Below are positions 1 to 64,000 of a DNA stretch of 64,000 bases, piece by piece. Origin of the DNA: Prochlorococcus sp. AG-355-A09. Lineage in GTDB: Bacteria; Cyanobacteriota; Cyanobacteriia; PCC-6307; Cyanobiaceae. Both the position numbers and the translations under genes were made by a program. The notes beneath the pieces were generated by a model. That model did no database searches and was not told the origin of the DNA. It was given only the letters and a program-made list of their open reading frames with translations. The stretch spans positions 1 to 64,000 of the forward strand of contig QCDG01000008.1 of assembly GCA_003280995.1 (NCBI GenBank). Direction: 5' to 3'. Position 1 is the stretch's first letter; each line of letters starts with the position of its first letter.

Positions 1-61
1 TTTTATTTGGATAAAGCAATTCAATTTGAGTAGATTTATCTACAAAAGGATTTGAACACAA

Positions 62-1540
<1,479 letters not shown>

Positions 1541-1667
1541 AACAGGGAGACAACAAAATGTTTAATATTATTATTTTGTCACCTTAGGTCGATCGGTATC
1601 TCACGTTTTTAATTTATTAAGAATTTCATTTCCTAAGTTTTTCTAGGTCACACCCATTATTTTTCCT

Positions 1668-1741
<74 letters not shown>

Positions 1742-1753
1742 TATCTCTATGTT

Positions 1754-1826
1754 GGGGGTATAGCTCAGTTGGTAGAGCGCCTGCTTTGCAAGCAGGATGT
1801 CAGCGGTTCGAGTCCGCTTACCTCCA
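1754..1826 (+). tRNA. trnA-TGC: tRNA-Ala (TGC anticodon)
   Basis: Acceptor GGGGGTA pairs with TACCTCC. The anticodon loop TTTGCAA carries TGC, and the T-arm is GCGGTTCGAGTCCGC. It follows tRNA-Ile by 12 bp inside the rRNA spacer. No CCA is encoded. Confidence 0.97.
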
Positions 1827-1958
1827 CTGATTACCACCTCTTCCATAATCGGTAGAAAGGAAAATGTTTTGAGTAGTGATCAAATTCTGAAAGAATCTAG
1901 CTTCCTAATGGAATCATTAAGATGCTGGACTCATTGAATTAATTTCATTGTTTTCAGA

Positions 1959-1978
1959 GAACCTTGACAACTGCATAG
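1959..1978 (+). promoter_or_regulatory. boxA-like antitermination site in the 16S-23S spacer
   Basis: The string GAACCTTGACAACTGCATAG matches the conserved D5/boxA region of cyanobacterial rRNA spacers, where Nus-factor antitermination and processing elements lie. The rest of the 1827-2083 spacer is AT-rich and holds no gene that I can see. Confidence 0.6.
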
Positions 1979-2083
1979 ATTATTTTAAAGACAATAAGCA
2001 TCTTTAATGATGCAGATTTATTATTTGTGCGAATGCATTAATAACAATTCTATTAAGCTGATGCTTCAATTTTTGAAGTTATT

Positions 2084-4958
<2,875 letters not shown>

Positions 4959-5022
4959 AATAAACTTAATTTATTGTTTTTAATTTATATAATTTTCTAT
5001 GCAGTTCTCAAGGTTCACACTA

Positions 5023-5140
5023 TCCTGGTGTTCATGGCGATGTGGAACCACTCCGATCCATCTCGAACTCGGTTGTGAAACGCATCAGCGGCGAAAATAT
5101 TTAGGGGGTAGCCCCTTGAGAAAATAGCTCAATGCCAGGT
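5023..5140 (+). rRNA. rrf: 5S ribosomal RNA
   Basis: About 118 nt. The terminal helix TCCTGGTGTTC pairs with the 3' AATGCCAGGT region. The conserved loop sequence CCGATCCATCTCGAACTCGG is present. It is last in the rRNA operon. Confidence 0.95.
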
Positions 5141-5150
5141 AAAAATATTT

Positions 5151-5187
5151 AAAAGGGTTTGCTCTTCTTGAGTAGGCCCTTTTTTAT
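5151..5187 (+). terminator. Rho-independent terminator of the rRNA operon
   Basis: A hairpin pairs AAAAGGG with CCCTTTTT and has an inner CTC/GAG stem, followed by a T-run. It lies 10 bp after 5S. The end of the convergent mutM gene reaches into the T-run, and the stem has A-runs on the other side, so it may act in both directions. Confidence 0.8.
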
Positions 5188-6062
5188 TTTTGGCATTTAG
5201 GACACCAATGGGTACTTCTACCAGTAATTTTTTGTCTTTCAATTAAATTTCCGCATTTACGACATTCTTTTCCAGTTCTTCTATAAACATTTGTCTGTAA
5301 ACCAAAATTCCCATTCTCTCCTTCTAAGTCCCTAAAATCGCTAAATGTTGTCCCCCCAGAACCAATACTTTTTTTTAATACAGTTACAATTGATTCTTTA
5401 AGCTTGATTAATTCATTCTTTTTTATTGTTCGAGCTTTCCTAAAAGGGGAAATGCCAGCAGAGTATAAACTTTCATCAGCATAAATATTACCTATACCTG
5501 CCACTATTGTTTGATCTAATAAAATAGCTTTTATAGATTTTGTTCTTTTTGTAATAACTTTCTTAAGGTAATTTGCATTAAAGTCCTTAGAAAATGGCTC
5601 TGGTCCTAATGAACCTAATCCTTTAATTATTTTGTTAAGCGATAGGTGTTTATTAATCCACCACATTTGACCAAAACTTCTTACGTCAATGTACCTAAGC
5701 TCATTATTATTTTTGTCGAAAAATCTTATTCTTGTATGCTTACAGGGATGACTTGAGTTTTCAATAAATTTAAAATATCCAGTCATCCTTAGATGAACTA
5801 CAAGAAATCCGTTATTTTGTAAATTTTCTAGAGGAAATTGACTATTCTCATTTTTAACTTCTTTTAATTGAGCTATTAAATATTTTCCTCTTCTATCCCA
5901 TTTATAAATAAGCGAGTTCAGAAGTCCTTTAATGAATTCTTCTTTGTTTGATGGGAATGCAACAGTTGAATCCCTACAGACTTCTACTTTTTTAATAATA
6001 AAGTTATTAAGTTTTTGCTCTAAACCTCTGCGAACAGTTTCTACTTCAGGTAATTCAGGCAA
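5184..6062 (-). CDS. mutM: Formamidopyrimidine-DNA glycosylase (Fpg/MutM)
   Basis: Bifunctional glycosylase/AP lyase that removes 8-oxoguanine and other oxidised purines in base excision repair. The protein starts [10 protein letters not shown], which gives the catalytic Pro2 and Glu3 after Met removal. The family's conserved lysine is in WDRRGKYL near residue 60. The C-terminus has the zinc finger CRKCG...CPKC. The 292-residue length is normal. The start is fixed by the catalytic N-terminus. It lies 4 bp downstream of psaE on the same strand, so the two are probably cotranscribed. The 3' end converges with the rRNA terminator. Confidence 0.96.
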
Positions 6063-6066
6063 TTAT

Positions 6067-6276
6067 TTAAGCTTTCTCTAATTCACTTTCTGCGAAATTA
6101 TTTGTATTTGCTCCACCATCAGTTCCGCTTATCCCAGCGTAATTAACTTTATCGAATCTGACTACACAGTTATATTTAATACCTGATGTATCAACTGAAG
6201 CAACTTTACCTATTTCATTGTACCAATATGATTCTGGTCTTTTTACTCTAACGAGATCTCCTCTTGAAATTGCCAT
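6067..6276 (-). CDS. psaE: Photosystem I reaction centre subunit IV (PsaE)
   Basis: Small SH3-fold subunit on the stromal/cytoplasmic side of PSI that stabilises ferredoxin docking and cyclic electron flow. The 69-residue sequence begins [20 protein letters not shown] and has the family's conserved RVKR, ESYWYNE.GKVASVD and VVRFDKVNY segments. The short C-terminus lies within the family's usual length. It is upstream of mutM with a 4-bp gap. Confidence 0.97.
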
Positions 6277-6356
6277 TACTATTAATTTAACTTTTTGTAG
6301 AATAACTCATCATTAATATTCTTAGACAAATTATTCACACATATTAATTAAAAGTT

Positions 6357-7124
6357 TTAACAAAAATCATTTATTAAATTATTTTCGAATTCTTCTTTAG
6401 CAGGCTTACTTCCCATCCATTTCCTACCAGGTATTCTTACATCTAATTCATTTGTATCACAATTTATTGAGAGAATAAGTTTTTTATTTTCTTGATTTAG
6501 TACGTTAAAAACTTTTCTACCTTTAATATCTTTGTATGATTTATTTTGGATAATTATAGGACCATAATTTTTTTTATCTAACTCAAGTAAGACATTATTT
6601 TTTTTATTTTCAGTTGTTTCATGATTTTCTGAATTAATTGTCTTCTTTTTTCTTATTATGAGCTTTTGACCAACTTTTATTGAATCAGGATTCTTGAGAT
6701 TATTAATCTCTTTCAGATCGATTACTTTTAAATCATATTTGTTTGATATCTCAGTAAGATTTTCACCAGTTTGAACAATATGATAATTATTTATCAAATC
6801 AGATTGTTTTGTAAGATTTTCAGTAGATTCAGAAATAATAAGATTTTGGCCAATAAAGATATAATTTTCATCTTTTAATTTATTCAATTTAATAATTAAT
6901 TCTTTATTTATCGAATAGAGTTTTGAAATGCTCGATAATGTATCTCCACTTTTTACAATATGAATTTTTTTTATTTCAGTTTTTTCTTCATTAATTGATT
7001 CGTTTTTAGCAAAATTCTCAATTTTATTTTTTGCTGAAAATATTTCTTCTGATTTTATCAATGAGTGATTTAAAAAATTAATAAATATGGCAATTACTAA
7101 AAATGCAAATTTCATAAAACTCAC
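6357..7124 (-). CDS. LysM-repeat cell-wall-binding protein
   Basis: 255 residues. The N-terminal hydrophobic segment (residues about 5-22) looks like a signal peptide or anchor. Two LysM domains follow, about 53-97 (IHIVKSGDTLSSISKLYSIN) and about 113-157 (YHIVQTGENLTEISNKYDL). The roughly 90-residue C-terminal domain is Lys/Asn-rich and I do not recognise it. LysM modules bind peptidoglycan glycan chains, so a periplasmic or wall-associated role is likely. No catalytic peptidase or amidase motif is visible, so enzymatic activity cannot be claimed. Confidence 0.85.
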   Translation of the reverse strand: MSFMKFAFLVIAIFINFLNHSLIKSEEIFSAKNKIENFAKNESINEEKTEIKKIHIVKSGDTLSSISKLYSINKELIIKLNKLKDENYIFIGQNLIISESTENLTKQSDLINNYHIVQTGENLTEISNKYDLKVIDLKEINNLKNPDSIKVGQKLIIRKKKTINSENHETTENKKNNVLLELDKKNYGPIIIQNKSYKDIKGRKVFNVLNQENKKLILSINCDTNELDVRIPGRKWMGSKPAKEEFENNLINDFC

Positions 7125-7187
7125 TATTTATTTAAAGATAATCTTTAAATTCTAAATCGCTAGCTTTTTGAAAACAATTTAAGTAAT

Positions 7188-8579
7188 TTAAATCTGAAAA
7201 ATAAACTTTAAAATTTTCTTTACTCTTTTGTAGGGAGGATACCGTAGATTTAAATCAAATAAAAAACCTTTAAAAGTAATAGATTTTTGATTTGAAAAAT
7301 TGCGAAATCCCTCTTCACCATGAAATTTACCAATACCACTTTGCCCAACGCCTCCAAACGGTAAATTTGGAATAAGGACTGGTAACATCACATCATTTAT
7401 ACAAATTGTTCCTGAGCTGGTTACTTTTGAAATATGATTATGGATATTTTTATTGCCTCCAAATAAGTAGATTGCTAAGGGTTTTGATGTTTGACTAATC
7501 TGTTTTAAAGCTGATTCCTTATCATTGATCCCAATTACTGGAAGCAGTGGACTGAATAGTTCTTTCTGCAAAATATCTTTTTCATTTAATTTAGTTCTTA
7601 AGATTGTAGGAGATATTTTCAACTTTTTTTTACTAAAACTCCCCCCAAATAAAATTTTTTTTTCTTTTTTATATTGTTTGAGAATTTCTACAGTTGATGT
7701 AAATTGCTTTTTTTCTAATTTTGATAAGTTTTCAGAAATAATTGGATTATCTCCGTAAAAACTTACTATGTATTTCTTTAATTTTTCTATAAAAATATTT
7801 TCAATTTCTTTATCTACAAAGATATGATTCGGAGCCATGCAGGATTGCCCAGAATTAAAAAATTTGCCCCAAATAATTCTTTTTGCAGCCACTTCTAAAT
7901 TTGCATTCTTGAAAACAATTACAGGATTTGTTCCGCTTAACTCAAGAGTCAATGGAGTTAAGTTTTTTGAAGCTAATTTCATTATAGATTTTCCAGTTTC
8001 AGTACTTCCTGTAAAAAAAATGTGGTCAAAATTTTGTTCAATTAATTTTATAGATTGTTTGTAGTCACCCTCTACTGTCACTAGGACATCTTTTTGGAAA
8101 TATTTGGAAGTAAGCTTTTTAATAAGTTTTGAGGTAGCAGGACATTTCTCTGAAGGTTTTATGACTGCAGTATTTCCGGCTGAGAAAATATTTACTAATG
8201 GCTTTAAAACATAAAGTAATGGATAATTATAAGGACCAAGAATTAAGACACATCCAAGAGGTTCATAAATAACTTGGGAGGATGATGGAAATAGATAAAA
8301 AGGTGTATCAATCTTTTTTGGTCGCATCCAAGAATTGAGTTTCTTTTTTATGAGTGAAATTTCTTCTTTCACTAAAAGGATTTCTGAAAGCCCTTCAATT
8401 TCAGATTTGCCGAGATCAACAAAAAGTGATTTGATTATCTCTTTTGTATTTTCATCCAAAAGTTTAGAAACTATATTGATATGATGGATCCGCCAATTTA
8501 TATCTTCAGTTTTACCAGTGAGAACTGTATTTTTTAATTTATAAATGTCTTCCAAATGAAATTTATCAGAAATCTTCAT
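7188..8579 (-). CDS. Aldehyde dehydrogenase (class 3 / fatty-aldehyde type)
   Basis: NAD(P)-dependent oxidation of aldehydes to carboxylates. At 463 residues it is the shorter class 3-like form. Visible motifs are the cofactor loop FFTGSTETGKSIMKLA (about 195-210), the general base Glu in LTLELSGTNPVIV (about 218) and the nucleophilic Cys in FNSGQSCMAPNHIF (about 250). The C-terminal LPFGGVGQSGIGKFHGEEGF is typical of class 3 ALDHs. Plausible substrates are medium- or long-chain aldehydes from lipid peroxidation or hydrocarbon metabolism, by family inference only. It appears monocistronic. Confidence 0.93.
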   Translation of the reverse strand: MKISDKFHLEDIYKLKNTVLTGKTEDINWRIHHINIVSKLLDENTKEIIKSLFVDLGKSEIEGLSEILLVKEEISLIKKKLNSWMRPKKIDTPFYLFPSSSQVIYEPLGCVLILGPYNYPLLYVLKPLVNIFSAGNTAVIKPSEKCPATSKLIKKLTSKYFQKDVLVTVEGDYKQSIKLIEQNFDHIFFTGSTETGKSIMKLASKNLTPLTLELSGTNPVIVFKNANLEVAAKRIIWGKFFNSGQSCMAPNHIFVDKEIENIFIEKLKKYIVSFYGDNPIISENLSKLEKKQFTSTVEILKQYKKEKKILFGGSFSKKKLKISPTILRTKLNEKDILQKELFSPLLPVIGINDKESALKQISQTSKPLAIYLFGGNKNIHNHISKVTSSGTICINDVMLPVLIPNLPFGGVGQSGIGKFHGEEGFRNFSNQKSITFKGFLFDLNLRYPPYKRVKKILKFIFQI

Positions 8580-8735
8580 TTTTTACCTTTGAATAGTATT
8601 AAATATATCAGAGGATAAATTGTAAATAACTAAGGTTTTTAGGCAATTAAATCAAAGCGAATGATTTATGAGAAATAATCAAATTTATTAATATTGCCTT
8701 TAAAAATTCAAATTTTTCTTGGTTAGTATATTTCT

Positions 8736-9626
8736 ATGAGGGAAAATTTTTCAATTAGATTGATATCTATAAATGAAATCACAGAAGTCACAAACTGGGC
8801 AAGGTTAGAAGGATTTTCTCCAGGAATGGATGACGTATCAATTTATAGAAATACAGATAAACAAGGGGTATGGGTAGCTTGTCTAGACAATAATCCTATA
8901 GGCTCTATCGCGTGTATTAAATATAATTCCTCGTATGGTTTTATAGGTTTATTTATCGTTAAAAAAGAATTCCGAAATAATGGATATGGAGTGAGATTAT
9001 GGAAACATGCCCTCGAATATTTGAAAAATGTTGATTGTATTGGTCTTGAGGCTGCCCCAGATAGATTAAATGATTACGCAAAGTGGGGGTTTAGAAAATC
9101 TTCCATTACAAATCGATGGAAATTAAATGGTTCTAAAGATTTGCCATTGAGAAATTTCTATAAAGATCAATTTCATTCTTTTAAAGTTGTCCCGGGTAAT
9201 AAAATTTCTTCTGAAGCAGTCTTAATTTATGATGATCAAAGAGAACCTAGTCCCAGACCACATTTTCTTAATGACTGGTTGAAAAATTCTCATGGTAATG
9301 TCAGTGCAATTGTCGATAATAATGGGATGTGCCATGGATTTGGCAGGATAAGACCTTGTGTATTGGAGGATAATGAGCAAGGCTGGAGAATTGGCCCACT
9401 TTTAGCGGATACTCCACCACTTGCTGAATTATTAATAAGGGAGTTAGTTGGTAATTTAGATGCTCAAATCTTATTGGATTGCTCTAATCTGAACCCTTAT
9501 GCAAATTACCTTTTATCAAGTTTGGGATTTGAGGAAATATCAAAAACATTCAGAATGTATAAAGGCATTCAACCTCCCTGCCCTATGAATCAAGTATATG
9601 GACTTGCCTGCTTGGAACTGGGTTGA
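8736..9626 (+). CDS. GNAT-family acetyltransferase with C-terminal Acetyltransf_18-like domain
   Basis: 296 residues. The N-terminal GNAT domain (about 1-135) has the acetyl-CoA-binding signature FRNNGYGVRLWKHALEYL, like the R/Q-x-x-G-x-G/A motif. The C-terminal half (about 160-285) ends LLSSLGFEEISKTFRMYKG, typical of a second GNAT-like domain. The substrate is unknown. Adjacent genes run on the opposite strand, so it is probably transcribed alone. Confidence 0.85.
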   Translation: MRENFSIRLISINEITEVTNWARLEGFSPGMDDVSIYRNTDKQGVWVACLDNNPIGSIACIKYNSSYGFIGLFIVKKEFRNNGYGVRLWKHALEYLKNVDCIGLEAAPDRLNDYAKWGFRKSSITNRWKLNGSKDLPLRNFYKDQFHSFKVVPGNKISSEAVLIYDDQREPSPRPHFLNDWLKNSHGNVSAIVDNNGMCHGFGRIRPCVLEDNEQGWRIGPLLADTPPLAELLIRELVGNLDAQILLDCSNLNPYANYLLSSLGFEEISKTFRMYKGIQPPCPMNQVYGLACLELG

Positions 9627-9692
9627 TTTCCTTTAAAGCGTTCATTTCCCCTTTTGTTGCTGTAATACTGAAAGAAGTTTGTTTGATTAAGA

Positions 9693-9941
9693 TTAACTTC
9701 CAGAAGGTTTCAAAATTTTTTCTACAATATCGGCGTTGATTATAGTGATCTCTCCATTGTCAATATTGGCAACTTGAAACAAGGTCCATGAATTTGGATT
9801 TCTAGCTCCTCCAATACAGTCGATAACTTGACCGACCCAATAATTTTCATCCTTTTCCTTAGTATATTCGCAATTTTCTTTTTTAATTGCGACATAATCA
9901 CCAGCCCTAACGAAAAGAAACTCAGGAGTTGCTGAGCTCAC
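9693..9941 (-). CDS. DUF3104-like cyanobacterial small protein
   Basis: 82 residues. The pattern FLFVRAGDYVAIKKE...YWVGQVIDCIGGARNP..TLFQVANIDNGEITIINAD resembles the marine-cyanobacterial DUF3104 family, a small beta-rich fold of unknown role. Family assignment is from memory. An 8-bp inverted repeat (AACTAATA at 9949, TATTAGTT at 9979) lies just upstream and could be an operator. Confidence 0.7.
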   Translation of the reverse strand: MSSATPEFLFVRAGDYVAIKKENCEYTKEKDENYWVGQVIDCIGGARNPNSWTLFQVANIDNGEITIINADIVEKILKPSGS

Positions 9942-10038
9942 AATAAATAACTAATAGTACATATATACTATAGTAAGTTATTAGTTTTGTTGCTGAACTT
10001 TGAATTATTTAGCAAACTAGGGGTAATTCAAAAATTAA

Positions 10039-10131
10039 ATGGACTCAACTGAAATTGCTATATTTTCAACATTATTTGGGTTAATCCTTGCTTTAACTGA
10101 CGCTTATATAGAAAGAAATATTCCTGGATAA
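10039..10131 (+). CDS. 30-residue membrane microprotein
   Basis: Starts MDSTEIAIFSTLFGLILALT: a single predicted transmembrane helix (about residues 6-20) and a charged tail ending ERNIPG. Its size and topology resemble small photosystem or cytochrome subunits, but I recognise no named family. The 9942-10901 stretch holds only such short genes. Confidence 0.45.
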   Translation: MDSTEIAIFSTLFGLILALTDAYIERNIPG

Positions 10132-10147
10132 TATTTCCATTCATTTT

Positions 10148-10279
10148 TTAAATTAAATAAGATTTAAGCTGGTCTAATATGTCGGCACGGTTGGAAACTA
10201 ATTTTGTAAAAACTAAATATATCAACCCTCCCATTGCAAGCCTTCCGTTGATTTTTTCTAACTGCTTTAGTTTTCTCAA
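10148..10279 (-). CDS. High-light-inducible (Hli/SCP)-like small protein
   Basis: 43 codons if the TTG at 10279 is the start; an in-frame stop lies just upstream. The core EKINGRLAMGGLIYLVFTKL fits the chlorophyll a/b-binding motif ExxNGRxAM followed by one transmembrane helix. Hli proteins bind chlorophyll and carotenoid and protect photosystem assembly under stress. Prochlorococcus genomes carry many divergent short copies. The N-terminus is shorter than usual, so the exact start is uncertain. Confidence 0.55.
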   Translation of the reverse strand: MRKLKQLEKINGRLAMGGLIYLVFTKLVSNRADILDQLKSYLI

Positions 10280-10399
10280 AAATTACCCTTACTGTTAAAT
10301 AAAATTTAGAGGGTATAGGAAATAAAAAAGTATTGGTTACTTCAAAATTAAAAAAATTTTTAAAAGTTTATAGAAAAATTATTTCAAACACGAATAAAT

Positions 10400-10537
10400 T
10401 TAAAGCCAAGCTTCTTTCATCTCAAGATAAAGTCTCTCGCTCTCAGCAGAATTAATTTTGCTTTCTGAATAAGATTGTTGCTGTTGCTGTTGCTGCTGCT
10501 GAGTTGAGTTAGTATTAGAATTTTGGACTTCGCTCAT
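10400..10537 (-). CDS. Small protein with a polyglutamine run
   Basis: 45 residues. The N-terminus MSEVQNSNTNST is followed by nine consecutive Gln and then a charged, probably helical tail ending LYLEMKEAWL. The Gln run is encoded by mixed CAG/CAA codons, so it is not a pure trinucleotide repeat. The function is unknown. Confidence 0.5.
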   Translation of the reverse strand: MSEVQNSNTNSTQQQQQQQQQSYSESKINSAESERLYLEMKEAWL

Positions 10538-10653
10538 TATTGAGAAATGAAATTTGTGTTTATTCTCTCATATTTAGAGCTTTTTTTGTCAACTTAAATT
10601 CTTAAATTTTATTTAAATTTTCTATGTTTTTAATTTTCCTGTTTTGAGATAAT

Positions 10654-10755
10654 TTATTTTGCTACAGTAGTTTTGGTATATAAGAATTTAACTTCCCAAT
10701 ATACAATTCCTAGGAAGATAGCACTTGCAATAATAATTTCAGAAATGGCTAGCAT
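10654..10755 (-). CDS. 33-residue single-TM microprotein
   Basis: Starts MLAISEIIIASAIFLGIVYW: one hydrophobic helix, then a short basic tail (KTTVAK). It resembles small membrane subunits in size but I recognise no family. It lies among several such genes. Confidence 0.4.
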   Translation of the reverse strand: MLAISEIIIASAIFLGIVYWEVKFLYTKTTVAK

Positions 10756-10901
10756 TTTATTTTTCAATACTAATTAAATTTTGGTATCAATTTACACAAA
10801 ATGCAATAGGTACTAATTACATTTTAGATCTTAAAAAATCTTATTTAAAAAATAACGCGTCGAAATAATATAAAATTTTAAATTAGATACATATTATTTC
10901 C

Positions 10902-11336
10902 GTGGGAAATTTCATAAATTCAACAACTCTTATACCTTTAATACCTTTAGTAACCTCTTTATTTATTCTTATTTTATTGGCAAGTTTTAACAGAACACTT
11001 AACAGGTTAACAAAACCAGTTACTGCACTGGTTGCATTATCTTTATTAAGTTCTGCTTTTATAAGCTCATTTGACTATTTTAGGAAAATAGAAGAAGAAT
11101 TAGTTTTATCTGAATTTCTCAAATTTTTTGAAGAAAAAAATTTAGTTATACATCTCAATTTAGTAAATGAAAAAATTATAATTTTTTTCTCATTAATAAT
11201 GATATTAATTATTGGAACATCTTTTTATAAATTGCCTAGAAAAAAAGGTTATGTCTCATTAATGATTAGCCTAGGATTAATTTCTTCTTCGGTGATTCTC
11301 TCAATATTGCTAATAGATTTCTCAACACTAATCTAA
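10902..11336 (+). CDS. Multi-TM protein resembling the N-terminus of NdhF/NuoL-type subunits
   Basis: 144 residues, GTG start. The N-terminus has the pattern IPLIPLVTSLFILILLASFNRTLNRL, reminiscent of the first helix of NdhF/NuoL-like NDH-1 subunits. Four hydrophobic helices are visible (about 8-30, 40-58, 90-108, 118-140). A complete NdhF has more than 600 residues, so this is either a separate small membrane protein or a remnant. The resemblance is weak and no function should be assumed. Its stop overlaps the 3' end of the convergent oxidase gene by 4 bp. Confidence 0.6.
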   Translation: MGNFINSTTLIPLIPLVTSLFILILLASFNRTLNRLTKPVTALVALSLLSSAFISSFDYFRKIEEELVLSEFLKFFEEKNLVIHLNLVNEKIIIFFSLIMILIIGTSFYKLPRKKGYVSLMISLGLISSSVILSILLIDFSTLI

Positions 11337-11842
11337 ACTGTTGTAAGCATTGACAAAGCTTGGTTAAGTTCTTGTACATGATTTAATTCATCTTGAGCAA
11401 TTTCTTTTATTTTTTGATCATTTGGATTATCTATTAAATATTTGGAATAAGTTTCAAATGCATGTTCTTCGATTTTTATGTTGACGTCATAAGCATTAGC
11501 TGGAGAGAAAAAATAATAAAAAACCATAATCCAGTAATAGAAAAGCACAAGGTGTCTTGCAAAAAATCTATCAATCCAGAACCTATCTCCTCCTCTTTTT
11601 TCCATTTCTTTAAGATGCTCAGTTTCGTTAATAGCTTGATAAAAATGTTCTTTCATTAAAATCATTGTTTTTTCATTTTTAATTCCTAAGGATTCTTTAA
11701 AATGAAGAACCGAAAGAAATGCAAAATAAGGAGATCTAGCTATTACTTCTAAAACCCAAAATCTTTGTAAAGATCTACCAGAGTATATGAAGTCTAAGAA
11801 GTTAACAGTACTATTCAAAATCAAAGAATTTAATTTCTTCAT
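11333..11842 (-). CDS. ptox: Plastoquinol terminal oxidase (PTOX, alternative-oxidase family)
   Basis: Di-iron membrane-associated oxidase that passes electrons from plastoquinol to oxygen and relieves over-reduction of the photosynthetic chain. All expected iron ligands are visible: Glu32 in LEVIARSPYF, Glu73 and His76 in NETEHL, a Glu of IEEHAFETY (about 125) and Glu152/His155 in DELNHV. The 169-residue length fits the compact cyanobacterial form. The hydrophobic stretch LVLFYYWIMVFYYFF matches the interfacial helices. High-light Prochlorococcus and some cyanophages carry this gene. It is probably monocistronic. Confidence 0.92.
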   Translation of the reverse strand: MKKLNSLILNSTVNFLDFIYSGRSLQRFWVLEVIARSPYFAFLSVLHFKESLGIKNEKTMILMKEHFYQAINETEHLKEMEKRGGDRFWIDRFFARHLVLFYYWIMVFYYFFSPANAYDVNIKIEEHAFETYSKYLIDNPNDQKIKEIAQDELNHVQELNQALSMLTTV

Positions 11843-11996
11843 AAATACCTTTTTCTTTAAGTATAATTACTTAGCCACTTTAGGTCTATAATGTATTGAA
11901 GTAATTAACCAAAAATTAATATTTATATTCTAAAAATTGTTACTTACATTGAAATATTTTTTTTCCATGCGTTAATTGGATAGATAAAAATTTTAT

Positions 11997-12137
11997 ATGA
12001 CAACTACTGAAAAAATTGCAAATGCCAAAAAGAGGATTGATGAATTAGAAAGACTTATAAAATATTGGAATGATTCAGAACGTGATGAGGCCAAAATAGT
12101 CAATTTCAATATCAACAGTATAAATAAAGTTGCTTAG
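11997..12137 (+). CDS. 46-residue hypothetical protein
   Basis: A soluble, helical, charged peptide: MTTTEKIANAKKRIDELERL followed by IKYWNDSE and an Asn-rich tail. The first 30 residues could form a short coiled coil. No family recognised. Clean ATG start and in-frame TAG. Confidence 0.45.
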   Translation: MTTTEKIANAKKRIDELERLIKYWNDSERDEAKIVNFNINSINKVA

Positions 12138-12282
12138 ATTTTGATGATTAAGGCTGATTAACTCATCTACTTAAAGTGATCGAATATCTTTCAGGTTTCG
12201 AATATTGTTTAGTTTATAAATAGAGCAATTAAACCTATTCTCAAAAACGGTAAGGAAGAAATAGTCTAAAAGAAAAATCTAT

Positions 12283-12396
12283 ATGAAAACCTTTTCAAAA
12301 AAATATTTAGTTCCGATTAAATTTATACCATGGGTTTTTTGGGTATTTATATCTTTTATGAGTATATATTTATGTAAAATAGCCTGGTTAAATTGA
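12283..12396 (+). CDS. 37-residue membrane microprotein
   Basis: MKTFSKKYLVPIKF, then one hydrophobic helix (IPWVFWVFISFMSIYLC). The basic N-terminus and hydrophobic C-terminal half suggest an inner-membrane peptide with its N-terminus inside. Function unknown. It ends 13 bp before the convergent gene at 12410. Confidence 0.4.
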   Translation: MKTFSKKYLVPIKFIPWVFWVFISFMSIYLCKIAWLN

Positions 12397-12409
12397 ATAA
12401 TTAAAGAAA

Positions 12410-12733
12410 CTAGCTTCTTCTTAGCCAACTAGGAGCACCTCCAAACCAATCCGATATATCATCTTCATTTGGGTTGAAATGATTTTCTTTATCTAGTCCA
12501 TCTATCCCAAATGATTGCAAGAGGCTATCAATTCCCCCATCATTTTTTGTACCATTCCTTCTAAAGCTGTTAGCTTTTTTCAGCCAAAGAGAAATTGTAG
12601 AGTTATGGTGTGCAAATTTCTCAACATATATCCTTTCTTCTAATGTAATTGATTTATCTTGAGCAATTCTTTTAATTATTCCCTGGATCTTTAGTCTTTT
12701 TGAATTACTAAGAAGCATTTTTAATAAATTCAT
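12410..12733 (-). CDS. Conserved hypothetical protein
   Basis: 107 residues. The basic helical N-terminal half (KRLKIQGIIKRIAQDKSITL) is followed by an acidic, aromatic C-terminus ending DISDWFGGAPSWLRRS. No motif that I recognise. The helical EERIYVEKFAHHNSTISLWL part could be protein-binding. Confidence 0.65.
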   Translation of the reverse strand: MNLLKMLLSNSKRLKIQGIIKRIAQDKSITLEERIYVEKFAHHNSTISLWLKKANSFRRNGTKNDGGIDSLLQSFGIDGLDKENHFNPNEDDISDWFGGAPSWLRRS

Positions 12734-12984
12734 TATTCTTTTTATAGGAAGGATTATTAAATAAATCTTGTCAATGTTAATTTCAACAAATTAACCCTCT
12801 TAAAAGGTTTTTAAGCAAGAAAAGTTTTAAGACACTAAAAAAAGGGATCAATAAGTTACGCACAATACGTTTATTCATTTATCAAACTTATAATTCCTAC
12901 AAATTAGATAATAAAAATCAATCCATTTATGAGGATAATTTAAACTTAAGATAAGTGGATACAGTTGTTGCGCTATAGTAAAAA

Positions 12985-13002
12985 TGTACTAATATTAGTA
13001 CA
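12985..13002. promoter_or_regulatory. 18-bp perfect palindrome upstream of 13019 gene
   Basis: TGTACTAATATTAGTACA is fully self-complementary and lies 16 bp before the ATG at 13019, where a repressor would overlap the promoter or RBS. The spacing of the GTA/TAC half-sites (N10) does not fit the NtcA consensus (N8), and the form does not fit the cyanobacterial LexA box. Candidate operator only. Confidence 0.5.
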
Positions 13003-13018
13003 GACGTATTATTAAGAT

Positions 13019-13216
13019 ATGAAAGTGATTTCATCTTCTCCTTATGCCCCTTTTAATTCAAAAGAGTGGAATTATCTAATAAGCAAAAATTCAAAGTTTG
13101 AAAATACTCCAATAAAGATTCAAAAAAAATTTTATAGAACTTTTACTCTAAAAAAAGATGAAATTTTGCAAGAGAAGTATGAATTGCATGAACAAATGCA
13201 ACTTGTATTCGGATAA
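13019..13216 (+). CDS. 65-residue hypothetical protein
   Basis: MKVISSSPYAPFNSKEWNYL then a Lys-rich, probably helical segment and a C-terminus ELHEQMQLVFG. No family recognised. An 18-bp palindrome just upstream suggests specific control. Confidence 0.5.
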   Translation: MKVISSSPYAPFNSKEWNYLISKNSKFENTPIKIQKKFYRTFTLKKDEILQEKYELHEQMQLVFG

Positions 13217-13277
13217 AAATATTAACTAACAATCTTTTTATTGAATATTATTTTACGAGATCCAATTTTTTGTTAGA

Positions 13278-13595
13278 TTGGTAGAAATACAAGAAGGATT
13301 TAATTTGGCTGTAGATCGAGAACTTTTAAAAGAAGTTACCCAAGAACTTTGGAATACCGTAAAAAAACTAAGACCTGAAATTGATCGGCAAACTCGACTT
13401 CAATTAGTTTTAAAGGCCTTATTAACTATTGGAGATTTGCCAGATCAAATGCAAGCTGCCATGGTAGTAGGTGTTTGCGCAGAAATGGATAAGAGTGATG
13501 TTGATAATGTTGGAACTAATTCGCAAACTCAAGATTCAAGCGGAGTTGATACTACTACAGGTAGAAAAGTAGTGAGAAGAAGTTCAGCTAAATAA
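13278..13595 (+). CDS. Conserved picocyanobacterial hypothetical protein
   Basis: 105 residues if the TTG at 13278 is used. The first 75 residues form an amphipathic helical domain (ELLKEVTQELWNTVKKLRP, then RLQLVLKALLTIGDLPDQM). The last 30 are disordered and Ser/Thr-rich, ending in a basic GRKVVRRSSAK. The layout suggests a small nucleic-acid- or protein-binding adaptor, but no domain is identified. Confidence 0.65.
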   Translation: MVEIQEGFNLAVDRELLKEVTQELWNTVKKLRPEIDRQTRLQLVLKALLTIGDLPDQMQAAMVVGVCAEMDKSDVDNVGTNSQTQDSSGVDTTTGRKVVRRSSAK

Positions 13596-13606
13596 ACCTT
13601 AAACTA

Positions 13607-13810
13607 TCATCCTTTAATTTTCTTTGATTCGTTTTTATTAAGTCTATTGAATAGGTAATATGAAATTACAAGTAAGAGAGGAACGAATATTGAATGTAAA
13701 GTCATCATTAATTCTGTTTGGCCCATTCCTATAAGATTTGACTCGCTTGGAAGTTGTTCTGACCAAGTGCCAACTAAATGCCATGCTTGAGGAATTGATA
13801 AGAAAAACAT
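13607..13810 (-). CDS. Small single-TM hypothetical protein
   Basis: 67 residues. The central to C-terminal hydrophobic stretch LHSIFVPLLLVISYYLF is followed by a positive tail (NRLNKNESKKIKG), which predicts one membrane span with the C-terminus inside. No family recognised. It converges with the 13278 gene across 11 bp. Confidence 0.55.
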   Translation of the reverse strand: MFFLSIPQAWHLVGTWSEQLPSESNLIGMGQTELMMTLHSIFVPLLLVISYYLFNRLNKNESKKIKG

Positions 13811-13927
13811 ATAAGAGCTATAAGTTAAGTTTATGTTCAGATAAAGAGTATCATTACTGAACGTTTTTGCTTTCTTTATTCTTATTTCTTAACTAAGTAT
13901 TTGTAGAGTTATAAAAAAGAACTTGAT

Positions 13928-15457
13928 TCATAAATTTATTTTCTTAAGAAGAGTTTTAAATTCTTTTTTACCAATAATTTTTTCAGCTGCGTAAGCACCA
14001 CTTGCTGAAACAGCAGGAATTCCAATGCCTGGAAATGTACTTGCACCGCAAGTAAATAAATTTTTCACTGGAGTTTTGCAGCCTGGGAAAAGACCTTTTG
14101 CTGCAGATAATGCAGGGCCATAACTACCGCAATAGGTATTTGTGAATTTTTTATGAGTGATTGGGGTTCCTAGCATCTTTAAATCAATCCTTTCATCAAT
14201 ATCAGGGATGAATTTTCGCACTGCATTAAGGAAAATTGAACATCTTTCTTCTTTCAAATTTCTATATTCTAATTCCTTTGGATTTAGGTTTTCCCAAATT
14301 TCCCAAGGTTCATTTGCGGGAGTATATCCATGAAGAACATGTTTTCCTTCAGGGGCCATATTTTTATCTACAACCGATGGGATTGAAAATACAGCTATAT
14401 TTCTTTCTGCAGTTATACCTTTTCCCCACTCATCAACATGTATCGCATGTATTGGCAAATCTTCAAGGCCATCAGAATCAAAACCTAGATGTATATGAAG
14501 GAAAGAATCACATTTATTAGGGTTCAAAACTTTTGTATTCCATTTTTTTGAAATTTCATTTGGAATTAACTTTTTTAAATTCCAAATATCAGTATTCGTG
14601 ACAACAGATTCACAACTATAGCTAGAACCATTACTTAGAGTTATTCCTGTTGCTAAATTTTTATTGAAGTTGATTGTCTTTACTCTCGAAGAGAGAATTA
14701 ATTCTCCTCCATTTTTTGTAAATCCATTAATTAAGGCTTTTACTATAGATTCACTACCTCCTTTAGGGTATTCAAGGTATGAATTTGGTTCAAACCATTC
14801 GTTAAATAAAGTAGCCATTGCAGCTGTATTTGTATCATGCATTGACATACCACTTATCAAAAAGCTCAATAAATCAACCCAATTTCTGAGAAAAGGATCC
14901 TCTAGATGATTATTTACTAAATTCCCAAAGTCTTTATTAATTTTTGGTATTTGATTGATATTAGGTAAAAATTTTGAGGTTAAATTTAATAGATCTAAGA
15001 AATTTATTGATTCGGGAGAAAATGAGAGTAAAGGTATTTCTTTTATTATTTGGCTAAGAGGTTTTATTCCGGCAATAAATGATTCCCATTCTTTAACAGA
15101 TTTCTCACCTCTTAAAGTTTTAATTGTTTGTTTAAAAGGTTCTTCCCCCACATCAAGATTAAAATTGCCCTCTGGGACAATTACTTGCCATCCTTTGTAT
15201 TGAAATAGTTCAACTTCTTCATCAAGTAATTTAAGAATTTGCCCTAGGGGATTAGTTGTCGGCCATTTACCTATTCCACTCCACAATGAAGGACCTGACT
15301 CGAAAGTATAACCATTTCTTTTGAAACTGTGGGCAACACCTCCTGGGTGGCTATGGGCTTCACATATAAGAACTTTTTTGCCTGATAAAGCGAGAATCGA
15401 ACCACAACATAAACCTCCTATTCCACTACCTACTATTACAACATCGTACTTTTCCAT
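13928..15457 (-). CDS. FAD-dependent carotenoid isomerase/desaturase-family protein (CrtISO/RetSat-like)
   Basis: 509 residues. The N-terminal dinucleotide-binding fold is YDVVIVGSGIGGLCCG (about 4-19), followed by CEAHSHPGGVAHSF, the pattern of the CrtI/CrtISO/retinol-saturase group. The C-terminal FAD contact GASTFPGIGIPAVSASGAYAA ends the protein. Members isomerise poly-cis lycopene or act on related carotenoids or retinoids at the membrane. Length matches CrtISO-type enzymes, but paralogues of unknown substrate are common, so no crt symbol is assigned. It is monocistronic, with no carotenoid genes beside it. Confidence 0.85.
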   Translation of the reverse strand: MEKYDVVIVGSGIGGLCCGSILALSGKKVLICEAHSHPGGVAHSFKRNGYTFESGPSLWSGIGKWPTTNPLGQILKLLDEEVELFQYKGWQVIVPEGNFNLDVGEEPFKQTIKTLRGEKSVKEWESFIAGIKPLSQIIKEIPLLSFSPESINFLDLLNLTSKFLPNINQIPKINKDFGNLVNNHLEDPFLRNWVDLLSFLISGMSMHDTNTAAMATLFNEWFEPNSYLEYPKGGSESIVKALINGFTKNGGELILSSRVKTINFNKNLATGITLSNGSSYSCESVVTNTDIWNLKKLIPNEISKKWNTKVLNPNKCDSFLHIHLGFDSDGLEDLPIHAIHVDEWGKGITAERNIAVFSIPSVVDKNMAPEGKHVLHGYTPANEPWEIWENLNPKELEYRNLKEERCSIFLNAVRKFIPDIDERIDLKMLGTPITHKKFTNTYCGSYGPALSAAKGLFPGCKTPVKNLFTCGASTFPGIGIPAVSASGAYAAEKIIGKKEFKTLLKKINL

Positions 15458-15496
15458 TAAATATTTACTTTACTCTTCTCGCAAAACTAATAAATT

Positions 15497-15664
15497 TTAG
15501 ACAAATGTATTAGTTGATGTTGTAATACTTAGTACAACAGCTAAGAAAAATATGTAAGGGACTGCTTTTAGAGGGATGTATCCTTGGCTTTTAGAAATAA
15601 AATCCATTGATTTAGTTACTTTATGTAAATATAATAACGAGATCTTGTTCCTTATGTGTGCCAT
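15497..15664 (-). CDS. 55-residue single-TM hypothetical protein
   Basis: MAHIRNKISLLYLHKVTKSM, then a segment with an internal Met that could be the real start (36 residues), a hydrophobic helix AVPYIFFLAVVLSITTSTN and a short end. No known family. It fills the gap between the CrtISO-like gene and the 15780 gene. Confidence 0.45.
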   Translation of the reverse strand: MAHIRNKISLLYLHKVTKSMDFISKSQGYIPLKAVPYIFFLAVVLSITTSTNTFV

Positions 15665-15779
15665 AAAATTATTTTTTTGGAAATATTTTGAAATAAAGAA
15701 ATCTTTTTGGAGATATTTTTCACAAAGAACATTTTTTATAGAGTTATCTTAGTATTTGATTCTTAGATTAAAATCTATT

Positions 15780-16265
15780 ATGAAACAAATTCCTGATATT
15801 AATGAGATAAAACTATTAGAAAAAAATTCCCAAAAAAATGGTAGCGGAATTGCATATAAGGAATTGTTAGGAATATGGAAGTTTAAGTATGTATGGGGAA
15901 AGGAGTCAGATGAAATCAAAAATATACCCAGTTCGATTCTCCAAGTATTGTCGGCAAGACTCGAACTGATAAGTAAAAATAAAGAGGATCAAATAAATTA
16001 TGAAATAAAAAATTCAATTAATTTCGGATTATTAAATATCACTTTTATAGGCAACGCAGAATTAAAAGGGATTAGACCTTTATTGGCTTTCTATTTTGAA
16101 GAATTAAAAATTAGTATTAGTAGTTTTCCTATATTTAATAAGGAATTAAAAAAACCAGAAGATAAAAAAATGCCGTTTTTCTCACTTGTAGGAATTAGCA
16201 CTAAAGATAATTGGTTGTGTGCTCGAGGCAGAGGCGGAGGGCTTGCAATATGGGTTAAGTCTTAA
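15780..16265 (+). CDS. Possible plastid-lipid-associated (PAP/fibrillin)-like protein
   Basis: 161 residues from the ATG at 15780; an in-frame TTG at 15756 would add eight residues but lacks support. The pattern ELLGIWKFKYVWG near the start and WLCARGRGGGLAIWVKS at the end resembles the beta-barrel lipocalin-like PAP/fibrillin family, which binds lipids at thylakoids and plastoglobules. The similarity is partial and from memory. The stop lies 1 bp from the convergent Nif11-like gene. Confidence 0.6.
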   Translation: MKQIPDINEIKLLEKNSQKNGSGIAYKELLGIWKFKYVWGKESDEIKNIPSSILQVLSARLELISKNKEDQINYEIKNSINFGLLNITFIGNAELKGIRPLLAFYFEELKISISSFPIFNKELKKPEDKKMPFFSLVGISTKDNWLCARGRGGGLAIWVKS

Positions 16266-16266
16266 T

Positions 16267-16482
16267 TTAGTGGTATTCTCCTGGATGATCTACCTTTCTT
16301 ACGGTAACTTTATCAACTTTTTGTCCATTAAATCTTAAGAGATCATCTCCTGAAAAGTCATAACCTAAACGTTGACCTATTAGCGCTACATCATCTGCTG
16401 TAGAGGATGTCGTAACCTGCTTTTTTAATTCTTCATCAGATTGCATCTTAATTAAAAATTTTCTTATTTCAGAAAAACTCAT
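16267..16482 (-). CDS. Nif11-domain small protein
   Basis: 71 residues. MSFSEIRKFLIKMQSDEELKK followed by ADDVALIGQRLGYDFSGDDL fits the Nif11 leader-peptide-like domain found in nitrogen-fixation-associated proteins and in lanthipeptide (prochlorosin) precursors. The C-terminus has no GG/GA cleavage site and no Cys-rich core, so it is not an obvious lanthipeptide precursor. Confidence 0.75.
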   Translation of the reverse strand: MSFSEIRKFLIKMQSDEELKKQVTTSSTADDVALIGQRLGYDFSGDDLLRFNGQKVDKVTVRKVDHPGEYH

Positions 16483-16573
16483 TACTAGAATTTGATCGAT
16501 TGATGTTAAAGAAATTTATAAAATCTTTTTCTTAGCAAGAACAAGATAAATAGATAATTATTATACTATTTTT

Positions 16574-16891
16574 ATGACTTACTTATTCCTCTATATAGTT
16601 GGCATAATTTTAATATGGTGGATATATCGTGTCGGTTGGCTTGAGGCTCTCAAAACAGTAGTTAAAGTTATAGTCCCCTCAGCGCTTATTATTTTATTTA
16701 ACATAAAAGCCGGAAGATTACTTTTTAAAAGTCCTGTAGTCGGATTATTAAGCGCTTTGCCTACCTCTATTTTTATTTTTAGAGGTTCATTACCTTTAGT
16801 TAGTTATATAAATAACTGGATTGAAAATAAAATAAATAATTATGATGATTCGGAAGTTATAGATACTGATTCTGTGCCTTTAGATGATTAA
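16574..16891 (+). CDS. Small membrane protein of unknown function
   Basis: 105 residues with three hydrophobic segments (about 2-20, 28-46, 54-75) and an acidic, disordered C-terminus (NNYDDSEVIDTDSVPLDD). No recognised family. It ends 1 bp from a convergent gene. Confidence 0.6.
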   Translation: MTYLFLYIVGIILIWWIYRVGWLEALKTVVKVIVPSALIILFNIKAGRLLFKSPVVGLLSALPTSIFIFRGSLPLVSYINNWIENKINNYDDSEVIDTDSVPLDD

Positions 16892-16892
16892 T

Positions 16893-17285
16893 TTAATCAA
16901 ATCCTAGAAATAATTCTTTGTGTACAACAAGAACATCAAATAAAGTTGTTCCATGAATAGGACTTAATGGGATTTTGTCTATATTTAATGCTTCTGCGCA
17001 AATTAAATGAGCATCCCATTTTGTATTGTGATCACTTATTTCAATTGACCACTCAATTACTTTTTTGAAATGATCTGGCATCTCCGAACCAATTTTTCTA
17101 CAAATTTGACATAGAACTGACAAAAGAGGAGGTTTTGATGGCCTTTTTAAATCTTTAATAAGACTAGGTTGTGTAAAAACACTTGTATAGCGAATGTAGT
17201 CTATTAATTCATATTCTTCTTTAGTAAGAGCTGCTTTATCTAATGCTCTTTCAAATTCGTCTATGGGGGTTATGGGCCTATCCAA
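16893..17285 (-). CDS. Conserved cyanobacterial hypothetical protein
   Basis: 130 residues, soluble and mostly helical. The N-terminus is MDRPITPIDEFERALDKAAL, the middle has Cys residues (VLCQICRKIGSEM) and the C-terminal LSPIHGTTLFDVLVVHKELF looks conserved. No catalytic motif recognised. It lies 4 bp downstream of tatA in the same orientation, so it is likely cotranscribed. Confidence 0.65.
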   Translation of the reverse strand: MDRPITPIDEFERALDKAALTKEEYELIDYIRYTSVFTQPSLIKDLKRPSKPPLLSVLCQICRKIGSEMPDHFKKVIEWSIEISDHNTKWDAHLICAEALNIDKIPLSPIHGTTLFDVLVVHKELFLGFD

Positions 17286-17289
17286 GATA

Positions 17290-17550
17290 TTATTTTTTGC
17301 TGTTTTCTGAATCTATTTTTTCTTGATTAATTTCATTGGTTTGATTGCTTTCTATAGATTTAGGAGATTCATCTTCTTCGTTCATAACTTGGTCGATTTC
17401 ATTTTGAAATTCATTCGATGCGTTTTTAAGACTTTTCAAAGTTTTACCAAGCTGTTTCCCTAATTCTGGAAGCTTTTTTGGACCAAAAATTAAAAGAGCT
17501 AAGATAAGTATTACAGTAACTTCAGGCAAACCTACACCAAAAATATTCAT
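17290..17550 (-). CDS. tatA: Sec-independent protein translocase TatA/TatB family
   Basis: 86 residues. MNIFGVGLPEVTVILILALL: a single N-terminal transmembrane helix followed by the FGPKKLPELGKQLGK hinge and amphipathic helix, then an acidic, disordered tail. This is the canonical TatA/B layout for the twin-arginine export pore in thylakoid and plasma membranes. The FGPKKLPELG motif is diagnostic. TatA versus TatB cannot be settled from sequence alone, but the short length favours TatA. It begins a two-gene unit with the 130-residue hypothetical. Confidence 0.93.
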   Translation of the reverse strand: MNIFGVGLPEVTVILILALLIFGPKKLPELGKQLGKTLKSLKNASNEFQNEIDQVMNEEDESPKSIESNQTNEINQEKIDSENSKK

Positions 17551-17641
17551 AACTGATAACTATTTAACTAATTAGGAAATCTACTATTAAATATAGTCAA
17601 ATCATCTGAATATTTCATTCTCGGAAGAGCTTTTTTTAATA

Positions 17642-17779
17642 TTAAAAAATTTTGAAAAATATTATTGTTATTAATACTCCTTTAAAGAAAACTAACCAAA
17701 GTAATTGATAATCACTCAATTTGAATTTTTTTTGGTACCAATTTATAAGAGTTTTATGTCTATCAATTAATTTCCTCAT
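17642..17779 (-). CDS. 45-residue single-TM hypothetical protein
   Basis: The basic N-terminus MRKLIDRHKTLINWYQKKFK leads to one C-terminal hydrophobic helix (YQLLWLVFFKGVLITIIFF). It is tail-anchored in appearance. Role unknown. The rest of the 17551-17957 gap is AT-rich with nothing else supportable. Confidence 0.45.
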   Translation of the reverse strand: MRKLIDRHKTLINWYQKKFKLSDYQLLWLVFFKGVLITIIFFKIF

Positions 17780-17957
17780 TTTCACCGAGATTATTTATTA
17801 CTATCACTTATTTTATCTTAATTTCTTTTATTATTATTTTATAGCAATCATAGATTCTACTTAAATTAGATTATTCTATTAAATTTTAATCTTTTTCTAA
17901 ATTAATTTTTTTCTAAATTATTGAAACTATTCGCTAAATATTTACTATTAAAAAAAA

Positions 17958-18197
17958 ATGAAATACTTCTTTGTTGTTTTTTACTTTTTTTTTCTAATTT
18001 ATCCAGCTGAAGCTGTTACCACAAAAATGTTTAAAGTATTGGATACGTGTGCAAGATATCGACTTGGTGAGATTAATGCTAATGAGGCTATAGAAAAACT
18101 AAAATTAAAATTAACGAATTCTTCCACTAGTCAGCCAAAGGACCTAGTAAAAAAATATTGCTCAGTATTTACTCCAAATGAAAAAATTGAATTTTAA
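17958..18197 (+). CDS. Small exported hypothetical protein
   Basis: 79 residues. A Phe-rich signal peptide (MKYFFVVFYFFFLIYPAEA) has a likely cleavage after AEA. The mature part has Cys in DTCARY and KKYCSVF, which could form a disulfide in the periplasm. No family recognised. Confidence 0.6.
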   Translation: MKYFFVVFYFFFLIYPAEAVTTKMFKVLDTCARYRLGEINANEAIEKLKLKLTNSSTSQPKDLVKKYCSVFTPNEKIEF

Positions 18198-18213
18198 TCT
18201 TAGCAATAAATAT

Positions 18214-18348
18214 TTAATTATTCTTTTTTGAATAATCTTTAGCTTTGTTTCGTATTTCTTTAACTTTTTTAAAATTATTTATTTTTAAATTAAAAATAAC
18301 TCCTAAAAAAAGAAGAAGAAATAAAAAAATATAAATTATTAATTCCAT
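18214..18348 (-). CDS. 44-residue membrane microprotein
   Basis: MELIIYIFLFLLLFLGVIFN, then a Lys-rich tail (NNFKKVKEIRNKAKDYSKK). One N-terminal transmembrane helix and a cationic cytoplasmic tail. It converges with the exported protein at 17958. Unknown function. Confidence 0.45.
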   Translation of the reverse strand: MELIIYIFLFLLLFLGVIFNLKINNFKKVKEIRNKAKDYSKKNN

Positions 18349-18498
18349 ATTATTGAATTAACAAATCCACCTTAGTTTATTTCAATAATTTTTTAGTATC
18401 TTTTAAAACAAAAAAACTGACTTTAATGTTAGTTATTTACTTTGAAGGCCACAATAAAAACACATTAACCTCTAATATGGAACTTTATAAGAACTGTT

Positions 18499-18948
18499 GT
18501 GCAGATTGGAGATAAAATTCCAGAATTTTCTTTACTGGATCAAAATGGAGTTAAAAGATCAAATAAAGGATTAAAAAGTCCCCTTGTTTTGTTTTTTTAT
18601 CCAAAAGATGATACCCCAGGTTGCACTATAGAAGTTTGCGGATTTAGAGATAAATATGACTTATTTAAAGTATTAGGTGCGCAAGTTTGGGGAGTAAGTA
18701 ATGGAAGTGCCTCAAGTCATTTGGCATTTGCTAATAAAAATAAATTACAATATCCACTACTTTGCGACACAAATGACTCTCTTAGGAAAAATTTTAAAGT
18801 TCCTAAAGTATTAGGTTTTATGGATGGTAGGGTAACTTACGTTATTGATCGCAAAGGTACGGTTAGGCATATTTTTAGAGATTTATTGAATGGTCCCGAA
18901 CACATTAAAGAGGCTATTAGAGTACTTAAGGAAATTCAAAATCAATAA
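18499..18948 (+). CDS. bcp: Peroxiredoxin, Bcp/PrxQ type
   Basis: Thiol peroxidase that reduces H2O2 and organic peroxides. 149 residues, GTG start. The peroxidatic Cys lies in FYPKDDTPGCTIEVCGF, with a resolving Cys five residues later (CTIEVC), the classic PrxQ arrangement. The C-terminal VTYVIDRKGTVRHIF completes the thioredoxin fold. In cyanobacteria it protects against photosynthetic peroxide. Monocistronic. Confidence 0.94.
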   Translation: MQIGDKIPEFSLLDQNGVKRSNKGLKSPLVLFFYPKDDTPGCTIEVCGFRDKYDLFKVLGAQVWGVSNGSASSHLAFANKNKLQYPLLCDTNDSLRKNFKVPKVLGFMDGRVTYVIDRKGTVRHIFRDLLNGPEHIKEAIRVLKEIQNQ

Positions 18949-19016
18949 ATTATTATTCAAAGAATTTGAGAAGAATAACTTTTGTTTTATTATGGTTTCA
19001 GCTTTTTTTTTAATAT

Positions 19017-19289
19017 ATGAAGAAAATGGGAATGCAGGCTGTTGATCTTGCTATTCAAAATGGAGTGGATCTTGACGGTACTCCAATACCTCAAAAAATG
19101 TTAGATTTATACAATAGAATTATGGATGAGGAGAATAAAAGACAAAGGAGTGGTGTAAAAAAATCAATGAGAAATAGATGCGTCAAAACGGGTTCTAAGC
19201 ATTTTGATAAAGAAACATTGAATCAATTATTAATAGATTCGGGATGGGAAGGTCTTAAAGAAAAGGAAATTTTATTTTTTTATAACTAA
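19017..19289 (+). CDS. Conserved hypothetical protein
   Basis: 90 residues. MKKMGMQAVDLAIQNGVDLD is followed by TPIPQKMLDLYNRIMDEENK, a basic stretch (RQRSGVKKSMRNRCVKTGSK) and a C-terminal helix LNQLLIDSGWEGLKEKEI. It is probably small, helical and basic. No family recognised. Confidence 0.6.
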   Translation: MKKMGMQAVDLAIQNGVDLDGTPIPQKMLDLYNRIMDEENKRQRSGVKKSMRNRCVKTGSKHFDKETLNQLLIDSGWEGLKEKEILFFYN

Positions 19290-19389
19290 AAAAATTTTTT
19301 AATTATCTTAAAAATCAATTATGGTAATTATTTATTTAAATTAAGAAACTGAGAATTAATTAAATATTTTTTAGATCTAATTTTTTGAA

Positions 19390-19734
19390 TTATTTAAACC
19401 ATCCTTTTTTTTTAGAGGAAATTATTTTCTCTTTTTCAGCTTTTGTTTTATTACTTGCTTTTTTGTATGCCAAGTTTGCTTCTATAACTGTAACTATTGA
19501 TATAAAAAAAAGACCAGAAATTCCAATTATTTGTTCACTTTGAGAGGGTTCTGAATCTCCTTGTAAAAAAAAACCTAAAGCGAACCATGCAGTACTAGCA
19601 GTGATGGTATAAAAGTAGGGTTTCCATCTTCTTTGATATAAGTAACCCGATCCTAAACCAGGAAGAAAGTTTAAAAAAGATGCTACCCACCCTTTTGAAG
19701 ATGCAAGTATTTCGTCTCTTGAGGGATAAGACAT
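19390..19734 (-). CDS. Conserved cyanobacterial membrane protein
   Basis: 114 residues with three hydrophobic segments (about 15-33, 39-58, 66-86) and a Lys-rich C-terminus. The N-terminal FLPGLGSGYLYQRRWKPYFY recalls TM2-type small membrane proteins (GxGYxYxxRxK pattern). Function unknown. A 34-residue membrane ORF starts its operon 5 bp upstream. Confidence 0.65.
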   Translation of the reverse strand: MSYPSRDEILASSKGWVASFLNFLPGLGSGYLYQRRWKPYFYTITASTAWFALGFFLQGDSEPSQSEQIIGISGLFFISIVTVIEANLAYKKASNKTKAEKEKIISSKKKGWFK

Positions 19735-19739
19735 TTATT

Positions 19740-19844
19740 TTAGGTACTTATTAAATGTGAATTTATATAAGCAAAAGATATTGCTGCACAAATTAACCAA
19801 CTAAAGGGTAAGAACATTCTTATTTTTTCTTTATTATTATTCAT
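19740..19844 (-). CDS. 34-residue membrane microprotein
   Basis: MNNNKEKIRMFLPFSWLICA, then AISFAYINSHLIST. One hydrophobic helix. It lies 5 bp upstream of the 114-residue membrane protein in the same orientation, so it is probably cotranscribed or translationally coupled. Confidence 0.45.
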   Translation of the reverse strand: MNNNKEKIRMFLPFSWLICAAISFAYINSHLIST

Positions 19845-19913
19845 TTTTTAATTATGGAAAATATTTTTAAAATCTGTGGATTTTATAGATTCCTTAAAAC
19901 TAGAAGAATTAAA

Positions 19914-19936
19914 AAAGACGGTTTAAAACCGTCTTT
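19914..19936 (-). terminator. Rho-independent terminator
   Basis: Perfect stem AAAGACGGTTT / AAACCGTCTTT with a minimal loop. It is preceded by an A-run on the + strand, which gives a T-run on the minus strand. It lies just after the stop of the minus-strand gene at 19963. Confidence 0.8.
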
Positions 19937-19962
19937 GAAAAAGTAATTTCTCTAAAAATAAA

Positions 19963-20199
19963 TTATTTATCTTTTGAGGCTGAGAGTACTTTAAGTTCTT
20001 TTTTTACTTCTTTTTCTCTCTCTTCAAGATGTTTTAGTTGAGCTTTAAAAGCATCTTCAAGTCTTACTTTTTGTGTTGTAATTTCATCAAGCTCTTCTTG
20101 ATGTTGGTTTTTCTTTAACTCCTTCATTTCACTATCGGAAATAACATATACAGGGCGATATGAAGGTGTTTCAAAAAGAAGATCAAACATTGAATACAT
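19963..20199 (-). CDS. Small coiled-coil hypothetical protein
   Basis: 78 residues. The short N-terminus MYSMFDLLFETPSYRPVYVI is followed by an almost continuous charged helix (about 22-75) rich in E/K/L with heptad spacing, ending LKVLSASKDK. The N-terminus MFDLLFETPSYRP resembles tags found on some heat-shock-like small proteins, but the rest does not. Its own terminator lies 27 bp downstream. Confidence 0.6.
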   Translation of the reverse strand: MYSMFDLLFETPSYRPVYVISDSEMKELKKNQHQEELDEITTQKVRLEDAFKAQLKHLEEREKEVKKELKVLSASKDK

Positions 20200-20279
20200 A
20201 AGTGACCTTTGAATTAGTACAAACTCAATATCTGATAATTCTTTGGAATATGAAAGGATAAATACCGAAGATATTGATA

Positions 20280-20332
20280 CGGTAAATACACCGAATTTCG
20301 GTTTACCTAACTTAACCGCCCAGTATTTACCG
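20280..20332. promoter_or_regulatory. Nested inverted repeat upstream of arfB
   Basis: CGGTAAATAC at 20280-20289 has a perfect inverted partner GTATTTACCG at 20323-20332. Inside it, ACCGA...TCGGT (20290-20302) forms a second small hairpin. A related half-site (GATAAATACCG) lies just to the left at about 20258. It sits between the divergent 19963 and 20404 genes, so it could be an operator or a leader structure. Confidence 0.5.
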
Positions 20333-20403
20333 ATCGAATTTTAAGGTATGTTTTAAAGTATTAAGGAGATGATTCTAAAGATCTAAATCAAAAAGAACTA
20401 AAA

Positions 20404-20832
20404 ATGGATTTAAAAATTACTAAAACATTAGTAATCCCATCCAACGAAATTAAGTGGCGATTTTCTAGATCCTCCGGTCCTGGAGGACAAAATGTAAATA
20501 AAATTGAAAGCAGAGTAGAGATTATTTTTAATTTAGAAGATTCCAAAGTATTAAATGATTATCAGAAAGAAATTCTTAAGAGAAACTTGAAAAACAAATT
20601 AGTGAATAATAGCTTACGTTTAGCGGTTCAAGAACATAGAAATCAATTTTTAAATAGGCAGCTAGCTTTAATGAAATTTAGTTCAATAATAAAAAATGCT
20701 TTAAATAAACCTTTTAAATTAAGAAAATATACCCAACCCACTAAAGCATCGCAAAAGAAAAGAGTTGAGGTTAAGAAAAAACGTGGCGAATTGAAAAAAA
20801 TTAGACAAAAAGAAAAAACATATCAAATATGA
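20404..20832 (+). CDS. arfB: Alternative ribosome-rescue factor / peptidyl-tRNA hydrolase (ArfB/YaeJ)
   Basis: Release-factor-like protein that enters stalled ribosomes lacking a stop codon and hydrolyses peptidyl-tRNA. 142 residues. The GGQ catalytic loop is in RSSGPGGQNVNKIESRVEI (about 20-38). The C-terminal 35 residues are strongly basic (KKRVEVKKKRGELKKIRQK), the tail that binds the empty mRNA channel. No codon-recognition domain is present, as expected. Inverted repeats lie about 70 bp upstream. Confidence 0.93.
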   Translation: MDLKITKTLVIPSNEIKWRFSRSSGPGGQNVNKIESRVEIIFNLEDSKVLNDYQKEILKRNLKNKLVNNSLRLAVQEHRNQFLNRQLALMKFSSIIKNALNKPFKLRKYTQPTKASQKKRVEVKKKRGELKKIRQKEKTYQI

Positions 20833-20903
20833 ATAAACTAAATAAATATTTCTCTCGCAAATTGTAATAAAGCATATTATTAATTTAATTTCATTTTGGA
20901 TTT

Positions 20904-21152
20904 TTGAATACAACTAATGATTTCTGGTTAATTGACTCCAATTTTGTAGGGGTGATGCGTTTCTACAAAGATAGAGATAATTCTGATAAATCTATTGATT
21001 ATATCTTTATTGAAGAAGGAATTATTATGGGAATTCATGGAGAAAATCCTCCATTAATGAAAACTAGAAAAAAAATTGTTATTGAAGAAGCAAGAATATT
21101 ATGGCAAAAATTGTTAAATGAAGGTTGGCAAAAAACTAATAAAAAATGGTGA
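20904..21152 (+). CDS. DUF1651 family protein
   Basis: 82 residues, TTG start. FWLIDSNFVGVMRFYKDRD in the N-terminus and VIEEARILWQKLLNEGWQK in the C-terminus match the marine-cyanobacterial DUF1651 pattern. The function of the family is unknown. The start could alternatively lie at an internal ATG. Confidence 0.7.
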   Translation: MNTTNDFWLIDSNFVGVMRFYKDRDNSDKSIDYIFIEEGIIMGIHGENPPLMKTRKKIVIEEARILWQKLLNEGWQKTNKKW

Positions 21153-21180
21153 GGAAAGTCTACAAAAACTTTTTTTAATT

Positions 21181-21345
21181 TCAGAAAATAAATGAACCTT
21201 TAGGGTATAGCCTGGAAATTTTTTTCTGCTGTAAATATTTCTTTTTTTTGATGTCGTTTTCATATCTTCTCAACATCATTAGATAGTTAGTAACTCCAAA
21301 AATTATTAAAAAAACAATAAATCTTATTCCTGCCTCGAAGTTCAT
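21181..21345 (-). CDS. 54-residue membrane microprotein
   Basis: MNFEAGIRFIVFLIIFGVTN: an N-terminal transmembrane helix, then a basic amphipathic tail (YLMMLRRYENDIKKKKYLQQ) ending LYPKGSFIF. A clean reading frame with strong Lys content. No family recognised. Confidence 0.5.
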   Translation of the reverse strand: MNFEAGIRFIVFLIIFGVTNYLMMLRRYENDIKKKKYLQQKKISRLYPKGSFIF

Positions 21346-21407
21346 ATGAGTATTAAACTTTATTCTAATCTGACAATTACTAATTAAAAATCAATCGGTA
21401 TTTATAT

Positions 21408-22289
21408 CTAATTAAAACGTCTAGTAAAAATTATTTTTGTTTTTACTGTATAAAAAATACTTAACAAAAATAATATTAAAATTGCACTAAAGCTTCCGAT
21501 TGGGTTTGGAATATTTTGTGTAAAAGGCCCTGCTAAAAAAGAAGGTGTATTTTCTTTGAATTCTATTAATCCATTATTTAATAAAAACCAAATACCCACA
21601 AGTCCTCCATGAATTCCTATGCAATTCCATAAAGAGCCTTTATTTCTAATTTTTACTAATGATAGAAATATCCCAAGTAAAATAAAACCCAAACGTAATC
21701 CTACTATGTTCCAAAAGATCTCATTTGATAAATTATGAACGAAGCTAAAAATTATAGCTTGTAAAGCTATTGATATTTTTGTACCATATTCAAATTTTAA
21801 TTCTTCTAGTAACCAGCCTCTAAAAATTATTTCCTCTGCGAATCCAACACCTAATCCCAGTAAAATAGAATTTAACAATATTGTTGGCGAGAATTCACCT
21901 ATCCAAGAAATATAATTTTTTTGCAATAGTGGTACCAGAATTAGAATTATTAAAACTAAAGCAAATAAAATACCTTGAGAAAAATTGAAAAAGTTTTTCA
22001 AGAATTTGTCTTTTGTTATCCCAAGAATTATCCAAGCACTTGATTTATTTCTTTTGATATAAAACCAATATGGGAGTAAAAAAATAAAAAGTAAAAAAGT
22101 AATAATAGTACCAATTAAGGATAAATTATCTTTTTCAAAATTAAACAATAAAAGTGGCTGAGATAAAGCCCAGCCAATTCCATAAAGAATTGGAATAAAA
22201 AATATAGTAGATAAAAATCTTGGTCTTAAAAGAAAAAAACTTCTAATTAGTATCATTACATTTTTCATTTTAGTTTGAATATTAGTCAA
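21408..22289 (-). CDS. CPBP-family intramembrane metalloprotease (Abi/CAAX-like)
   Basis: 293 residues and about eight hydrophobic helices. The catalytic motif EExxxR is in GFAEEIIFRGWLLEEL (about 150-165). The next motif, FxxxH, is in IIFSFVHNLSNEIFW (about 185). A late glycine/His-containing helix (CIGIHGGLVGIWF, about 225) provides the third conserved element. Members process prenylated or other membrane peptides and some are bacteriocin self-immunity or Abi proteins. The substrate here is unknown. Its start overlaps the stop of the 22286 gene by 4 bp (ATGA). Confidence 0.88.
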   Translation of the reverse strand: MTNIQTKMKNVMILIRSFFLLRPRFLSTIFFIPILYGIGWALSQPLLLFNFEKDNLSLIGTIITFLLFIFLLPYWFYIKRNKSSAWIILGITKDKFLKNFFNFSQGILFALVLIILILVPLLQKNYISWIGEFSPTILLNSILLGLGVGFAEEIIFRGWLLEELKFEYGTKISIALQAIIFSFVHNLSNEIFWNIVGLRLGFILLGIFLSLVKIRNKGSLWNCIGIHGGLVGIWFLLNNGLIEFKENTPSFLAGPFTQNIPNPIGSFSAILILFLLSIFYTVKTKIIFTRRFN

Positions 22290-22483
22290 CCCCAGCCTTT
22301 GCCTTTTATTATTCTAACTACTTGTTCAAAAAGTTTTAGCTTTTTCTTTTTACTATAATTTATGTTTTTTGTAAGTTTAGATAAATCTTTATAAAATTGC
22401 CGAGTTATTTTATCTTCTTTATCACTAGGCCATAGTAAGTCTGAGCCCTCTTCATATTCTTCTTTATATCTTTCTTTATTCAA
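22286..22483 (-). CDS. 65-residue hypothetical protein coupled to CPBP protease
   Basis: A highly charged N-terminus (MNKERYKEEYEEGSDLLWPS) and a Lys-rich amphipathic C-terminal half (LTKNINYSKKKKLKLFEQVV). The stop overlaps the CPBP start (ATGA), indicating translational coupling. No family recognised. Confidence 0.6.
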   Translation of the reverse strand: MNKERYKEEYEEGSDLLWPSDKEDKITRQFYKDLSKLTKNINYSKKKKLKLFEQVVRIIKGKGWG

Positions 22484-22571
22484 ATTTTTTTATATCGTAA
22501 TAATTTAAATTTTACTTATTGCAAATGCTTAAAAGTGATGTTTATTAAATTTGTATATTTATTTAAAATTT

Positions 22572-22661
22572 ATGCTGATTAATCTTCCAACTTTAGTCTT
22601 TACATTATTATCTCCATTCCTTATTTTTGCAGTAATAGTATCGGTTTACTTATTTCATTAG
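22572..22661 (+). CDS. 29-residue membrane microprotein
   Basis: MLINLPTLVFTLLSPFLIFA, then VIVSVYLFH: almost entirely hydrophobic, one helix. The size is like PSI/PSII small subunits, but I recognise no named family. Confidence 0.35.
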   Translation: MLINLPTLVFTLLSPFLIFAVIVSVYLFH

Positions 22662-22688
22662 GAAGTATTTAAAATAAACTTAATTAAT

Positions 22689-22784
22689 TTAAGGGTGTAT
22701 GATACCTACTTTTTCTAATGCAAATGATAAAACTGCAATAACAGCCATTAGTGTTAAGATCTTGTTCTTTTTGATGAAATCCAT
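22689..22784 (-). CDS. 31-residue membrane microprotein
   Basis: A basic N-terminus (MDFIKKNKILTLMAVIAVLS) and one hydrophobic helix ending FALEKVGIIHP. Convergent with the 22572 gene. Unknown function. Confidence 0.4.
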   Translation of the reverse strand: MDFIKKNKILTLMAVIAVLSFALEKVGIIHP

Positions 22785-22858
22785 AATGCATATTAATAAT
22801 CTATTTATTAAATTCTTATATAAAATAATAAATAATTAAAAATATTATATCAATTACA

Positions 22859-22999
22859 ATGGAACCCATATATATAGGAGATTTAGTTCCCTCAATAGCT
22901 TCTTATAAAAAGATAATTGAAAAATATGATAAAGGTATAAAAGAAGGGGAATTTCATGAAGAACCTATAGGAGGAGATTTTAATTACCTTGATTGGTAA
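22859..22999 (+). CDS. 46-residue hypothetical protein
   Basis: MEPIYIGDLVPSIASYKKII, then EKYDKGIKEGEFHEEP and a C-terminus GGDFNYLDW. Soluble, acidic, with aromatic residues at the end. No family recognised. It lies 28 bp before the next gene on the same strand. Confidence 0.45.
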   Translation: MEPIYIGDLVPSIASYKKIIEKYDKGIKEGEFHEEPIGGDFNYLDW

Positions 23000-23027
23000 A
23001 TATGCTTACTAAAAAAAAACTTTTGCC

Positions 23028-23180
23028 TTGGCAGATTGGATTAGAGAGTGGCGTAAGTGCCGGGATGAGAATCCTTCTATTGATAAGTGTGTAAAATTTG
23101 TTCAGTGGAAATTAGAAGATTCTAAACTTTCTGATAGTGATAAAAGAATAATTGAATCTATTTTGCTCTATGAATCTTAA
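23028..23180 (+). CDS. 50-residue hypothetical protein, possibly 5'-truncated at a poly-A run
   Basis: From the TTG at 23028 the protein begins MADWIREWRKCRDENPSIDK and ends RIIESILLYES: helical, charged and plausible. An ATG at 23002 is out of frame because of a run of nine A (23011-23019). With ten A it would join and add nine N-terminal residues. Either the true start is the TTG, or the run slips or is miscounted. No family recognised. Confidence 0.45.
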   Translation: MADWIREWRKCRDENPSIDKCVKFVQWKLEDSKLSDSDKRIIESILLYES

Positions 23181-23299
23181 TAAATAGGGAATTATATACT
23201 TTAATTTTTATATTTATCTAAAAAAACAAAGGATCATTTAAATCCTCTTACAAATATAGAAAAAAGTAAATCAGCATATTTACGGATTTACTGAAAATA

Positions 23300-23619
23300 T
23301 AAAAAGGAGTAATTTATAAATGTTGAGTTCGGAGGCAATCTAAATGATTGATATACCGCCTGAAATTTAGCAAATTCCAAAATATAGGAAGCGTATTCCT
23401 GAGAATGGGATTATTCGAAAATTCAAGTTCAATCAATTAGTCTGATAAGACTTCGCTTTATAATTACTAGCGACAACAGGGACTGAAATTATTGAGAGAA
23501 ATCCCCGAATTCACGTATTCTAGGTTTATGAGTAAATAGACTTTAAAATATGTAATTTTATATCCTGTTAGAAGGAAATCAAATATCAAAAAGGACTGTA
23601 CCACCAGTCCTTTTTTTTT
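23300..23619 (+). ncRNA. Candidate structured non-coding RNA ending in a strong terminator
   Basis: No convincing protein lies between 23181 and 23690. The stretch contains several local hairpins: GTCT-GATA-AGAC at about 23441, AGGAA...TTCCT at about 23389, CGCT...AGCG at about 23455. It ends in an excellent intrinsic terminator with no annotated gene before it. An AGGAG followed by a seven-codon ORF (MLSSEAI, about 23321) is also present. I do not recognise tmRNA, RNase P, SRP or 6S signatures. The 5' end is unknown. Confidence 0.35.
23588..23619 (+). terminator. Rho-independent terminator
   Basis: Stem GGACTG / CAGTCC extended by A/T pairs, six-base loop TACCAC and a run of nine T. It lies 70 bp upstream of pip and about 400 bp after the nearest upstream stop, so it must end some unannotated transcript. 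Confidence 0.85.
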
Positions 23620-23689
23620 ACAAATTACTTCTAAACTAGACTTCTTTTTGGATAATATAGATTTATTAAGTGTTTAAAAATATTTCACA

Positions 23690-24640
23690 ATGAAAGATCA
23701 AGTCTTGTTTCCTAAAATTGAAGTTCGTGAAAAAGGTTACTTACAAGTAAGTGATATTCATACGATTTATTGGGAAAGATCAGGCAATCCAAATGGTAAA
23801 AAAATACTAGTTATTCATGGAGGCCCAGGAGGAGGAAGTCAACCAAGATATAGAAGATACTTTGATCCAGATAAATTCGATATTATTCAATTTGACCAAA
23901 GAGGTTGCGGTTCTTCAACTCCTTTCTCAGAATTAAAAGAAAATTCGACTAATCATTTAGTTGATGATATTGAAAAATTAAGGATCCTTTTAAAGATAGA
24001 TAGTTGGCATTTGTTTGGTGGATCTTGGGGCTCAACACTCTCACTTATATATGCAATAAAAAATCCCTCAAGAGTTATAAGCTTAACTTTGCGAGGAATA
24101 TTTTTATGTAGAAAGTTTGAATTATTGTGGTTCTATCAATATGGTGCAAGTGAGATATTCCCAGATGAATTTGAAGAATATATTTCTGTGATACCAAAAG
24201 AAGAAAGAAATGATTTGATAAGTTCTTTTTATAAATATCTAACATCATCAGATGCAAATGTTAGATCAAAAGCAGCAGCAGCTTGGACAAAATGGGAACT
24301 CTCAACTAGTCATTTAATAAACAAAAAATTCGATTTTGATAAGTCTGAAGTTAATTCTTTTTCAGATGCATTTGCAAGGATCGAATGTCATTATTTTATT
24401 AATAATATTTTCTTAGAAGATGATTTTATTTTGAAAAATATAAAAACAATAGAATCGATTCCAACAAAAATAATTCAAGGTAGGTATGACGTTGTTTGCC
24501 CTGTTAGGAGCGCTTGGGATCTAAATAAGAAATTAAAGAATTCTGAATTAATTATTGTTAATGATGCTGGTCATTCAATGAGTGAAAAGGGCATTACTAA
24601 AGAATTAATAAAAGCTGTAAAAGGAATTCAAAATCTCTAA
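23690..24640 (+). CDS. pip: Proline iminopeptidase (alpha/beta hydrolase, peptidase S33)
   Basis: Releases N-terminal proline from peptides in the cytoplasm. 316 residues. The oxyanion region HGGPGGGSQPRYRRYFDP lies at about 44-61 and the DQRGCGSS motif at about 72. The nucleophile Ser is in FGGSWGSTLSLIYA (about 108-112). The acid Asp is in IIQGRYDVVCPVRSA (about 268). The catalytic His is in VNDAGHSM (about 295). The order and spacing match the S33 proline iminopeptidases. Confidence 0.94.
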   Translation: MKDQVLFPKIEVREKGYLQVSDIHTIYWERSGNPNGKKILVIHGGPGGGSQPRYRRYFDPDKFDIIQFDQRGCGSSTPFSELKENSTNHLVDDIEKLRILLKIDSWHLFGGSWGSTLSLIYAIKNPSRVISLTLRGIFLCRKFELLWFYQYGASEIFPDEFEEYISVIPKEERNDLISSFYKYLTSSDANVRSKAAAAWTKWELSTSHLINKKFDFDKSEVNSFSDAFARIECHYFINNIFLEDDFILKNIKTIESIPTKIIQGRYDVVCPVRSAWDLNKKLKNSELIIVNDAGHSMSEKGITKELIKAVKGIQNL

Positions 24641-24663
24641 AAGAGAGAATATTCCTTTAAAAA

Positions 24664-24837
24664 TTAAAGGCCATTATCTTCAATATTTTGTGCAATACTC
24701 CTAAGAAGTTCGACGATATCAGAATCTTCGCATTGAGTATCTTCTTTGAGCAAAATGCACTCGTCTCTAATACTTACATTAGTACTCCACCATATACCAG
24801 AACTATTGGTATCGTCCCATTCAAATCTTTCAGACAT
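24664..24837 (-). CDS. 57-residue acidic hypothetical protein
   Basis: MSERFEWDDTNSSGIWWSTN, then VSIRDECILLKEDTQCEDSD and a helical C-terminus LLRSIAQNIEDNGL. Soluble and acidic with two Cys. No family recognised. It converges with pip across 23 bp. Confidence 0.55.
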   Translation of the reverse strand: MSERFEWDDTNSSGIWWSTNVSIRDECILLKEDTQCEDSDIVELLRSIAQNIEDNGL

Positions 24838-24964
24838 AATTAATAAAATCTAATAAATACATTAAAGCTTGCATTAGTTCATCGTGGAATTATATTTTTA
24901 ATTTCAAAATTTAAAAAACTTTTCTAGGCGCTAAAAGTAATCTTGAAATTTCTGACAATAAAAT

Positions 24965-26461
24965 TTAGAAATCTAAATTCAGTTCGTATTGTTTTTCCTT
25001 TACCTTAGAAACATTTTTTTTATTATTTATGTTTTTTCTAGGCCTTTTTCTAGAGCCATGCTTTAAATAAATTTCTTTTGAGATATCCCAATATCCATCC
25101 TTTTTAGTGATTTCCTGAATTTTCTTCTTTGCAGTTTTAGTGCTAATTGGGATGTCAATTATTGGTCTTATGTAATTAATTTGTTCATATTCTTCTTGAT
25201 TAATTCTAGATAGTAGCCATGGTTCATGAATGAAATTAAGTGATATATCTTTTAATTCTGGTATCCATTTTTTTATAAATTTTCCTTGAGGATCATGATC
25301 TTTTCCCTGCTTGATAGGATTATAAATTCTATTCGTATTTATAGACGTAGTTCCAGATTGCATTTGGCATTGGTTCCAATGTATTCCAGGCTCATAATCT
25401 ACAAATTTATTTGCTAATTCAGAACCTGAATCTTGCCATGGTAGCCATAAATTATAGCTAGCAAAAGACATTAACATCGCACGCATCCTGAAGTTAATCC
25501 ATCCATTGAAATTTAATGAACGCATACATGCATCTACAAAAGGAAAGCCCGTATTACCTGAACTCCATGAATAAAGTAATTCATTATTTTTTTCTCTAAT
25601 ATTTTTAAAAAAAGGATGGTATTCCCTAAACTCTAGTTCTGGCTCACTTTCAAGTTTCTGAATAAAATGACAATGCCAAGTTAATCTGCTTTTTAACATC
25701 CTTGAATTATTGTTTTTTGATATATTTGCCTTTTTAAAAATTTCTTTTAATGAAATGCATCCCCAACAAATGTATGGAGATAGTCTTGTACAACTATCAA
25801 ATGATTTTTCTGGGCTAGATATATCTTTTGAATAAGAATCTAATTTATTACTAAAGAAGTATTGCATTCTCTCTAAACCTTTCTTTCTTCCACCTTGCAT
25901 TTTTCCTGGACAAGTTTCTTTTTTAAAGGTAAAAATTTCGTCTGAGGGTATTTCTCCAATATTAAAGTTAATAGAATTAATTCTTAATGGAGCTTTGAGT
26001 AAGTTTTTTTCGGAATTTTTTTGCCACTTTTTAGACCACTTATTCCTATCTAAATTTCCTCTAAAAACTGAAAATTGTAGAAATTCCTTCCAAATAATAT
26101 TTTTGCTTAAAGCCCATTCTCTTACTTTTTGATCTCTTTTATAAGTAAGCCAATCTCCGGTTTCTTGATGGCTATATATACCTTTGATTTTAAATTTTGT
26201 ACTAATTTCATCAAAAATATTAATAACATTCCCAGTCCTAATAATTAATGGTTGTCCAATCTCAGCAAGTGCATTTCTTAAATCTATTAAACTTTCTTTG
26301 CAAAATTGCCATTGTCTATCTGAATGAGTATTTTGACTCCAAATATCTAACTCAATAATATAAATAGGTAAAATATCATTATCTTTTATAGCTTCACAGA
26401 GAGCCTCGTTATCAAAAATTCTTAAATCTTTCTTAAACCATAAGATATTTATTTCTTTCAT
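24965..26461 (-). CDS. phr: DNA photolyase / cryptochrome family protein
   Basis: 498 residues. The N-terminal antenna-binding Rossmann domain starts INILWFKKDLRIFDNEAL (about 4-21). The FAD-binding C-terminal half has TRLSPYICWGCISLKEIF (about 236-253). Further on come GNTGFPFVDACMRSLNFNGW (about 310), RMRAMLMSFA and the diagnostic NRIYNPIKQGKDHDPQGKF (about 395). Members repair UV pyrimidine dimers with blue light or act as photoreceptors. The conserved active-site residues suggest a repair enzyme, but lesion type is not certain. Lys-rich C-terminal tail. Confidence 0.9.
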   Translation of the reverse strand: MKEINILWFKKDLRIFDNEALCEAIKDNDILPIYIIELDIWSQNTHSDRQWQFCKESLIDLRNALAEIGQPLIIRTGNVINIFDEISTKFKIKGIYSHQETGDWLTYKRDQKVREWALSKNIIWKEFLQFSVFRGNLDRNKWSKKWQKNSEKNLLKAPLRINSINFNIGEIPSDEIFTFKKETCPGKMQGGRKKGLERMQYFFSNKLDSYSKDISSPEKSFDSCTRLSPYICWGCISLKEIFKKANISKNNNSRMLKSRLTWHCHFIQKLESEPELEFREYHPFFKNIREKNNELLYSWSSGNTGFPFVDACMRSLNFNGWINFRMRAMLMSFASYNLWLPWQDSGSELANKFVDYEPGIHWNQCQMQSGTTSINTNRIYNPIKQGKDHDPQGKFIKKWIPELKDISLNFIHEPWLLSRINQEEYEQINYIRPIIDIPISTKTAKKKIQEITKKDGYWDISKEIYLKHGSRKRPRKNINNKKNVSKVKEKQYELNLDF

Positions 26462-26547
26462 AATTTTTTGTTTTAATCCTAGAAAACTAAGATTAAGTTT
26501 GTAGGTAAAAAATATAAAAAATTTTAGAATAACTAAAAATCAAAAAA

Positions 26548-27171
26548 ATGAAAATAACAAAAAAACTTTGGGAGGATAATTATGAGATTGCTTTACTAAG
26601 TTTAAATACAAAATTTGTTCAAGGTTTAAAGAGTGGAAGTCTCCCTAAAAATATATTTCAAGAATATTTAGCTCAAGATTATTTCTTTTTAGAGACTTTT
26701 GCTAAGGCTTATGGTCTTGCTGTTTCCAAATCAAAAGATAAGTATTCAATAAGGAAGTTAAGTGAACTGTTAATGGGTGTTTCAGAGGAGTTAATACTTC
26801 ATGAAACGTATGCAAAAGAATGGGATATTGATTTGTCTAATAACTATATAAAAAAAGCCACTAAAAATTATACAGATTTTCTTGATGATACTTCCAAAAG
26901 ACTTAGCTCCGTTGAAATAATGTTTGCAATGACTCCATGTATGCGACTTTATTCTTGGATAGGAAAAAGTTTGTATAAGGAGGATTTTGACATTAAATAT
27001 AAAGAATGGATAATTACTTATTCTGATGAGAGCTTTGAAAAGCTAGCAGATTCACTTGAAAATCTTATTGAGACTAATAAAGAAACATATGATATTAATC
27101 AGGCCAAATATTTATACAGGAGAGCTATGGAATTGGAGTTAGATTTTTTTAATGCATATTCAGATTTCTGA
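26548..27171 (+). CDS. tenA: TenA/thiaminase II family protein
   Basis: Hydrolyses aminopyrimidine breakdown products of thiamine so that HMP can be salvaged. 207 residues, all-helical. The N-terminal LAQDYFFLETFAKAYG is conserved. The active-site Cys is present in MFAMTPCMRLYSWIGKSL (Cys131), so this belongs to the TenA_C rather than the TenA_E group. The C-terminal YRRAMELELDFFNAY supplies the conserved Glu. The thiD gene begins 50 bp downstream, which supports thiamine salvage. No TPP riboswitch is evident upstream. Confidence 0.92.
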   Translation: MKITKKLWEDNYEIALLSLNTKFVQGLKSGSLPKNIFQEYLAQDYFFLETFAKAYGLAVSKSKDKYSIRKLSELLMGVSEELILHETYAKEWDIDLSNNYIKKATKNYTDFLDDTSKRLSSVEIMFAMTPCMRLYSWIGKSLYKEDFDIKYKEWIITYSDESFEKLADSLENLIETNKETYDINQAKYLYRRAMELELDFFNAYSDF

Positions 27172-27220
27172 TTTAAATTAAAATTCATTTATAGTACTTT
27201 CAAAAACGAGTTAATAAATT

Positions 27221-28000
27221 ATGTATTCAAAAATTGCACTTTCAATAGGAGGTAGTGACTCTGGAGGTGGAGCAGGCATACAGGCTGACTTGAGAACTTT
27301 CATGGCTCTTAAAGTACATGGATGTTCTGTTATTACATGTATTACGGCACAAAATAGTATAGAGGTTACATGCGTTCAACCAGTAGAGAAGAATACTTTA
27401 TTAAATCAGTTAGATACTTTATTTGCTGATTTTGGTATTGATGCTTTGAAAACTGGAATGCTATTAAATGAAAGGATAATAAATGATACTGCTTCAAAAT
27501 TAAATACATACAAAATAACCAAAATTATTGACCCAGTAATGGTTACAAGAACTGGTTCTAAATTACTGGAAGATTCTGCTATTAATGCTTATAAAAAACT
27601 CTTATTACCAATTTCTGATTTGGTAACTCCAAATATTTATGAAGCAAATCTACTTTCTGGTTTAGAAATAAGGAGTAAACAAGATATCGAAAATTCAGCA
27701 AGAAAAATTATTGGTCTTGGAGCTAAAGCGGTTCTTATAAAAGGTGGCGGTTTAAAAGATATGAAAGGGAAGGATTTTTTCCTTGACTTAAATGGTAGAA
27801 AAGAGTGGCTATTTAATAATTTTATAAATACAAAAAATACCCACGGAAGCGGCTGTACTTTGAGTGCTGCTATTTGTGGTTACAAGGCATTAGGTTTTGA
27901 TCTATTTGATTCCATACAAAAAGCGAAATTATTTGTTGAGAAATCTTTAGAGAATTCTTATAAAATGGGCTCTGGCCCTGGTCCCTTAGGCCATCATTAA
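27221..28000 (+). CDS. thiD: Hydroxymethylpyrimidine/phosphomethylpyrimidine kinase (ThiD)
   Basis: Phosphorylates HMP and HMP-P to HMP-PP for thiamine synthesis. 259 residues. Substrate-binding SIGGSDSGGGAGIQADLRT lies near the start (about 8-26). The ribokinase-fold signature ITKIIDPVMVTRTGSKLL lies at about 100. The anion-hole/catalytic motif NTHGSGCTLSAAICGY, with the base Asp replaced by the usual ThiD Cys arrangement, lies at about 207-222. Length is normal. It is cotranscribed with tenA, so both steps of pyrimidine salvage are adjacent. Confidence 0.95.
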   Translation: MYSKIALSIGGSDSGGGAGIQADLRTFMALKVHGCSVITCITAQNSIEVTCVQPVEKNTLLNQLDTLFADFGIDALKTGMLLNERIINDTASKLNTYKITKIIDPVMVTRTGSKLLEDSAINAYKKLLLPISDLVTPNIYEANLLSGLEIRSKQDIENSARKIIGLGAKAVLIKGGGLKDMKGKDFFLDLNGRKEWLFNNFINTKNTHGSGCTLSAAICGYKALGFDLFDSIQKAKLFVEKSLENSYKMGSGPGPLGHH

Positions 28001-28018
28001 TTATTTATAGAAGTGGAG

Positions 28019-28204
28019 TTAGAACCACCATTTTCTGTAGGGTTTTTTTAAAAATAAGATTTCTTCAGTCTCCCATCCTCCCTCCAACCACTCAAGATGC
28101 TCAAGTAATAAAGACTCACTTTCCCTTTTGCTTAATTGCCCAATTCTATTAGCAATACCATCGAACCTTACTTTCATCAATTCCTCAATCTTGATGTTAT
28201 TCAT
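28019..28204 (-). CDS. 61-residue hypothetical protein
   Basis: MNNIKIEELMKVRFDGIANR, then IGQLSKRESESLLLEHLEWL and a Trp-rich end (GGWETEEILF...YRKWWF). Helical and soluble. No family recognised. Convergent with thiD. Confidence 0.55.
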   Translation of the reverse strand: MNNIKIEELMKVRFDGIANRIGQLSKRESESLLLEHLEWLEGGWETEEILFLKKPYRKWWF

Positions 28205-28386
28205 AGGTTAAATAATAAATTTTTTCTACTCTTACTTGTATACATTTTCTTGTCAACGATTTAATTTTATTTGTTTACTAGCAGTTCTTAAATATGTATT
28301 AAATACAACTTTTTAAAATAGATAGTAATTAAGACTTATTCACATAGATTTAATTGAAGACTAATTTATATAAAAATACTTCAACT

Positions 28387-28530
28387 ATGAATAAAGAAGA
28401 AACATCAAAGCAAAAAACTATTTTAAATGTAGGCTATTGTGAAACGACCTCTGAATGGCTCAATAGAATCATTACTGAGCTTGCAGATGAAAATAAAAAT
28501 TTTGTAGATTTGTCAGTTATTTGTGCTTAA
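28387..28530 (+). CDS. 47-residue hypothetical protein
   Basis: MNKEETSKQKTILNVGYCET, then TSEWLNRIITELADENKNFV and a hydrophobic end LSVICA. Soluble. No family recognised. Confidence 0.45.
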   Translation: MNKEETSKQKTILNVGYCETTSEWLNRIITELADENKNFVDLSVICA

Positions 28531-28611
28531 TTTTTTTGAAAATATAGTTTATTTTGATTTATTTTCAGTAAGTTTTTAAGTATGAGAGAAATTTAAAAGA
28601 TATATTGTGAT

Positions 28612-29079
28612 GTGAATCCTAAGAAAAAAAACAAAGAAATAATTAAACAATTCAATTTGTCTCCTCATCCTGAGGGTGGATGGTTTAGAGAGATAGTAAG
28701 GAGTGAGAATTCTCTAATAAGGGAAGATGGCCAAAGTAGAAACTTTATTACGGGAATTTATTATCTTTTAGAGAAAGATGCAAAAAGTGCTTGGCACAGA
28801 GTAAAAAATGCTGATGAAATTTGGATTTATTTAAGGGGCGATCCTCTGAATTTATGGTGCCTAGATAATGATAATAAGTTAATAAGAAATATAATTTTAG
28901 ATTCCAATAATCCAGTAGAAATGATTCCATCTGGATATTGGCAAGCTGCAAAAAGTACAGGCGAATTTACTTTGGTGAGTTGTTGTGTTGGCCCAGGCTT
29001 TGATTTTAAGGATTTTGAATTACTCAGAAATACAAATCATACTTCTAGATTGGATAAAGCAATTAATGATCTTATTTGA
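28612..29079 (+). CDS. Cupin superfamily DUF985 protein
   Basis: 155 residues, GTG start. Conserved SPHPEGGWFREIVRSEN at the N-terminus (about 16-32), then the cupin strands TGIYYLLEKDAKSAWHRVKN (about 48-67) and DEIWIYLRGDPLNLWCL. The end has TLVSCCVGPGFDFKDFEL (about 123-140), typical of DUF985/Cupin_5. Members bind small ligands or sugars; the substrate is unknown. The size and motif order are normal. Confidence 0.85.
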   Translation: MNPKKKNKEIIKQFNLSPHPEGGWFREIVRSENSLIREDGQSRNFITGIYYLLEKDAKSAWHRVKNADEIWIYLRGDPLNLWCLDNDNKLIRNIILDSNNPVEMIPSGYWQAAKSTGEFTLVSCCVGPGFDFKDFELLRNTNHTSRLDKAINDLI

Positions 29080-29149
29080 GATATTTTTTTGTTTATATTT
29101 TTGAAATTATCCTCTACATTTATAGGGCTACTTAATCAATGTATTTGGG

Positions 29150-29527
29150 ATGAATCAAGATTCTGTCAAAACAATTGGTATAAATGATGAACCAAGAAAA
29201 GATTCACATTTAGTCTATGTAAATCAGGCTGATGGATTAAAAGGCGTCCTTAATAGGGATTTTGATGAATGGTCTAATTTTGATAGTTGGGAAAGTATTT
29301 CTGTGCAGCAATGGATTTTCTCAAGGGCTTTGGAGGTTTTCAGAGGTATGAAAATTGATATTAAATGCGATTGTTGTGAACATAATAATTTAATCCCAAA
29401 TGATTTTGAGAGCATTAGAAAAGAAAAATGCTTTGGTAAAAAAAGTGCTTACATGATTAAAAAAGTTGTAGATGAAATTGTATTGGCTAAGGCAAGAAGA
29501 GAAAGTGATGGAACATACTCTGCGTAA
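29150..29527 (+). CDS. Hypothetical protein with a Cys-cluster
   Basis: 125 residues. The N-terminus is MNQDSVKTIGINDEPRKDSH. The middle contains CDCCEHNNLI, a possible metal-binding cluster. The C-terminal SAYMIKKVVDEIVLAKARRE is helical and basic. No family recognised. Confidence 0.6.
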   Translation: MNQDSVKTIGINDEPRKDSHLVYVNQADGLKGVLNRDFDEWSNFDSWESISVQQWIFSRALEVFRGMKIDIKCDCCEHNNLIPNDFESIRKEKCFGKKSAYMIKKVVDEIVLAKARRESDGTYSA

Positions 29528-29563
29528 GATTTATAAATATCTATGGAGTGAAAAATCTTTTAC

Positions 29564-29752
29564 TTACCAGTGAAAATTATCAGAAGAACCAATCGTTAAA
29601 TTTTTAGTAGACATCTTATGGAACTTAAAGTGTACCGAATCACTGAACTCCTTTTCATCTGAGTAATTCACAAGATCCACTGGGTCGATGTTTTCATCGA
29701 ACCATGCATCATATTCAATATGGTTTGGTTCAGCAAAATAACTCATATCCAA
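29564..29752 (-). CDS. 62-residue acidic hypothetical protein
   Basis: MDMSYFAEPNHIEYDAWFDE, then NIDPVDLVNYSDEKEFSDSV and a C-terminal part rich in Lys/Ser. It is soluble and has no recognised family. The reading frame lies cleanly between its neighbours. Confidence 0.5.
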   Translation of the reverse strand: MDMSYFAEPNHIEYDAWFDENIDPVDLVNYSDEKEFSDSVHFKFHKMSTKNLTIGSSDNFHW

Positions 29753-29886
29753 TTAATAGCTTCCAAAAAACGAATAAACGGTACATGCGCTACCAAATTA
29801 AAATTCTTAATTTTTAAATAATCCATATTTTTAACTTGTTCATCAATATTAGTTGCTAAAAAGATAGGAGAAATAACTTTAAATTC

Positions 29887-30240
29887 ATGTCTCTCGATAC
29901 AACCATGGTTTCTATCCATCCCCACTTCACAATCAAGGATGGGAAGATGGACCAGTGCATAGCTCTTTTAGAAGAAATTTTGGTACTGACAAAAGCTAAT
30001 GAACCTGACTGCCTTTTTTTTAATATCACTACATGCGGGTCAGATAAGGCTTATGTAAGAGAGGCATATAAAGATGGTGCCGCTGCTTTATTTCATCTCA
30101 AAAATATGGGACATATGATTCCCAAGCTTTTTGAAGTTTCAGATATAACTGTGCAGGTCCAAGGCCCCGCTAAGGAGATTGAACCCTTGAAGGAAATACT
30201 CCCAGACGCTGATTTCTATGAAGCAATATCTGGATTCTGA
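29887..30240 (+). CDS. ABM-domain-like (dimeric alpha/beta barrel) protein
   Basis: 117 residues; a second in-frame Met (VSIHPHFTIKDGK) could be the start. The pattern HPHFTIKDGKMDQCIALLEE, then TKANEPDCLFFNITTCGSDKAYVREAYKDGAAALFHL cut by helices, matches the antibiotic-biosynthesis monooxygenase (ABM) fold (ferredoxin-like, dimeric barrel). Such proteins act as small monooxygenases or ligand binders. It opens a run of three similar-sized small proteins and is followed by a terminator. Confidence 0.75.
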   Translation: MSLDTTMVSIHPHFTIKDGKMDQCIALLEEILVLTKANEPDCLFFNITTCGSDKAYVREAYKDGAAALFHLKNMGHMIPKLFEVSDITVQVQGPAKEIEPLKEILPDADFYEAISGF

Positions 30241-30254
30241 TGTAGATTGTTTTT

Positions 30255-30268
30255 ATTGACAGTCGATC
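30255..30268 (+). repeat. Repeated 3'-UTR element, copy 1 (ATTGACAGTCGATC)
   Basis: 14 bp that follow the stop at 30240 by 14 bp and precede the GGGGC...GCCCC terminator. Two more copies occur at 30721 and, on the minus strand, 37601-37614. All three lie just after a stop codon, in the direction of transcription. Confidence 0.6.
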
Positions 30269-30272
30269 GCTT

Positions 30273-30294
30273 GGGGCTTTTAGCCCCTTTTTTA
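30273..30294 (+). terminator. Rho-independent terminator
   Basis: Stem GGGGCT / AGCCCC, loop TTT, then a T-run. It ends the 29887 gene. Confidence 0.85.
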
Positions 30295-30370
30295 TTTAGG
30301 AATTCAAAATAAATTAATCTTCCCTTTACTTATATCAAGTAACTTTATTATCAGCACAAATATTATTTTT

Positions 30371-30718
30371 ATGGCATCAACTTTTTATATTGTTCATCAT
30401 GAATTTAAGGCAGGAAAAGCTGAAAAATGGTGGGAAACAGCTTATGCGGCAATGTCACCAGGTGGTGGATGGGATGATGCGGTAGCGGCTAATAAAGAAA
30501 AAGGATTTTTTAATCATTCTGCAAATGCCGTAACTAAAACTGGTCCTGTATATTGTTTTTGGGAAGTAAAAGAGGGTATTTCTGCTGAAGATTTTCAGGA
30601 GTTTATAGATGGACCCTCTGGTCCTGGGTTCGGACAAGATGCTCTGATGAATATCTGTAAACCAATTGATACATCATTAATGAATGGACAAACACCTTAT
30701 CCACCAGTTTTTTCTTGA
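30371..30718 (+). CDS. Hypothetical small protein, alpha/beta-barrel-like
   Basis: 115 residues. MASTFYIVHHEFKAGKAEKW, then WETAYAAMSPGGGWDDAVAA, FFNHSANAV and GPVYCFWEVKEGISAEDF. Its layout of short beta strands and one central helix is compatible with the dimeric alpha/beta-barrel superfamily. No enzyme named. It is followed by the TTGACAGTCGAT element 3 bp after its stop. Confidence 0.65.
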   Translation: MASTFYIVHHEFKAGKAEKWWETAYAAMSPGGGWDDAVAANKEKGFFNHSANAVTKTGPVYCFWEVKEGISAEDFQEFIDGPSGPGFGQDALMNICKPIDTSLMNGQTPYPPVFS

Positions 30719-30720
30719 TT

Positions 30721-30753
30721 ATTGACAGTCGATTTAAAATAAATAGCAATTAG
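30721..30753 (+). repeat. Repeated 3'-UTR element, copy 2
   Basis: ATTGACAGTCGAT is followed by TTAAAATAAATAGC and AATTAGC, then a run of T. The same stretch of about 33 bp, with a few changes, appears at 37582-37614 on the minus strand. It lies between the 30371 stop and the start of the DUF3764 gene at 30763, so it could be a weak terminator or a leader. Confidence 0.5.
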
Positions 30754-30762
30754 CTTTTTTTT

Positions 30763-31047
30763 ATGACTATTGAAACTACTGTTTTCACGTTTAAACTTTC
30801 AAATACATTTGAGGAGTGGGTAAAAATGTTTGATAGTCCAGAGATAGATGAATTTCATAAAACGGTAGGACTTACTCCTCTATATCGTGGCAAAAGTTTA
30901 ATTGATCCAAAAGAAGTTATTGTTATTCATCAAGCTGAAGAAGGTGTGGCTAAGCATGTTTTTTCAGATCCTGAAACCATTAAGAATATAGAATCTGGAG
31001 GACATATTTATAGCACAACGAAAATCACAAGTTGGGTTTCTGAGTAG
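30763..31047 (+). CDS. DUF3764 family protein
   Basis: 94 residues. MTIETTVFTFKLSNTFEEWV, then MFDSPEIDEFHKTVGLTPLY and IVIHQAEEGVAKHVFSDPE fits the DUF3764 pattern (small alpha/beta barrel, picocyanobacteria). Function unknown. Third of a set of three related-size proteins. Confidence 0.7.
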   Translation: MTIETTVFTFKLSNTFEEWVKMFDSPEIDEFHKTVGLTPLYRGKSLIDPKEVIVIHQAEEGVAKHVFSDPETIKNIESGGHIYSTTKITSWVSE

Positions 31048-31169
31048 TCGAAATACTAACTATTTAAATCCATACAAATAATTCTAAACACGATTTCCAT
31101 ATAAGATCTTTAAAACAAAATTAGGGTATAGAAGAGTTTAAGTATAAGAGTATTAACTAATTAATTCGA

Positions 31170-31289
31170 TTAGATTATTAATAAGAATCTGAGTGCTAGA
31201 GGTAACCATAGACATAGAAGAAGCATTAGTAAAAGAGTAATAGCATGGATATTTGGAATGTAATGCTCTTTTAAAATTTGTGTTTTCAT
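31170..31289 (-). CDS. 39-residue membrane microprotein
   Basis: MKTQILKEHYIPNIHAITLL, then LMLLLCLWLPLALRFLLII. One long hydrophobic segment. It lies 3 bp after the stop of the 31293 microprotein, in the same orientation. Unknown function. Confidence 0.4.
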   Translation of the reverse strand: MKTQILKEHYIPNIHAITLLLMLLLCLWLPLALRFLLII

Positions 31290-31292
31290 AAT

Positions 31293-31382
31293 TTATCTCG
31301 CCTTCTTAAGTTTGATTTCTCTTCTGATAAGCAACGCTATTACCACAACACACATGTTCATTAGAAATACGTCTAATGGCAT
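31293..31382 (-). CDS. 29-residue membrane microprotein
   Basis: MPLDVFLMNMCVVVIALLIR followed by a basic end (REIKLKKAR). One hydrophobic helix with a positive tail. It precedes the 39-residue ORF by 3 bp. The remainder of 31048-31522 shows nothing else supportable. Confidence 0.35.
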   Translation of the reverse strand: MPLDVFLMNMCVVVIALLIRREIKLKKAR

Positions 31383-31522
31383 TTTTTTAAAAGTCTCTAT
31401 TTAATTAATAGCAAGATTATTGATCTACGAATCAAGAAATCATTACTAATATTTATTGTCTTAATAAAACGAATTTAAAAATTAAATTTATGCTTAAATA
31501 TCTCAGAATTTTTAACTATTAA

Positions 31523-31825
31523 ATGGCTTATTCAGAAACAAGAATAGTAATAGGTGGCCTAGCTCATGTACCTGTTCTTATCTTTATAGCCAATTTTATA
31601 AAAGGTAAGTTTGGAATTAAAACTGAAGAGACAAAAGATAATGTATTTAAAGAAGAGCCTGTTAAAATTATTGAGTTAAAAAATTCCGTAGTTAAAGAAG
31701 GAAAAGCAGAAACTTTAAAGGTACTTTCAAATAAGCTGGATAATATTGAACAGAAGGCTGATGAGGTTTATGAAAAGGTAAAGAAGAAAAAAAAGGATAA
31801 GAAGAAGAAAAAAAAGAATAACTAA
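31523..31825 (+). CDS. Hypothetical protein with N-terminal hydrophobic segment and Lys-rich tail
   Basis: 100 residues. The N-terminal hydrophobic segment (VIGGLAHVPVLIFIANFIKG) could be a membrane anchor. A coiled-coil-prone middle follows (about 45-85), then a C-terminus of almost pure Lys (VKKKKKDKKKKKKNN). The tail may bind nucleic acid or lipid head-groups. No family recognised. Confidence 0.55.
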   Translation: MAYSETRIVIGGLAHVPVLIFIANFIKGKFGIKTEETKDNVFKEEPVKIIELKNSVVKEGKAETLKVLSNKLDNIEQKADEVYEKVKKKKKDKKKKKKNN

Positions 31826-32007
31826 ATTGAAATCCTATCAAGCATCAATATATCTTGAGCTTGGATTGTGTCTTTCTTATCTTCATCTTCGGGGTCTTTA
31901 TAAGATTCAATTTCAGCTTGAATTTTTCTCTTGTAAACTCCTTTGATATAGTCCATTTCTCTTTTGTCTTTGTCCAGAATTGAGAATGGTGATCTTTTTA
32001 AGTTCAT
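31822..32007 (-). CDS. 61-residue hypothetical protein
   Basis: MNLKRSPFSILDKDKREMDY, then IKGVYKRKIQAEIESYKDPE and an acidic segment before AQDILMLDRISI. Soluble and charged. It is convergent with the 31523 gene with a 4-bp overlap. Together with 32035 it may form a short minus-strand unit. Confidence 0.5.
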   Translation of the reverse strand: MNLKRSPFSILDKDKREMDYIKGVYKRKIQAEIESYKDPEDEDKKDTIQAQDILMLDRISI

Positions 32008-32034
32008 AACTTTCTCCTAAAAAAATAAATTTAA

Positions 32035-32172
32035 TCAGCTCCAGTTTTTATCAGATTCAACAAAGCTATCCAATGTTTGCTGGTTCCTGATTTCTTCTTC
32101 AAGAAGTTCTTCTTCTGATCTTTCTTCAATCTCAGATTTATAATCTTCTTTTAGTGTGGATTTCGTAGACAT
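32035..32172 (-). CDS. 45-residue acidic hypothetical protein
   Basis: MSTKSTLKEDYKSEIEERSE followed by EELLEEEIRNQQTLDSFVES: a single charged helix rich in Glu. It lies 27 bp upstream of the 31822 gene. No family recognised. Confidence 0.45.
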   Translation of the reverse strand: MSTKSTLKEDYKSEIEERSEEELLEEEIRNQQTLDSFVESDKNWS

Positions 32173-32314
32173 TTGCTCATGACGACTACATCTATGTTCT
32201 AACTAGTTAGAGAGGCCATTCGACTAATAAATATGTACGGTTTGAGGTACTCCCATATACGGATAAAGGATCAACAATTTAATTTAAATATGGATAAAAT
32301 GTATGAAATTTTGA

Positions 32315-32401
32315 TTAATTTTTTCGTTTAAGAATCACCAATAAAGGTAGACCAATCAGCATTAAACTCCCATCTATTAATAAAAAAGTATTCAGGTTCA
32401 T
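32315..32401 (-). CDS. 28-residue membrane microprotein, coupled
   Basis: MNLNTFLLIDGSLMLIGLPL, then LVILKRKN: one transmembrane helix. Its ATG overlaps the stop of the 32398 gene (ATGA), which suggests translational coupling and supports a real gene. Confidence 0.4.
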   Translation of the reverse strand: MNLNTFLLIDGSLMLIGLPLLVILKRKN

Positions 32402-32601
32402 TTATCCATCCCTTCAGAGTTATCCCAATTGAGAGAAATTCCTTTTTTAATTGGTTGTTTTTTCATATCATCCATCTCTTTTCTGATTTTGTTGTAGTAG
32501 TCCAACTCCTTTGGATCATCAGAACCAAGACCATAATTCATGGTTGCTGCAATATATATTTTGTGCATCCGGTATGACGATAGTGGCATTACTAAAGGCA
32601 A
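32398..32601 (-). CDS. 67-residue hypothetical protein
   Basis: MPLVMPLSSYRMHKIYIAAT, then MNYGLGSDDPKELDYYNKIR and a Lys-rich segment. The internal Met at MNYGLGSDDP could also be the start. No family recognised. It is the last host gene before the left end of the integrated element. Confidence 0.5.
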   Translation of the reverse strand: MPLVMPLSSYRMHKIYIAATMNYGLGSDDPKELDYYNKIRKEMDDMKKQPIKKGISLNWDNSEGMDK

Positions 32602-32677
32602 ACTATTTTAAATATATTTGAATTATAGTTAAAATGCTGATCTAAGAGATCTCAGTTATATTAATCAATTCCCCAAG

Positions 32678-32723
32678 TGCCCTCGTCGGGACTTGAACCC
32701 GAGACCTCTCCCTTACCAAGGGA
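32678..32723 (-). repeat. attL: 46-bp 3' remnant of tRNA-Thr
   Basis: Identical to the 3' part of the tRNA-Thr gene at 56708-56753 (anticodon stem to 3' end, minus strand). The 5' half of the tRNA is absent; the sequence turns into AATAAATAC instead of GTGCTCTACC. It therefore marks the far end of an integration into the 3' part of the tRNA. Confidence 0.92.
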
Positions 32724-32789
32724 AATAAATACTTTGTAAAAGCCAGTATTTGCAGTAGTTTAAAGAGTAAAATATGTTAAATATTACTT

Positions 32790-32815
32790 AATTAGTGCAA
32801 AGATTAGTGCATAAT
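32790..32815 (+). promoter_or_regulatory. Tandem ATTAGTGCA motif, left end copy
   Basis: Two copies of ATTAGTGCA separated by 3 bp (12-bp period), 20 bp upstream of the ATG of the HTH protein at 32836. A nearly identical 26-bp block (24/26 positions) occurs at 56591-56616, just upstream of the recombinase. Candidate arm-type recombinase site or common operator. Confidence 0.65.
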
Positions 32816-32835
32816 AAGGTTAATTAGTTTGATTT

Positions 32836-33177
32836 ATGCATAAAAGAGCAACTAAACAAGAAACTGAATTAAGAGTTGCACATGCTGCTGAATTAGTTGC
32901 TGAAGGACAAGCCTATTCATCTATTACTTCCCTTGTTGCCGCAAAATATGGAATCTCAAGAAGAAGAGCTAGGCAGATCACTTCTAATGCTTATCTTTTG
33001 CTGAAAGATGATATTGAGGAAGGCGACTTGAATCGCCCTGAAATGACAGCAAAATTAGTATGCACTTTAGAAACTGCAATTTTTAGAGCAATGCAAGAAA
33101 AACAATATTCAGCAGTTGCAAGTAATGCAAAAGTTCTTATGAAATTAATCGGTCTAGAAACCAAAATAAAAAGTTAG
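32836..33177 (+). CDS. HTH protein, possibly terminase-small-subunit-like
   Basis: 113 residues. An N-terminal helical domain (ELRVAHAAELVAEGQAYSSI) is followed by a helix-turn-helix-like segment (VAAKYGISRRRARQITSNAY, about 37-56). The C-terminal helical region (AKLVCTLETAIFRAMQEKQY) could oligomerise. The layout resembles small DNA-binding terminase subunits or regulators, but that is inference; a simple transcription regulator is equally possible. It is the only gene between attL and the tRNA-Pro relic. A tandem ATTAGTGCA motif lies directly upstream. Confidence 0.7.
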   Translation: MHKRATKQETELRVAHAAELVAEGQAYSSITSLVAAKYGISRRRARQITSNAYLLLKDDIEEGDLNRPEMTAKLVCTLETAIFRAMQEKQYSAVASNAKVLMKLIGLETKIKS

Positions 33178-33180
33178 AGC

Positions 33181-33218
33181 GAGTGTTTTGGAGCACTAGG
33201 TCGCAGGTTCTAATTCTT
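33181..33218 (+). repeat. Degenerate tRNA-Pro-like 3' half (left relic)
   Basis: It shares a 21-bp block (33190-33210, GGAGCACTAGGTCGC then AGGTTC) with 36915-36935. The surrounding sequence also resembles a tRNA anticodon stem and T-arm, but a base is missing from the loop and the T-stem is decayed. It starts 3 bp after the stop of the 32836 gene. Interpreted as an old attachment-site scar. Confidence 0.6.
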
Positions 33219-33336
33219 TAGCCCCTACTCTTAAAAACCAATTCATACTAGCGATTTACCCAGACTCGCTTTTTTATTGGGCAATCTTAAGGTAGCAATT
33301 GTCGTCAAATTGCCCTCAGAAAAATTCCAATAATTT

Positions 33337-34875
33337 TTAGAAACCTTTACCGCTTGGTGTAATTTCACTGGTAAAGAATCCATTTTTAGATTGAAATTCC
33401 AATATTAATTTTTCAACCTTTTGAGTGGCGACTGAAGAAGACAATTCGAAAAATTCTTTCCCGGCTCCTTTACTTATTTGAAATCTTTTTAGACGACTGT
33501 GAATAAAATTTTCTGCTCTATGTCTATTCGTAACATGCCATACATTTAAAAAAAGCCATCCTTCAGCACTAAAAGTCTTGTAATCCTCTCTCCTTTTTTG
33601 GATTTTCTTTGTTTTACCTATCTTCACTCTGTCATCCATTCCTTTACCATCTCTATAAACATCATTATTTACTGCAATATAGATATATCCAGAGTTTTCT
33701 TTTTCATTTTCAATTCTTGTCTGATTAGCTTTATTTACAGCTTTGTACCAAGTGTCAATAGATTTACCCTGAATTGTTTCGGCAATAACTCGCGGTATAA
33801 ATAAATATGATTCAAGAATGTCATGATTATAAATATCTTTTACTTTCTCAAGAACAAAAGAATAGTTATTTTTATAAGTTTCTTCTCCAATCTTGAGTAT
33901 TAGTTTTTCTTTATTAGTTATATAAAATAATAGCTCTCCTAAGAAAAACTTTAGTCCCTCGAAAGTATATATTTTTTCAACCGGTGTATTGTATAAATGA
34001 TTCTTTGAACCTTTTTCGAAATCTTCTGTATAAGCAATAATAAGATAAACGAATAAACACCATTCTCTTATTTCTTGGGAATTTTCATGTAGAAGCATTT
34101 GATATATTCTTGGAAGTTCTCTTAATTGATCCTTAATAATGAGAGGGAAAAGTTTTTTAGTATTTTCATCTAAATAAGAAAAATTTGGATCTTTTAAATC
34201 GTGAAGCAATAAGGTCGAAGCAAGACGTTCGATAATAATATTTACTGGATTATTCAAAATATCAACAACAACCGGATGCGGAAAATCTAGATTTTTTTCA
34301 GGATCATCTAATTCCGAGTGAAATTTATAAAAGAATTGGAAGCGCTCTGCATAATCTTGATTTATGTATTTCTGCCTTTTAGACAATTCGCTAGCGTATC
34401 TTGACTTTATTTTTGAGATATTTTTGTTGCCCTCTTTCTTAATAAGTGAAAACAAACTTTTAACTCTTTTATTCTCAAATAAAAAATTCCATTCTTGATA
34501 GGAAATCTCATCAAATTTATAGAGATTCGAATAAATTCTTTTAAAGTTATCGCAATATTCCCCCATAGTTGTTTGCTCAACTATTCTGTTATAAGTTTTG
34601 ATGGTTTTCGGTGAAATCGAATTAGACCTTTTCTCGCAGTTCTCGTCTCTTTCTTTGAGTTCTTTTGTTTTTCTAGCTGGATGCCTAAAGTACTTTTGAC
34701 CGTTTTTCTTAGAAACAAAAATTGCTGGACTATTACAAGAACCACAAACTAATCGATATCTTAAATTTTCCTCATCTCCAGAGAGACTGAATTCATCAGC
34801 CTTAATAATCCTATCTAAATCTTCTGCGAGATAAATTCTTTCTTTTCCATGTAAAAAAATTACTGCTTCTTTCAT
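33337..34875 (-). CDS. CoiA-like/T5orf172 (GIY-YIG-like) nuclease-family protein
   Basis: 512 residues. The N-terminal segment RLVCGSCNSPAIFVSKKNGQ, then KYFRHPARK (about 40-68), resembles the zinc/His part of CoiA-type competence proteins. The middle is a large helical region of no known family. The C-terminal domain (about 395-500) has GYIYIAVNN...RVKIGKTKKIQKRREDY and later HRAENFIHSRLKRF..GAGKEFFEL. This is the T5orf172/Mug113 pattern, a GIY-YIG-like nuclease fold. It is the last gene of a three-gene minus-strand cassette (13 bp after the HNH gene). A role in nucleic-acid cleavage or defence is inference. Confidence 0.75.
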   Translation of the reverse strand: MKEAVIFLHGKERIYLAEDLDRIIKADEFSLSGDEENLRYRLVCGSCNSPAIFVSKKNGQKYFRHPARKTKELKERDENCEKRSNSISPKTIKTYNRIVEQTTMGEYCDNFKRIYSNLYKFDEISYQEWNFLFENKRVKSLFSLIKKEGNKNISKIKSRYASELSKRQKYINQDYAERFQFFYKFHSELDDPEKNLDFPHPVVVDILNNPVNIIIERLASTLLLHDLKDPNFSYLDENTKKLFPLIIKDQLRELPRIYQMLLHENSQEIREWCLFVYLIIAYTEDFEKGSKNHLYNTPVEKIYTFEGLKFFLGELLFYITNKEKLILKIGEETYKNNYSFVLEKVKDIYNHDILESYLFIPRVIAETIQGKSIDTWYKAVNKANQTRIENEKENSGYIYIAVNNDVYRDGKGMDDRVKIGKTKKIQKRREDYKTFSAEGWLFLNVWHVTNRHRAENFIHSRLKRFQISKGAGKEFFELSSSVATQKVEKLILEFQSKNGFFTSEITPSGKGF

Positions 34876-34888
34876 TACGTTAAAATTC

Positions 34889-35827
34889 CTACTCTCTTAA
34901 GAGAGACCGATGATACTTCATATAGAAATCTTGCTTTGTAGAAAAAGGCTTCACGATTTTGCATTCTTTTATTCCCCATTTATCTAAAGCAAATTTTGCC
35001 TTTGCACTTTTCCAAATTAAAGTGCCGTCCTTTTTAAAGGATATCCAGTGTCTATCAAATAGCTTATCAATATGAGGAGATAACAAAAGTCCATTAGATC
35101 CATCTAATCTTTCTTGATTATTAGATTCTTTCCAAGATTTTATATGACTTGCGATCAAGAATTCCTTCTTATCTAGGCCAGTTACCCTACAAATTGGTTC
35201 AATAATTTCAACTTCTCTTCTGAATTGACCATGACCAAGTCTTGATTTTATTAGTGACTCTCTTTCTGTGATACTTTCAATATTTTCGCAAAACCTTATA
35301 TCCTCAACAAAAGTTCTGGTTCTCTCAAGCTCTTCCTCCAAAAAATTAATATCGAATTCGATATCTGCATTTTGTTCTTTTATGAAAGAAAAAATTAATT
35401 CCCCAAGAGATTCATCAATATCTGCTAGATAACAATTCTCAGAACCATTTCCTAATTTATTCAAAGGTGAATTCTTCTTAGGCAAAAAACCTTTAATCTG
35501 ATCAAAAAAATCTTTTGGTTTAAATGAATTTTTTAAAGGCTGCCAGTTTACTTTTACCATCCATCCTTGCTTATTCCAATTAACGCCCTCTTTACCAAAT
35601 TCTTCTGGTTTAGGAGAAGTTATAGCTGAAGACTCAACAATACCTATGTAGTTTATTTTCATACGAGCATAACTAAAAACAATATCGCCACTTAAACATT
35701 TTTCTAAATTCTCGTAAGTTTGATTTTTAGATCCATCATTATTTTTCTTTGGTGACCAGATATAACCCCCAGAAGTTTCTTGTTTAAACGTTTTTTTGTG
35801 ATTAACCCACCAATATTTATTGTTCAT
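34889..35827 (-). CDS. EVE/PUA-like domain plus HNH endonuclease, probable modification-dependent restriction enzyme
   Basis: 312 residues. The N-terminal domain (about 1-145), with KYWWVNHKKTFKQE...GGYIWSPKK and GDIVFSYARMKINYIGIVES, looks like an EVE/PUA-fold module, which reads modified bases in flipped-out form. The C-terminal HNH domain (about 190-275) has CRVTGLDKKEFLIASHIKSW, then NGLLLSPHIDKLFDRHWISF, with the expected His/Asn/His positions. EVE-HNH fusions are known type IV restriction enzymes that cut modified DNA. The EVE assignment is by eye and not certain. Middle gene of the cassette. Confidence 0.75.
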   Translation of the reverse strand: MNNKYWWVNHKKTFKQETSGGYIWSPKKNNDGSKNQTYENLEKCLSGDIVFSYARMKINYIGIVESSAITSPKPEEFGKEGVNWNKQGWMVKVNWQPLKNSFKPKDFFDQIKGFLPKKNSPLNKLGNGSENCYLADIDESLGELIFSFIKEQNADIEFDINFLEEELERTRTFVEDIRFCENIESITERESLIKSRLGHGQFRREVEIIEPICRVTGLDKKEFLIASHIKSWKESNNQERLDGSNGLLLSPHIDKLFDRHWISFKKDGTLIWKSAKAKFALDKWGIKECKIVKPFSTKQDFYMKYHRSLLRE

Positions 35828-35840
35828 TTAATTTTTTGCT

Positions 35841-36773
35841 CTAAAGCTTAATTTTTTTTATCTCTGGTCTAAGAGCTGCTTCCAATTGATTCATTGCATC
35901 AATCATTTTTTCCTGCAATTGAGGCCATTCTTCTTCAGTCGATCTGTAACCTCCTTCTAAATTAATTATTATTCTTGAAGCTCTTCTATTATCTAATCTT
36001 TGCCAATCAATAGGAAAACTAACTTGATTATTAATCATCTCTTGGTGAAGCTTTAATTGCTCAAAAATTGATTTATTTTCATCTTGAGAATCTTCACCAC
36101 GATCAATATATAATTCTGCTCCACAAATATTTTTTTTGCCAACATAATTGAAATTCAAACCTCTTGTTCCAGAAGAGACTCCTATCCATGTAGCCATACT
36201 AGGAGTTATGTGATTATGGGATTTTGCAAGTGGATTTGAAACTAATTGTCCCCACCATCTTTTCCTTATAAAATGCCTTTCAGCTTTTTCTTGTTTAGCT
36301 TTACCTGAAACTTTAGCTTCAATTGAAGGCCCAACAATCAAAGTCAATAGAGGGGCTGGGTTTGAATTTCCAATCCTTACAGCTTCAACCTTTACGAGAT
36401 AAAAATCAGCATTACTTGATTCATTCAACCATGCCATCGCATTTATATGCTCTTGCCTAGGTTCCTTTACTATCCAAATAGCTCCACTTGCTTCTCTGGA
36501 AGTTAAATATGTAATTACTTTTCCTAAGTGGTCATGATCACTTTTTTCTAGTTGGTTTTCGATTATTAAAGTCTGTCCATCACTATTTTCTGCTACCAAA
36601 TCAATACTAAAACTGCCAGCAGCTTGTTCTCTTTCCGCAGATGCCAGTTCTAAATCAAGAGTGTCATTTAAGATGTCAAGATTTTCTTGTAGCCACTGAG
36701 TGAAGTCATATGCCTCATGTCTCCAAACTTCTCTAAGTGGAACTCTTTGAAGCTTATCAATTAAATTGGTCAT
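35841..36773 (-). CDS. DUF4268-like PD-(D/E)XK nuclease-fold protein
   Basis: 310 residues. The N-terminal half (about 1-150) carries SFSIDLVAENSDGQTLIIEN, then QLEKSDHDHLGKVITYL, with an Asp...Glu-X-Gln/Lys arrangement of the PD-(D/E)XK fold. The C-terminal half (about 165-300) has RKRWWGQLVSNP, WIGVSSGTRGLNFNYV, DWQRLDNRRASRI and the end EAALRPEIKKI, typical of DUF4268 proteins. Members often accompany restriction systems. It is the first gene of the minus-strand cassette, 13 bp before the HNH gene. No catalytic test is possible from sequence alone. Confidence 0.78.
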   Translation of the reverse strand: MTNLIDKLQRVPLREVWRHEAYDFTQWLQENLDILNDTLDLELASAEREQAAGSFSIDLVAENSDGQTLIIENQLEKSDHDHLGKVITYLTSREASGAIWIVKEPRQEHINAMAWLNESSNADFYLVKVEAVRIGNSNPAPLLTLIVGPSIEAKVSGKAKQEKAERHFIRKRWWGQLVSNPLAKSHNHITPSMATWIGVSSGTRGLNFNYVGKKNICGAELYIDRGEDSQDENKSIFEQLKLHQEMINNQVSFPIDWQRLDNRRASRIIINLEGGYRSTEEEWPQLQEKMIDAMNQLEAALRPEIKKIKL

Positions 36774-36905
36774 AATTAAAATCCACTTATTTAAAGTGCC
36801 GTCAAATTGCCGTCAAATACATCATAGTTTGTCCCGGCAAATCAAGTAAATCCATGAAAAAGGTAAGTTATAGCCTTAAGACATAGTGCGATACTAGGTT
36901 TGTTA

Positions 36906-36943
36906 AGTGCTTTGGGAGCACTAGGTCGCAGGTTCGAATCCTT
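36906..36943 (+). repeat. tRNA-Pro(UGG)-like 3' half (right relic)
   Basis: AGTGC-TTTGGGA-GCACT makes a perfect anticodon stem-loop with anticodon TGG, followed by AGGTCGCAGGTTCGAATCCT, a variable loop plus T-arm. No 5' half and no acceptor stem follow. A decayed copy lies at 33181-33218. Read as an attachment remnant of another element that used tRNA-Pro. Confidence 0.7.
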
Positions 36944-36958
36944 GAGTTCTTTTATTAA

Positions 36959-37570
36959 CTAATCCTTAGCGTATGTGGCATTATAAATTTCAACAAGATT
37001 CCTTCCCTTGTGATACCAATATTTACTACCTCTAATTCTGCTATCCGTATTCATTAATTTTTGAGTTAAGCCACTTAAATAATAATCCTCACCTTGATAC
37101 TCAACTTTCCTCTGATTTTTTACAGTGCAAGTTATGTTTTGATCCAGTTCGTAAGTAAATACATCTCCAATCTCTAAACCCATCTCAAAATAGTTAACGA
37201 CTGGTAATCTATCCTTCTTAAATTTTTCAACCGATGCTTTAGCTTCAATATCGACACTATCAGCTTCTTTTCTCACTGAAGGAGTCATATCTTCTATTTC
37301 GAGTAATTTTAAAAAAGCTATAGCTTGCTCAGGATCGATTTTAAAAAATTCTCTCTTTATATTCACTCTGTCTTTTTTAAACCCAAGATGAAAAGCTTTT
37401 TCAGTTTGATCTACATCTTTAACTTTTGCAGCATATTCACATTCAAAAGGTAATGGAACGCCTGTTGTATATAAATCTGAAAGTCTTAAAGATACATCTC
37501 TAGTGGTTTTCCCAATCTTTACTAAATCTGGCATCGCTGGATTAGTTAAGACATATACTGTTCCATCCAT
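36959..37570 (-). CDS. T5orf172/GIY-YIG-like protein with C-terminal RAMA/DUF4357-like module
   Basis: 203 residues. The N-terminal domain (about 1-95) has GTVYVLTNPAMPDLVKIGKT, then TTGVPLPFECEYAAKVKD and REFFKIDPEQAIAFL, the T5orf172 pattern with the GIY-YIG-like fold. The C-terminal region (about 125-200) has GLEIGDVFTYELDQNITCTV, EYQGEDYYLSGLTQKL and GSKYWYHKGRNLVEIY, resembling small RAMA/DUF4357 modules often attached to restriction or methyltransferase proteins. Widely found in mobile elements; the molecular role is not established. The TTGACAGTCGAT element lies about 31 bp upstream. Confidence 0.8.
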   Translation of the reverse strand: MDGTVYVLTNPAMPDLVKIGKTTRDVSLRLSDLYTTGVPLPFECEYAAKVKDVDQTEKAFHLGFKKDRVNIKREFFKIDPEQAIAFLKLLEIEDMTPSVRKEADSVDIEAKASVEKFKKDRLPVVNYFEMGLEIGDVFTYELDQNITCTVKNQRKVEYQGEDYYLSGLTQKLMNTDSRIRGSKYWYHKGRNLVEIYNATYAKD

Positions 37571-37581
37571 TTTTAAAGTGG

Positions 37582-37614
37582 CTAATTGCCCCCTATTTTA
37601 GATCGACTGTCAAT
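37582..37614 (-). repeat. Repeated 3'-UTR element, copy 3 (inside the element)
   Basis: On the minus strand ATTGACAGTCGATC (37614 to 37601) is followed by TAAAATAGGGGGCAATTAGC, closely matching copy 2 at 30721. It lies 10 bp after the stop of the 37625 gene and 31 bp before the start at 37570. It joins the host flank and the mobile element. Confidence 0.6.
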
Positions 37615-37624
37615 CAATTTAAGT

Positions 37625-37807
37625 TCACATTAAATCGTTCAAAATATAATTCCAGTCAACAACTCCTCCATCTTTTTTTGTTTCTTGATCCATCCTTCTA
37701 AGCTCTTTTCTGTACTTTTGCCTTATAGGAGAATAGTTCTTATCCAAGCTTTCTTCTGGATGTCTTAGGTAGTCCAAAATGTTTTTTTTAGTCCACAAGT
37801 TTTTCAT
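37625..37807 (-). CDS. 60-residue hypothetical protein
   Basis: MKNLWTKKNILDYLRHPEES, then LDKNYSPIRQKYRKELRRMD and a C-terminus VVDWNYILNDLM. Soluble, basic and helical. It overlaps the upstream exported-protein gene by 4 bp (ATGA), so the genes are probably coupled. No family recognised. Confidence 0.55.
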   Translation of the reverse strand: MKNLWTKKNILDYLRHPEESLDKNYSPIRQKYRKELRRMDQETKKDGGVVDWNYILNDLM

Positions 37808-38298
37808 TTTTTACCCTTTTTATAAATTGTTTCTATAGTTGATATCCACCAATATCCAAAGCTATTAGTTAATCTTTTTTGTATTTCTTTAGAGGGCTCT
37901 TTAAGATCACGTGCAGCAAATAATTTAGGTACTGCTTTTTCAGTTGCTTCTTTGCAAAGAGCAGTTCTTTCTGCAACCTCATTTACAATAATTGGTTTTA
38001 TATTTTTTTCTTCAGTAAACATAATTTGAGGTTTGATTTTATTACCTCTCATAATTCCAACAAATAACTTGTCTGATATATCCATCGCTTCATCTGGGTG
38101 TTTGCCTTGATTAACAGCAAATACATAAGTACAAGCAGCCATAGAAATGAATCTTGCAGCACAACTTTCTGCTCCATATTTCTGACATTCCAAACTAAAT
38201 TCATTTTCTAATTTTTCAAATTGCTCTGGTTTAGTTGGTACTGCAAAAGCCGTTATAGGTAATGAGAAAAATAGTGATGTGAGTAGTAATAGTTTCAT
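37804..38298 (-). CDS. Exported hypothetical protein (164 residues)
   Basis: A clear signal peptide (MKLLLLTSLFFSLPITAFA, cleavage after AFA). The mature part has Cys residues (SLECQKYGAESCAARF and MAACTYVFAV), consistent with periplasmic disulfides. Mostly helical. No family recognised. Second of three consecutive exported-protein genes that abut end to end (0-bp gap) and point away from DISARM. Confidence 0.65.
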   Translation of the reverse strand: MKLLLLTSLFFSLPITAFAVPTKPEQFEKLENEFSLECQKYGAESCAARFISMAACTYVFAVNQGKHPDEAMDISDKLFVGIMRGNKIKPQIMFTEEKNIKPIIVNEVAERTALCKEATEKAVPKLFAARDLKEPSKEIQKRLTNSFGYWWISTIETIYKKGKK

Positions 38299-38826
38299 TT
38301 AATCCCACCCATAATAAATAAATCTTTCACATTTTTTTGAAGGTATAAAAAAACCTTCAGCAGCTCCTAATATTTTATTCATCTCTGTTGTTCTACCTCC
38401 GAATCTTCCATCTGTTTTTGAGTCATTTGTAGATAACGAGTAATAGTATCCGACTCCAAATCTAGGAAACATAATTTTATCCCTCCCCTTCTTTTGATAT
38501 TCCTTTGGAGTTCCTCTCCCCGATTGTGTTCCAATAATATTGACTACTGGACCGCTAGCTATTGAAACTTGCTTTTCAGAAGAGTCTTTTTTTATTTTGG
38601 ATATATGAAAGTATTGTCCTCCATATCCATTACTTATTCCTGTTTCGAAATTCAGAACTGGCTTATCTTTATAATTAATTGTTCCTCTACCAACAGAATT
38701 ATATTCTCCATTAATAACCTCAATAGTTACATCTGGATAATATTCACTAAAAAAACTACAGGTATCCGCTGCATTAGCTGAAGGAATTAAACCTAATAAA
38801 AAAGATGTAAGTAAAAACCGTTTCAT
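38299..38826 (-). CDS. Exported hypothetical protein (175 residues)
   Basis: Signal peptide MKRFLLTSFLLGLIPSANAA (cleavage after ANA). The mature part is rich in Gly/Tyr and Asp/Lys (TCSFFSEYYPDVTIEVINGE; NYKDKPVLNFETG) with beta-prone character. Two Cys (DTCSFF and KKCERFIYY) may pair. No family recognised. It abuts the downstream exported-protein gene. Confidence 0.62.
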   Translation of the reverse strand: MKRFLLTSFLLGLIPSANAADTCSFFSEYYPDVTIEVINGEYNSVGRGTINYKDKPVLNFETGISNGYGGQYFHISKIKKDSSEKQVSIASGPVVNIIGTQSGRGTPKEYQKKGRDKIMFPRFGVGYYYSLSTNDSKTDGRFGGRTTEMNKILGAAEGFFIPSKKCERFIYYGWD

Positions 38827-39234
38827 TTATATTTCGTCCAGACTTTTTGTTAGCCAACCATTTTCAGTACAGATTCCATATCCGTAATCTATATAACCAC
38901 CACCACGACGAAGTACAGGTTTTGGGTCTGCTTTTTTTCGAGCTTGTATATGATCTTCTGAACACCAATACCTACCACCAGCTTTCATTATTCCTTTCCT
39001 AATAATTTTTGCAGGAACATCAGTTTTTACAAAGCAAGCACCATCTATTCTTATTTTACAAATGTCATCATTTACTCTATCGGCAGAGTTAGTGAAATAG
39101 TAGAAAAACCCATCATCACCTATCGTGCCTGAGTAAGAAGAAGGAGGTCTTACATGAACATAATAAATACGATTTTTTTCTGCCAATACAGGACTTGAAA
39201 ATAATAGAAGTCCTAGGAGTAACAAGCGTTTCAT
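38827..39234 (-). CDS. Exported hypothetical protein (135 residues)
   Basis: The start is set at the Met (39234) that opens a good signal peptide, MKRLLLLGLLLFSSPVLA; 32 residues further upstream in frame lack support. The mature part has Tyr/Gly-rich stretches (YYVHVRPPSSYSGTIG; KPVLRRGGGYIDYGYG) and Cys residues (DICKIRIDGACF, YWCSED). No family recognised. First of three exported-protein genes, divergent from drmD. Confidence 0.6.
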   Translation of the reverse strand: MKRLLLLGLLLFSSPVLAEKNRIYYVHVRPPSSYSGTIGDDGFFYYFTNSADRVNDDICKIRIDGACFVKTDVPAKIIRKGIMKAGGRYWCSEDHIQARKKADPKPVLRRGGGYIDYGYGICTENGWLTKSLDEI

Positions 39235-39461
39235 TAAATTCTTTCTTGCATTATTTAAGGAACATCTAAATTGAATGTGCCAATTTTGAAGTCGGTTACT
39301 AATATTGCCAAATGAAATAATCTTTTGCAAGAAGTATTTTTTTTATTTTTTGTATTGATTTAAATTTCTAAGAACTTCAAATGGTGCTTTAAAAATGATA
39401 AATCTCTATTATTAAATTAATCCTCTATGTAAGGTTATTTTATTCATTTTATGTACCATTA
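39235..39461. promoter_or_regulatory. Divergent intergenic promoter region (exported genes / DISARM)
   Basis: 227 bp of AT-rich sequence between divergent operons. No strong palindrome or obvious repeat was found. The DISARM promoter must lie here or overlap the exported-protein gene. An out-of-frame ATG at 39451 followed by a stop codon lies close upstream of the drmD ATG. Confidence 0.45.
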
Positions 39462-42400
39462 ATGACCTCTCATAAAACGCCAGAATTAAAAGTTGGAAGC
39501 GTTGTCGAATGTCGATCTCATAGGCATTTGGTTGAAAAAGTAGAACTAGCCTCTTCAGAAATTGGAGATACTATTGTCAAGCTAGCTTGCTTAGATGATG
39601 ATGCGAATGGAAAAATAACTGAGGTTTTCTGGGAAAGGGAAGTTGATGCTCGTGTTATCGGAGATAGTACTTGGGATACTATTGGTAATAGAGGGTTTGA
39701 TGATCCTAAGATTTTTTCAAGCTACTTAAATACCTTGAAATGGAATTGTGTAACTGCAACTGATCCAAATCTTTTTCAAGCCCCACTTCGCGCCGGTATA
39801 GATGTAAAACCATATCAATTAGAACCATTAAGAAAAGCTCTTAGAATGCCCAGAGTGAGTCTTTTTATAGCAGATGATGTTGGTTTAGGAAAAACCATTG
39901 AAGCTGGATTAATTTTAAGAGAACTTCTTTTAAGACAAAAATTACAGAGAATTATAGTAATTGCTCCTCCATCTGTTGTCCTTCAATGGAAAGGTGAAAT
40001 GGAGTCTCGTTTTGGCCTGGAATTTGAAGTTATGGACAGAAAATATATTTCTAGAATGAGACGTGAAAGAGGGTGGGGAATAAATCCATGGTCAACTCAT
40101 ACAAGATTTATTCTTAGTCAGTCTCTAGTTCGTAATGAAGAATATGCTAGTTCTTTACGAGATTGGTTAGGAGATGGTTTAAAAACTATGCTTATTCTTG
40201 ATGAGGCACATAATGCTGCACCAGCAAGCTCTTCAAAATATGCTATTGATTCAAAACTTACTAGATCAATAAGAGATTTAGCTTGGCGATTTGAACATAA
40301 ACTTTTTTTGTCGGCTACCCCTCATAATGGTCATAGTAATAGTTTCTCAGCACTATTAGAAATACTGGACCCTTCCAGATTTTGTAGAGGAGTTCCTGTA
40401 CGTAATAAAACTGATTTAGATCCCATTTTAGTAAGAAGATTAAAAGAAGATTTGAGAAAAATTGGAGTTGATTTGCCAAAAAGGATTGTTGTCCCAATAG
40501 TAATTGAAGGATTACAAAAAAATTCACCTGAACTCGTATTGGCTTCTCTTCTAAAAAACTATAAAGAAAAAAGAGAAGAGCGTCTTAAGAAAGCAACTGT
40601 AAAACAGAAAGCTGCTGAATTATTAGTCGTTGGTAATTTGCAGAAACGCTTATTGAGTTCTGTTGAAGCATTTCATAGAACCTTGAATGTTCATATTAAT
40701 ACTTTAAATAAAAAAGATATAGAAGAAGAAATAAGAATTGCTAAAAACCTTGATCAATTAGACCTATTAAGAGGAGGAATAAATGGCGATGATGATCGTG
40801 CAGATTCAGATGAATTACAAGTTGAAGAAGAGGCTGCTCATCAACATCAAATTGCTATGAAAACAACTGGACAAGCAATATGCAAAGAAGAATGGGAGCT
40901 TTTAGAACAAATGAATAATATAAGTTCTAATGCCCGATATAAAAATGATGAGAGAATAAGTTATTTAAAAAAATGGATTAAAAATAATCTCTGCCCTTCT
41001 TTGGGTGAGAAAGGAGCAAAATGGAATAACGAACGATTATTAATTTTTACAGAATATGCTGCCACAAAACATTGGTTAGAAAGTCAAATAAGGTCGTTGA
41101 TAGCTGATAGTGATCTTGAAGAAAAAAGAATTGCAACATTTCATGGTGGAATTGGAGATGAAAAAAGAGAATTTCTTAAGAGTAGTTTTAATAGTAATCC
41201 GGTTGATAATCCACTAAGAATTCTCATAGCTACTGATGCAGCTCGAGAAGGTGTTAACTTACAAAACCATTGTAGATATCTTTTTCATTTTGATGTTCCA
41301 TGGAATCCAAGTCGTATGGAGCAAAGGAATGGTCGTATTGATAGAACTTTGCAGCGTGCAAAAGAAGTTTTTTGTCATTATTTTGTTATTGCAGATAGAG
41401 AAGAAGATAAAGTACTTGATGTTCTTGTAAAAAAAACGGAAGAGATTAGAAATAGCCTTGGAACTCTCCCTCCCGTAGTAGTTAATCGTTTAAATGAGCT
41501 TTTAAAAAAAGGGATAAATCCTACTTCTATTGGGGAAACAATTTCTCAAATTCAAGGGGTTGATGAAGAGGAAGCTATTAAACGTAGCCAAGAATTGATA
41601 AAAGTAGAGTTAGAAGATAATAGTCGTGAAAGAGAGGAGGCTCTGAAGGAGCAAATATCAAGACTTGAAAAAGCATTGATTAAATCAGAAAAATGGTTAA
41701 ATTTTAGAAGTGACTTTTTTAGAGATGCTTTAAACACTAGTCTCAAAATAAATGCTTTAGAAGTTAATAGTCCTCCACAAATACGGTTAAAAGATTTTTC
41801 AAGAAATTATGAAGATATTGAAAGAGCAGAGTGGATTTTCCCTGATGCAAATAGTCTCCCTGGAGGCGAGCAGTCTTGGGGAGATGTTCTTGATTATTTA
41901 AGACCTTCACGCAAACCTGGTCAAAAAATCTGGCAATGGAGAAAAGAAACTTGTCCACAACCAGTGGTGTTTAAAGATCCTGAAACACTTGATTCAGGAA
42001 CAGTGCATTTACATTTGGAGCATCCATTAGTTCAAAGGTTACTAAGTCGATTTTTAGTACGTGGATTTCAAACAAATAATTTGAGTAAAGCAGCGGTACT
42101 TGGGACTCGTGATGATACTGCAAAACTTATTTTATTAGCAAGACTTTCCCTTTATGGTCATGGAGCATCTCGTCTACATGATGAAATGATTGAGCTTGTT
42201 GCCGAATGGGATCCTCAGGACCCTAATAGAAGATTGAGAGTACTTAACTCAACTAAGTCTGGATTTGCCATAGAAGATTTAACGACTAGCTTAAAAGATA
42301 ATCTTCCTGAGGTGGATCTTAAAATACAAAATAGACTTAAAGAATTTGTTATTGGAGATGTAAAAAATTTAAAAGACAGATTGGATCAAGTTGCAGAAGA

Positions 42401-42737
42401 AAGAGCCTCGAAGGCTATGGAAATGTTAATAAAAAGAGCTGATGATGAATCGCGAAATTTCATTAAATTACTCAATGAACAACGAATGCGTGTTTTAAAA
42501 ACTCAAAGCAAACATGATACTGAATTTGATCAATTGAGCTTAGGGTTTGCTAATCAAGAGCTTATCCAGTTACGATTGAATAGAAAGCACTGGGAAAAAC
42601 GTCTAGAAAAAATACAAAGGGATTTAAAAGTAGAACCAGATAAAATTAAAAGAACTTTTAAAGTAGCAACCTCTCCAAGAATTGAACCAGCAGGGGTAAT
42701 TATACTTTGGCCAATTAATGAGGGAGAGTTTAATTAA
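39462..42737 (+). CDS. drmD: DISARM protein DrmD: SNF2-like helicase
   Basis: Class 1 DISARM helicase. 1091 residues. Walker A is in IADDVGLGKTIEAGLILREL (GLGKT at 141-145). The DEAH box is in MLILDEAHNAAP (247-250), and motif III is LFLSATPHNGHSN (about 284). Helicase C (about 520-650) has LLIFTEYAATKHWLE, then TDAAREGVNLQN and PSRMEQRNGRIDR. A long helical region follows to the C-terminus. It is first of five genes in the order drmD-drmMI-drmA-drmB-drmC, and its stop overlaps the next start (TAATG). It probably remodels or translocates on invading DNA. Confidence 0.92.
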   Translation: MTSHKTPELKVGSVVECRSHRHLVEKVELASSEIGDTIVKLACLDDDANGKITEVFWEREVDARVIGDSTWDTIGNRGFDDPKIFSSYLNTLKWNCVTATDPNLFQAPLRAGIDVKPYQLEPLRKALRMPRVSLFIADDVGLGKTIEAGLILRELLLRQKLQRIIVIAPPSVVLQWKGEMESRFGLEFEVMDRKYISRMRRERGWGINPWSTHTRFILSQSLVRNEEYASSLRDWLGDGLKTMLILDEAHNAAPASSSKYAIDSKLTRSIRDLAWRFEHKLFLSATPHNGHSNSFSALLEILDPSRFCRGVPVRNKTDLDPILVRRLKEDLRKIGVDLPKRIVVPIVIEGLQKNSPELVLASLLKNYKEKREERLKKATVKQKAAELLVVGNLQKRLLSSVEAFHRTLNVHINTLNKKDIEEEIRIAKNLDQLDLLRGGINGDDDRADSDELQVEEEAAHQHQIAMKTTGQAICKEEWELLEQMNNISSNARYKNDERISYLKKWIKNNLCPSLGEKGAKWNNERLLIFTEYAATKHWLESQIRSLIADSDLEEKRIATFHGGIGDEKREFLKSSFNSNPVDNPLRILIATDAAREGVNLQNHCRYLFHFDVPWNPSRMEQRNGRIDRTLQRAKEVFCHYFVIADREEDKVLDVLVKKTEEIRNSLGTLPPVVVNRLNELLKKGINPTSIGETISQIQGVDEEEAIKRSQELIKVELEDNSREREEALKEQISRLEKALIKSEKWLNFRSDFFRDALNTSLKINALEVNSPPQIRLKDFSRNYEDIERAEWIFPDANSLPGGEQSWGDVLDYLRPSRKPGQKIWQWRKETCPQPVVFKDPETLDSGTVHLHLEHPLVQRLLSRFLVRGFQTNNLSKAAVLGTRDDTAKLILLARLSLYGHGASRLHDEMIELVAEWDPQDPNRRLRVLNSTKSGFAIEDLTTSLKDNLPEVDLKIQNRLKEFVIGDVKNLKDRLDQVAEERASKAMEMLIKRADDESRNFIKLLNEQRMRVLKTQSKHDTEFDQLSLGFANQELIQLRLNRKHWEKRLEKIQRDLKVEPDKIKRTFKVATSPRIEPAGVIILWPINEGEFN

Positions 42738-45700
42738 TGTCAGTTAAAGAGGCTGGAGTATATATTCATGAAGAGTGGAAAGGGATGACACAACCTGTTG
42801 GATTGGTAGTAGAACCTATTGTTCTTGATAGATTTGGAATATTTCCTGAGAGAAGCATAAAAGTAATTACAGATTTGCAGAGACATCTTGAGCCATTATT
42901 TGAAGATCAAATAAAGGATGATTTTATTTATAGTTCAGTAACTAATTTGAGAGAATTTTTTAAAGAAGTTCTTAGTTGGCAAGATGGCGACCTTGTAAAA
43001 ACAGAGGATTTCCCCTCAGAAAAAATACGTAAAGAAACAAGTATTTTTCTGGAAGATTATGATGAAATACTTCAGCCTGATTGGATTGTCCCAGAATTTA
43101 CAGCTACAGATAATCCAAGTATTCAAATACTTGTAAAAGAACTAGAAGTTGGGACACCTTTTGATAAGTTACTTAAGAAATCTGAAAATAAAAAACAATG
43201 GGAAGCAACCCCTCAGCAACGTTTTGAACGTTTGTTGAAAGAGACTGAAAATCCAATTGGAATCCTTTGGAATGGAGTTGCTCTTCGTTTGGTTTATGCT
43301 CCTCGTGGTGAGTCTAGCGGACATATTACATTCCCTTTAGAACCAATGCTCACGGTAGATGGCCGACCAATGATTGCAGCTTTGGAAATGTTATTGGGAC
43401 CTGATCGTTTGTTTGAGGGTGGATCTAGTGATTTACGTTTAAAAAATCTAATGGAGAAAAGTCGTAAAGAACAAAATGAAGTTAGTACGAGGTTGTCTGA
43501 ACAGGTTTTAGAAGCCTTATGGATTTTATTGCGAGGATTTGATGAGGCGGAACAAAATGGGAAGCTAATAGGTCAAAACTTATTAAATGATTTGCCTGAA
43601 AAAGATCCTTCTCATATTTATGGAGGATTAATAACTATCCTGCTTCGTCTGGTCTTTTTACTATATTCAGAAGATGAAGAACTTATGCCGAATGATAGTT
43701 TATATGTGCAGAACTATAGTGTAAGTGGTCTTGCCGCCAAGTTAAGAAACGAGAGAAATACTTTTCAGAATGCGATGGAAAATCGTTATGGCGCATGGGG
43801 TAGCTTATTAAGCTTGTTTAGACTCGTTTTTGATGGAGGAGGTCCTTATGAACATTATCTTCCCGCTAGACATGGTGATCTTTTTGATCCTGATGCATAT
43901 CCATTTTTAGAAGGTAGAGAAATAAATTCATGTTATCAAGATGGGATTCTTGAAAAATTACCTTTGATAAGTGATGACGTAGTAGAAAAAATATTGAATA
44001 AGTTATTAATTCTGGATGGTCAAATTTTGAGTTACAGATCATTAGATGTTGAACAAATAGGTTCTGTTTATGAGGGGATAATGGGATTTTCGGTCGAGCG
44101 TGCCAGAGGAATTAGTCTTGGAATTCTTTATTCTCCTCCTAGGCAAAGAATCAAAATCACCTTCGTTATTAATGCTGAAGAGTTTTTATCAAAGGCAGCT
44201 TCACAGAGAGACAATTGGTTAAAAAGTATCGCAGGCATTGATCTCAAATTGCCCGATAAAATAAAAAAAGATTTGAAAATAGCAAATAATTTAGATGATC
44301 TATGCCTTGCATTAGGCAATAGGCTTTCACCATATACGAATAGAGGATTACCAAGAGGAAGTTTAATTTTGCAGCCTTCAGAAGAACGTCGTAAAACTGG
44401 AAGCCATTACACTCCTCGAATACTTACAGAACCAATAGTTGAAGAAACATTTCGTCCTTGGTTAGAAAATCTTGATTTTTCTCCTAATGCAAAGGAAATA
44501 TTAGATCTCAAAGTTTGTGACCCTGCGATGGGATCTGGAGCATTTTTAGTAGCTGCTTGTCGTTTTCTTTCGAAATATTTGGTAGAAGCCTGGAATAAAG
44601 ATGGATTGCCGGAAGAATTTAACGAAAGTTATGACAAAGATATTTATGCAAGACGTTTAATAACACAATGCTGTCTATATGGGGTAGACAAAAATCCATT
44701 TGCAGTGAATTTAGCAAAACTTTCCTTGTGGCTAGTCACTTTAAGTAAAGATTTACCATTTACTTTTGTTGATCATGCACTTAAATGTGGAGATTCATTG
44801 ATTGGATTATCAATTCATGAAATTGAAAAAGCAAATAAAAATGTCCAGTTAGGTTTTTTGGATCAAAAAAACCATATAGTTTATAAGGTCAGTGATGAAA
44901 GAGTAACAGGTTTTTCTAAAGATAGTAGAAAAGATAATGACTATGATTTTAAAAAAGAATTACTCAGTAAACAAAATAGACAGCTTGAAAAATTGCGAAC
45001 TATTGGAGATTTGATGATTGCAGCATTTTTCAAAGAAAAAAAAGCTAAAGATCGCGTAAATAGAGAGCAAGAGTATTTATCATTATTTAAATCTTCAAAT
45101 AATTGTGATGAACAATCTAAGTCTCTTCAGGATATTCTTTGTCAATTAAGACATGGAGCAAAAGGGATAAGGCCATTTCATTGGGATTTAGAATTCCCAG
45201 AAGTTTTTGCAAAAAAAAATAATGGATTTGATGTTTTTGTAGGGAATCCTCCTTTTGCAGGAAATAATACTTTTGTACAAGCATATCGTTCGGGAATACT
45301 TGATTGGTTTAAACAAATACATCAAGAAAGTGGCGGTCAATGTGATTTGTCAGCACACTTTTTCAGAAGGTCTTTCAATCTTTTAAAAACTAATGGGGTA
45401 ATGGGTCTTATCGCTACTCATATGATCGCGCAAGGTGATACGAGATCTTCTGGATTAAGATGGATTTGTAAAAATGATGGAGATATTTTTTCAAGTCTTA
45501 GAAATAAAACATGGCCTGGCGTGGCTATGGTAAAGATATCTGTAGTTCATATTTTGAAAGGCTCATATTGTGGGGAGAAATTTTTAGATTCTAAAAAAGT
45601 TAATAAGATTACAGCCTTTCTCTTTGATTCAGGTAGTCATGATAATCCTAAATGCTTAAAGAATAATTCTTCAATTAGTTTTAATGGCTCTAAAATTTAT

Positions 45701-46930
45701 GGGCAGGGATTTTTATTCGAGGATTCAAAAAACTCAGATTTTGATTCTCCAGGTGTGCCCTCTCCCCTTTCTGTTATGGAAAAGATAATAAGCGAAGATA
45801 GTAATTATAAAGAGGTGATTCATCCTTTCATTAGAGGTGATGATGTTAATAGGAGTAAAGATTTAAAAACTACTTCATTCGTAATTGATTTAAGAAATAG
45901 GGAATATAATGATTGTCTAATTAATTTTCCAAAAGTAATGGAGATATTGGAGAAGAAAGTTAAGCCCGAAAGAAGACGTTTAAATCAAAAGGGAGAATTT
46001 ATAGTGAGATCTCCAATGCCAGAAAGATGGTGGATTCATGGAGAACATCGCCCTGGTTTATATGAGAAATTCAATAATATCAAAAGAGGTCTTGTTATCT
46101 CTGGGATTACAAAATACATAGCCTTTAGATGGCTTTTGAAAGGTAATGTGCCTTCTCATAATACTGTCTTAATAACAAGTGACTCCGATATTTTATTTTC
46201 TCTACTTCATTCAAGAGTTCATCAAATATACGTGGAGTTTGCCTCCTCATCACGTGGAGTTGGTTTAGGTTATCGCCCAACAGATTGTTTTGAAACTTTT
46301 CCTTTCCCAAAATCTATTAATTTAAAAATTATTAAAAATAATAATTATTCAGATGATATTTCTGAGCTTGAAGCTTTAGGAATTAAGTATGAGAATTTAA
46401 GAAATAAAATATTAATTAATACAAATGAAGGAATGACATCTCTTTATAATAAATTCCATGATCCAACTATCTTGGAACCTGAAATAATTGCACTTCGCCA
46501 ATTACAAGATAATATTGATAACCTTGTTTTAGGTATATATGGGTGGAATGATTTAATTTGTGATTCTGGTTATCGTTTTGATTTGCCAGAAATTAGTGAT
46601 GAACTTAGATCTCAAAATCAATTAGATAAATATCTTGAATTAGATGAAATATTTTTTTCTGTACAAAAACAAGCTATCGAGTTTAAAAATTTACTAAGCT
46701 CCCTAACTAAATCTTCCAGTATTAAAACAAGTTATTGTTGGCCAAAGAACATACAAAATGAAGTAGTAAGTCGTCTCCTTGAACTCAATAAAAACCTCTT
46801 TGAAATTGAAGTTGAGGAAGGATTACATTTTAATCAAAGAAAGATCAAAAAAAATATTAAACAAAAATATGAAGAAAATAATCAATATATAAATGAAAGT
46901 GAACAATTTTCTTTGGATTTAGATTCGTAA
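42737..46930 (+). CDS. drmMI: DISARM protein DrmMI: N6-adenine DNA methyltransferase
   Basis: 1397 residues. The AdoMet motif LKVCDPAMGSGAFLVAACRF lies at about 590-610 and catalytic NPPF is in FVGNPPFAGNN (about 833-838), so it is an N6-adenine methylase of the Eco57I/PglX type. The long N-terminal half (about 1-560) and the C-terminal part (about 1000-1397) are probably specificity and coupling regions. In class 1 DISARM this enzyme marks host DNA so that the system spares it. PglX of BREX is similar, but the DrmD, A, B and C neighbours decide for DISARM. Its start overlaps the drmD stop. Confidence 0.9.
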   Translation: MSVKEAGVYIHEEWKGMTQPVGLVVEPIVLDRFGIFPERSIKVITDLQRHLEPLFEDQIKDDFIYSSVTNLREFFKEVLSWQDGDLVKTEDFPSEKIRKETSIFLEDYDEILQPDWIVPEFTATDNPSIQILVKELEVGTPFDKLLKKSENKKQWEATPQQRFERLLKETENPIGILWNGVALRLVYAPRGESSGHITFPLEPMLTVDGRPMIAALEMLLGPDRLFEGGSSDLRLKNLMEKSRKEQNEVSTRLSEQVLEALWILLRGFDEAEQNGKLIGQNLLNDLPEKDPSHIYGGLITILLRLVFLLYSEDEELMPNDSLYVQNYSVSGLAAKLRNERNTFQNAMENRYGAWGSLLSLFRLVFDGGGPYEHYLPARHGDLFDPDAYPFLEGREINSCYQDGILEKLPLISDDVVEKILNKLLILDGQILSYRSLDVEQIGSVYEGIMGFSVERARGISLGILYSPPRQRIKITFVINAEEFLSKAASQRDNWLKSIAGIDLKLPDKIKKDLKIANNLDDLCLALGNRLSPYTNRGLPRGSLILQPSEERRKTGSHYTPRILTEPIVEETFRPWLENLDFSPNAKEILDLKVCDPAMGSGAFLVAACRFLSKYLVEAWNKDGLPEEFNESYDKDIYARRLITQCCLYGVDKNPFAVNLAKLSLWLVTLSKDLPFTFVDHALKCGDSLIGLSIHEIEKANKNVQLGFLDQKNHIVYKVSDERVTGFSKDSRKDNDYDFKKELLSKQNRQLEKLRTIGDLMIAAFFKEKKAKDRVNREQEYLSLFKSSNNCDEQSKSLQDILCQLRHGAKGIRPFHWDLEFPEVFAKKNNGFDVFVGNPPFAGNNTFVQAYRSGILDWFKQIHQESGGQCDLSAHFFRRSFNLLKTNGVMGLIATHMIAQGDTRSSGLRWICKNDGDIFSSLRNKTWPGVAMVKISVVHILKGSYCGEKFLDSKKVNKITAFLFDSGSHDNPKCLKNNSSISFNGSKIYGQGFLFEDSKNSDFDSPGVPSPLSVMEKIISEDSNYKEVIHPFIRGDDVNRSKDLKTTSFVIDLRNREYNDCLINFPKVMEILEKKVKPERRRLNQKGEFIVRSPMPERWWIHGEHRPGLYEKFNNIKRGLVISGITKYIAFRWLLKGNVPSHNTVLITSDSDILFSLLHSRVHQIYVEFASSSRGVGLGYRPTDCFETFPFPKSINLKIIKNNNYSDDISELEALGIKYENLRNKILINTNEGMTSLYNKFHDPTILEPEIIALRQLQDNIDNLVLGIYGWNDLICDSGYRFDLPEISDELRSQNQLDKYLELDEIFFSVQKQAIEFKNLLSSLTKSSSIKTSYCWPKNIQNEVVSRLLELNKNLFEIEVEEGLHFNQRKIKKNIKQKYEENNQYINESEQFSLDLDS

Positions 46931-46934
46931 ATTG

Positions 46935-49900
46935 ATGGAAAATTCTGCCAAAATTCGTTCAAAAATTATTGATTCACTTGTACTTGATTTAATTGGTCCA
47001 GCTGGAAATTTGATGAACCAATATAAATTAGATAAGAAAGAAGAAGAAATTTCAGAATTAAGAGAAGAAATTCTTGATAGAGGACCTAGTCGTTGGTACC
47101 AAACTGGATTTCTAATTCCTAGCGAAACAAATATTGAATCAAAGGCAGATGATACTTCAGATGATGAATTGGCCGGGATTGATGGACAAAATCTAAATAG
47201 ATCAGATCAAGCTTCAAGAACTAATGCTTCTGCTGATGATACTGGTGAATCTGAAAAAGGTCCTGCAAGAAAAGTTTTTTTCCCATCTTCGATTGGAGTA
47301 AGTTTTTTACTTGCTGAATTATCAGAATTGAAAATTCAAATTTCATGGGCAGACTATAAATTAATTAGTTATCCAAAGGATGAAGAAACTATCGTTGAAG
47401 CTTGGCAAAGGGTTCCAAAATCATCTGAAATCCAACTGAGTATAGATGATCTTAATAAAGGAAATATTGGTACTCAAAGCAGAGAATTAGCAGATAGTAA
47501 GGGGCTTTTTTTATACTGGTATGTTCAACCGGCCCCGCTTGATCAAAGTTATCCAAATGAATCAAGAGCAGTTAGTTTATTCCTTGGAAATAAGCGTTCA
47601 TTTGATGGTCAGGATCCAGATGCTCGTGATTTAGTTTCTGCATTTCAAGTTCAATTAAATATTTTTTGTAATCGAGGATTTTTAGAGAGGAAGGATCCAA
47701 ATACCTTAAATAATTTATCTAATCCTGCTGATTGGGATCAAAGGGTTAATTCTTTGCACTATCGAGATGATAAAGAATATGGTGTTGGCCATAATATTTC
47801 TATTTCTGCTCATCAAGAGCAGGAGGGATGTTTCCAAATCTCTACAGAATGGTTACCTCAAGCAATAGTTGAAAAAGTAAGTCCTACTGAAATAAAAGGC
47901 GTTGAACTATCGATGGAAAAACTGGATCAGTTAGCGAATAAAGGTTTTGAATTTGTACAAGAAGTGTTGAGGCCGATGGTCGTTTCTTATGAAAGCTGGA
48001 TTGAGGAACAAATGAATATTTCAGATTTAAATAGCATTCAAAAAGAAACAAAAATAAAACTTTTAGATGAAGCAAAAAAACATTCATTAAGAATTCAAGA
48101 AGGAATAAATCTTCTTAGGGATGAAAAAGTTCGGCTGGCATTTGCCATTACAAACAGAGTTATGGCTAAAGCAGCCCAACAACGTTTTGGAAAAATGCAA
48201 GGGAAAGATCCTAAGGAAATTACAGCGAAATGGAGACCATTTCAACTTGCCTTTTTGCTAATGAATCTTGTAGGAACAAATGACCCTATTAGTCCTGATA
48301 GGGAGATTATAGAATTATTATTTTTCCCAACTGGGGGAGGAAAAACCGAGGCATATCTTGGATTGGCGGCATTTACTCTTGTTTTAAGAAGACTAAGACA
48401 TAGAGGCGAAATATCATCTGCTGGTATGAGCGTTTTGATGAGATATACATTGCGTCTATTAACTCTTGATCAATTAGGACGTTCTGCAACGTTAATTTGT
48501 GCTCTCGAAATTGAGAGAAAAAAAGATCCTGTAACTTTAGGTGAATGGCCTTTTGAAATTGGATTATGGGTTGGTCAAAGCGGTACACCTAATAAAATTG
48601 GTAAGAAAGGTGATAGCGATCAATATACTGCTAGATCAAGAGTTTTAAAATTAGATGGAACTAAAAATAAACCTATTCCTATTGATGATTGCCCATGGTG
48701 TGGAACTCAATTAGGCAAATCTTCACTTCAAGATGAAAGACCAGCAAAAATCCAGGGTGTTTTTAAGTTATTGCCAAATAATGATAATCCAGAGGAATTA
48801 AGAGTATCTTGTAGAAATCGAAGCTGCGAATTCTCAGGTGATAACTTCTTGCCATTAGTAGCTGTTGACGAAATGTTGTATAAACGTTTACCTGCATTTG
48901 TTATATCAACGGTGGATAAATTTGCTGCTTTGCCATGGATAGGTTCTACTGGTAAATTATTTGGCCAAGTTAGCTTTTTTAGAGAAGGAAAAGGATTTAT
49001 CGGCCCAAGTGATCCTCCATCAGAGTATGCAGGTATGCCTTTAACTGAAGGCTTAGATCCTCCAGATTTAATTATTCAAGATGAATTGCACTTGATATCT
49101 GGACCTTTGGGTTCAATAAGCGGCCTTTATGAGAGCATTATTGATGAACTTTCTACTAAAAGAAAAGATAAACTTATTTATAGACCAAAAATAATTGCAT
49201 CAACGGCAACGGTTAAAAGAGCTACTCAACAATTAAGATCATTATTTGCTAGATCCACAAATCCTGCTGTATTCCCAGCTCCTGGTCCGGATAGAAAAGA
49301 TTCTTTCTTCTCAAAAACAGTTCCAGTTACAGATGCAAATGGAAGGATTTATGTTGGGGTTTCAGCTCCGGGACGCAATTTGAAAGCTTTAATGTTAAGA
49401 GTAAGTTTGGCAGTTATGTCAACAAGCCAAAAGTTATATAAAGAAGAAGAAAAACTATTAAAACAATTACCCGGATCTGATTTAGGTGATAATCCAGTTG
49501 ATCCTTATATGACATTATTAGGTTACTTTAATACCATTAAAGAACTTGGAGTGACAAGGCGTTTAATTGAAGAAGAAGTGACATCTCAGCTTACTACTTA
49601 TAACTTAAGAAAACGTTTTAAAGGCGATATTAGCCCCAGATATGCTAAGAGAAAAATAGATAATATCCCATTGGAATTAACATCTAGAGTTCCTACATCA
49701 GAAGTAAGTGAAACAAAAGCTCGTCTTGCACTTAAATTTTCTGAACCTAGAAAAGTTGACACAGCCTTGGCAACAAATATGATTTCTGTAGGCTTGGATA
49801 TAACAAGACTAGGATTAATGGTAATTCTGGGACAACCAAAAACAACATCTGAATATATTCAAGCAAGTAGTAGGGTTGGACGTGATGATAAAAGACCAGG

Positions 49901-50456
49901 ATTAGTAATTGTTTTATTAAATCCAAATAGGCCTAGAGATCAGTCTTATTATGAAAGATTTAAATATTGGCACTCTACGTTCTATAAAGATGTAGAAGCG
50001 ACAAGTGTAACTCCATATGCAGTTCGCGCACTAGAAAGATCGCTGCCTTCAATTTGCATTGCGATGGCTCGTCATATTAATCCTGAATTGAGTTGGGCAA
50101 AAAATGCTGGTTTAGATCAAATTATTTCTAAGACTGCTAAAGAAGTAGAAGTTAGACTCGGGGAAAGGATAAAAAGAGCATGTCCTGGAGATAAAGAATT
50201 AGCCATTAAAGTTCAGTCTCAAGTGAGAAATATATTTGATAAATGGAGTCGTTTAGCTATTGAAAAAGATAACCAAATGCAATATGGAAAAGAAGAAGGA
50301 GAATTCCCATCTCTTTTGCATACTCCATTAGATCCTGATTTAGAGGAACTTCCTCCAATTCATAGGGAGTTTATTGCAAACTGGAGTTTGAGGGATGTAG
50401 AGCCAACTTCGGCCTTGATTATGGCAAGAATACATGAACTGGAGGAGGAGACCTAA
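46935..50456 (+). CDS. drmA: DISARM protein DrmA: helicase
   Basis: 1173 residues from the ATG at 46935; a TTG three bases earlier is an alternative. Walker A is in LLFFPTGGGKTEAYLGLAAF (about 465), and the DE-like motif is in LIIQDELHLISGPLG (about 715). The C-terminal helicase lobe has NMISVGLDITRLGLMVI and SSRVGRDDKRPG (about 975). Cys pairs in CPWCGTQLG and VSCRNRSCEF (about 585-635) may bind zinc. In DISARM, DrmA works together with DrmB in binding incoming DNA. It lies 4 bp downstream of drmMI and ends just before drmB. Confidence 0.92.
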   Translation: MENSAKIRSKIIDSLVLDLIGPAGNLMNQYKLDKKEEEISELREEILDRGPSRWYQTGFLIPSETNIESKADDTSDDELAGIDGQNLNRSDQASRTNASADDTGESEKGPARKVFFPSSIGVSFLLAELSELKIQISWADYKLISYPKDEETIVEAWQRVPKSSEIQLSIDDLNKGNIGTQSRELADSKGLFLYWYVQPAPLDQSYPNESRAVSLFLGNKRSFDGQDPDARDLVSAFQVQLNIFCNRGFLERKDPNTLNNLSNPADWDQRVNSLHYRDDKEYGVGHNISISAHQEQEGCFQISTEWLPQAIVEKVSPTEIKGVELSMEKLDQLANKGFEFVQEVLRPMVVSYESWIEEQMNISDLNSIQKETKIKLLDEAKKHSLRIQEGINLLRDEKVRLAFAITNRVMAKAAQQRFGKMQGKDPKEITAKWRPFQLAFLLMNLVGTNDPISPDREIIELLFFPTGGGKTEAYLGLAAFTLVLRRLRHRGEISSAGMSVLMRYTLRLLTLDQLGRSATLICALEIERKKDPVTLGEWPFEIGLWVGQSGTPNKIGKKGDSDQYTARSRVLKLDGTKNKPIPIDDCPWCGTQLGKSSLQDERPAKIQGVFKLLPNNDNPEELRVSCRNRSCEFSGDNFLPLVAVDEMLYKRLPAFVISTVDKFAALPWIGSTGKLFGQVSFFREGKGFIGPSDPPSEYAGMPLTEGLDPPDLIIQDELHLISGPLGSISGLYESIIDELSTKRKDKLIYRPKIIASTATVKRATQQLRSLFARSTNPAVFPAPGPDRKDSFFSKTVPVTDANGRIYVGVSAPGRNLKALMLRVSLAVMSTSQKLYKEEEKLLKQLPGSDLGDNPVDPYMTLLGYFNTIKELGVTRRLIEEEVTSQLTTYNLRKRFKGDISPRYAKRKIDNIPLELTSRVPTSEVSETKARLALKFSEPRKVDTALATNMISVGLDITRLGLMVILGQPKTTSEYIQASSRVGRDDKRPGLVIVLLNPNRPRDQSYYERFKYWHSTFYKDVEATSVTPYAVRALERSLPSICIAMARHINPELSWAKNAGLDQIISKTAKEVEVRLGERIKRACPGDKELAIKVQSQVRNIFDKWSRLAIEKDNQMQYGKEEGEFPSLLHTPLDPDLEELPPIHREFIANWSLRDVEPTSALIMARIHELEEET

Positions 50457-50458
50457 AA

Positions 50459-52333
50459 ATGTCACAAGGAGAAGTACGTCAAAGTCAATTGATAACAACT
50501 TATGGTCCTGGAGCCATGGTGGACTTACCAGATCATTCTGTCGTTATTGGAGGATTGAATTTATGGAATTATGGTAAAGAAAATACTGCAGAATTAATTG
50601 ATGAACCAAGGCTTGTTCAGAAGCTAAGACAAACTTTGCAAGTTCCTAATCTAGTTTTGCAAAAACCTCCAATCGATGAAACAGGACCTGGGGGTGTTAA
50701 AAAGGGCGGTTTTATAAAAAGTCCACAATTTCCAAATTGGTTTGTAGCTCAGTTAGATGAAACAATTACCTTTAATGATCGTAGATACAGAACTAGACCA
50801 TTAGTTAAATCAAATCAGCTTGATGAAAGGAATAGATATATGGATATAAATAGAAAGAAACATAGAGTTGTACCAGTCAGATTTGTTCAGAGTTGTCCAA
50901 ATGGTCATTTAAGTGATGTTAGTTGGAGAGAGTTTGTTCATAAAAAAAATACAAATTGTAGAGAAACATTATGGTTAGATGAAGCTGGAGCAGGAAATGA
51001 TTTTGCAGAAATTTTCGTTCGATGTCCTAAATGCAATATAAGAAGGCCTTTATCAGATGCAAAACAATTAGCCCTTGGAGATAAAGGAATCCCTGCATTG
51101 GGATACTGTAATGGTGAGAGGCCATGGCTTGGATCTTATGGTAAAGAGAGATGTGAATCTGCTAGTAATAATGGTGGAAGTTATCCAAATCGATTATTAG
51201 TAAGATCAGCAAGTAACGCATACTTTCCAGAGATAGTATCGGCAATTTCAATACCCAAACCAATTGATAAAGTTAGAGAAGTTTTAATTAAAAATCTCAA
51301 GTTATTTGAAAATATTAATACCTTGGAAAATTTAAAATTTTATCTTTCAATAGCACCTGATTATATTAAAGAACAACTAATAGAGACTAATTTAAATGAG
51401 ACTTTTGAAGCCTTAGAATCTATAAAAGGTGGTAATGAACAAAGTGGAGAGATCGAGCCATTAAAGGTTCAAGAGCTTAAAGCATTAATTGGAGTAATTG
51501 AGAATCAAAAGGAGAATTATGGAAAAAATAGTTTCGAAGCAGAAAAGGTAGATTTATCTTCAAAGCCAAAATGGTTTAAAGAGCGAATAAATCGTGTTTT
51601 AAAAGTACACAAGCTTAGGGAAGTTGTTGCTCTTTTAGGTTTTACAAGGTTAGAACCGGTTGTTAATCAGATAGATGGAGATCCATTTGATCTTGGCGTA
51701 AAAAGGGCTTCTATCGACAACAAAGAAATTACATGGTTGCCAGCTGTAGAAAATATGGGAGAGGGAATCTTCATAGGTTTTGATCCGAATAAAATAGAAG
51801 CATGGCTAAGTGATGCCAAAGTTGAAGAATATTTATCCACCCATAGAGATGCATTTAAGATTTGGAACAAAGAACATGGATTGAGTGAAGACGAATTTGG
51901 TTGGCCTGGTGGTGTCTACATTATGCTGCATAGCTTATCTCATCTATTAATAACTCAAGCTGCATTAGAGTGTGGTTATAGCGCTTCTTCTATAAAAGAA
52001 AGGATTTATTCTTTTTCTGGTTTAGGTTATGGGATACTTCTTTACACAGGTGGAAGTGGTTCAGAGGGGACATTAGGAGGACTAGTTGGCTTAGCAGACA
52101 ATATTGACCTCCTTCTCAAAAAGGCACTTGAAAGAGGTAAATTATGTTCTAATGATCCTTTTTGCTCTCAACATAAACCAAATAATCAATTTGAAAAAAG
52201 ATATTCTCATGGGGCTGCTTGTCATAGTTGTGAATTAATTGCCGAAACAAGCTGTGAGAGAAAAAATGAGTTTTTAGATAGGTCTATTTTAGTTCCAACT
52301 TTAGAAGAAAAAGATGCAGCATTCTTTGACTAA
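50459..52333 (+). CDS. drmB: DISARM protein DrmB (DUF1998)
   Basis: 624 residues. The N-terminus SQLITTYGPGAMVDLPDHSV is typical of DrmB. Possible zinc Cys lie in QSCPNGHLSD and VRCPKCNIRRP (about 140-195). The DUF1998 domain (about 490-605) has MLHSLSHLLITQAALECGYS, GLGYGILLYTGGSGSEGT and Cys clusters CSNDPFCSQH and ACHSCELI. A very strong Shine-Dalgarno (GGAGGAGGAG, 50441-50450) lies before the ATG. The start is 2 bp after the drmA stop, so the two are coupled. DrmB forms the core complex with DrmA. Confidence 0.93.
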   Translation: MSQGEVRQSQLITTYGPGAMVDLPDHSVVIGGLNLWNYGKENTAELIDEPRLVQKLRQTLQVPNLVLQKPPIDETGPGGVKKGGFIKSPQFPNWFVAQLDETITFNDRRYRTRPLVKSNQLDERNRYMDINRKKHRVVPVRFVQSCPNGHLSDVSWREFVHKKNTNCRETLWLDEAGAGNDFAEIFVRCPKCNIRRPLSDAKQLALGDKGIPALGYCNGERPWLGSYGKERCESASNNGGSYPNRLLVRSASNAYFPEIVSAISIPKPIDKVREVLIKNLKLFENINTLENLKFYLSIAPDYIKEQLIETNLNETFEALESIKGGNEQSGEIEPLKVQELKALIGVIENQKENYGKNSFEAEKVDLSSKPKWFKERINRVLKVHKLREVVALLGFTRLEPVVNQIDGDPFDLGVKRASIDNKEITWLPAVENMGEGIFIGFDPNKIEAWLSDAKVEEYLSTHRDAFKIWNKEHGLSEDEFGWPGGVYIMLHSLSHLLITQAALECGYSASSIKERIYSFSGLGYGILLYTGGSGSEGTLGGLVGLADNIDLLLKKALERGKLCSNDPFCSQHKPNNQFEKRYSHGAACHSCELIAETSCERKNEFLDRSILVPTLEEKDAAFFD

Positions 52334-52356
52334 TGTTTTAAAAGTAATTAAATAAA

Positions 52357-53178
52357 ATGCAAAATCCCCTAACGCTTTTTACTATTTCTGAACTTGATGT
52401 ATTAATAAAATCACTTAATAACTTTAACTGCCAATCTGATGATGATCCCTTAAAAAATTCAAGTGCAGCTTTTATTTCAAATCTTGGTCTTTTTAAATCA
52501 GAGGATAATGAGAAACAATTGGATCTTGTTAATTGGATTGATAATTGGTTCTCAACTGGAGGCAATAGAGAAACTCTTATAAAAACACTAAATCTTTTAC
52601 TTGAACAAAAGAGAAGTTTTATATATTTAGAGAATCAACTTCAGCTTGTTTGGTCAGGTCCAGATTCTGGTTCAGGTTCCTTAATGCGAGATCAATCTAT
52701 TCTTATAAAACAACTTGTCGATAGTGCTAAAGATCGAATTTTATTAACAACATATACCTTTTATAAAGGGCAATTTATTGAAGATTTATTTTCTCAAATT
52801 AGAGAAAAGATGATAAAAAATCCAAAGTTAATTGTGAGATTCGTTTGCAATATTAATAGACCTAAAGGGAGTAATATTTTGCCAGAAGAACTGCATCACA
52901 AATTCAAGAGAGAAACTTGGCCAAAATTATGGAGTCAATTGCCTTATCCAGAATTGTATTTTGATCCTAGATCAATAAAAATTAATTCAAGTTCTGTTTG
53001 TCATGTTAAGGCAGTTGTTTCGGATAGAGAACTATTGGTTACAAGTGCAAATCTAACTGATTCGGCTCAGTTAAAGAATTTTGAATTAGGAGTAAAAATA
53101 GAAAGTCAATTTTCTGCAGATGCGACTTGGGATCATTTTGATAAATTAATTAAAAAGGGAATGCTTAAAAAAGTTTGA
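52357..53178 (+). CDS. drmC: DISARM protein DrmC: phospholipase D-like nuclease
   Basis: 273 residues. The HKD motif HVKAVVSDRELLVTSANLTD (about 214-233, H-x-K-x4-D) is typical of the phospholipase D superfamily, which includes nucleases that act as dimers from one HKD each. The N-terminal 90 residues are helical and of unknown fold. It is last of the DISARM operon, 23 bp after drmB. In known DISARM systems DrmC is not always essential. Convergent with the ATPase at 53215. Confidence 0.92.
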   Translation: MQNPLTLFTISELDVLIKSLNNFNCQSDDDPLKNSSAAFISNLGLFKSEDNEKQLDLVNWIDNWFSTGGNRETLIKTLNLLLEQKRSFIYLENQLQLVWSGPDSGSGSLMRDQSILIKQLVDSAKDRILLTTYTFYKGQFIEDLFSQIREKMIKNPKLIVRFVCNINRPKGSNILPEELHHKFKRETWPKLWSQLPYPELYFDPRSIKINSSSVCHVKAVVSDRELLVTSANLTDSAQLKNFELGVKIESQFSADATWDHFDKLIKKGMLKKV

Positions 53179-53214
53179 ATATTTCAACGCAACTCACAAT
53201 GTACAAAAACCAAA

Positions 53215-54297
53215 TTAAAATTCTTTGGATCCATATAAATGGATAGGCCGCCCATTTTCTATTTTTTGATCTTCTCTTAATATCTTCTCTTCTGAAAATA
53301 AGTGTCTCAATACTCTTCGAGTATGTTGTTCACTAAATTCTATATTCTTTGAAATATCTTTTACATCTAGATAATAGTTTTTCTGTTTTAATAATTCTAA
53401 GATTCTAGAACGGCATAAATTTTCTTCTTTTGGTGATAGCTGATTTTTACCAGAGGAGTGATAATACCATTTAAAAGTTTCTTGATCACCTTGAATATTT
53501 AGTAAAGAACCTTCATCACAATTTCTCCCCTTTAAGCAACTAAAAAGGAAGTGATCTTCAAAATTAGGTTTAATAGATTTATGAATACTCCAAATATCAC
53601 TTGCTGCAGAGTAGATTGATTGATTTCCCATGACATCATGTTTGTTTACATTTATCCTTTCGCCATGTTCTGGTTTTTTTAAGTGCGAAGAAAATATTAT
53701 GGGAATATTTTTTTCGCTTGCTAAATCATTTAGTTTATAAAGAGGTAATGCAAACTCAGCATCCTTGTATGAATACTTACCACCAGTAAGAAGAGTTGTA
53801 ATGGAATCTAAAAAAACTACGTCATAATAATTTCCTATTAATTCACTCAACTTTTGAATATTTAATTTATCAAAACCTCCATCTTTAAATAAAAAATCAA
53901 CATTATCTGAAACTCCAATTATTTTTATCTTATGAGAACAATTACTTCTTGATTCATCAGCTTGAATAAATAAAACTTTCCCCTTTTTTGTAGAAAAAGT
54001 ATTTAGAAATTTACTACCTTCTCCTATAGAAGATGCCATTGCATACATTAAAGATGTTTTACCGCTTGAGGACTCACCTGCTAGAAGTATCAGATTTTTC
54101 TTTTCAATAATTTTGTCAATTATCCAATCAACTTTTTTAGTAGTTAATTTTAAATCTTTTGATGAAATAGGTTTTTGTACATCAATGGATGGTGTCGATC
54201 CAATCTTAAATTTTTTATGCATTTGGTTCTCGTAATTTTGATTTTGTAGCTTTTGTTTTTTTTCAATGTCTACGTAGCCAAAGTCTTCTAATGTCAT
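53215..54297 (-). CDS. RepA/RecA-like AAA ATPase with C-terminal winged helix
   Basis: 360 residues. Walker A LLAGESSSGKTSLMYAMASS (GKT at 79-81) and Walker B DVVFLDSITTLLTGG (about 165), with the RecA-like SSHLKKPEHG sensor region later. The C-terminal 70 residues (about 290-355; LLKQKNYYLDVKDISKNIEF then QHTRRVLRHLF) form a winged-helix-like domain. Phage and plasmid RepA-type hexameric helicases have this build, so it is probably the element's replication protein. The start overlaps the upstream HTH gene's stop (ATGA). Confidence 0.8.
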   Translation of the reverse strand: MTLEDFGYVDIEKKQKLQNQNYENQMHKKFKIGSTPSIDVQKPISSKDLKLTTKKVDWIIDKIIEKKNLILLAGESSSGKTSLMYAMASSIGEGSKFLNTFSTKKGKVLFIQADESRSNCSHKIKIIGVSDNVDFLFKDGGFDKLNIQKLSELIGNYYDVVFLDSITTLLTGGKYSYKDAEFALPLYKLNDLASEKNIPIIFSSHLKKPEHGERINVNKHDVMGNQSIYSAASDIWSIHKSIKPNFEDHFLFSCLKGRNCDEGSLLNIQGDQETFKWYYHSSGKNQLSPKEENLCRSRILELLKQKNYYLDVKDISKNIEFSEQHTRRVLRHLFSEEKILREDQKIENGRPIHLYGSKEF

Positions 54298-54551
54298 TTT
54301 TTGACCTCTTTTTTTAATTCACTTATTATTTGCTGACCTTTTCTAATTAGACGACCTCGGTAATGAAATTCTTTAAGGATTTCAGAAACATTCCAAAGGA
54401 TGCTGGAATTGATATTTGCCCCTAAGATGTAATGTTTTTCTTCGATTAAAAAACCATTTTTTATATCACGATTCTTCTTGAGAAATTGAGAACTAACTCC
54501 TAAATAAGCAGTGGCCTCTCTAGTTGGTAACCAACGAGAATAATTTTCCAT
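54294..54551 (-). CDS. Small HTH protein, excisionase-like
   Basis: 85 residues. RWLPTREATAYLGVSSQFLK (about 6-25) resembles a MerR/excisionase-type helix-turn-helix, followed by a beta region FLIEEKHYILG and a basic C-terminal helix (RRGRL-like RLIRKGQQIISELKKEVKK). The position between integrase and replication ATPase suggests a recombination directionality factor or copy control. The stop overlaps the ATPase start by 4 bp, so they are coupled. Confidence 0.7.
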   Translation of the reverse strand: MENYSRWLPTREATAYLGVSSQFLKKNRDIKNGFLIEEKHYILGANINSSILWNVSEILKEFHYRGRLIRKGQQIISELKKEVKK

Positions 54552-54578
54552 TTGAAAACTTTTCCTAGTTTTTAGTGT

Positions 54579-54779
54579 TTATTTCTTAGCTTTCTTTTCT
54601 TTTTCTATTTCAAGCTCACGAATGGCTGCCTTAACACTTGAAGGTAAACGTTTATCCCATGCTTTTGGTGCAGTGCCATTAGCACGACAGTTAATTACCC
54701 ATTTTGAAGTAGGTATTAAATTGGACTCTTTTTTGCCTTTTGGGCTTCTAAACCTTCGATTATTAATTTTGATAGACAT
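54579..54779 (-). CDS. 66-residue basic hypothetical protein
   Basis: MSIKINNRRFRSPKGKKESN, then LIPTSKWVINCRANGTAPKA and a helical Lys-rich C-terminus (IRELEIEKEKKAKK). High Lys/Arg suggests nucleic-acid binding. It is chosen over an opposite-strand reading because it fits the operon direction. Unknown role. Confidence 0.5.
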   Translation of the reverse strand: MSIKINNRRFRSPKGKKESNLIPTSKWVINCRANGTAPKAWDKRLPSSVKAAIRELEIEKEKKAKK

Positions 54780-54833
54780 TCGAACACCTGCCTCGAGTAA
54801 GAAAATGAGACTTGTAAATCCTTAGAACTTACA

Positions 54834-54849
54834 TTCAGGTGAGCCTGAA
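54834..54849. promoter_or_regulatory. Inverted repeat TTCAGG-TGAG-CCTGAA
   Basis: A perfect 6-bp stem with a 4-bp loop in the 151-bp non-coding gap between the zinc-ribbon gene and the 54579 gene. Together with the AT-rich stretch after it (about 54878-54925), it might be a promoter, terminator or replication-origin feature. Function unproven. Confidence 0.4.
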
Positions 54850-54930
54850 CCCAATGGACAGGGGCGTGCCTTAGCGTTGTTATTTATATATTAATAAGAC
54901 TGGGAGATATGTCTATATATATTGAAAATT

Positions 54931-55227
54931 TTAGTCGTTTTCTTTTCTCCATTCTTCCATTTGTTTTACATGATCTCTCATTTCTGGAGTATCCTTCCAA
55001 AACTTACTATCGCACTCTCTACAACCAAACTTACATTGAACAGGAGTTGGATCTGGTATGCAACCAATAATAAATAGTGATTCATCGTAAAAATCTTCTT
55101 CGGTTGGATATCCCAGAATAGCTTTACCAATTTTTCTTGAATTACAAGAGGGACAACGATAAGGTTTTCTGTCTATCAGATACCAATTTGTATCGCCATA
55201 ATTATCAATCTGTTTTGCGTATGCCAT
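54931..55227 (-). CDS. Zinc-ribbon hypothetical protein beside the integrase
   Basis: 98 residues. The CxxC pairs CPSC (about 25) and, after CKFGCRECDSKFWKD (about 65), another Cys group suggest a zinc ribbon. The C-terminus is acidic and helical (MRDHVKQMEEWRKEND). It starts 2 bp after the integrase stop, so it is cotranscribed with it. No family recognised; possible roles are a DNA-binding accessory or control protein. Confidence 0.65.
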   Translation of the reverse strand: MAYAKQIDNYGDTNWYLIDRKPYRCPSCNSRKIGKAILGYPTEEDFYDESLFIIGCIPDPTPVQCKFGCRECDSKFWKDTPEMRDHVKQMEEWRKEND

Positions 55228-55229
55228 AA

Positions 55230-56579
55230 CTAAACCTCAATCCTATTTTTTAAATGTCTTTCAAATGCTTTTTCTAAACTAAGTTCTGTTGTGTAAGAAC
55301 CATAAAATGAATTATGAGTTTCTACAGAATGACCCATTGCAGCAGCAGCATCTTTTACTGATATTGGGATAGTGGAGCCCTTATGACATTGATGTGCATA
55401 CCTATGTCTCAAGCTGTAAGGAGTAATTTCAGGGTTAGTTTTAATTATTTCTCTCCATACCTTATTTCTTTCGATTAATTGCCTTAGTGCTTGACCAACA
55501 TCACCATATTTATTTTTATCTTTTACCATTTCTATTTGATTAAGGACTGGCAAAGGTAATGTAATCTTTTTTGATTCGAATAGTTCTATAAGGTTTTGGC
55601 CGAGGTTTTTCCTCGCCAAAAGATCCATAGGAAAAACTCTTCTATCTTCCTTTTTTGCTTTTGTGTTTATATTATTTTTGATATTACCAACATATAGTTT
55701 GCCATCTACAGCTCTAAGAACTGCAAGTTCAGAAAGCCTTAAGCCAAAAATAGATATCAAACCAACTGCTAGAAATAATGAAGAATCTCTTGATTCAAGA
55801 TCATCTAATAATCTTTGTAAATCATGTTCCTCGATATATGGAGTTAATTTATCTTGCTTAGTTCTATTAGATTTTCCAATTAGTTCTTTTCTATAGTCAT
55901 CGCTTGGCGGTTGCCATCTTTTTTCATTTTGTGAATGTCTTTCGATTCCATATTTTAAAATCTCACACCAAGCATTGATATATCTTTTTCTCTCATCAGG
56001 TTCTATATCAATGAGGTATTTATCTGATAATTTCTTTATAAGCTCAACTCCTGTATTTGGAGAAGGATTATTATTCATTTCTACTAAGAATCTACTAATT
56101 CTCCTAGCCCAATCTTTTTCGGTTTTACTTGTTAAACCTTGTTTAGTTTGCATGAACTGATCAACTTTTGATGCAGCATTTAAATATGCTTTTAACTCCT
56201 TTTCATAGTTGGCATCATTTTTATTTAGAGGCCTTATTAATAAGAAATCATTCCAACTTTTATTAGGTTGTTTCGTTGCATCTCCAATGAATTGAGCTTT
56301 CCATCTCCTTGTGGCTTCTTTGAGAGTTAGGTTTTTTTTAACAACTAATGGTTTTATAAATTCGATAGCTTTTAGTATCTCTATCCCTGAGGTTTTCTTC
56401 CATTCGATGGGTAAGGTTTGAGAGGTTCTTTTATTGGCAGAACCAAGCCCTTCGTTATAAACATATAAAAGTTTTGTTCTACCGCTATTTTCGCCATTAA
56501 CCCTAATTCCACGACCAAAATTAGTGCAGATATTTTTTCTTAATTCCTTTTCCCAAGAAGTGCTGTTAGCACTGGTCAT
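55230..56579 (-). CDS. int: Tyrosine recombinase (integrase)
   Basis: 449 residues. The N-terminal SAM-like core-binding region lies at about 110-215 and the catalytic domain follows to the end. Conserved residues are Arg281 in ISIFGLRLSELAVLRA, Arg391 in YSLRHRYAHQCHK (box II, with Tyr in place of the usual first His), His417 in AAMGHSVETHNSF and the nucleophile Tyr426 in NSFYGSYTTE. The gene sits inside the right end, 129 bp from the att site in tRNA-Thr. It is the enzyme expected to have integrated the element. The promoter region carries the tandem ATTAGTGCA motif. Confidence 0.92.
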   Translation of the reverse strand: MTSANSTSWEKELRKNICTNFGRGIRVNGENSGRTKLLYVYNEGLGSANKRTSQTLPIEWKKTSGIEILKAIEFIKPLVVKKNLTLKEATRRWKAQFIGDATKQPNKSWNDFLLIRPLNKNDANYEKELKAYLNAASKVDQFMQTKQGLTSKTEKDWARRISRFLVEMNNNPSPNTGVELIKKLSDKYLIDIEPDERKRYINAWCEILKYGIERHSQNEKRWQPPSDDYRKELIGKSNRTKQDKLTPYIEEHDLQRLLDDLESRDSSLFLAVGLISIFGLRLSELAVLRAVDGKLYVGNIKNNINTKAKKEDRRVFPMDLLARKNLGQNLIELFESKKITLPLPVLNQIEMVKDKNKYGDVGQALRQLIERNKVWREIIKTNPEITPYSLRHRYAHQCHKGSTIPISVKDAAAAMGHSVETHNSFYGSYTTELSLEKAFERHLKNRIEV

Positions 56580-56590
56580 TTTAAAAGTGT

Positions 56591-56616
56591 AATTAGTGCA
56601 AATATTAGTGCAGAAT
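56591..56616 (-). promoter_or_regulatory. Tandem ATTAGTGCA motif, right end copy
   Basis: 26-bp block with 24/26 identity to 32790-32815. It lies 11 bp upstream of the integrase start codon. With the left copy upstream of 32836, both outermost genes of the element share this block. Confidence 0.65.
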
Positions 56617-56631
56617 TGCTATATTGTCGAC

Positions 56632-56643
56632 ATATCTAGATAT
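56632..56643. promoter_or_regulatory. 12-bp perfect palindrome ATATCTAGATAT
   Basis: It lies between the integrase and the attR site. It could be a binding site for integrase, excisionase or a repressor. Its AT-richness makes chance occurrence possible. Confidence 0.4.
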
Positions 56644-56707
56644 ATCTGGTTATAAGTCAATCTTACCTTATTTCTTATAAACTCTTTTGCAGCAATGCTT
56701 TTGGCCA

Positions 56708-56779
<72 letters not shown>

Positions 56780-56789
56780 AATTTTAAAG

Positions 56790-56871
56790 TGGGCCGGGTT
56801 GGATTTGAACCAACGTAGGCAGAGCCAGCGGATTTACAGTCCGCCCCCTTTAACCACTCGGGCACCGACCC
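56790..56871 (-). tRNA. trnY-GTA: tRNA-Tyr (GTA anticodon)
   Basis: 82 nt with a long variable arm, as expected for class II tRNA-Tyr. GGGTCGG pairs with CCGGCCC (one G-T wobble), the anticodon loop carries GTA and the T-arm is TTGG-TTCAAAT-CCAA. Directly upstream of tRNA-Thr. Confidence 0.94.
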
Positions 56872-56973
56872 CCACTATTTGAACTTATCAGTTAATGGAC
56901 ACTTTGTGTGAAATTGTTTTGGTTTTTTTGTTTCTTTCTAGATAGCATTTGTAAAGAAAAGACTTTATTGATG

Positions 56974-57414
56974 ATGAATATTTTATTGATAAATGGACCA
57001 AATCTAAATCTTTTGGGCACTAGAGAACCTGAAATATATGGTAATAAAACATTGAGTGATATAGAAAAAGATTTAACTGAAGTTGCTAAAGAAAAAAGTA
57101 TTAATCTTGAGTGTTTTCAAAGTAATCACGAAGGAGAAATAGTAGATAAAATTCAGGAGTCTGTAAAAAGTATCCAAGGTATTCTTATAAACGCTGGTGC
57201 TTTTACTCATACCTCGATTTCTATTCGTGATGCTTTAATTGGATCGAAAATTCCTTTTGTAGAGTTACATATTTCAAATATTTTCAGTAGAGAAGATTTT
57301 CGTAAAGAATCTTTTCTTACAGATAAAGCTATAGGAATTATTAGTGGATTCGGCATATCAAGTTATTCCTTAGCTCTTGAAGGAATCATTGGATATTTGA
57401 GTATTAAAGATTAA
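56974..57414 (+). CDS. aroQ: 3-dehydroquinate dehydratase, type II (AroQ)
   Basis: Dehydrates 3-dehydroquinate to 3-dehydroshikimate in the shikimate pathway. The start is the ATG at 56974 ([20 protein letters not shown]); an adjacent ATG at 56971 is also possible, while a longer reading into the tRNA flank lacks support. Catalytic Tyr lies in [13 protein letters not shown] (about residue 24). [17 protein letters not shown] and [18 protein letters not shown] carry the conserved His residues and substrate contacts. About 146 residues, a normal length. It opens a long operon. Confidence 0.95.
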
Positions 57415-58023
57415 ATGCTAGTCGATTTTAAAAGGCCCACTTCTCATATTAAATTTTTATCGTCATTTACCTCAGATGAGTGGATCAAACTCGCATTATC
57501 TAATCCAATAGATCTTCTTATTGACCATGCTCATTGTGAAAGAAAAGCAGCAGGAGTAGCTATTCAATTGATGTTTAGATATCCATCAGAACCAAATCTG
57601 GCAGAAGTTTTAAGTCCAATAGCGAGAGAAGAATTAGAGCATTTTGAAAAAATACTTTATTTTTTAAAGGATCTTGGACATTCTCTTGAGTCCTTAAAAC
57701 CGCCTCCATATGGAGCTGAGTTGTCCAAGAATATAAGAAAGGAAGAGCCCAATAGAATGCTTGATAGTTTCTTAATAGCAGGACTTATTGAAGCAAGAAG
57801 TTATGAAAGATTAAGCTTGCTTGCGCTGAATTATGAAGATAAATCGTTTAAATCCCTTTATGAGTCACTGCTAGAGAGTGAGGCAAGACATTTTGGAGTT
57901 TACTGGAAACTAGCGCAAACTAAATTCTCTAAAGATCAAACTTTCAAAAGGTTAGAGGAATTGTCTGAAATTGAGTCAGCAATATTGGCTGAAACTTTTG
58001 TATTGCCAAGGGTACATAGCTAA
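57415..58023 (+). CDS. miaE: tRNA-(ms2io6A37) hydroxylase-like protein (MiaE)
   Basis: 202 residues. Di-iron ligands lie in LIDHAHCERKAAGVAIQLMF (about 35-54) and in REELEHFEKILYFLKDLGHS (about 70-88), with further Glu/His in EARSYERLSLLA and ESEARHFGVYW (about 120-165). This four-helix ferritin-like pattern is MiaE, which hydroxylates the modified base at tRNA position 37. The start is immediately after the aroQ stop. The C-terminal end overlaps no other confirmed gene; cobI starts 16 bp later. Confidence 0.88.
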   Translation: MLVDFKRPTSHIKFLSSFTSDEWIKLALSNPIDLLIDHAHCERKAAGVAIQLMFRYPSEPNLAEVLSPIAREELEHFEKILYFLKDLGHSLESLKPPPYGAELSKNIRKEEPNRMLDSFLIAGLIEARSYERLSLLALNYEDKSFKSLYESLLESEARHFGVYWKLAQTKFSKDQTFKRLEELSEIESAILAETFVLPRVHS

Positions 58024-58039
58024 AGTTAAAAAAATAAAA

Positions 58040-58795
58040 ATGATAATAAAAAAGTTCTTAAGTTTACTTAATCCATATAAAACTGATTTACCAACATTCA
58101 CCATCGTTGGTGTAGGCCCTGGAGATCCATCGCTTTTAACAATTGCTGCTGTGGATGCAATAAAAAAAGCGAAAGTTATAGTTTTCCCAATATCAGATGA
58201 TAATAAAAAGAGTTTTGCTGCGGAAATAGTCAAGAAATACACCAAATTTAAAAAAAATATCCCTATCATCTTCCCAATGGCTAGGAAGGATTTTGATCCA
58301 GATGAAATATGGTCTAATGCTGTAGAAAAAATTGTGAAATTTATAAAAAATGGCGAATCAGTTGTTTTACTTTGTCTTGGAGATACTTCACTATTTGCAA
58401 GCTCTTCTAATATCTTGAGGTTACTAAAAATTAATCATGCTGAAATTATTACCAAAACAATACCTGGTATTTCCTCTATTTCAGCGGCAGCAGCTTTGAA
58501 TGATTTTGATTTGGTAAAAAAAGGCGAGACATTAATCATCAAAGAATGCCCTTCTTCAGAATCTGAACTAACAACCCTAATTAGGGAAAGTAAGGCAAAT
58601 AAAACGGTATTGGCAATTATGAAAGTTGGCAAAAGATGGAATTTAGTTAGGGAAATTTTAAAAAAAGAGGATATCATCAATACAACATTAATAGCTTTAA
58701 GTGTTGGGATGCCTGATCAAATTATTCAATATGCATCACAATATAATAAGGAATTTATGCCTTATTTTTCTTTGATTTTGATAAGGTTCGATTAA
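58040..58795 (+). CDS. cobI: Precorrin-2 C20-methyltransferase (CobI/CbiL)
   Basis: SAM-dependent step in the corrin ring pathway to cobalamin/pseudocobalamin. About 251 residues. The Met at 58040 is used because the longer frame runs into miaE. The TP-methylase pattern is visible: FTIVGVGPGDPSLLTIAAVD (about 21-40), VVLLCLGDTSLFASSSNILR (about 110-130) and TIPGISSISAAAALNDFDLV (about 145-165). Length is in the usual range. Its stop overlaps the next gene (TAATG). Confidence 0.9.
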   Translation: MIIKKFLSLLNPYKTDLPTFTIVGVGPGDPSLLTIAAVDAIKKAKVIVFPISDDNKKSFAAEIVKKYTKFKKNIPIIFPMARKDFDPDEIWSNAVEKIVKFIKNGESVVLLCLGDTSLFASSSNILRLLKINHAEIITKTIPGISSISAAAALNDFDLVKKGETLIIKECPSSESELTTLIRESKANKTVLAIMKVGKRWNLVREILKKEDIINTTLIALSVGMPDQIIQYASQYNKEFMPYFSLILIRFD

Positions 58796-59280
58796 TGTAT
58801 AAAAAAGAAAAATTAGTTGAAAACAAATTTACATGGCCAATATGTAAGGATCTATTATTTCTTGTTCTCGAAGATAGGGTTAGTGATGTTTTTGTTTGTG
58901 AATTGGTTTGGGAAAGACTTTTTTATACTAAAGAACTCTCTATAAATAATTGGGTCTTTAGCGCATTAACTCCTTCTTATTGGTCAGAAAAATTTGAAAA
59001 AGCTCCTCAAATCATTTCAGAGCGACCAGCCTCAATACATTTGACTCGATCAATTCCAAAAGAATATAAACAGGGATTGAAGAATTTTCTCAATTTTAAA
59101 GGTTATAAGATTAATGAACTCTATCCAAGAAGAACTAGAAGAGCGACTGCAGTAAATTGGTTGATTTATTGGGCGATTGAAAATGATTGTTTTTCAAAAG
59201 ATAGTGGATTAATGCCAAGTCCTAGTTCACCCCCTGTTAATCCAGTTAAAGGACATTTTGGCGATCCAGAAATTAAATAA
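58795..59280 (+). CDS. DUF1823 family protein
   Basis: 161 residues. VCELVWERLFYTKELSINNW, then FSALTPSYWSEKF and ERPASIHLTRSIPKEYKQGL, matches the DUF1823 cyanobacterial/plastid family, function unknown. The C-terminal part is conserved RRATAVNWLIYWAIENDCFS and a disordered end SPSSPPVNPVKGHFGDPE. The start overlaps the cobI stop. No metal or catalytic motif is obvious. Confidence 0.75.
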   Translation: MYKKEKLVENKFTWPICKDLLFLVLEDRVSDVFVCELVWERLFYTKELSINNWVFSALTPSYWSEKFEKAPQIISERPASIHLTRSIPKEYKQGLKNFLNFKGYKINELYPRRTRRATAVNWLIYWAIENDCFSKDSGLMPSPSSPPVNPVKGHFGDPEIK

Positions 59281-59354
59281 GTTTTTTTGAAAAAGGTAAA
59301 TGATTCTATAAAAGGTATAGTTGTAATGGATACTACTTTCTTTGGAGAGAAGAA

Positions 59355-60728
59355 TTGATTCTTCCTACAATAGCAATTATCGGAAGACCTAACGTTGGGA
59401 AATCTACCTTAGTTAATCGTCTTTGCCAAAGTAATGACGCAATAGTATTTGATAAGCCAGGTGTTACAAGAGATAGAACTTATCAAAATGCTTCATGGGG
59501 AGGTAAGGAATTTCAAATTGTTGATACTGGAGGTTTAGTTTTTGATGATGATAGTGAATTTCTCCCAGAGATAAGAACACAAGTTTTCTTAGCTCTAGAA
59601 GAGGCTTCACTCGCGTTACTGGTGGTAGATGGGAATCAAGGCGTTACTGATGGTGATTTATCAATAGCAAAATGGTTAAGAAACTCAAGCTGTAAAACAA
59701 TTGTTGCTGTTAATAAATGTGAATCGACTACTCTAGGAATATCCCTAGCTTCAGAGTTCTGGAAATTAGGATTGGGCGAACCTAACCCTGTTTCAGCTAT
59801 TCATGGTTCAGGTACTGGTGATCTTTTAGATCTCGTGATTGGCGAACTTCCTGAAAATAATATCCAGGATGATGAAGAAAAGATAATGATGTCTATTATT
59901 GGTAGGCCTAATGTTGGTAAATCTAGTTTGTTAAATTCAATCTGTGGAGAAAAAAGAGCAATAGTTAGTGATATTAGTGGTACGACAACTGATTCAATAG
60001 ATACGCTCATTAAAAAAGGTGATAATCATTGGAAAATTATTGATACTGCGGGGATTAGAAGAAAGAAAAATGTTAAATATGGCACTGAATTTTTTGGTAT
60101 TAATAGGGCTTTTAAATCTATAGATAGAAGTGATGTTTGTGTTTTAGTTATAGATGCTATTGATGGAGTAACTGATCAAGACCAGAAGCTGGCTGGGCGC
60201 ATAGAAGAACAAGGCAGAGCTTGCATAATTGTTGTTAATAAATGGGATCTTGTAAAAAAAAATAGTTCAACAATTTATCAAGTAGAAAAAGAACTTAGAT
60301 CTAAACTTTATTTTTTACACTGGTCAAAAATGATTTTTATATCTGCCCTAACTGGTCAAAGGGTTGATAATATTTTTGAGCATGCTCTCAATGCTGTAAA
60401 TCAACATAGAAGAAGAGTTACAACATCTGTAGTTAATGAAGTACTTAAAGAATCAATCAGTTGGAAAAGTCCTCCAACGAAGAGAAGCGGAAAGCAAGGT
60501 AGGCTTTATTACGGTACTCAAGTAAAGAACAAACCTCCCACTTTTACTCTTTTTGTAAATGACCCTAAATTATTCGGAATAACTTATAGAAGATATATTG
60601 AAAAACAAATTAGAGTAAATTTAGGCTTTGAAGGCACACCCCTCATTTTACTTTGGAGAGGGAAACAGCAAAGAGCTTTAAATAAAGAAGTCGAAAGAGA
60701 AAATATTGAGTTAATTCAAAAAGATTAA
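59355..60728 (+). CDS. der: Ribosome-associated GTPase Der (EngA)
   Basis: 457 residues, TTG start with a GGAGAG-like Shine-Dalgarno just before it. Two tandem G domains: [16 protein letters not shown] (about 9-24) and again [16 protein letters not shown] (about 182-197), each with its DTGG/DTAG, NKCE and NKWD motifs. A KH-like domain follows at the C-terminus ([20 protein letters not shown], about 385-404). Der assists 50S subunit assembly. Length normal. Its stop overlaps the downstream gene (TAATG). Confidence 0.96.
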
Positions 60729-61642
60729 TGAATTTGCTAACCAAATTTTCTGTTGGTCAATACGTTCATGGTAATAGAAGTTGGCTAAGAATTATAGATA
60801 GTAGATTAAAAATAATTATCGTAATGATATTTTTAATCACTCCAATCTGGGCAGGTCCAATATGGAGATTGAGTTTAGTTGGTTTTTTACTATTAATTAC
60901 TTTTTTAAGTTTTTTGCCATCTAGAGTATGGTGGCGATCATTATTTTTTCTCTCATGCTTGTCACTTTTAATTGGATGTATATCAATTCTTGCCTCTTCT
61001 GATATTCAATCTCTTGATGGCTACTTGAGAAATCCCAATGAGTTGCAAGTAGTACTGGAAAGCCAAAAAGAATGGAATATTTTGCAAATTCCTTCGCAGA
61101 AGATATGGTTTATTAATTTTGGTCCTTATAACTTATCAAGAAAAGCCTTTGAATTAGGAATAAAAACCTCCACTTTGATATTTACCGTTATTCATAGTGT
61201 GAATTTGATGCTTTTAACCACATTGCAGGAAGACATTGTATGGGGATTAAGTTGGTTTATGTATCCATTAAGAAAGATTGGATTGCCAACTAGTAAATGG
61301 CTGTTTCAGTTGTTAATTGCATTACGTTTTATTCCCCTAGTGCAGGAAGAACTTCAAAATATCATTAAATCAGTTTCAGTTAGATCAATCAATTTTCGAA
61401 ATTTAGGATTAAAGAAATCTTTTAATGTTTTGTTAATCTTAGTAGAGAGGTTATTTCAAAATATTTTTCTGAGAATTGATCATGGAGCAGAATCATTACT
61501 TTCAAAAAAAAATATTATTATTAAAACCAACAGATTTAGAACTCTTTATCCTTCAAAATCACTCAATGTAATTATTAATACATTATCGATTTGTTTTATT
61601 TGCATAGCAATTTTTCTTAGAAAACTGTATGGTGCATTATAA
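60728..61642 (+). CDS. EcfT/CbiQ-family transmembrane transport protein
   Basis: 304 residues with six or so hydrophobic helices (about 30-60, 75-95, 155-175, 185-215 and 280-300). HGNRSWLRIIDSRLKIIIVM and the C-terminal ARF-like region (SVSVRSINFRNLGLKKSFNV) fit the T component of energy-coupling-factor transporters. In marine cyanobacteria such genes are annotated as cobalt- or vitamin-transport-like; the substrate cannot be told. No ATPase or S component is nearby, so it would share one encoded elsewhere. The start overlaps the der stop. Confidence 0.8.
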   Translation: MNLLTKFSVGQYVHGNRSWLRIIDSRLKIIIVMIFLITPIWAGPIWRLSLVGFLLLITFLSFLPSRVWWRSLFFLSCLSLLIGCISILASSDIQSLDGYLRNPNELQVVLESQKEWNILQIPSQKIWFINFGPYNLSRKAFELGIKTSTLIFTVIHSVNLMLLTTLQEDIVWGLSWFMYPLRKIGLPTSKWLFQLLIALRFIPLVQEELQNIIKSVSVRSINFRNLGLKKSFNVLLILVERLFQNIFLRIDHGAESLLSKKNIIIKTNRFRTLYPSKSLNVIINTLSICFICIAIFLRKLYGAL

Positions 61643-61660
61643 ATAACACAATAATTAGGT

Positions 61661-61927
61661 TTGAGTTCTGAGCGTTATTTAAACCATCCAACATTTGGTA
61701 TGTTGTACCAAGTCTCACCTGGAAATGATGGGAGAGATATTTATGCGACTTTATATGCTCAAAAAATGTTTTTTTTGGTAGAAGTTAGACAGAGAGAAGT
61801 TTTTTTTGAAGTTATACCTTACTTAGATGCTCGTAATCAGGCGGAATTAAACCTTCAAAAAGCTAGAAGAAAAGGATCTCAAGAACTATCTAAATGGGAG
61901 AATTTATTTACGCAAACTTTCTTATAA
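61661..61927 (+). CDS. pipX: PipX, PII- and NtcA-interacting coactivator
   Basis: 88 residues, TTG start. RYLNHPTFGMLYQVSPGNDG followed by ATLYAQKMFFLVEVRQREVF shows the tudor-like PipX fold, followed by C-terminal helices. PipX bridges PII (GlnB) and the nitrogen regulator NtcA according to 2-oxoglutarate. pipY follows with a 3-bp gap, the conserved cyanobacterial arrangement. Confidence 0.92.
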   Translation: MSSERYLNHPTFGMLYQVSPGNDGRDIYATLYAQKMFFLVEVRQREVFFEVIPYLDARNQAELNLQKARRKGSQELSKWENLFTQTFL

Positions 61928-61930
61928 AAT

Positions 61931-62566
61931 GTGAACCCTGCAAATTATTTAGAAATAAAAAATAAAATTCCTTCAAATGTAAATATTCTTGCGGTAAGTA
62001 AAGGATTTAAAAGTCAAGAAATCAAGACTATTCAAAATATAGGTCAGAACGATTTTGGTGAAAGTAAGGTTCAAGAGGCGCTTGAAAAACAATTAACCTT
62101 AAAAGATCATAAACAAATAAATTGGCACTTTATTGGAAGAATACAAAGTAATAAAATAAGAAAAATAGTTCAAAATTTTAAATACATTCATTCAGTAGAT
62201 TCATTTGAAAAGTTGCAAAAGATTTCTAATATTTCACGTGAAGAGAAGAAAAATCCATTAATAATGTTGCAGGTTAAGTTGAGTGATGACCCTACTAAAG
62301 GAGGCTTTAATCCTGAATTTTTAATAATGAAATGGAGGGAAATTCAAGAGTTGAAAAATATTTCATTAACCGGTTTGATGACTATCAATCCTAAAGGACT
62401 TAGCTCTAAAGAAAATTCAGGGTTGTTCAAAAAATGTCGTGCTCTCGCTGATTCACTGCAACTACCAGATTGTTCAATGGGGATGTCTGGAGATTGGGAG
62501 GAAGCTATTGACGCTGGATCTACTTGGTTAAGATTAGGATCATTGATTTTTGGAGGTAGATCCTAA
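61931..62566 (+). CDS. pipY: PipY, PLP homeostasis protein (YggS/PROSC family)
   Basis: 211 residues, GTG start; an overlapping ATG is out of frame. The PLP lysine is in NVNILAVSKGFKSQEIKTIQ (about Lys 25). FGESKVQEALEKQ and WHFIGRIQSNKIRKIVQNF (about 70-88) follow, then GLMTINPKGL and the phosphate-binding C-terminal end CSMGMSGDWEEAIDAGSTWL. Binds pyridoxal phosphate and controls vitamin B6 and amino-acid homeostasis. It is functionally linked to PipX. Confidence 0.95.
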   Translation: MNPANYLEIKNKIPSNVNILAVSKGFKSQEIKTIQNIGQNDFGESKVQEALEKQLTLKDHKQINWHFIGRIQSNKIRKIVQNFKYIHSVDSFEKLQKISNISREEKKNPLIMLQVKLSDDPTKGGFNPEFLIMKWREIQELKNISLTGLMTINPKGLSSKENSGLFKKCRALADSLQLPDCSMGMSGDWEEAIDAGSTWLRLGSLIFGGRS

Positions 62567-62716
62567 TTAGTTATTTTTTTATAAAAATCTTATCTATAAA
62601 CTTGCAGTTAAGTTCAACTAACGTTATTTAAGTATAGGTAGTTTATTCATTTAAAAAATGAATCTATTACTTAAGGTTCTTAAACCTTAGTAATCAATTT
62701 CAAGAGGATTTAAAAG

Positions 62717-63292
62717 GTGTCACTTATTTCTAGATTAAAGGCAGTAGTTGCAGGGGATGAGTATCTCGATGATGATTTTGATGAGTTGGATTATGCTTCA
62801 GAGGATGAATTAAATGATATTAATAATTTCAAACAAAATCCAAAGAATGCAAATGCTCTTGCAAATTCCAATCCATTCGATTTTATGAATAACAACAGAT
62901 CATCAAAAGTAGTTGGTATGCCTGGAATCTCAAATTCATCCTCAGAAGTAAGCTTAATGGAACCCAGAAGTTTTGATGAGATGCCTCAAGCGATACAAGC
63001 ATTAAGAGAAAGAAAAACTGTAATACTCAATTTAACTATGATGGATCCTGATCAAGCTCAAAGAGCGGTTGATTTTATTGCTGGGGGCACATATGCAATT
63101 GATGGACATCAAGAGAGAGTCGGTGAAAGTATTTTCCTTTTTGCTCCAAGTTGTGTAAATGTAACTAGTTCTTCCCCAGAAGAAGCTTCTCCTTCTTCTG
63201 TCTCTACAGAAAACACACCACAATATAGTTTGGGCAAAAATACTACTCCTGAACCAGCATGGGGGAATTCTAAATTAAGTGCTTATTCATGA
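62717..63292 (+). CDS. sepF: Cell-division protein SepF
   Basis: 191 residues, GTG start preceded by a weak GA-rich site. The acidic, disordered N-terminus (about 10-60) is followed by the SepF domain (about 80-150), with [20 protein letters not shown], then [20 protein letters not shown] and [17 protein letters not shown]. The N-terminal [12 protein letters not shown] helix is the membrane-targeting region. SepF anchors and aligns FtsZ. The C-terminus is extended and Ser/Pro-rich. 150 bp of non-coding sequence precede it, so it may have its own promoter. Confidence 0.95.
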
Positions 63293-63299
63293 TTAATCT

Positions 63300-64000
63300 G
63301 TGACAGATAAAATTGCGGTAATTGGTTTTGGAAATATTGCGAGTGCTATAGTTACACCTCTATTAGATAACAAATTAATTCAGCCAGAGAATGTTTTTTG
63401 TGTTGTAAATACAGAAAAAAGTTTAGAAAAAATAAAAAATAATTATAAACATAATATAAACGTTTATAAATCAGGTTCTAAAGAGTCAAAAATAATTTGG
63501 GATTGTCAATATAAACTTCTTTCGATAAAACCCCAACAATTAAATGACATAAATGAGGCCCATCATATAAAAAATAAGGATAATTTAATAGTTTCTATTC
63601 TTGCCGGAGTTTCAATAAATAGACTTGCTCAAAAGTTTCCTAATCATAAATGTGTGAGAGTGGTTACAAATATTCCAATAACTATTGGAAAAGGTTTAAC
63701 AGGGATTTCTTGGGGAGAAGAAATTACAGAAGATCAGAAACAATTCACAAAAAAATTATTTGAAAATACTAGTAAAATTTATGAATTTACTGAAGATTAC
63801 CTTGATATATTTTTAGCTTTAACTTCATCAGGTCCTGCAATTATTGCTTTAATTATAGAAGCATTAAGTGATGGAGGATTAAGCGGGGGATTACCAAAAA
63901 TAATTTCAGAGGAACTTGTAATGGAAATGATACTAGGGACTATTTTTCTAATAAAGGAAAATAAACTTACTACTTCTGAGCTTAAAAATTTAGTAACCTC
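63300..64000 (+). CDS. proC: Pyrroline-5-carboxylate reductase (ProC), truncated by the window edge
   Basis: Last step of proline synthesis. The GTG start gives MTDKIAVIGFGNIASAIVTP, the NADPH Rossmann fold. The following ILAGVSINRLAQKF and RVVTNIPITIGKGLTG fit the ProC pattern, as do LTSSGPAIIALIIEALSDGG (about 178-197) and ELVMEMILGTIFL. The gene continues beyond 64000. It begins 7 bp after the sepF stop, so it belongs to the same operon. Confidence 0.93.
   Translation, partial: MTDKIAVIGFGNIASAIVTPLLDNKLIQPENVFCVVNTEKSLEKIKNNYKHNINVYKSGSKESKIIWDCQYKLLSIKPQQLNDINEAHHIKNKDNLIVSILAGVSINRLAQKFPNHKCVRVVTNIPITIGKGLTGISWGEEITEDQKQFTKKLFENTSKIYEFTEDYLDIFLALTSSGPAIIALIIEALSDGGLSGGLPKIISEELVMEMILGTIFLIKENKLTTSELKNLVT

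Follow-up and report, generated by a model that had tools for sequence, protein, structure and literature searches.

The window analysed here is a stretch of 64,000 nucleotides from Prochlorococcus sp. AG-355-A09. It contains a tRNA-Thr element (32678-56780) with the parts of a tycheposon: a tRNA gene, a divergent tyrosine recombinase next to it and, at the distal end, a partial tRNA. The intact tRNA-Thr(GGT) gene, the attachment gene of this host element, was located with ARAGORN (56707..56780, minus strand), and the outer end is formed by a distal tRNA-Thr(GGT) 3' half (nt 28-73; 32678..32723, minus strand) that is identical to the intact gene at 46/46 positions. With these features and the tyrosine recombinase (55230..56579, minus strand), the surrounding tRNA-Thr element proposed in the initial annotation was recovered. 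The recombinase, which gave no match to PF00589, belongs to the tRNA-Thr element and not to the cassette described below. According to the word count in the window, two ATTAGTGCA words adjoin the tRNA-Thr gene (56592..56612, at 56592 and 56604), two arm-site-like copies lie at the distal end of the element (32791..32811), and a fifth (56520) lies within its integrase gene. A DISARM system is encoded at 39462-53178, where the PADLOC profiles for drmA, drmB, drmC, drmD and drmMI were all matched.

Inside this element, a cassette of 3.72 kb extends from a left tRNA-Pro core (about 33183) to a right tRNA-Pro core (36907). It is preceded by p113, a 113-aa HTH-like gene (32836..33177, plus strand) whose TAG stop codon coincides with nt 21-23 of a tRNA-Pro-like site. 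The decayed left junction (33175..33228, plus strand) covers nt 21-75 of tRNA-Pro, and the left end of the cassette duplicates the hairpin and T-run that belong to the 3' flank of tRNA-Pro (33250..33276, plus strand); homologues of this hairpin, judged by eye among the matches listed, follow tRNA-Pro or relics in other genomes. The left arm word GTCGTCAAATTGCC (33301..33314, plus strand), which departs from the class word by a single substitution, begins 73 bp downstream of nt 75; the right arm words GCCGTCAAATTGCCGTCAAAT (36798..36818, plus strand) begin 109 bp upstream of the right core. The right junction (36907..36942, plus strand) covers nt 29-64 of tRNA-Pro. Searches of ORFs and with Pfam revealed no integrase between 33175 and 36942. 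The adjacent T5orf172/PDC-S57 gene (36959..37570, minus strand) lies outside the cassette and belongs to the tRNA-Thr element; it is 99% identical in G029, a genome without the cassette.

Three cargo genes, all on the minus strand, are enclosed. The first (33337..34875) encodes a 512-aa protein with a C-terminal T5orf172/MUG113 (GIY-YIG) domain (Pfam, 1.2e-10). The product of the second (34889..35827) is an EVE-HNH-type modification-dependent endonuclease related to VcaM4I, to which (6yex) it was aligned over residues 4-308 with phmmer (E=9.4e-72); EVE and HNH regions are present, and Pfam alone gives only HNH_2. Residues H224, D250 and D254, named as active-site residues in the relevant part of PMC7897488, are kept in this product (alignment by eye). 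The third gene (35841..36773) encodes a DUF4268/PDC-S11 candidate defence protein (PADLOC, 3.9e-136; Pfam, 2.8e-23). The description of the three genes as nuclease-like was thus upheld, the nuclease character of the DUF4268/PDC-S11 protein being only suggested. The cargo looks like an anti-phage defence set.

The tRNA-Pro(UGG) gene of the host genome is located at G000:C6:101577-101650, and both relics were aligned with it. The right relic is identical to nt 29-64 at 36/36 positions; the left relic is 83.6% identical to nt 21-75 in an alignment of 55 columns and has lost 1 base in the anticodon loop. Derivation of the relics from tRNA-Pro, as claimed initially, was thereby confirmed; the left relic proved longer than had been indicated. 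The 21-bp block GGAGCACTAGGTCGCAGGTTC that the two relics had been said to share was found, with up to 3 mismatches allowed, at 4 places in the genome. Three of these are exact (both relics and the tRNA-Pro gene), and the fourth is a 2-mismatch copy approximately 2.1 kb downstream of the tRNA-Pro gene. The reversed block, taken as a control, gave 0 matches in the same genome. Chance, or a scatter of many unrelated copies, was ruled out by these counts as the origin of the block.

An empty counterpart of the locus was found in G029, in which a tRNA-Thr element of the same kind (integrase 97% identical to that of the window) has just one tRNA-Pro-like site where the window has relic, cassette and relic. 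Positions 31087-33221 (92% identity) and 36907-39356 (96%) of the window join at this site, which comprises tRNA-Pro-like nt 21-64 and is fused to the 113-aa gene at its stop codon. The nt-64 edge of the right junction is the same in G029, and the sequence beyond it is that of the empty site. In a second pair, G113 contains two cassettes (3.07 kb) at a place that is empty in G217; both flanks align, overlapping by 37 bp around nt 29-64. Insertion rather than excision is the presumed direction, and G029 could instead have lost the cassette. The initial annotation had the unit integrate at tRNA-Pro at some earlier time; this need not be assumed, as a tRNA-Pro-like site is available within the tRNA-Thr element of G029.

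The repeated word noted earlier inside both relics was confirmed: CGTCAAATTGCC occurs in the window at 33303 and 36800 only (0.003 occurrences expected by composition). A 14-mer enclosing it begins, on the left, 73 bp downstream of nt 75 and, on the right, 109 bp upstream of the core. Words of this type were collected by a pattern search (22 matches), and all 17 copies examined (11 genomes; those in G063, G073 and G082 and two in G081, each with 1 mismatch, were left out) lie either downstream of a relic, at 71-82 bp, or upstream of a core, at 106-109 bp. IMG/VR gave no match to the 22-mer from the right arm.

The cassette is not a singular relic: tRNA-Pro 3' halves were found to form a repeat family across the genus that marks tandem cassettes; the reversed relic pattern gave 0 matches in 60 genomes. 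Among 137 such 3' halves, the tRNA match begins at nt 25-30 in 108 and stops at nt 74/75 in 120, and 5 of 8 5' halves stop at nt 42. Pairing of neighbouring relics, with 5'-half matches excluded, gave 120 relic-to-relic cassettes; a recognised integrase gene is present in 8 and absent from the other 112 (median 2.0 kb). A word of at least 9 nt is common to the two ends of the same cassette in 83/120 cases and in 8.3% of non-cognate pairs, the zones of this test having been chosen once these cassettes had already been inspected. When the pairings were shuffled (1000 times), a mean of 10.6 and a maximum of 25 of the 120 cassettes shared a word; with one cassette per related group, a word is shared in 60/85 (shuffles: mean 8.0, maximum 20). 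No common word of 9 nt was detected in 37/120 cassettes, and the cognate right end is the best or tied-best partner in only 41/120. In an earlier version of the test, from which common 8-mers were left out, the window's own pair scored as having no shared word in direct orientation.

The window's word GCCGTCAAAT also adjoins an integrase gene in the genome G017 (integrase type L059:6336-7571). By eye, integrases that are at least 91.7% identical have the same word, one pair at 90% has words that are 1 or 2 letters apart, and pairs at 51-60.4% have different words, except that one 58% pair has GTGCAGTC in common. Among the IMG/VR contigs with a tRNA-Pro core (n=6), two contain an integrase and a single core flanked on each side by the same word, as attP would be. 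A tRNA-Pro-type integrase was not found in the host genome with a profile that derives from the integrase in the window and may miss other kinds; this absence is weak evidence because the genome is 91.6% complete. The resident tRNA-Thr integrase is an unlikely mover of the cassette because its end word is ATTAGTGCA.

Given the match to the host gene, the empty site, the end words at fixed places, the pairing of integrases with words and a host genome in which no cognate integrase gene was found, the 3.72-kb block is most probably a non-autonomous cassette that a tRNA-Pro tycheposon integrase moves in trans, a reading built from sequence comparison. The host-gene match, the G029 site and the 17/17 word spacing likewise agree with the initial proposal of a second, integrase-less unit with ends of its own inside the tRNA-Thr element. 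A circular form of the cassette would join the right end, the anticodon-arm core, the tRNA-Pro 3' half with its hairpin terminator, the left end and the cargo. A tycheposon-type tyrosine recombinase supplied by another element would bind the end words GCCGTCAAAT, which recur at both ends (starts at -109 and +73) and would act as arm-type binding sites, and would carry out recombination between the anticodon stem-loop of tRNA-Pro (core nt 29-42) and a target that has the same core. The target here would have been the tRNA-Pro-like site already fused to p113 in the tRNA-Thr element, and not the tRNA-Pro gene. The decay of the left junction and core suggests that the window copy is a fossil that no longer moves, and its excision is doubtful given the base missing from the left core.

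Under the strongest competing explanation, which we consider unlikely, a complete tRNA-Pro tycheposon would have lost its integrase by deletion after landing, leaving a CIME-type remnant that never moved as a cassette. The decayed left junction would suit such a history, as would a first cassette gene that starts approximately where an integrase gene would, and CIME formation with accretion is treated as an established route in the relevant sections of PMC5704250. The right end of the cassette is moreover similar to the right end of the G017 element that bears an integrase. The left end of that element has another word; such differing ends, which speak against the main reading, occur in some other cassettes as well. 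This history is opposed by the rarity of integrase genes among the cassettes and by the matched words and edges of the 112 that have none, which fit movement as cassettes. It is opposed further by the recurrence of the DUF4268 gene in G013, in a 1.8-kb cassette with a window-type right end, although the left word there is different. DUF4268 was the only cargo gene found in other strains at an identity of at least 74% (4 genomes besides its own, 200 genomes searched). In G013 and G033 it is accompanied by a relic and by the right-end word of the window. In G167 it lies between relics and lacks that right-end word, and in G081 neither relic nor word was found within 1.5 kb. The initial annotation had suggested a search for the three genes bordered by tRNA-Pro ends in other strains; DUF4268 lies near a relic in 3/4 genomes, no full-length relative of the HNH gene was found in 200 genomes, and the GIY-YIG gene had no match outside the window in 42 fetched loci.

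A further alternative without any site-specific recombinase, in which dispersed tRNA-Pro repeats underwent homologous recombination or gene conversion and the block was inserted or removed in this way, is improbable and is disfavoured. Repeats of up to 36 identical bp, numerous in the genus, would provide substrates for it, but it fails to predict matched words at fixed distances (83/120 against about 11, and 60/85 against 8), junction edges at the anticodon arm, or the coupling of integrases to words. Chance similarity or an assembly artefact, conceivable for a draft genome of 28 contigs, is practically negligible in view of the 36/36 match, the lack of matches to the reversed pattern and flanks that are colinear with G029 up to the junctions.

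The gene to which the target site is fused was analysed separately. The product of p113 matches PHROG 34910 (8.7e-8), a phage family without assigned function, and therefore has distant phage relatives. No Pfam model over the cut-off, PDB sequence match or close IMG/VR relative was found, and its AlphaFold model (pLDDT 72) gave no significant fold match; assignment as a small terminase is accordingly unsupported. Ten proteins were aligned, L105 being dropped owing to a stop codon. A fused tRNA-Pro-like site is present in 17/22 p113 loci of a first set (mostly top-scoring loci) and in 28/60 of a later set (61 fetched, one cut off; in a few, the protein match is partial and the end was extrapolated), so p113 does not always carry the site. 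Of the other 32 loci, 22 have the ending CAAATTAGATAATT in common. A pattern search that tolerated as many as 3 mismatches detected the fused site in 32/248 genomes, the window's decayed copy being missed and uncounted. As the site is found in only these fractions of loci and genomes, docking is a trait of one p113 allele group; the fused site could just as well represent the former right end of some tRNA-Pro element.

Genomic islands are key reservoirs of flexible genes in Prochlorococcus, and the cassettes may bear on the entry and exit of genes singly or in pairs. If the end words address small cassettes to integrases, the cassette moved by a given integrase would be predictable from sequence, and a tRNA-Pro site that travels would account for the arrival of small cassettes in further mobile elements, a DISARM-bearing defence element among them. 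Literature searches returned neither paired end words nor a travelling tRNA-Pro site, and the newness of the end words consists only in this absence from the searches made.

Repeated tRNA-Pro ends and tycheposons are already known. Tycheposons, reportedly described by Hackl et al. in Cell in 2023, are said to be tRNA-integrating Prochlorococcus elements with a tyrosine recombinase. The tRNA-Thr element resembles them in having tRNA-integrating parts and such a recombinase. The cassette has partial tRNA flanks (nt 21-75 and 29-64) but differs in its size of 3.7 kb, in the lack of an integrase gene and hence of a deep-branching tyrosine recombinase of its own, and in its tRNA-Pro ends inside a tRNA-Thr element. 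PRE1, a tRNA-Pro 3' end repeated in many copies in Prochlorococcus islands, was reportedly presented by Coleman et al. in Science in 2006; it is a repeat of the same kind and was reportedly described as a repeat, whereas the repeats here are cassette junctions with paired, cassette-specific end words. Integrons collect gene cassettes serially at one site by means of a tyrosine recombinase acting in trans. In the block studied here, the ends consist of a tRNA-Pro core and short repeats and no integrase is enclosed; in the cassettes at large, the core appears to be a tRNA anticodon arm instead of attC, the integrase rides with some cassettes and the words differ between cassettes. We tentatively propose, as possible rather than probable, an integron-like exchange in double-stranded form, in which many orthogonal sets of integrase and end word would operate on one tRNA-Pro anticodon-arm core and the end word would address integrase-less cassettes to a particular integrase. 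The p113-fused docking site would travel on tRNA-Thr, tRNA-Ala and tRNA-Gly elements and would allow the same cassettes to be loaded on mobile elements of other kinds, in this case a defence island.

Tycheposon sizes of 4-200 kb are given in a section of PMC10872708, which also covers the additive flexible islands of Methylopumilus. Repeated tRNA ends mark serial insertions there as they do here; those repeats are of tRNA-Lys and 20 bp long, and the section describes neither end words nor an empty site. CIMEs, as presented in part of PMC5704250, lack an integrase, keep their att sites and stack by site-specific recombination in ICE/IME tandems. The cassette similarly has two recognisable att junctions (the left one decayed) and neither an integrase nor a transfer gene; compared with CIMEs as presented there, the cassettes are many small units with varied end words and one core in common. 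An island of Prochlorococcus MIT9313 contains a repeated partial tRNA-Met, the putative attachment site of cyanophage P-SS2, with five pseudo-tRNA copies and five copies of a 36-bp match; the authors connect the region with IS activity (section of PMC2784084). Several pseudo-tRNA copies thus mark an integration hot spot in that island as in the cassette arrays; the tRNA there is tRNA-Met, and that section describes no paired end words, which set the tRNA-Pro cassettes apart.

The 3.7-kb block at 33175-36942 carries three nuclease-like genes between two partial copies of tRNA-Pro (relics), and the mobile unit claimed there in the initial annotation proved to be real. The host tRNA-Pro(UGG) gene matches the right relic (36907-36942) perfectly at nt 29-64 and the left relic (33175-33228) with 83.6% identity at nt 21-75. 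The 21-bp block is not scattered, having three exact copies in the genome (1.52 Mb, 28 contigs, 91.6% complete, with the window as contig C8), the tRNA-Pro gene among them. The word CGTCAAATTGCC, repeated just inside the cassette ends, has two copies in the window versus 0.003 expected. The cassette is located within a larger element (32678-56780) bounded by an intact tRNA-Thr(GGT) gene (56707-56780) and a tRNA-Thr 3' half (32678-32723, 46/46 identical to the intact gene), with a divergent tyrosine recombinase adjoining tRNA-Thr (55230-56579), two copies of the word ATTAGTGCA near either end, and a five-gene DISARM operon (drmD, drmMI, drmA, drmB, drmC; 39462-53178) as cargo. We take the parts of this element to match those of the tycheposons reported by Hackl et al. 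(2023). A second T5orf172 protein is encoded in it just beyond the cassette (36959-37570; PDC-S57, 2.8e-71). A ATCGACTGTCAAT motif, possibly a promoter or regulatory element, recurs near island gene starts (30254-30294, 30720-30765, 37566-37625 and, in a fetched locus, L001:873-932). The cyanobacterial sRNA Yfr8 is also present in the genome and, together with the named records described below, points to Prochlorococcus as the genus.

The target was indicated by genome G029, where the tRNA-Thr element of the window recurs with different cargo and a 97% identical integrase. There, the counterparts of 31087-33221 (92%) and 36907-39356 (96%) are adjacent and have one tRNA-Pro-like site in common, which starts at nt 21, joined to the stop codon of a 113-aa HTH-like gene (32836-33177 in the window), and ends at nt 64; the right relic of the window stops at nt 64 for this reason. 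The location of the cassette inside the tRNA-Thr element, as proposed, was retained, but prior integration at the tRNA-Pro gene was not required, the most likely target being the tRNA-Pro-like site of the element. In place of DISARM, G029 carries a DrmD-like helicase, a type IIG restriction enzyme, and DruE-like and UvrD-like proteins. A second pair was found at a homologous site, which is empty in G217 and holds two cassettes (3.07 kb) in G113; both flanks align, overlapping by 37 bp around nt 29-64. As judged from two genomes, the direction at these sites may be gain or loss.

The 113-aa gene was found in 76 of 249 genomes, and its relatives in named records (61 loci) belong to Prochlorococcus (59) and Synechococcaceae cyanobacterium (2). 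It runs into tRNA-Pro sequence at 17 of 22 loci and at 28 of 60 in the wider named set, where the 28 fused sites are followed by 26 different 20-mers and 22 of the 32 unfused genes have one common other ending. At 21 of the 22 loci, the gene is no more than about 0.9 kb away from tRNA-Thr, tRNA-Ala or tRNA-Gly sequence (a relic, half or copy), and at one fused site (L112) an integrase-bearing element lies between relics. The fused site may be a selected docking site or an old element end that was re-used.

With at most one mismatch, the 21-bp block was detected in 31/37 genomes of the genus versus 0/23 other genomes of the class, tandem arrays being common in the genus. Matches to tRNA-Pro, 172 in total, came from 41 of the 42 loci that were fetched and comprised 137 3'-halves, 8 5'-halves, 26 full or nearly full copies and 1 other. 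The 3'-halves start at nt 25-30 (108/137) and end at nt 74/75 (120/137), and the 5'-halves end at nt 42 (5/8); these edges point to the anticodon stem-loop (nt 29-42) as the most likely point of exchange. A copy of the tRNA 3' flank with its hairpin terminator often follows relics. Upstream of the tRNA-Pro gene, 5' halves were located at L035:13094-13135 and L035:15631-15672, beside paralogous genes in this locus; L040, L051, L052, L057, L072 and L075 also contain 5' halves in this upstream position. Four integrases with the word GTACGCAA are placed upstream of tRNA-Pro which, with the 5' halves, suggests elements inserting on its 5' side.

End words were compared in 120 cassettes, each taken to run from one relic or tRNA-Pro gene to the next on the same strand, within zones at +40 to +110 past nt 75 and -165 to -85 ahead of nt 29. 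A word of at least 9 nt was shared by 83/120 cognate pairs versus 8.3% of non-cognate pairs whose two ends came from different loci; with the 120 pairs shuffled 1000 times, the mean was 10.6 and the maximum 25. The cassettes are not independent, blastn placing them in 85 groups; with one cassette per group, 60/85 shared a word (shuffles: mean 8.0, maximum 20). These zones were set after a first look in which the ends were taken at their full 170 bp and common 8-mers were set aside (82/120; mean 37.7, maximum 50.0), from which the word of the window was excluded as too common. In 41/120 cassettes, no right end matched better than the cognate one; this holds for the cassette of the window, which has 12 nt common to both ends. 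Its word was examined in 17 copies from 11 genomes, each placed at +71 to +82 or at -106 to -109, and GCCGTCAAATTGCCGTC (at most one mismatch) occurs in 28/248 genomes, the reversed control giving no match. Many words consist of a variable part followed by constant CAAAT or CAAAA (GTGGTCAAAT, TGCGGACAAA, GTGGACAAAT, GCCAACAAAT, TTCCCTCAAAT, GTGCCCAAAA, GCCGTCAAAT); others, such as GGTAGCTA and TATGTCATA, do not.

Integrase frames were read from stop to stop, and 18 were compared, their words being read by eye. Those of the tRNA-Thr-integrase kind end 40-173 bp 5' of the relic or tRNA-Pro core, reading away from it. Pairs at least 91.7% identical have the same word (GCCAACAAAT, GTGTGTGAT, GTACGCAA or ATTAGTGCA), the words of one 90% pair are GCCGTCAAAT and TCCGTCAAAA, and words differ in pairs at 51-60.4%, except for one 58% pair (both GTGCAGTC). 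An integrase frame is present in only 8/120 cassettes, and apart from the tRNA-Thr integrase, a search of the host genome with the integrase alignment returned only one recombinase, which is more distant. The integrase with the word of the window was found in G017 (L059:6336-7571); the left end of its element has a different word, and a DUF4268 cassette in G013 has similarly mixed ends, so ends are sometimes exchanged. Among six viral contigs of IMG/VR with a tRNA-Pro core, two (L124, IMGVR_UViG_3300020421_000124; L126, IMGVR_UViG_3300025132_000709) combine an integrase with a single core that has identical words to its left and right, as would be expected of attP; three contain tRNA-Pro genes in full, and the sixth is truncated at the core. 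Both integrases are of the tycheposon type, and L126 also encodes a sigma factor, an exonuclease, and RusA-like and weakly primase/helicase-like proteins.

As to cargo, the DUF4268/PDC-S11 gene belongs to a candidate defence family and occurs in 13/200 genomes, the host included. Identity is at least 74% in four relatives; two, in G013 and G033, share the right-end word of the window's cassette and have a relic, the one in G033 (L061:4286-5384) lying at the locus that corresponds to 28257-32308. Almost the whole of the middle gene can be aligned with VcaM4I, an EVE-HNH endonuclease whose substrate is DNA with modified cytosine according to PMC7897488, and the third gene has a C-terminal GIY-YIG domain.

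From these comparisons, the block is best explained as an integrase-less, word-addressed cassette in the tRNA-Pro-like site of the tRNA-Thr element: its end words would address it to an integrase of the tRNA-Pro kind, it would have entered this site, and it is now decayed at the left. Serial tRNA islands and tycheposons are already known. CIMEs are likewise known (PMC5704250). No earlier description having been found in the literature searched, the paired end words and the fused travelling site appear, as far as these searches reach, to be new.
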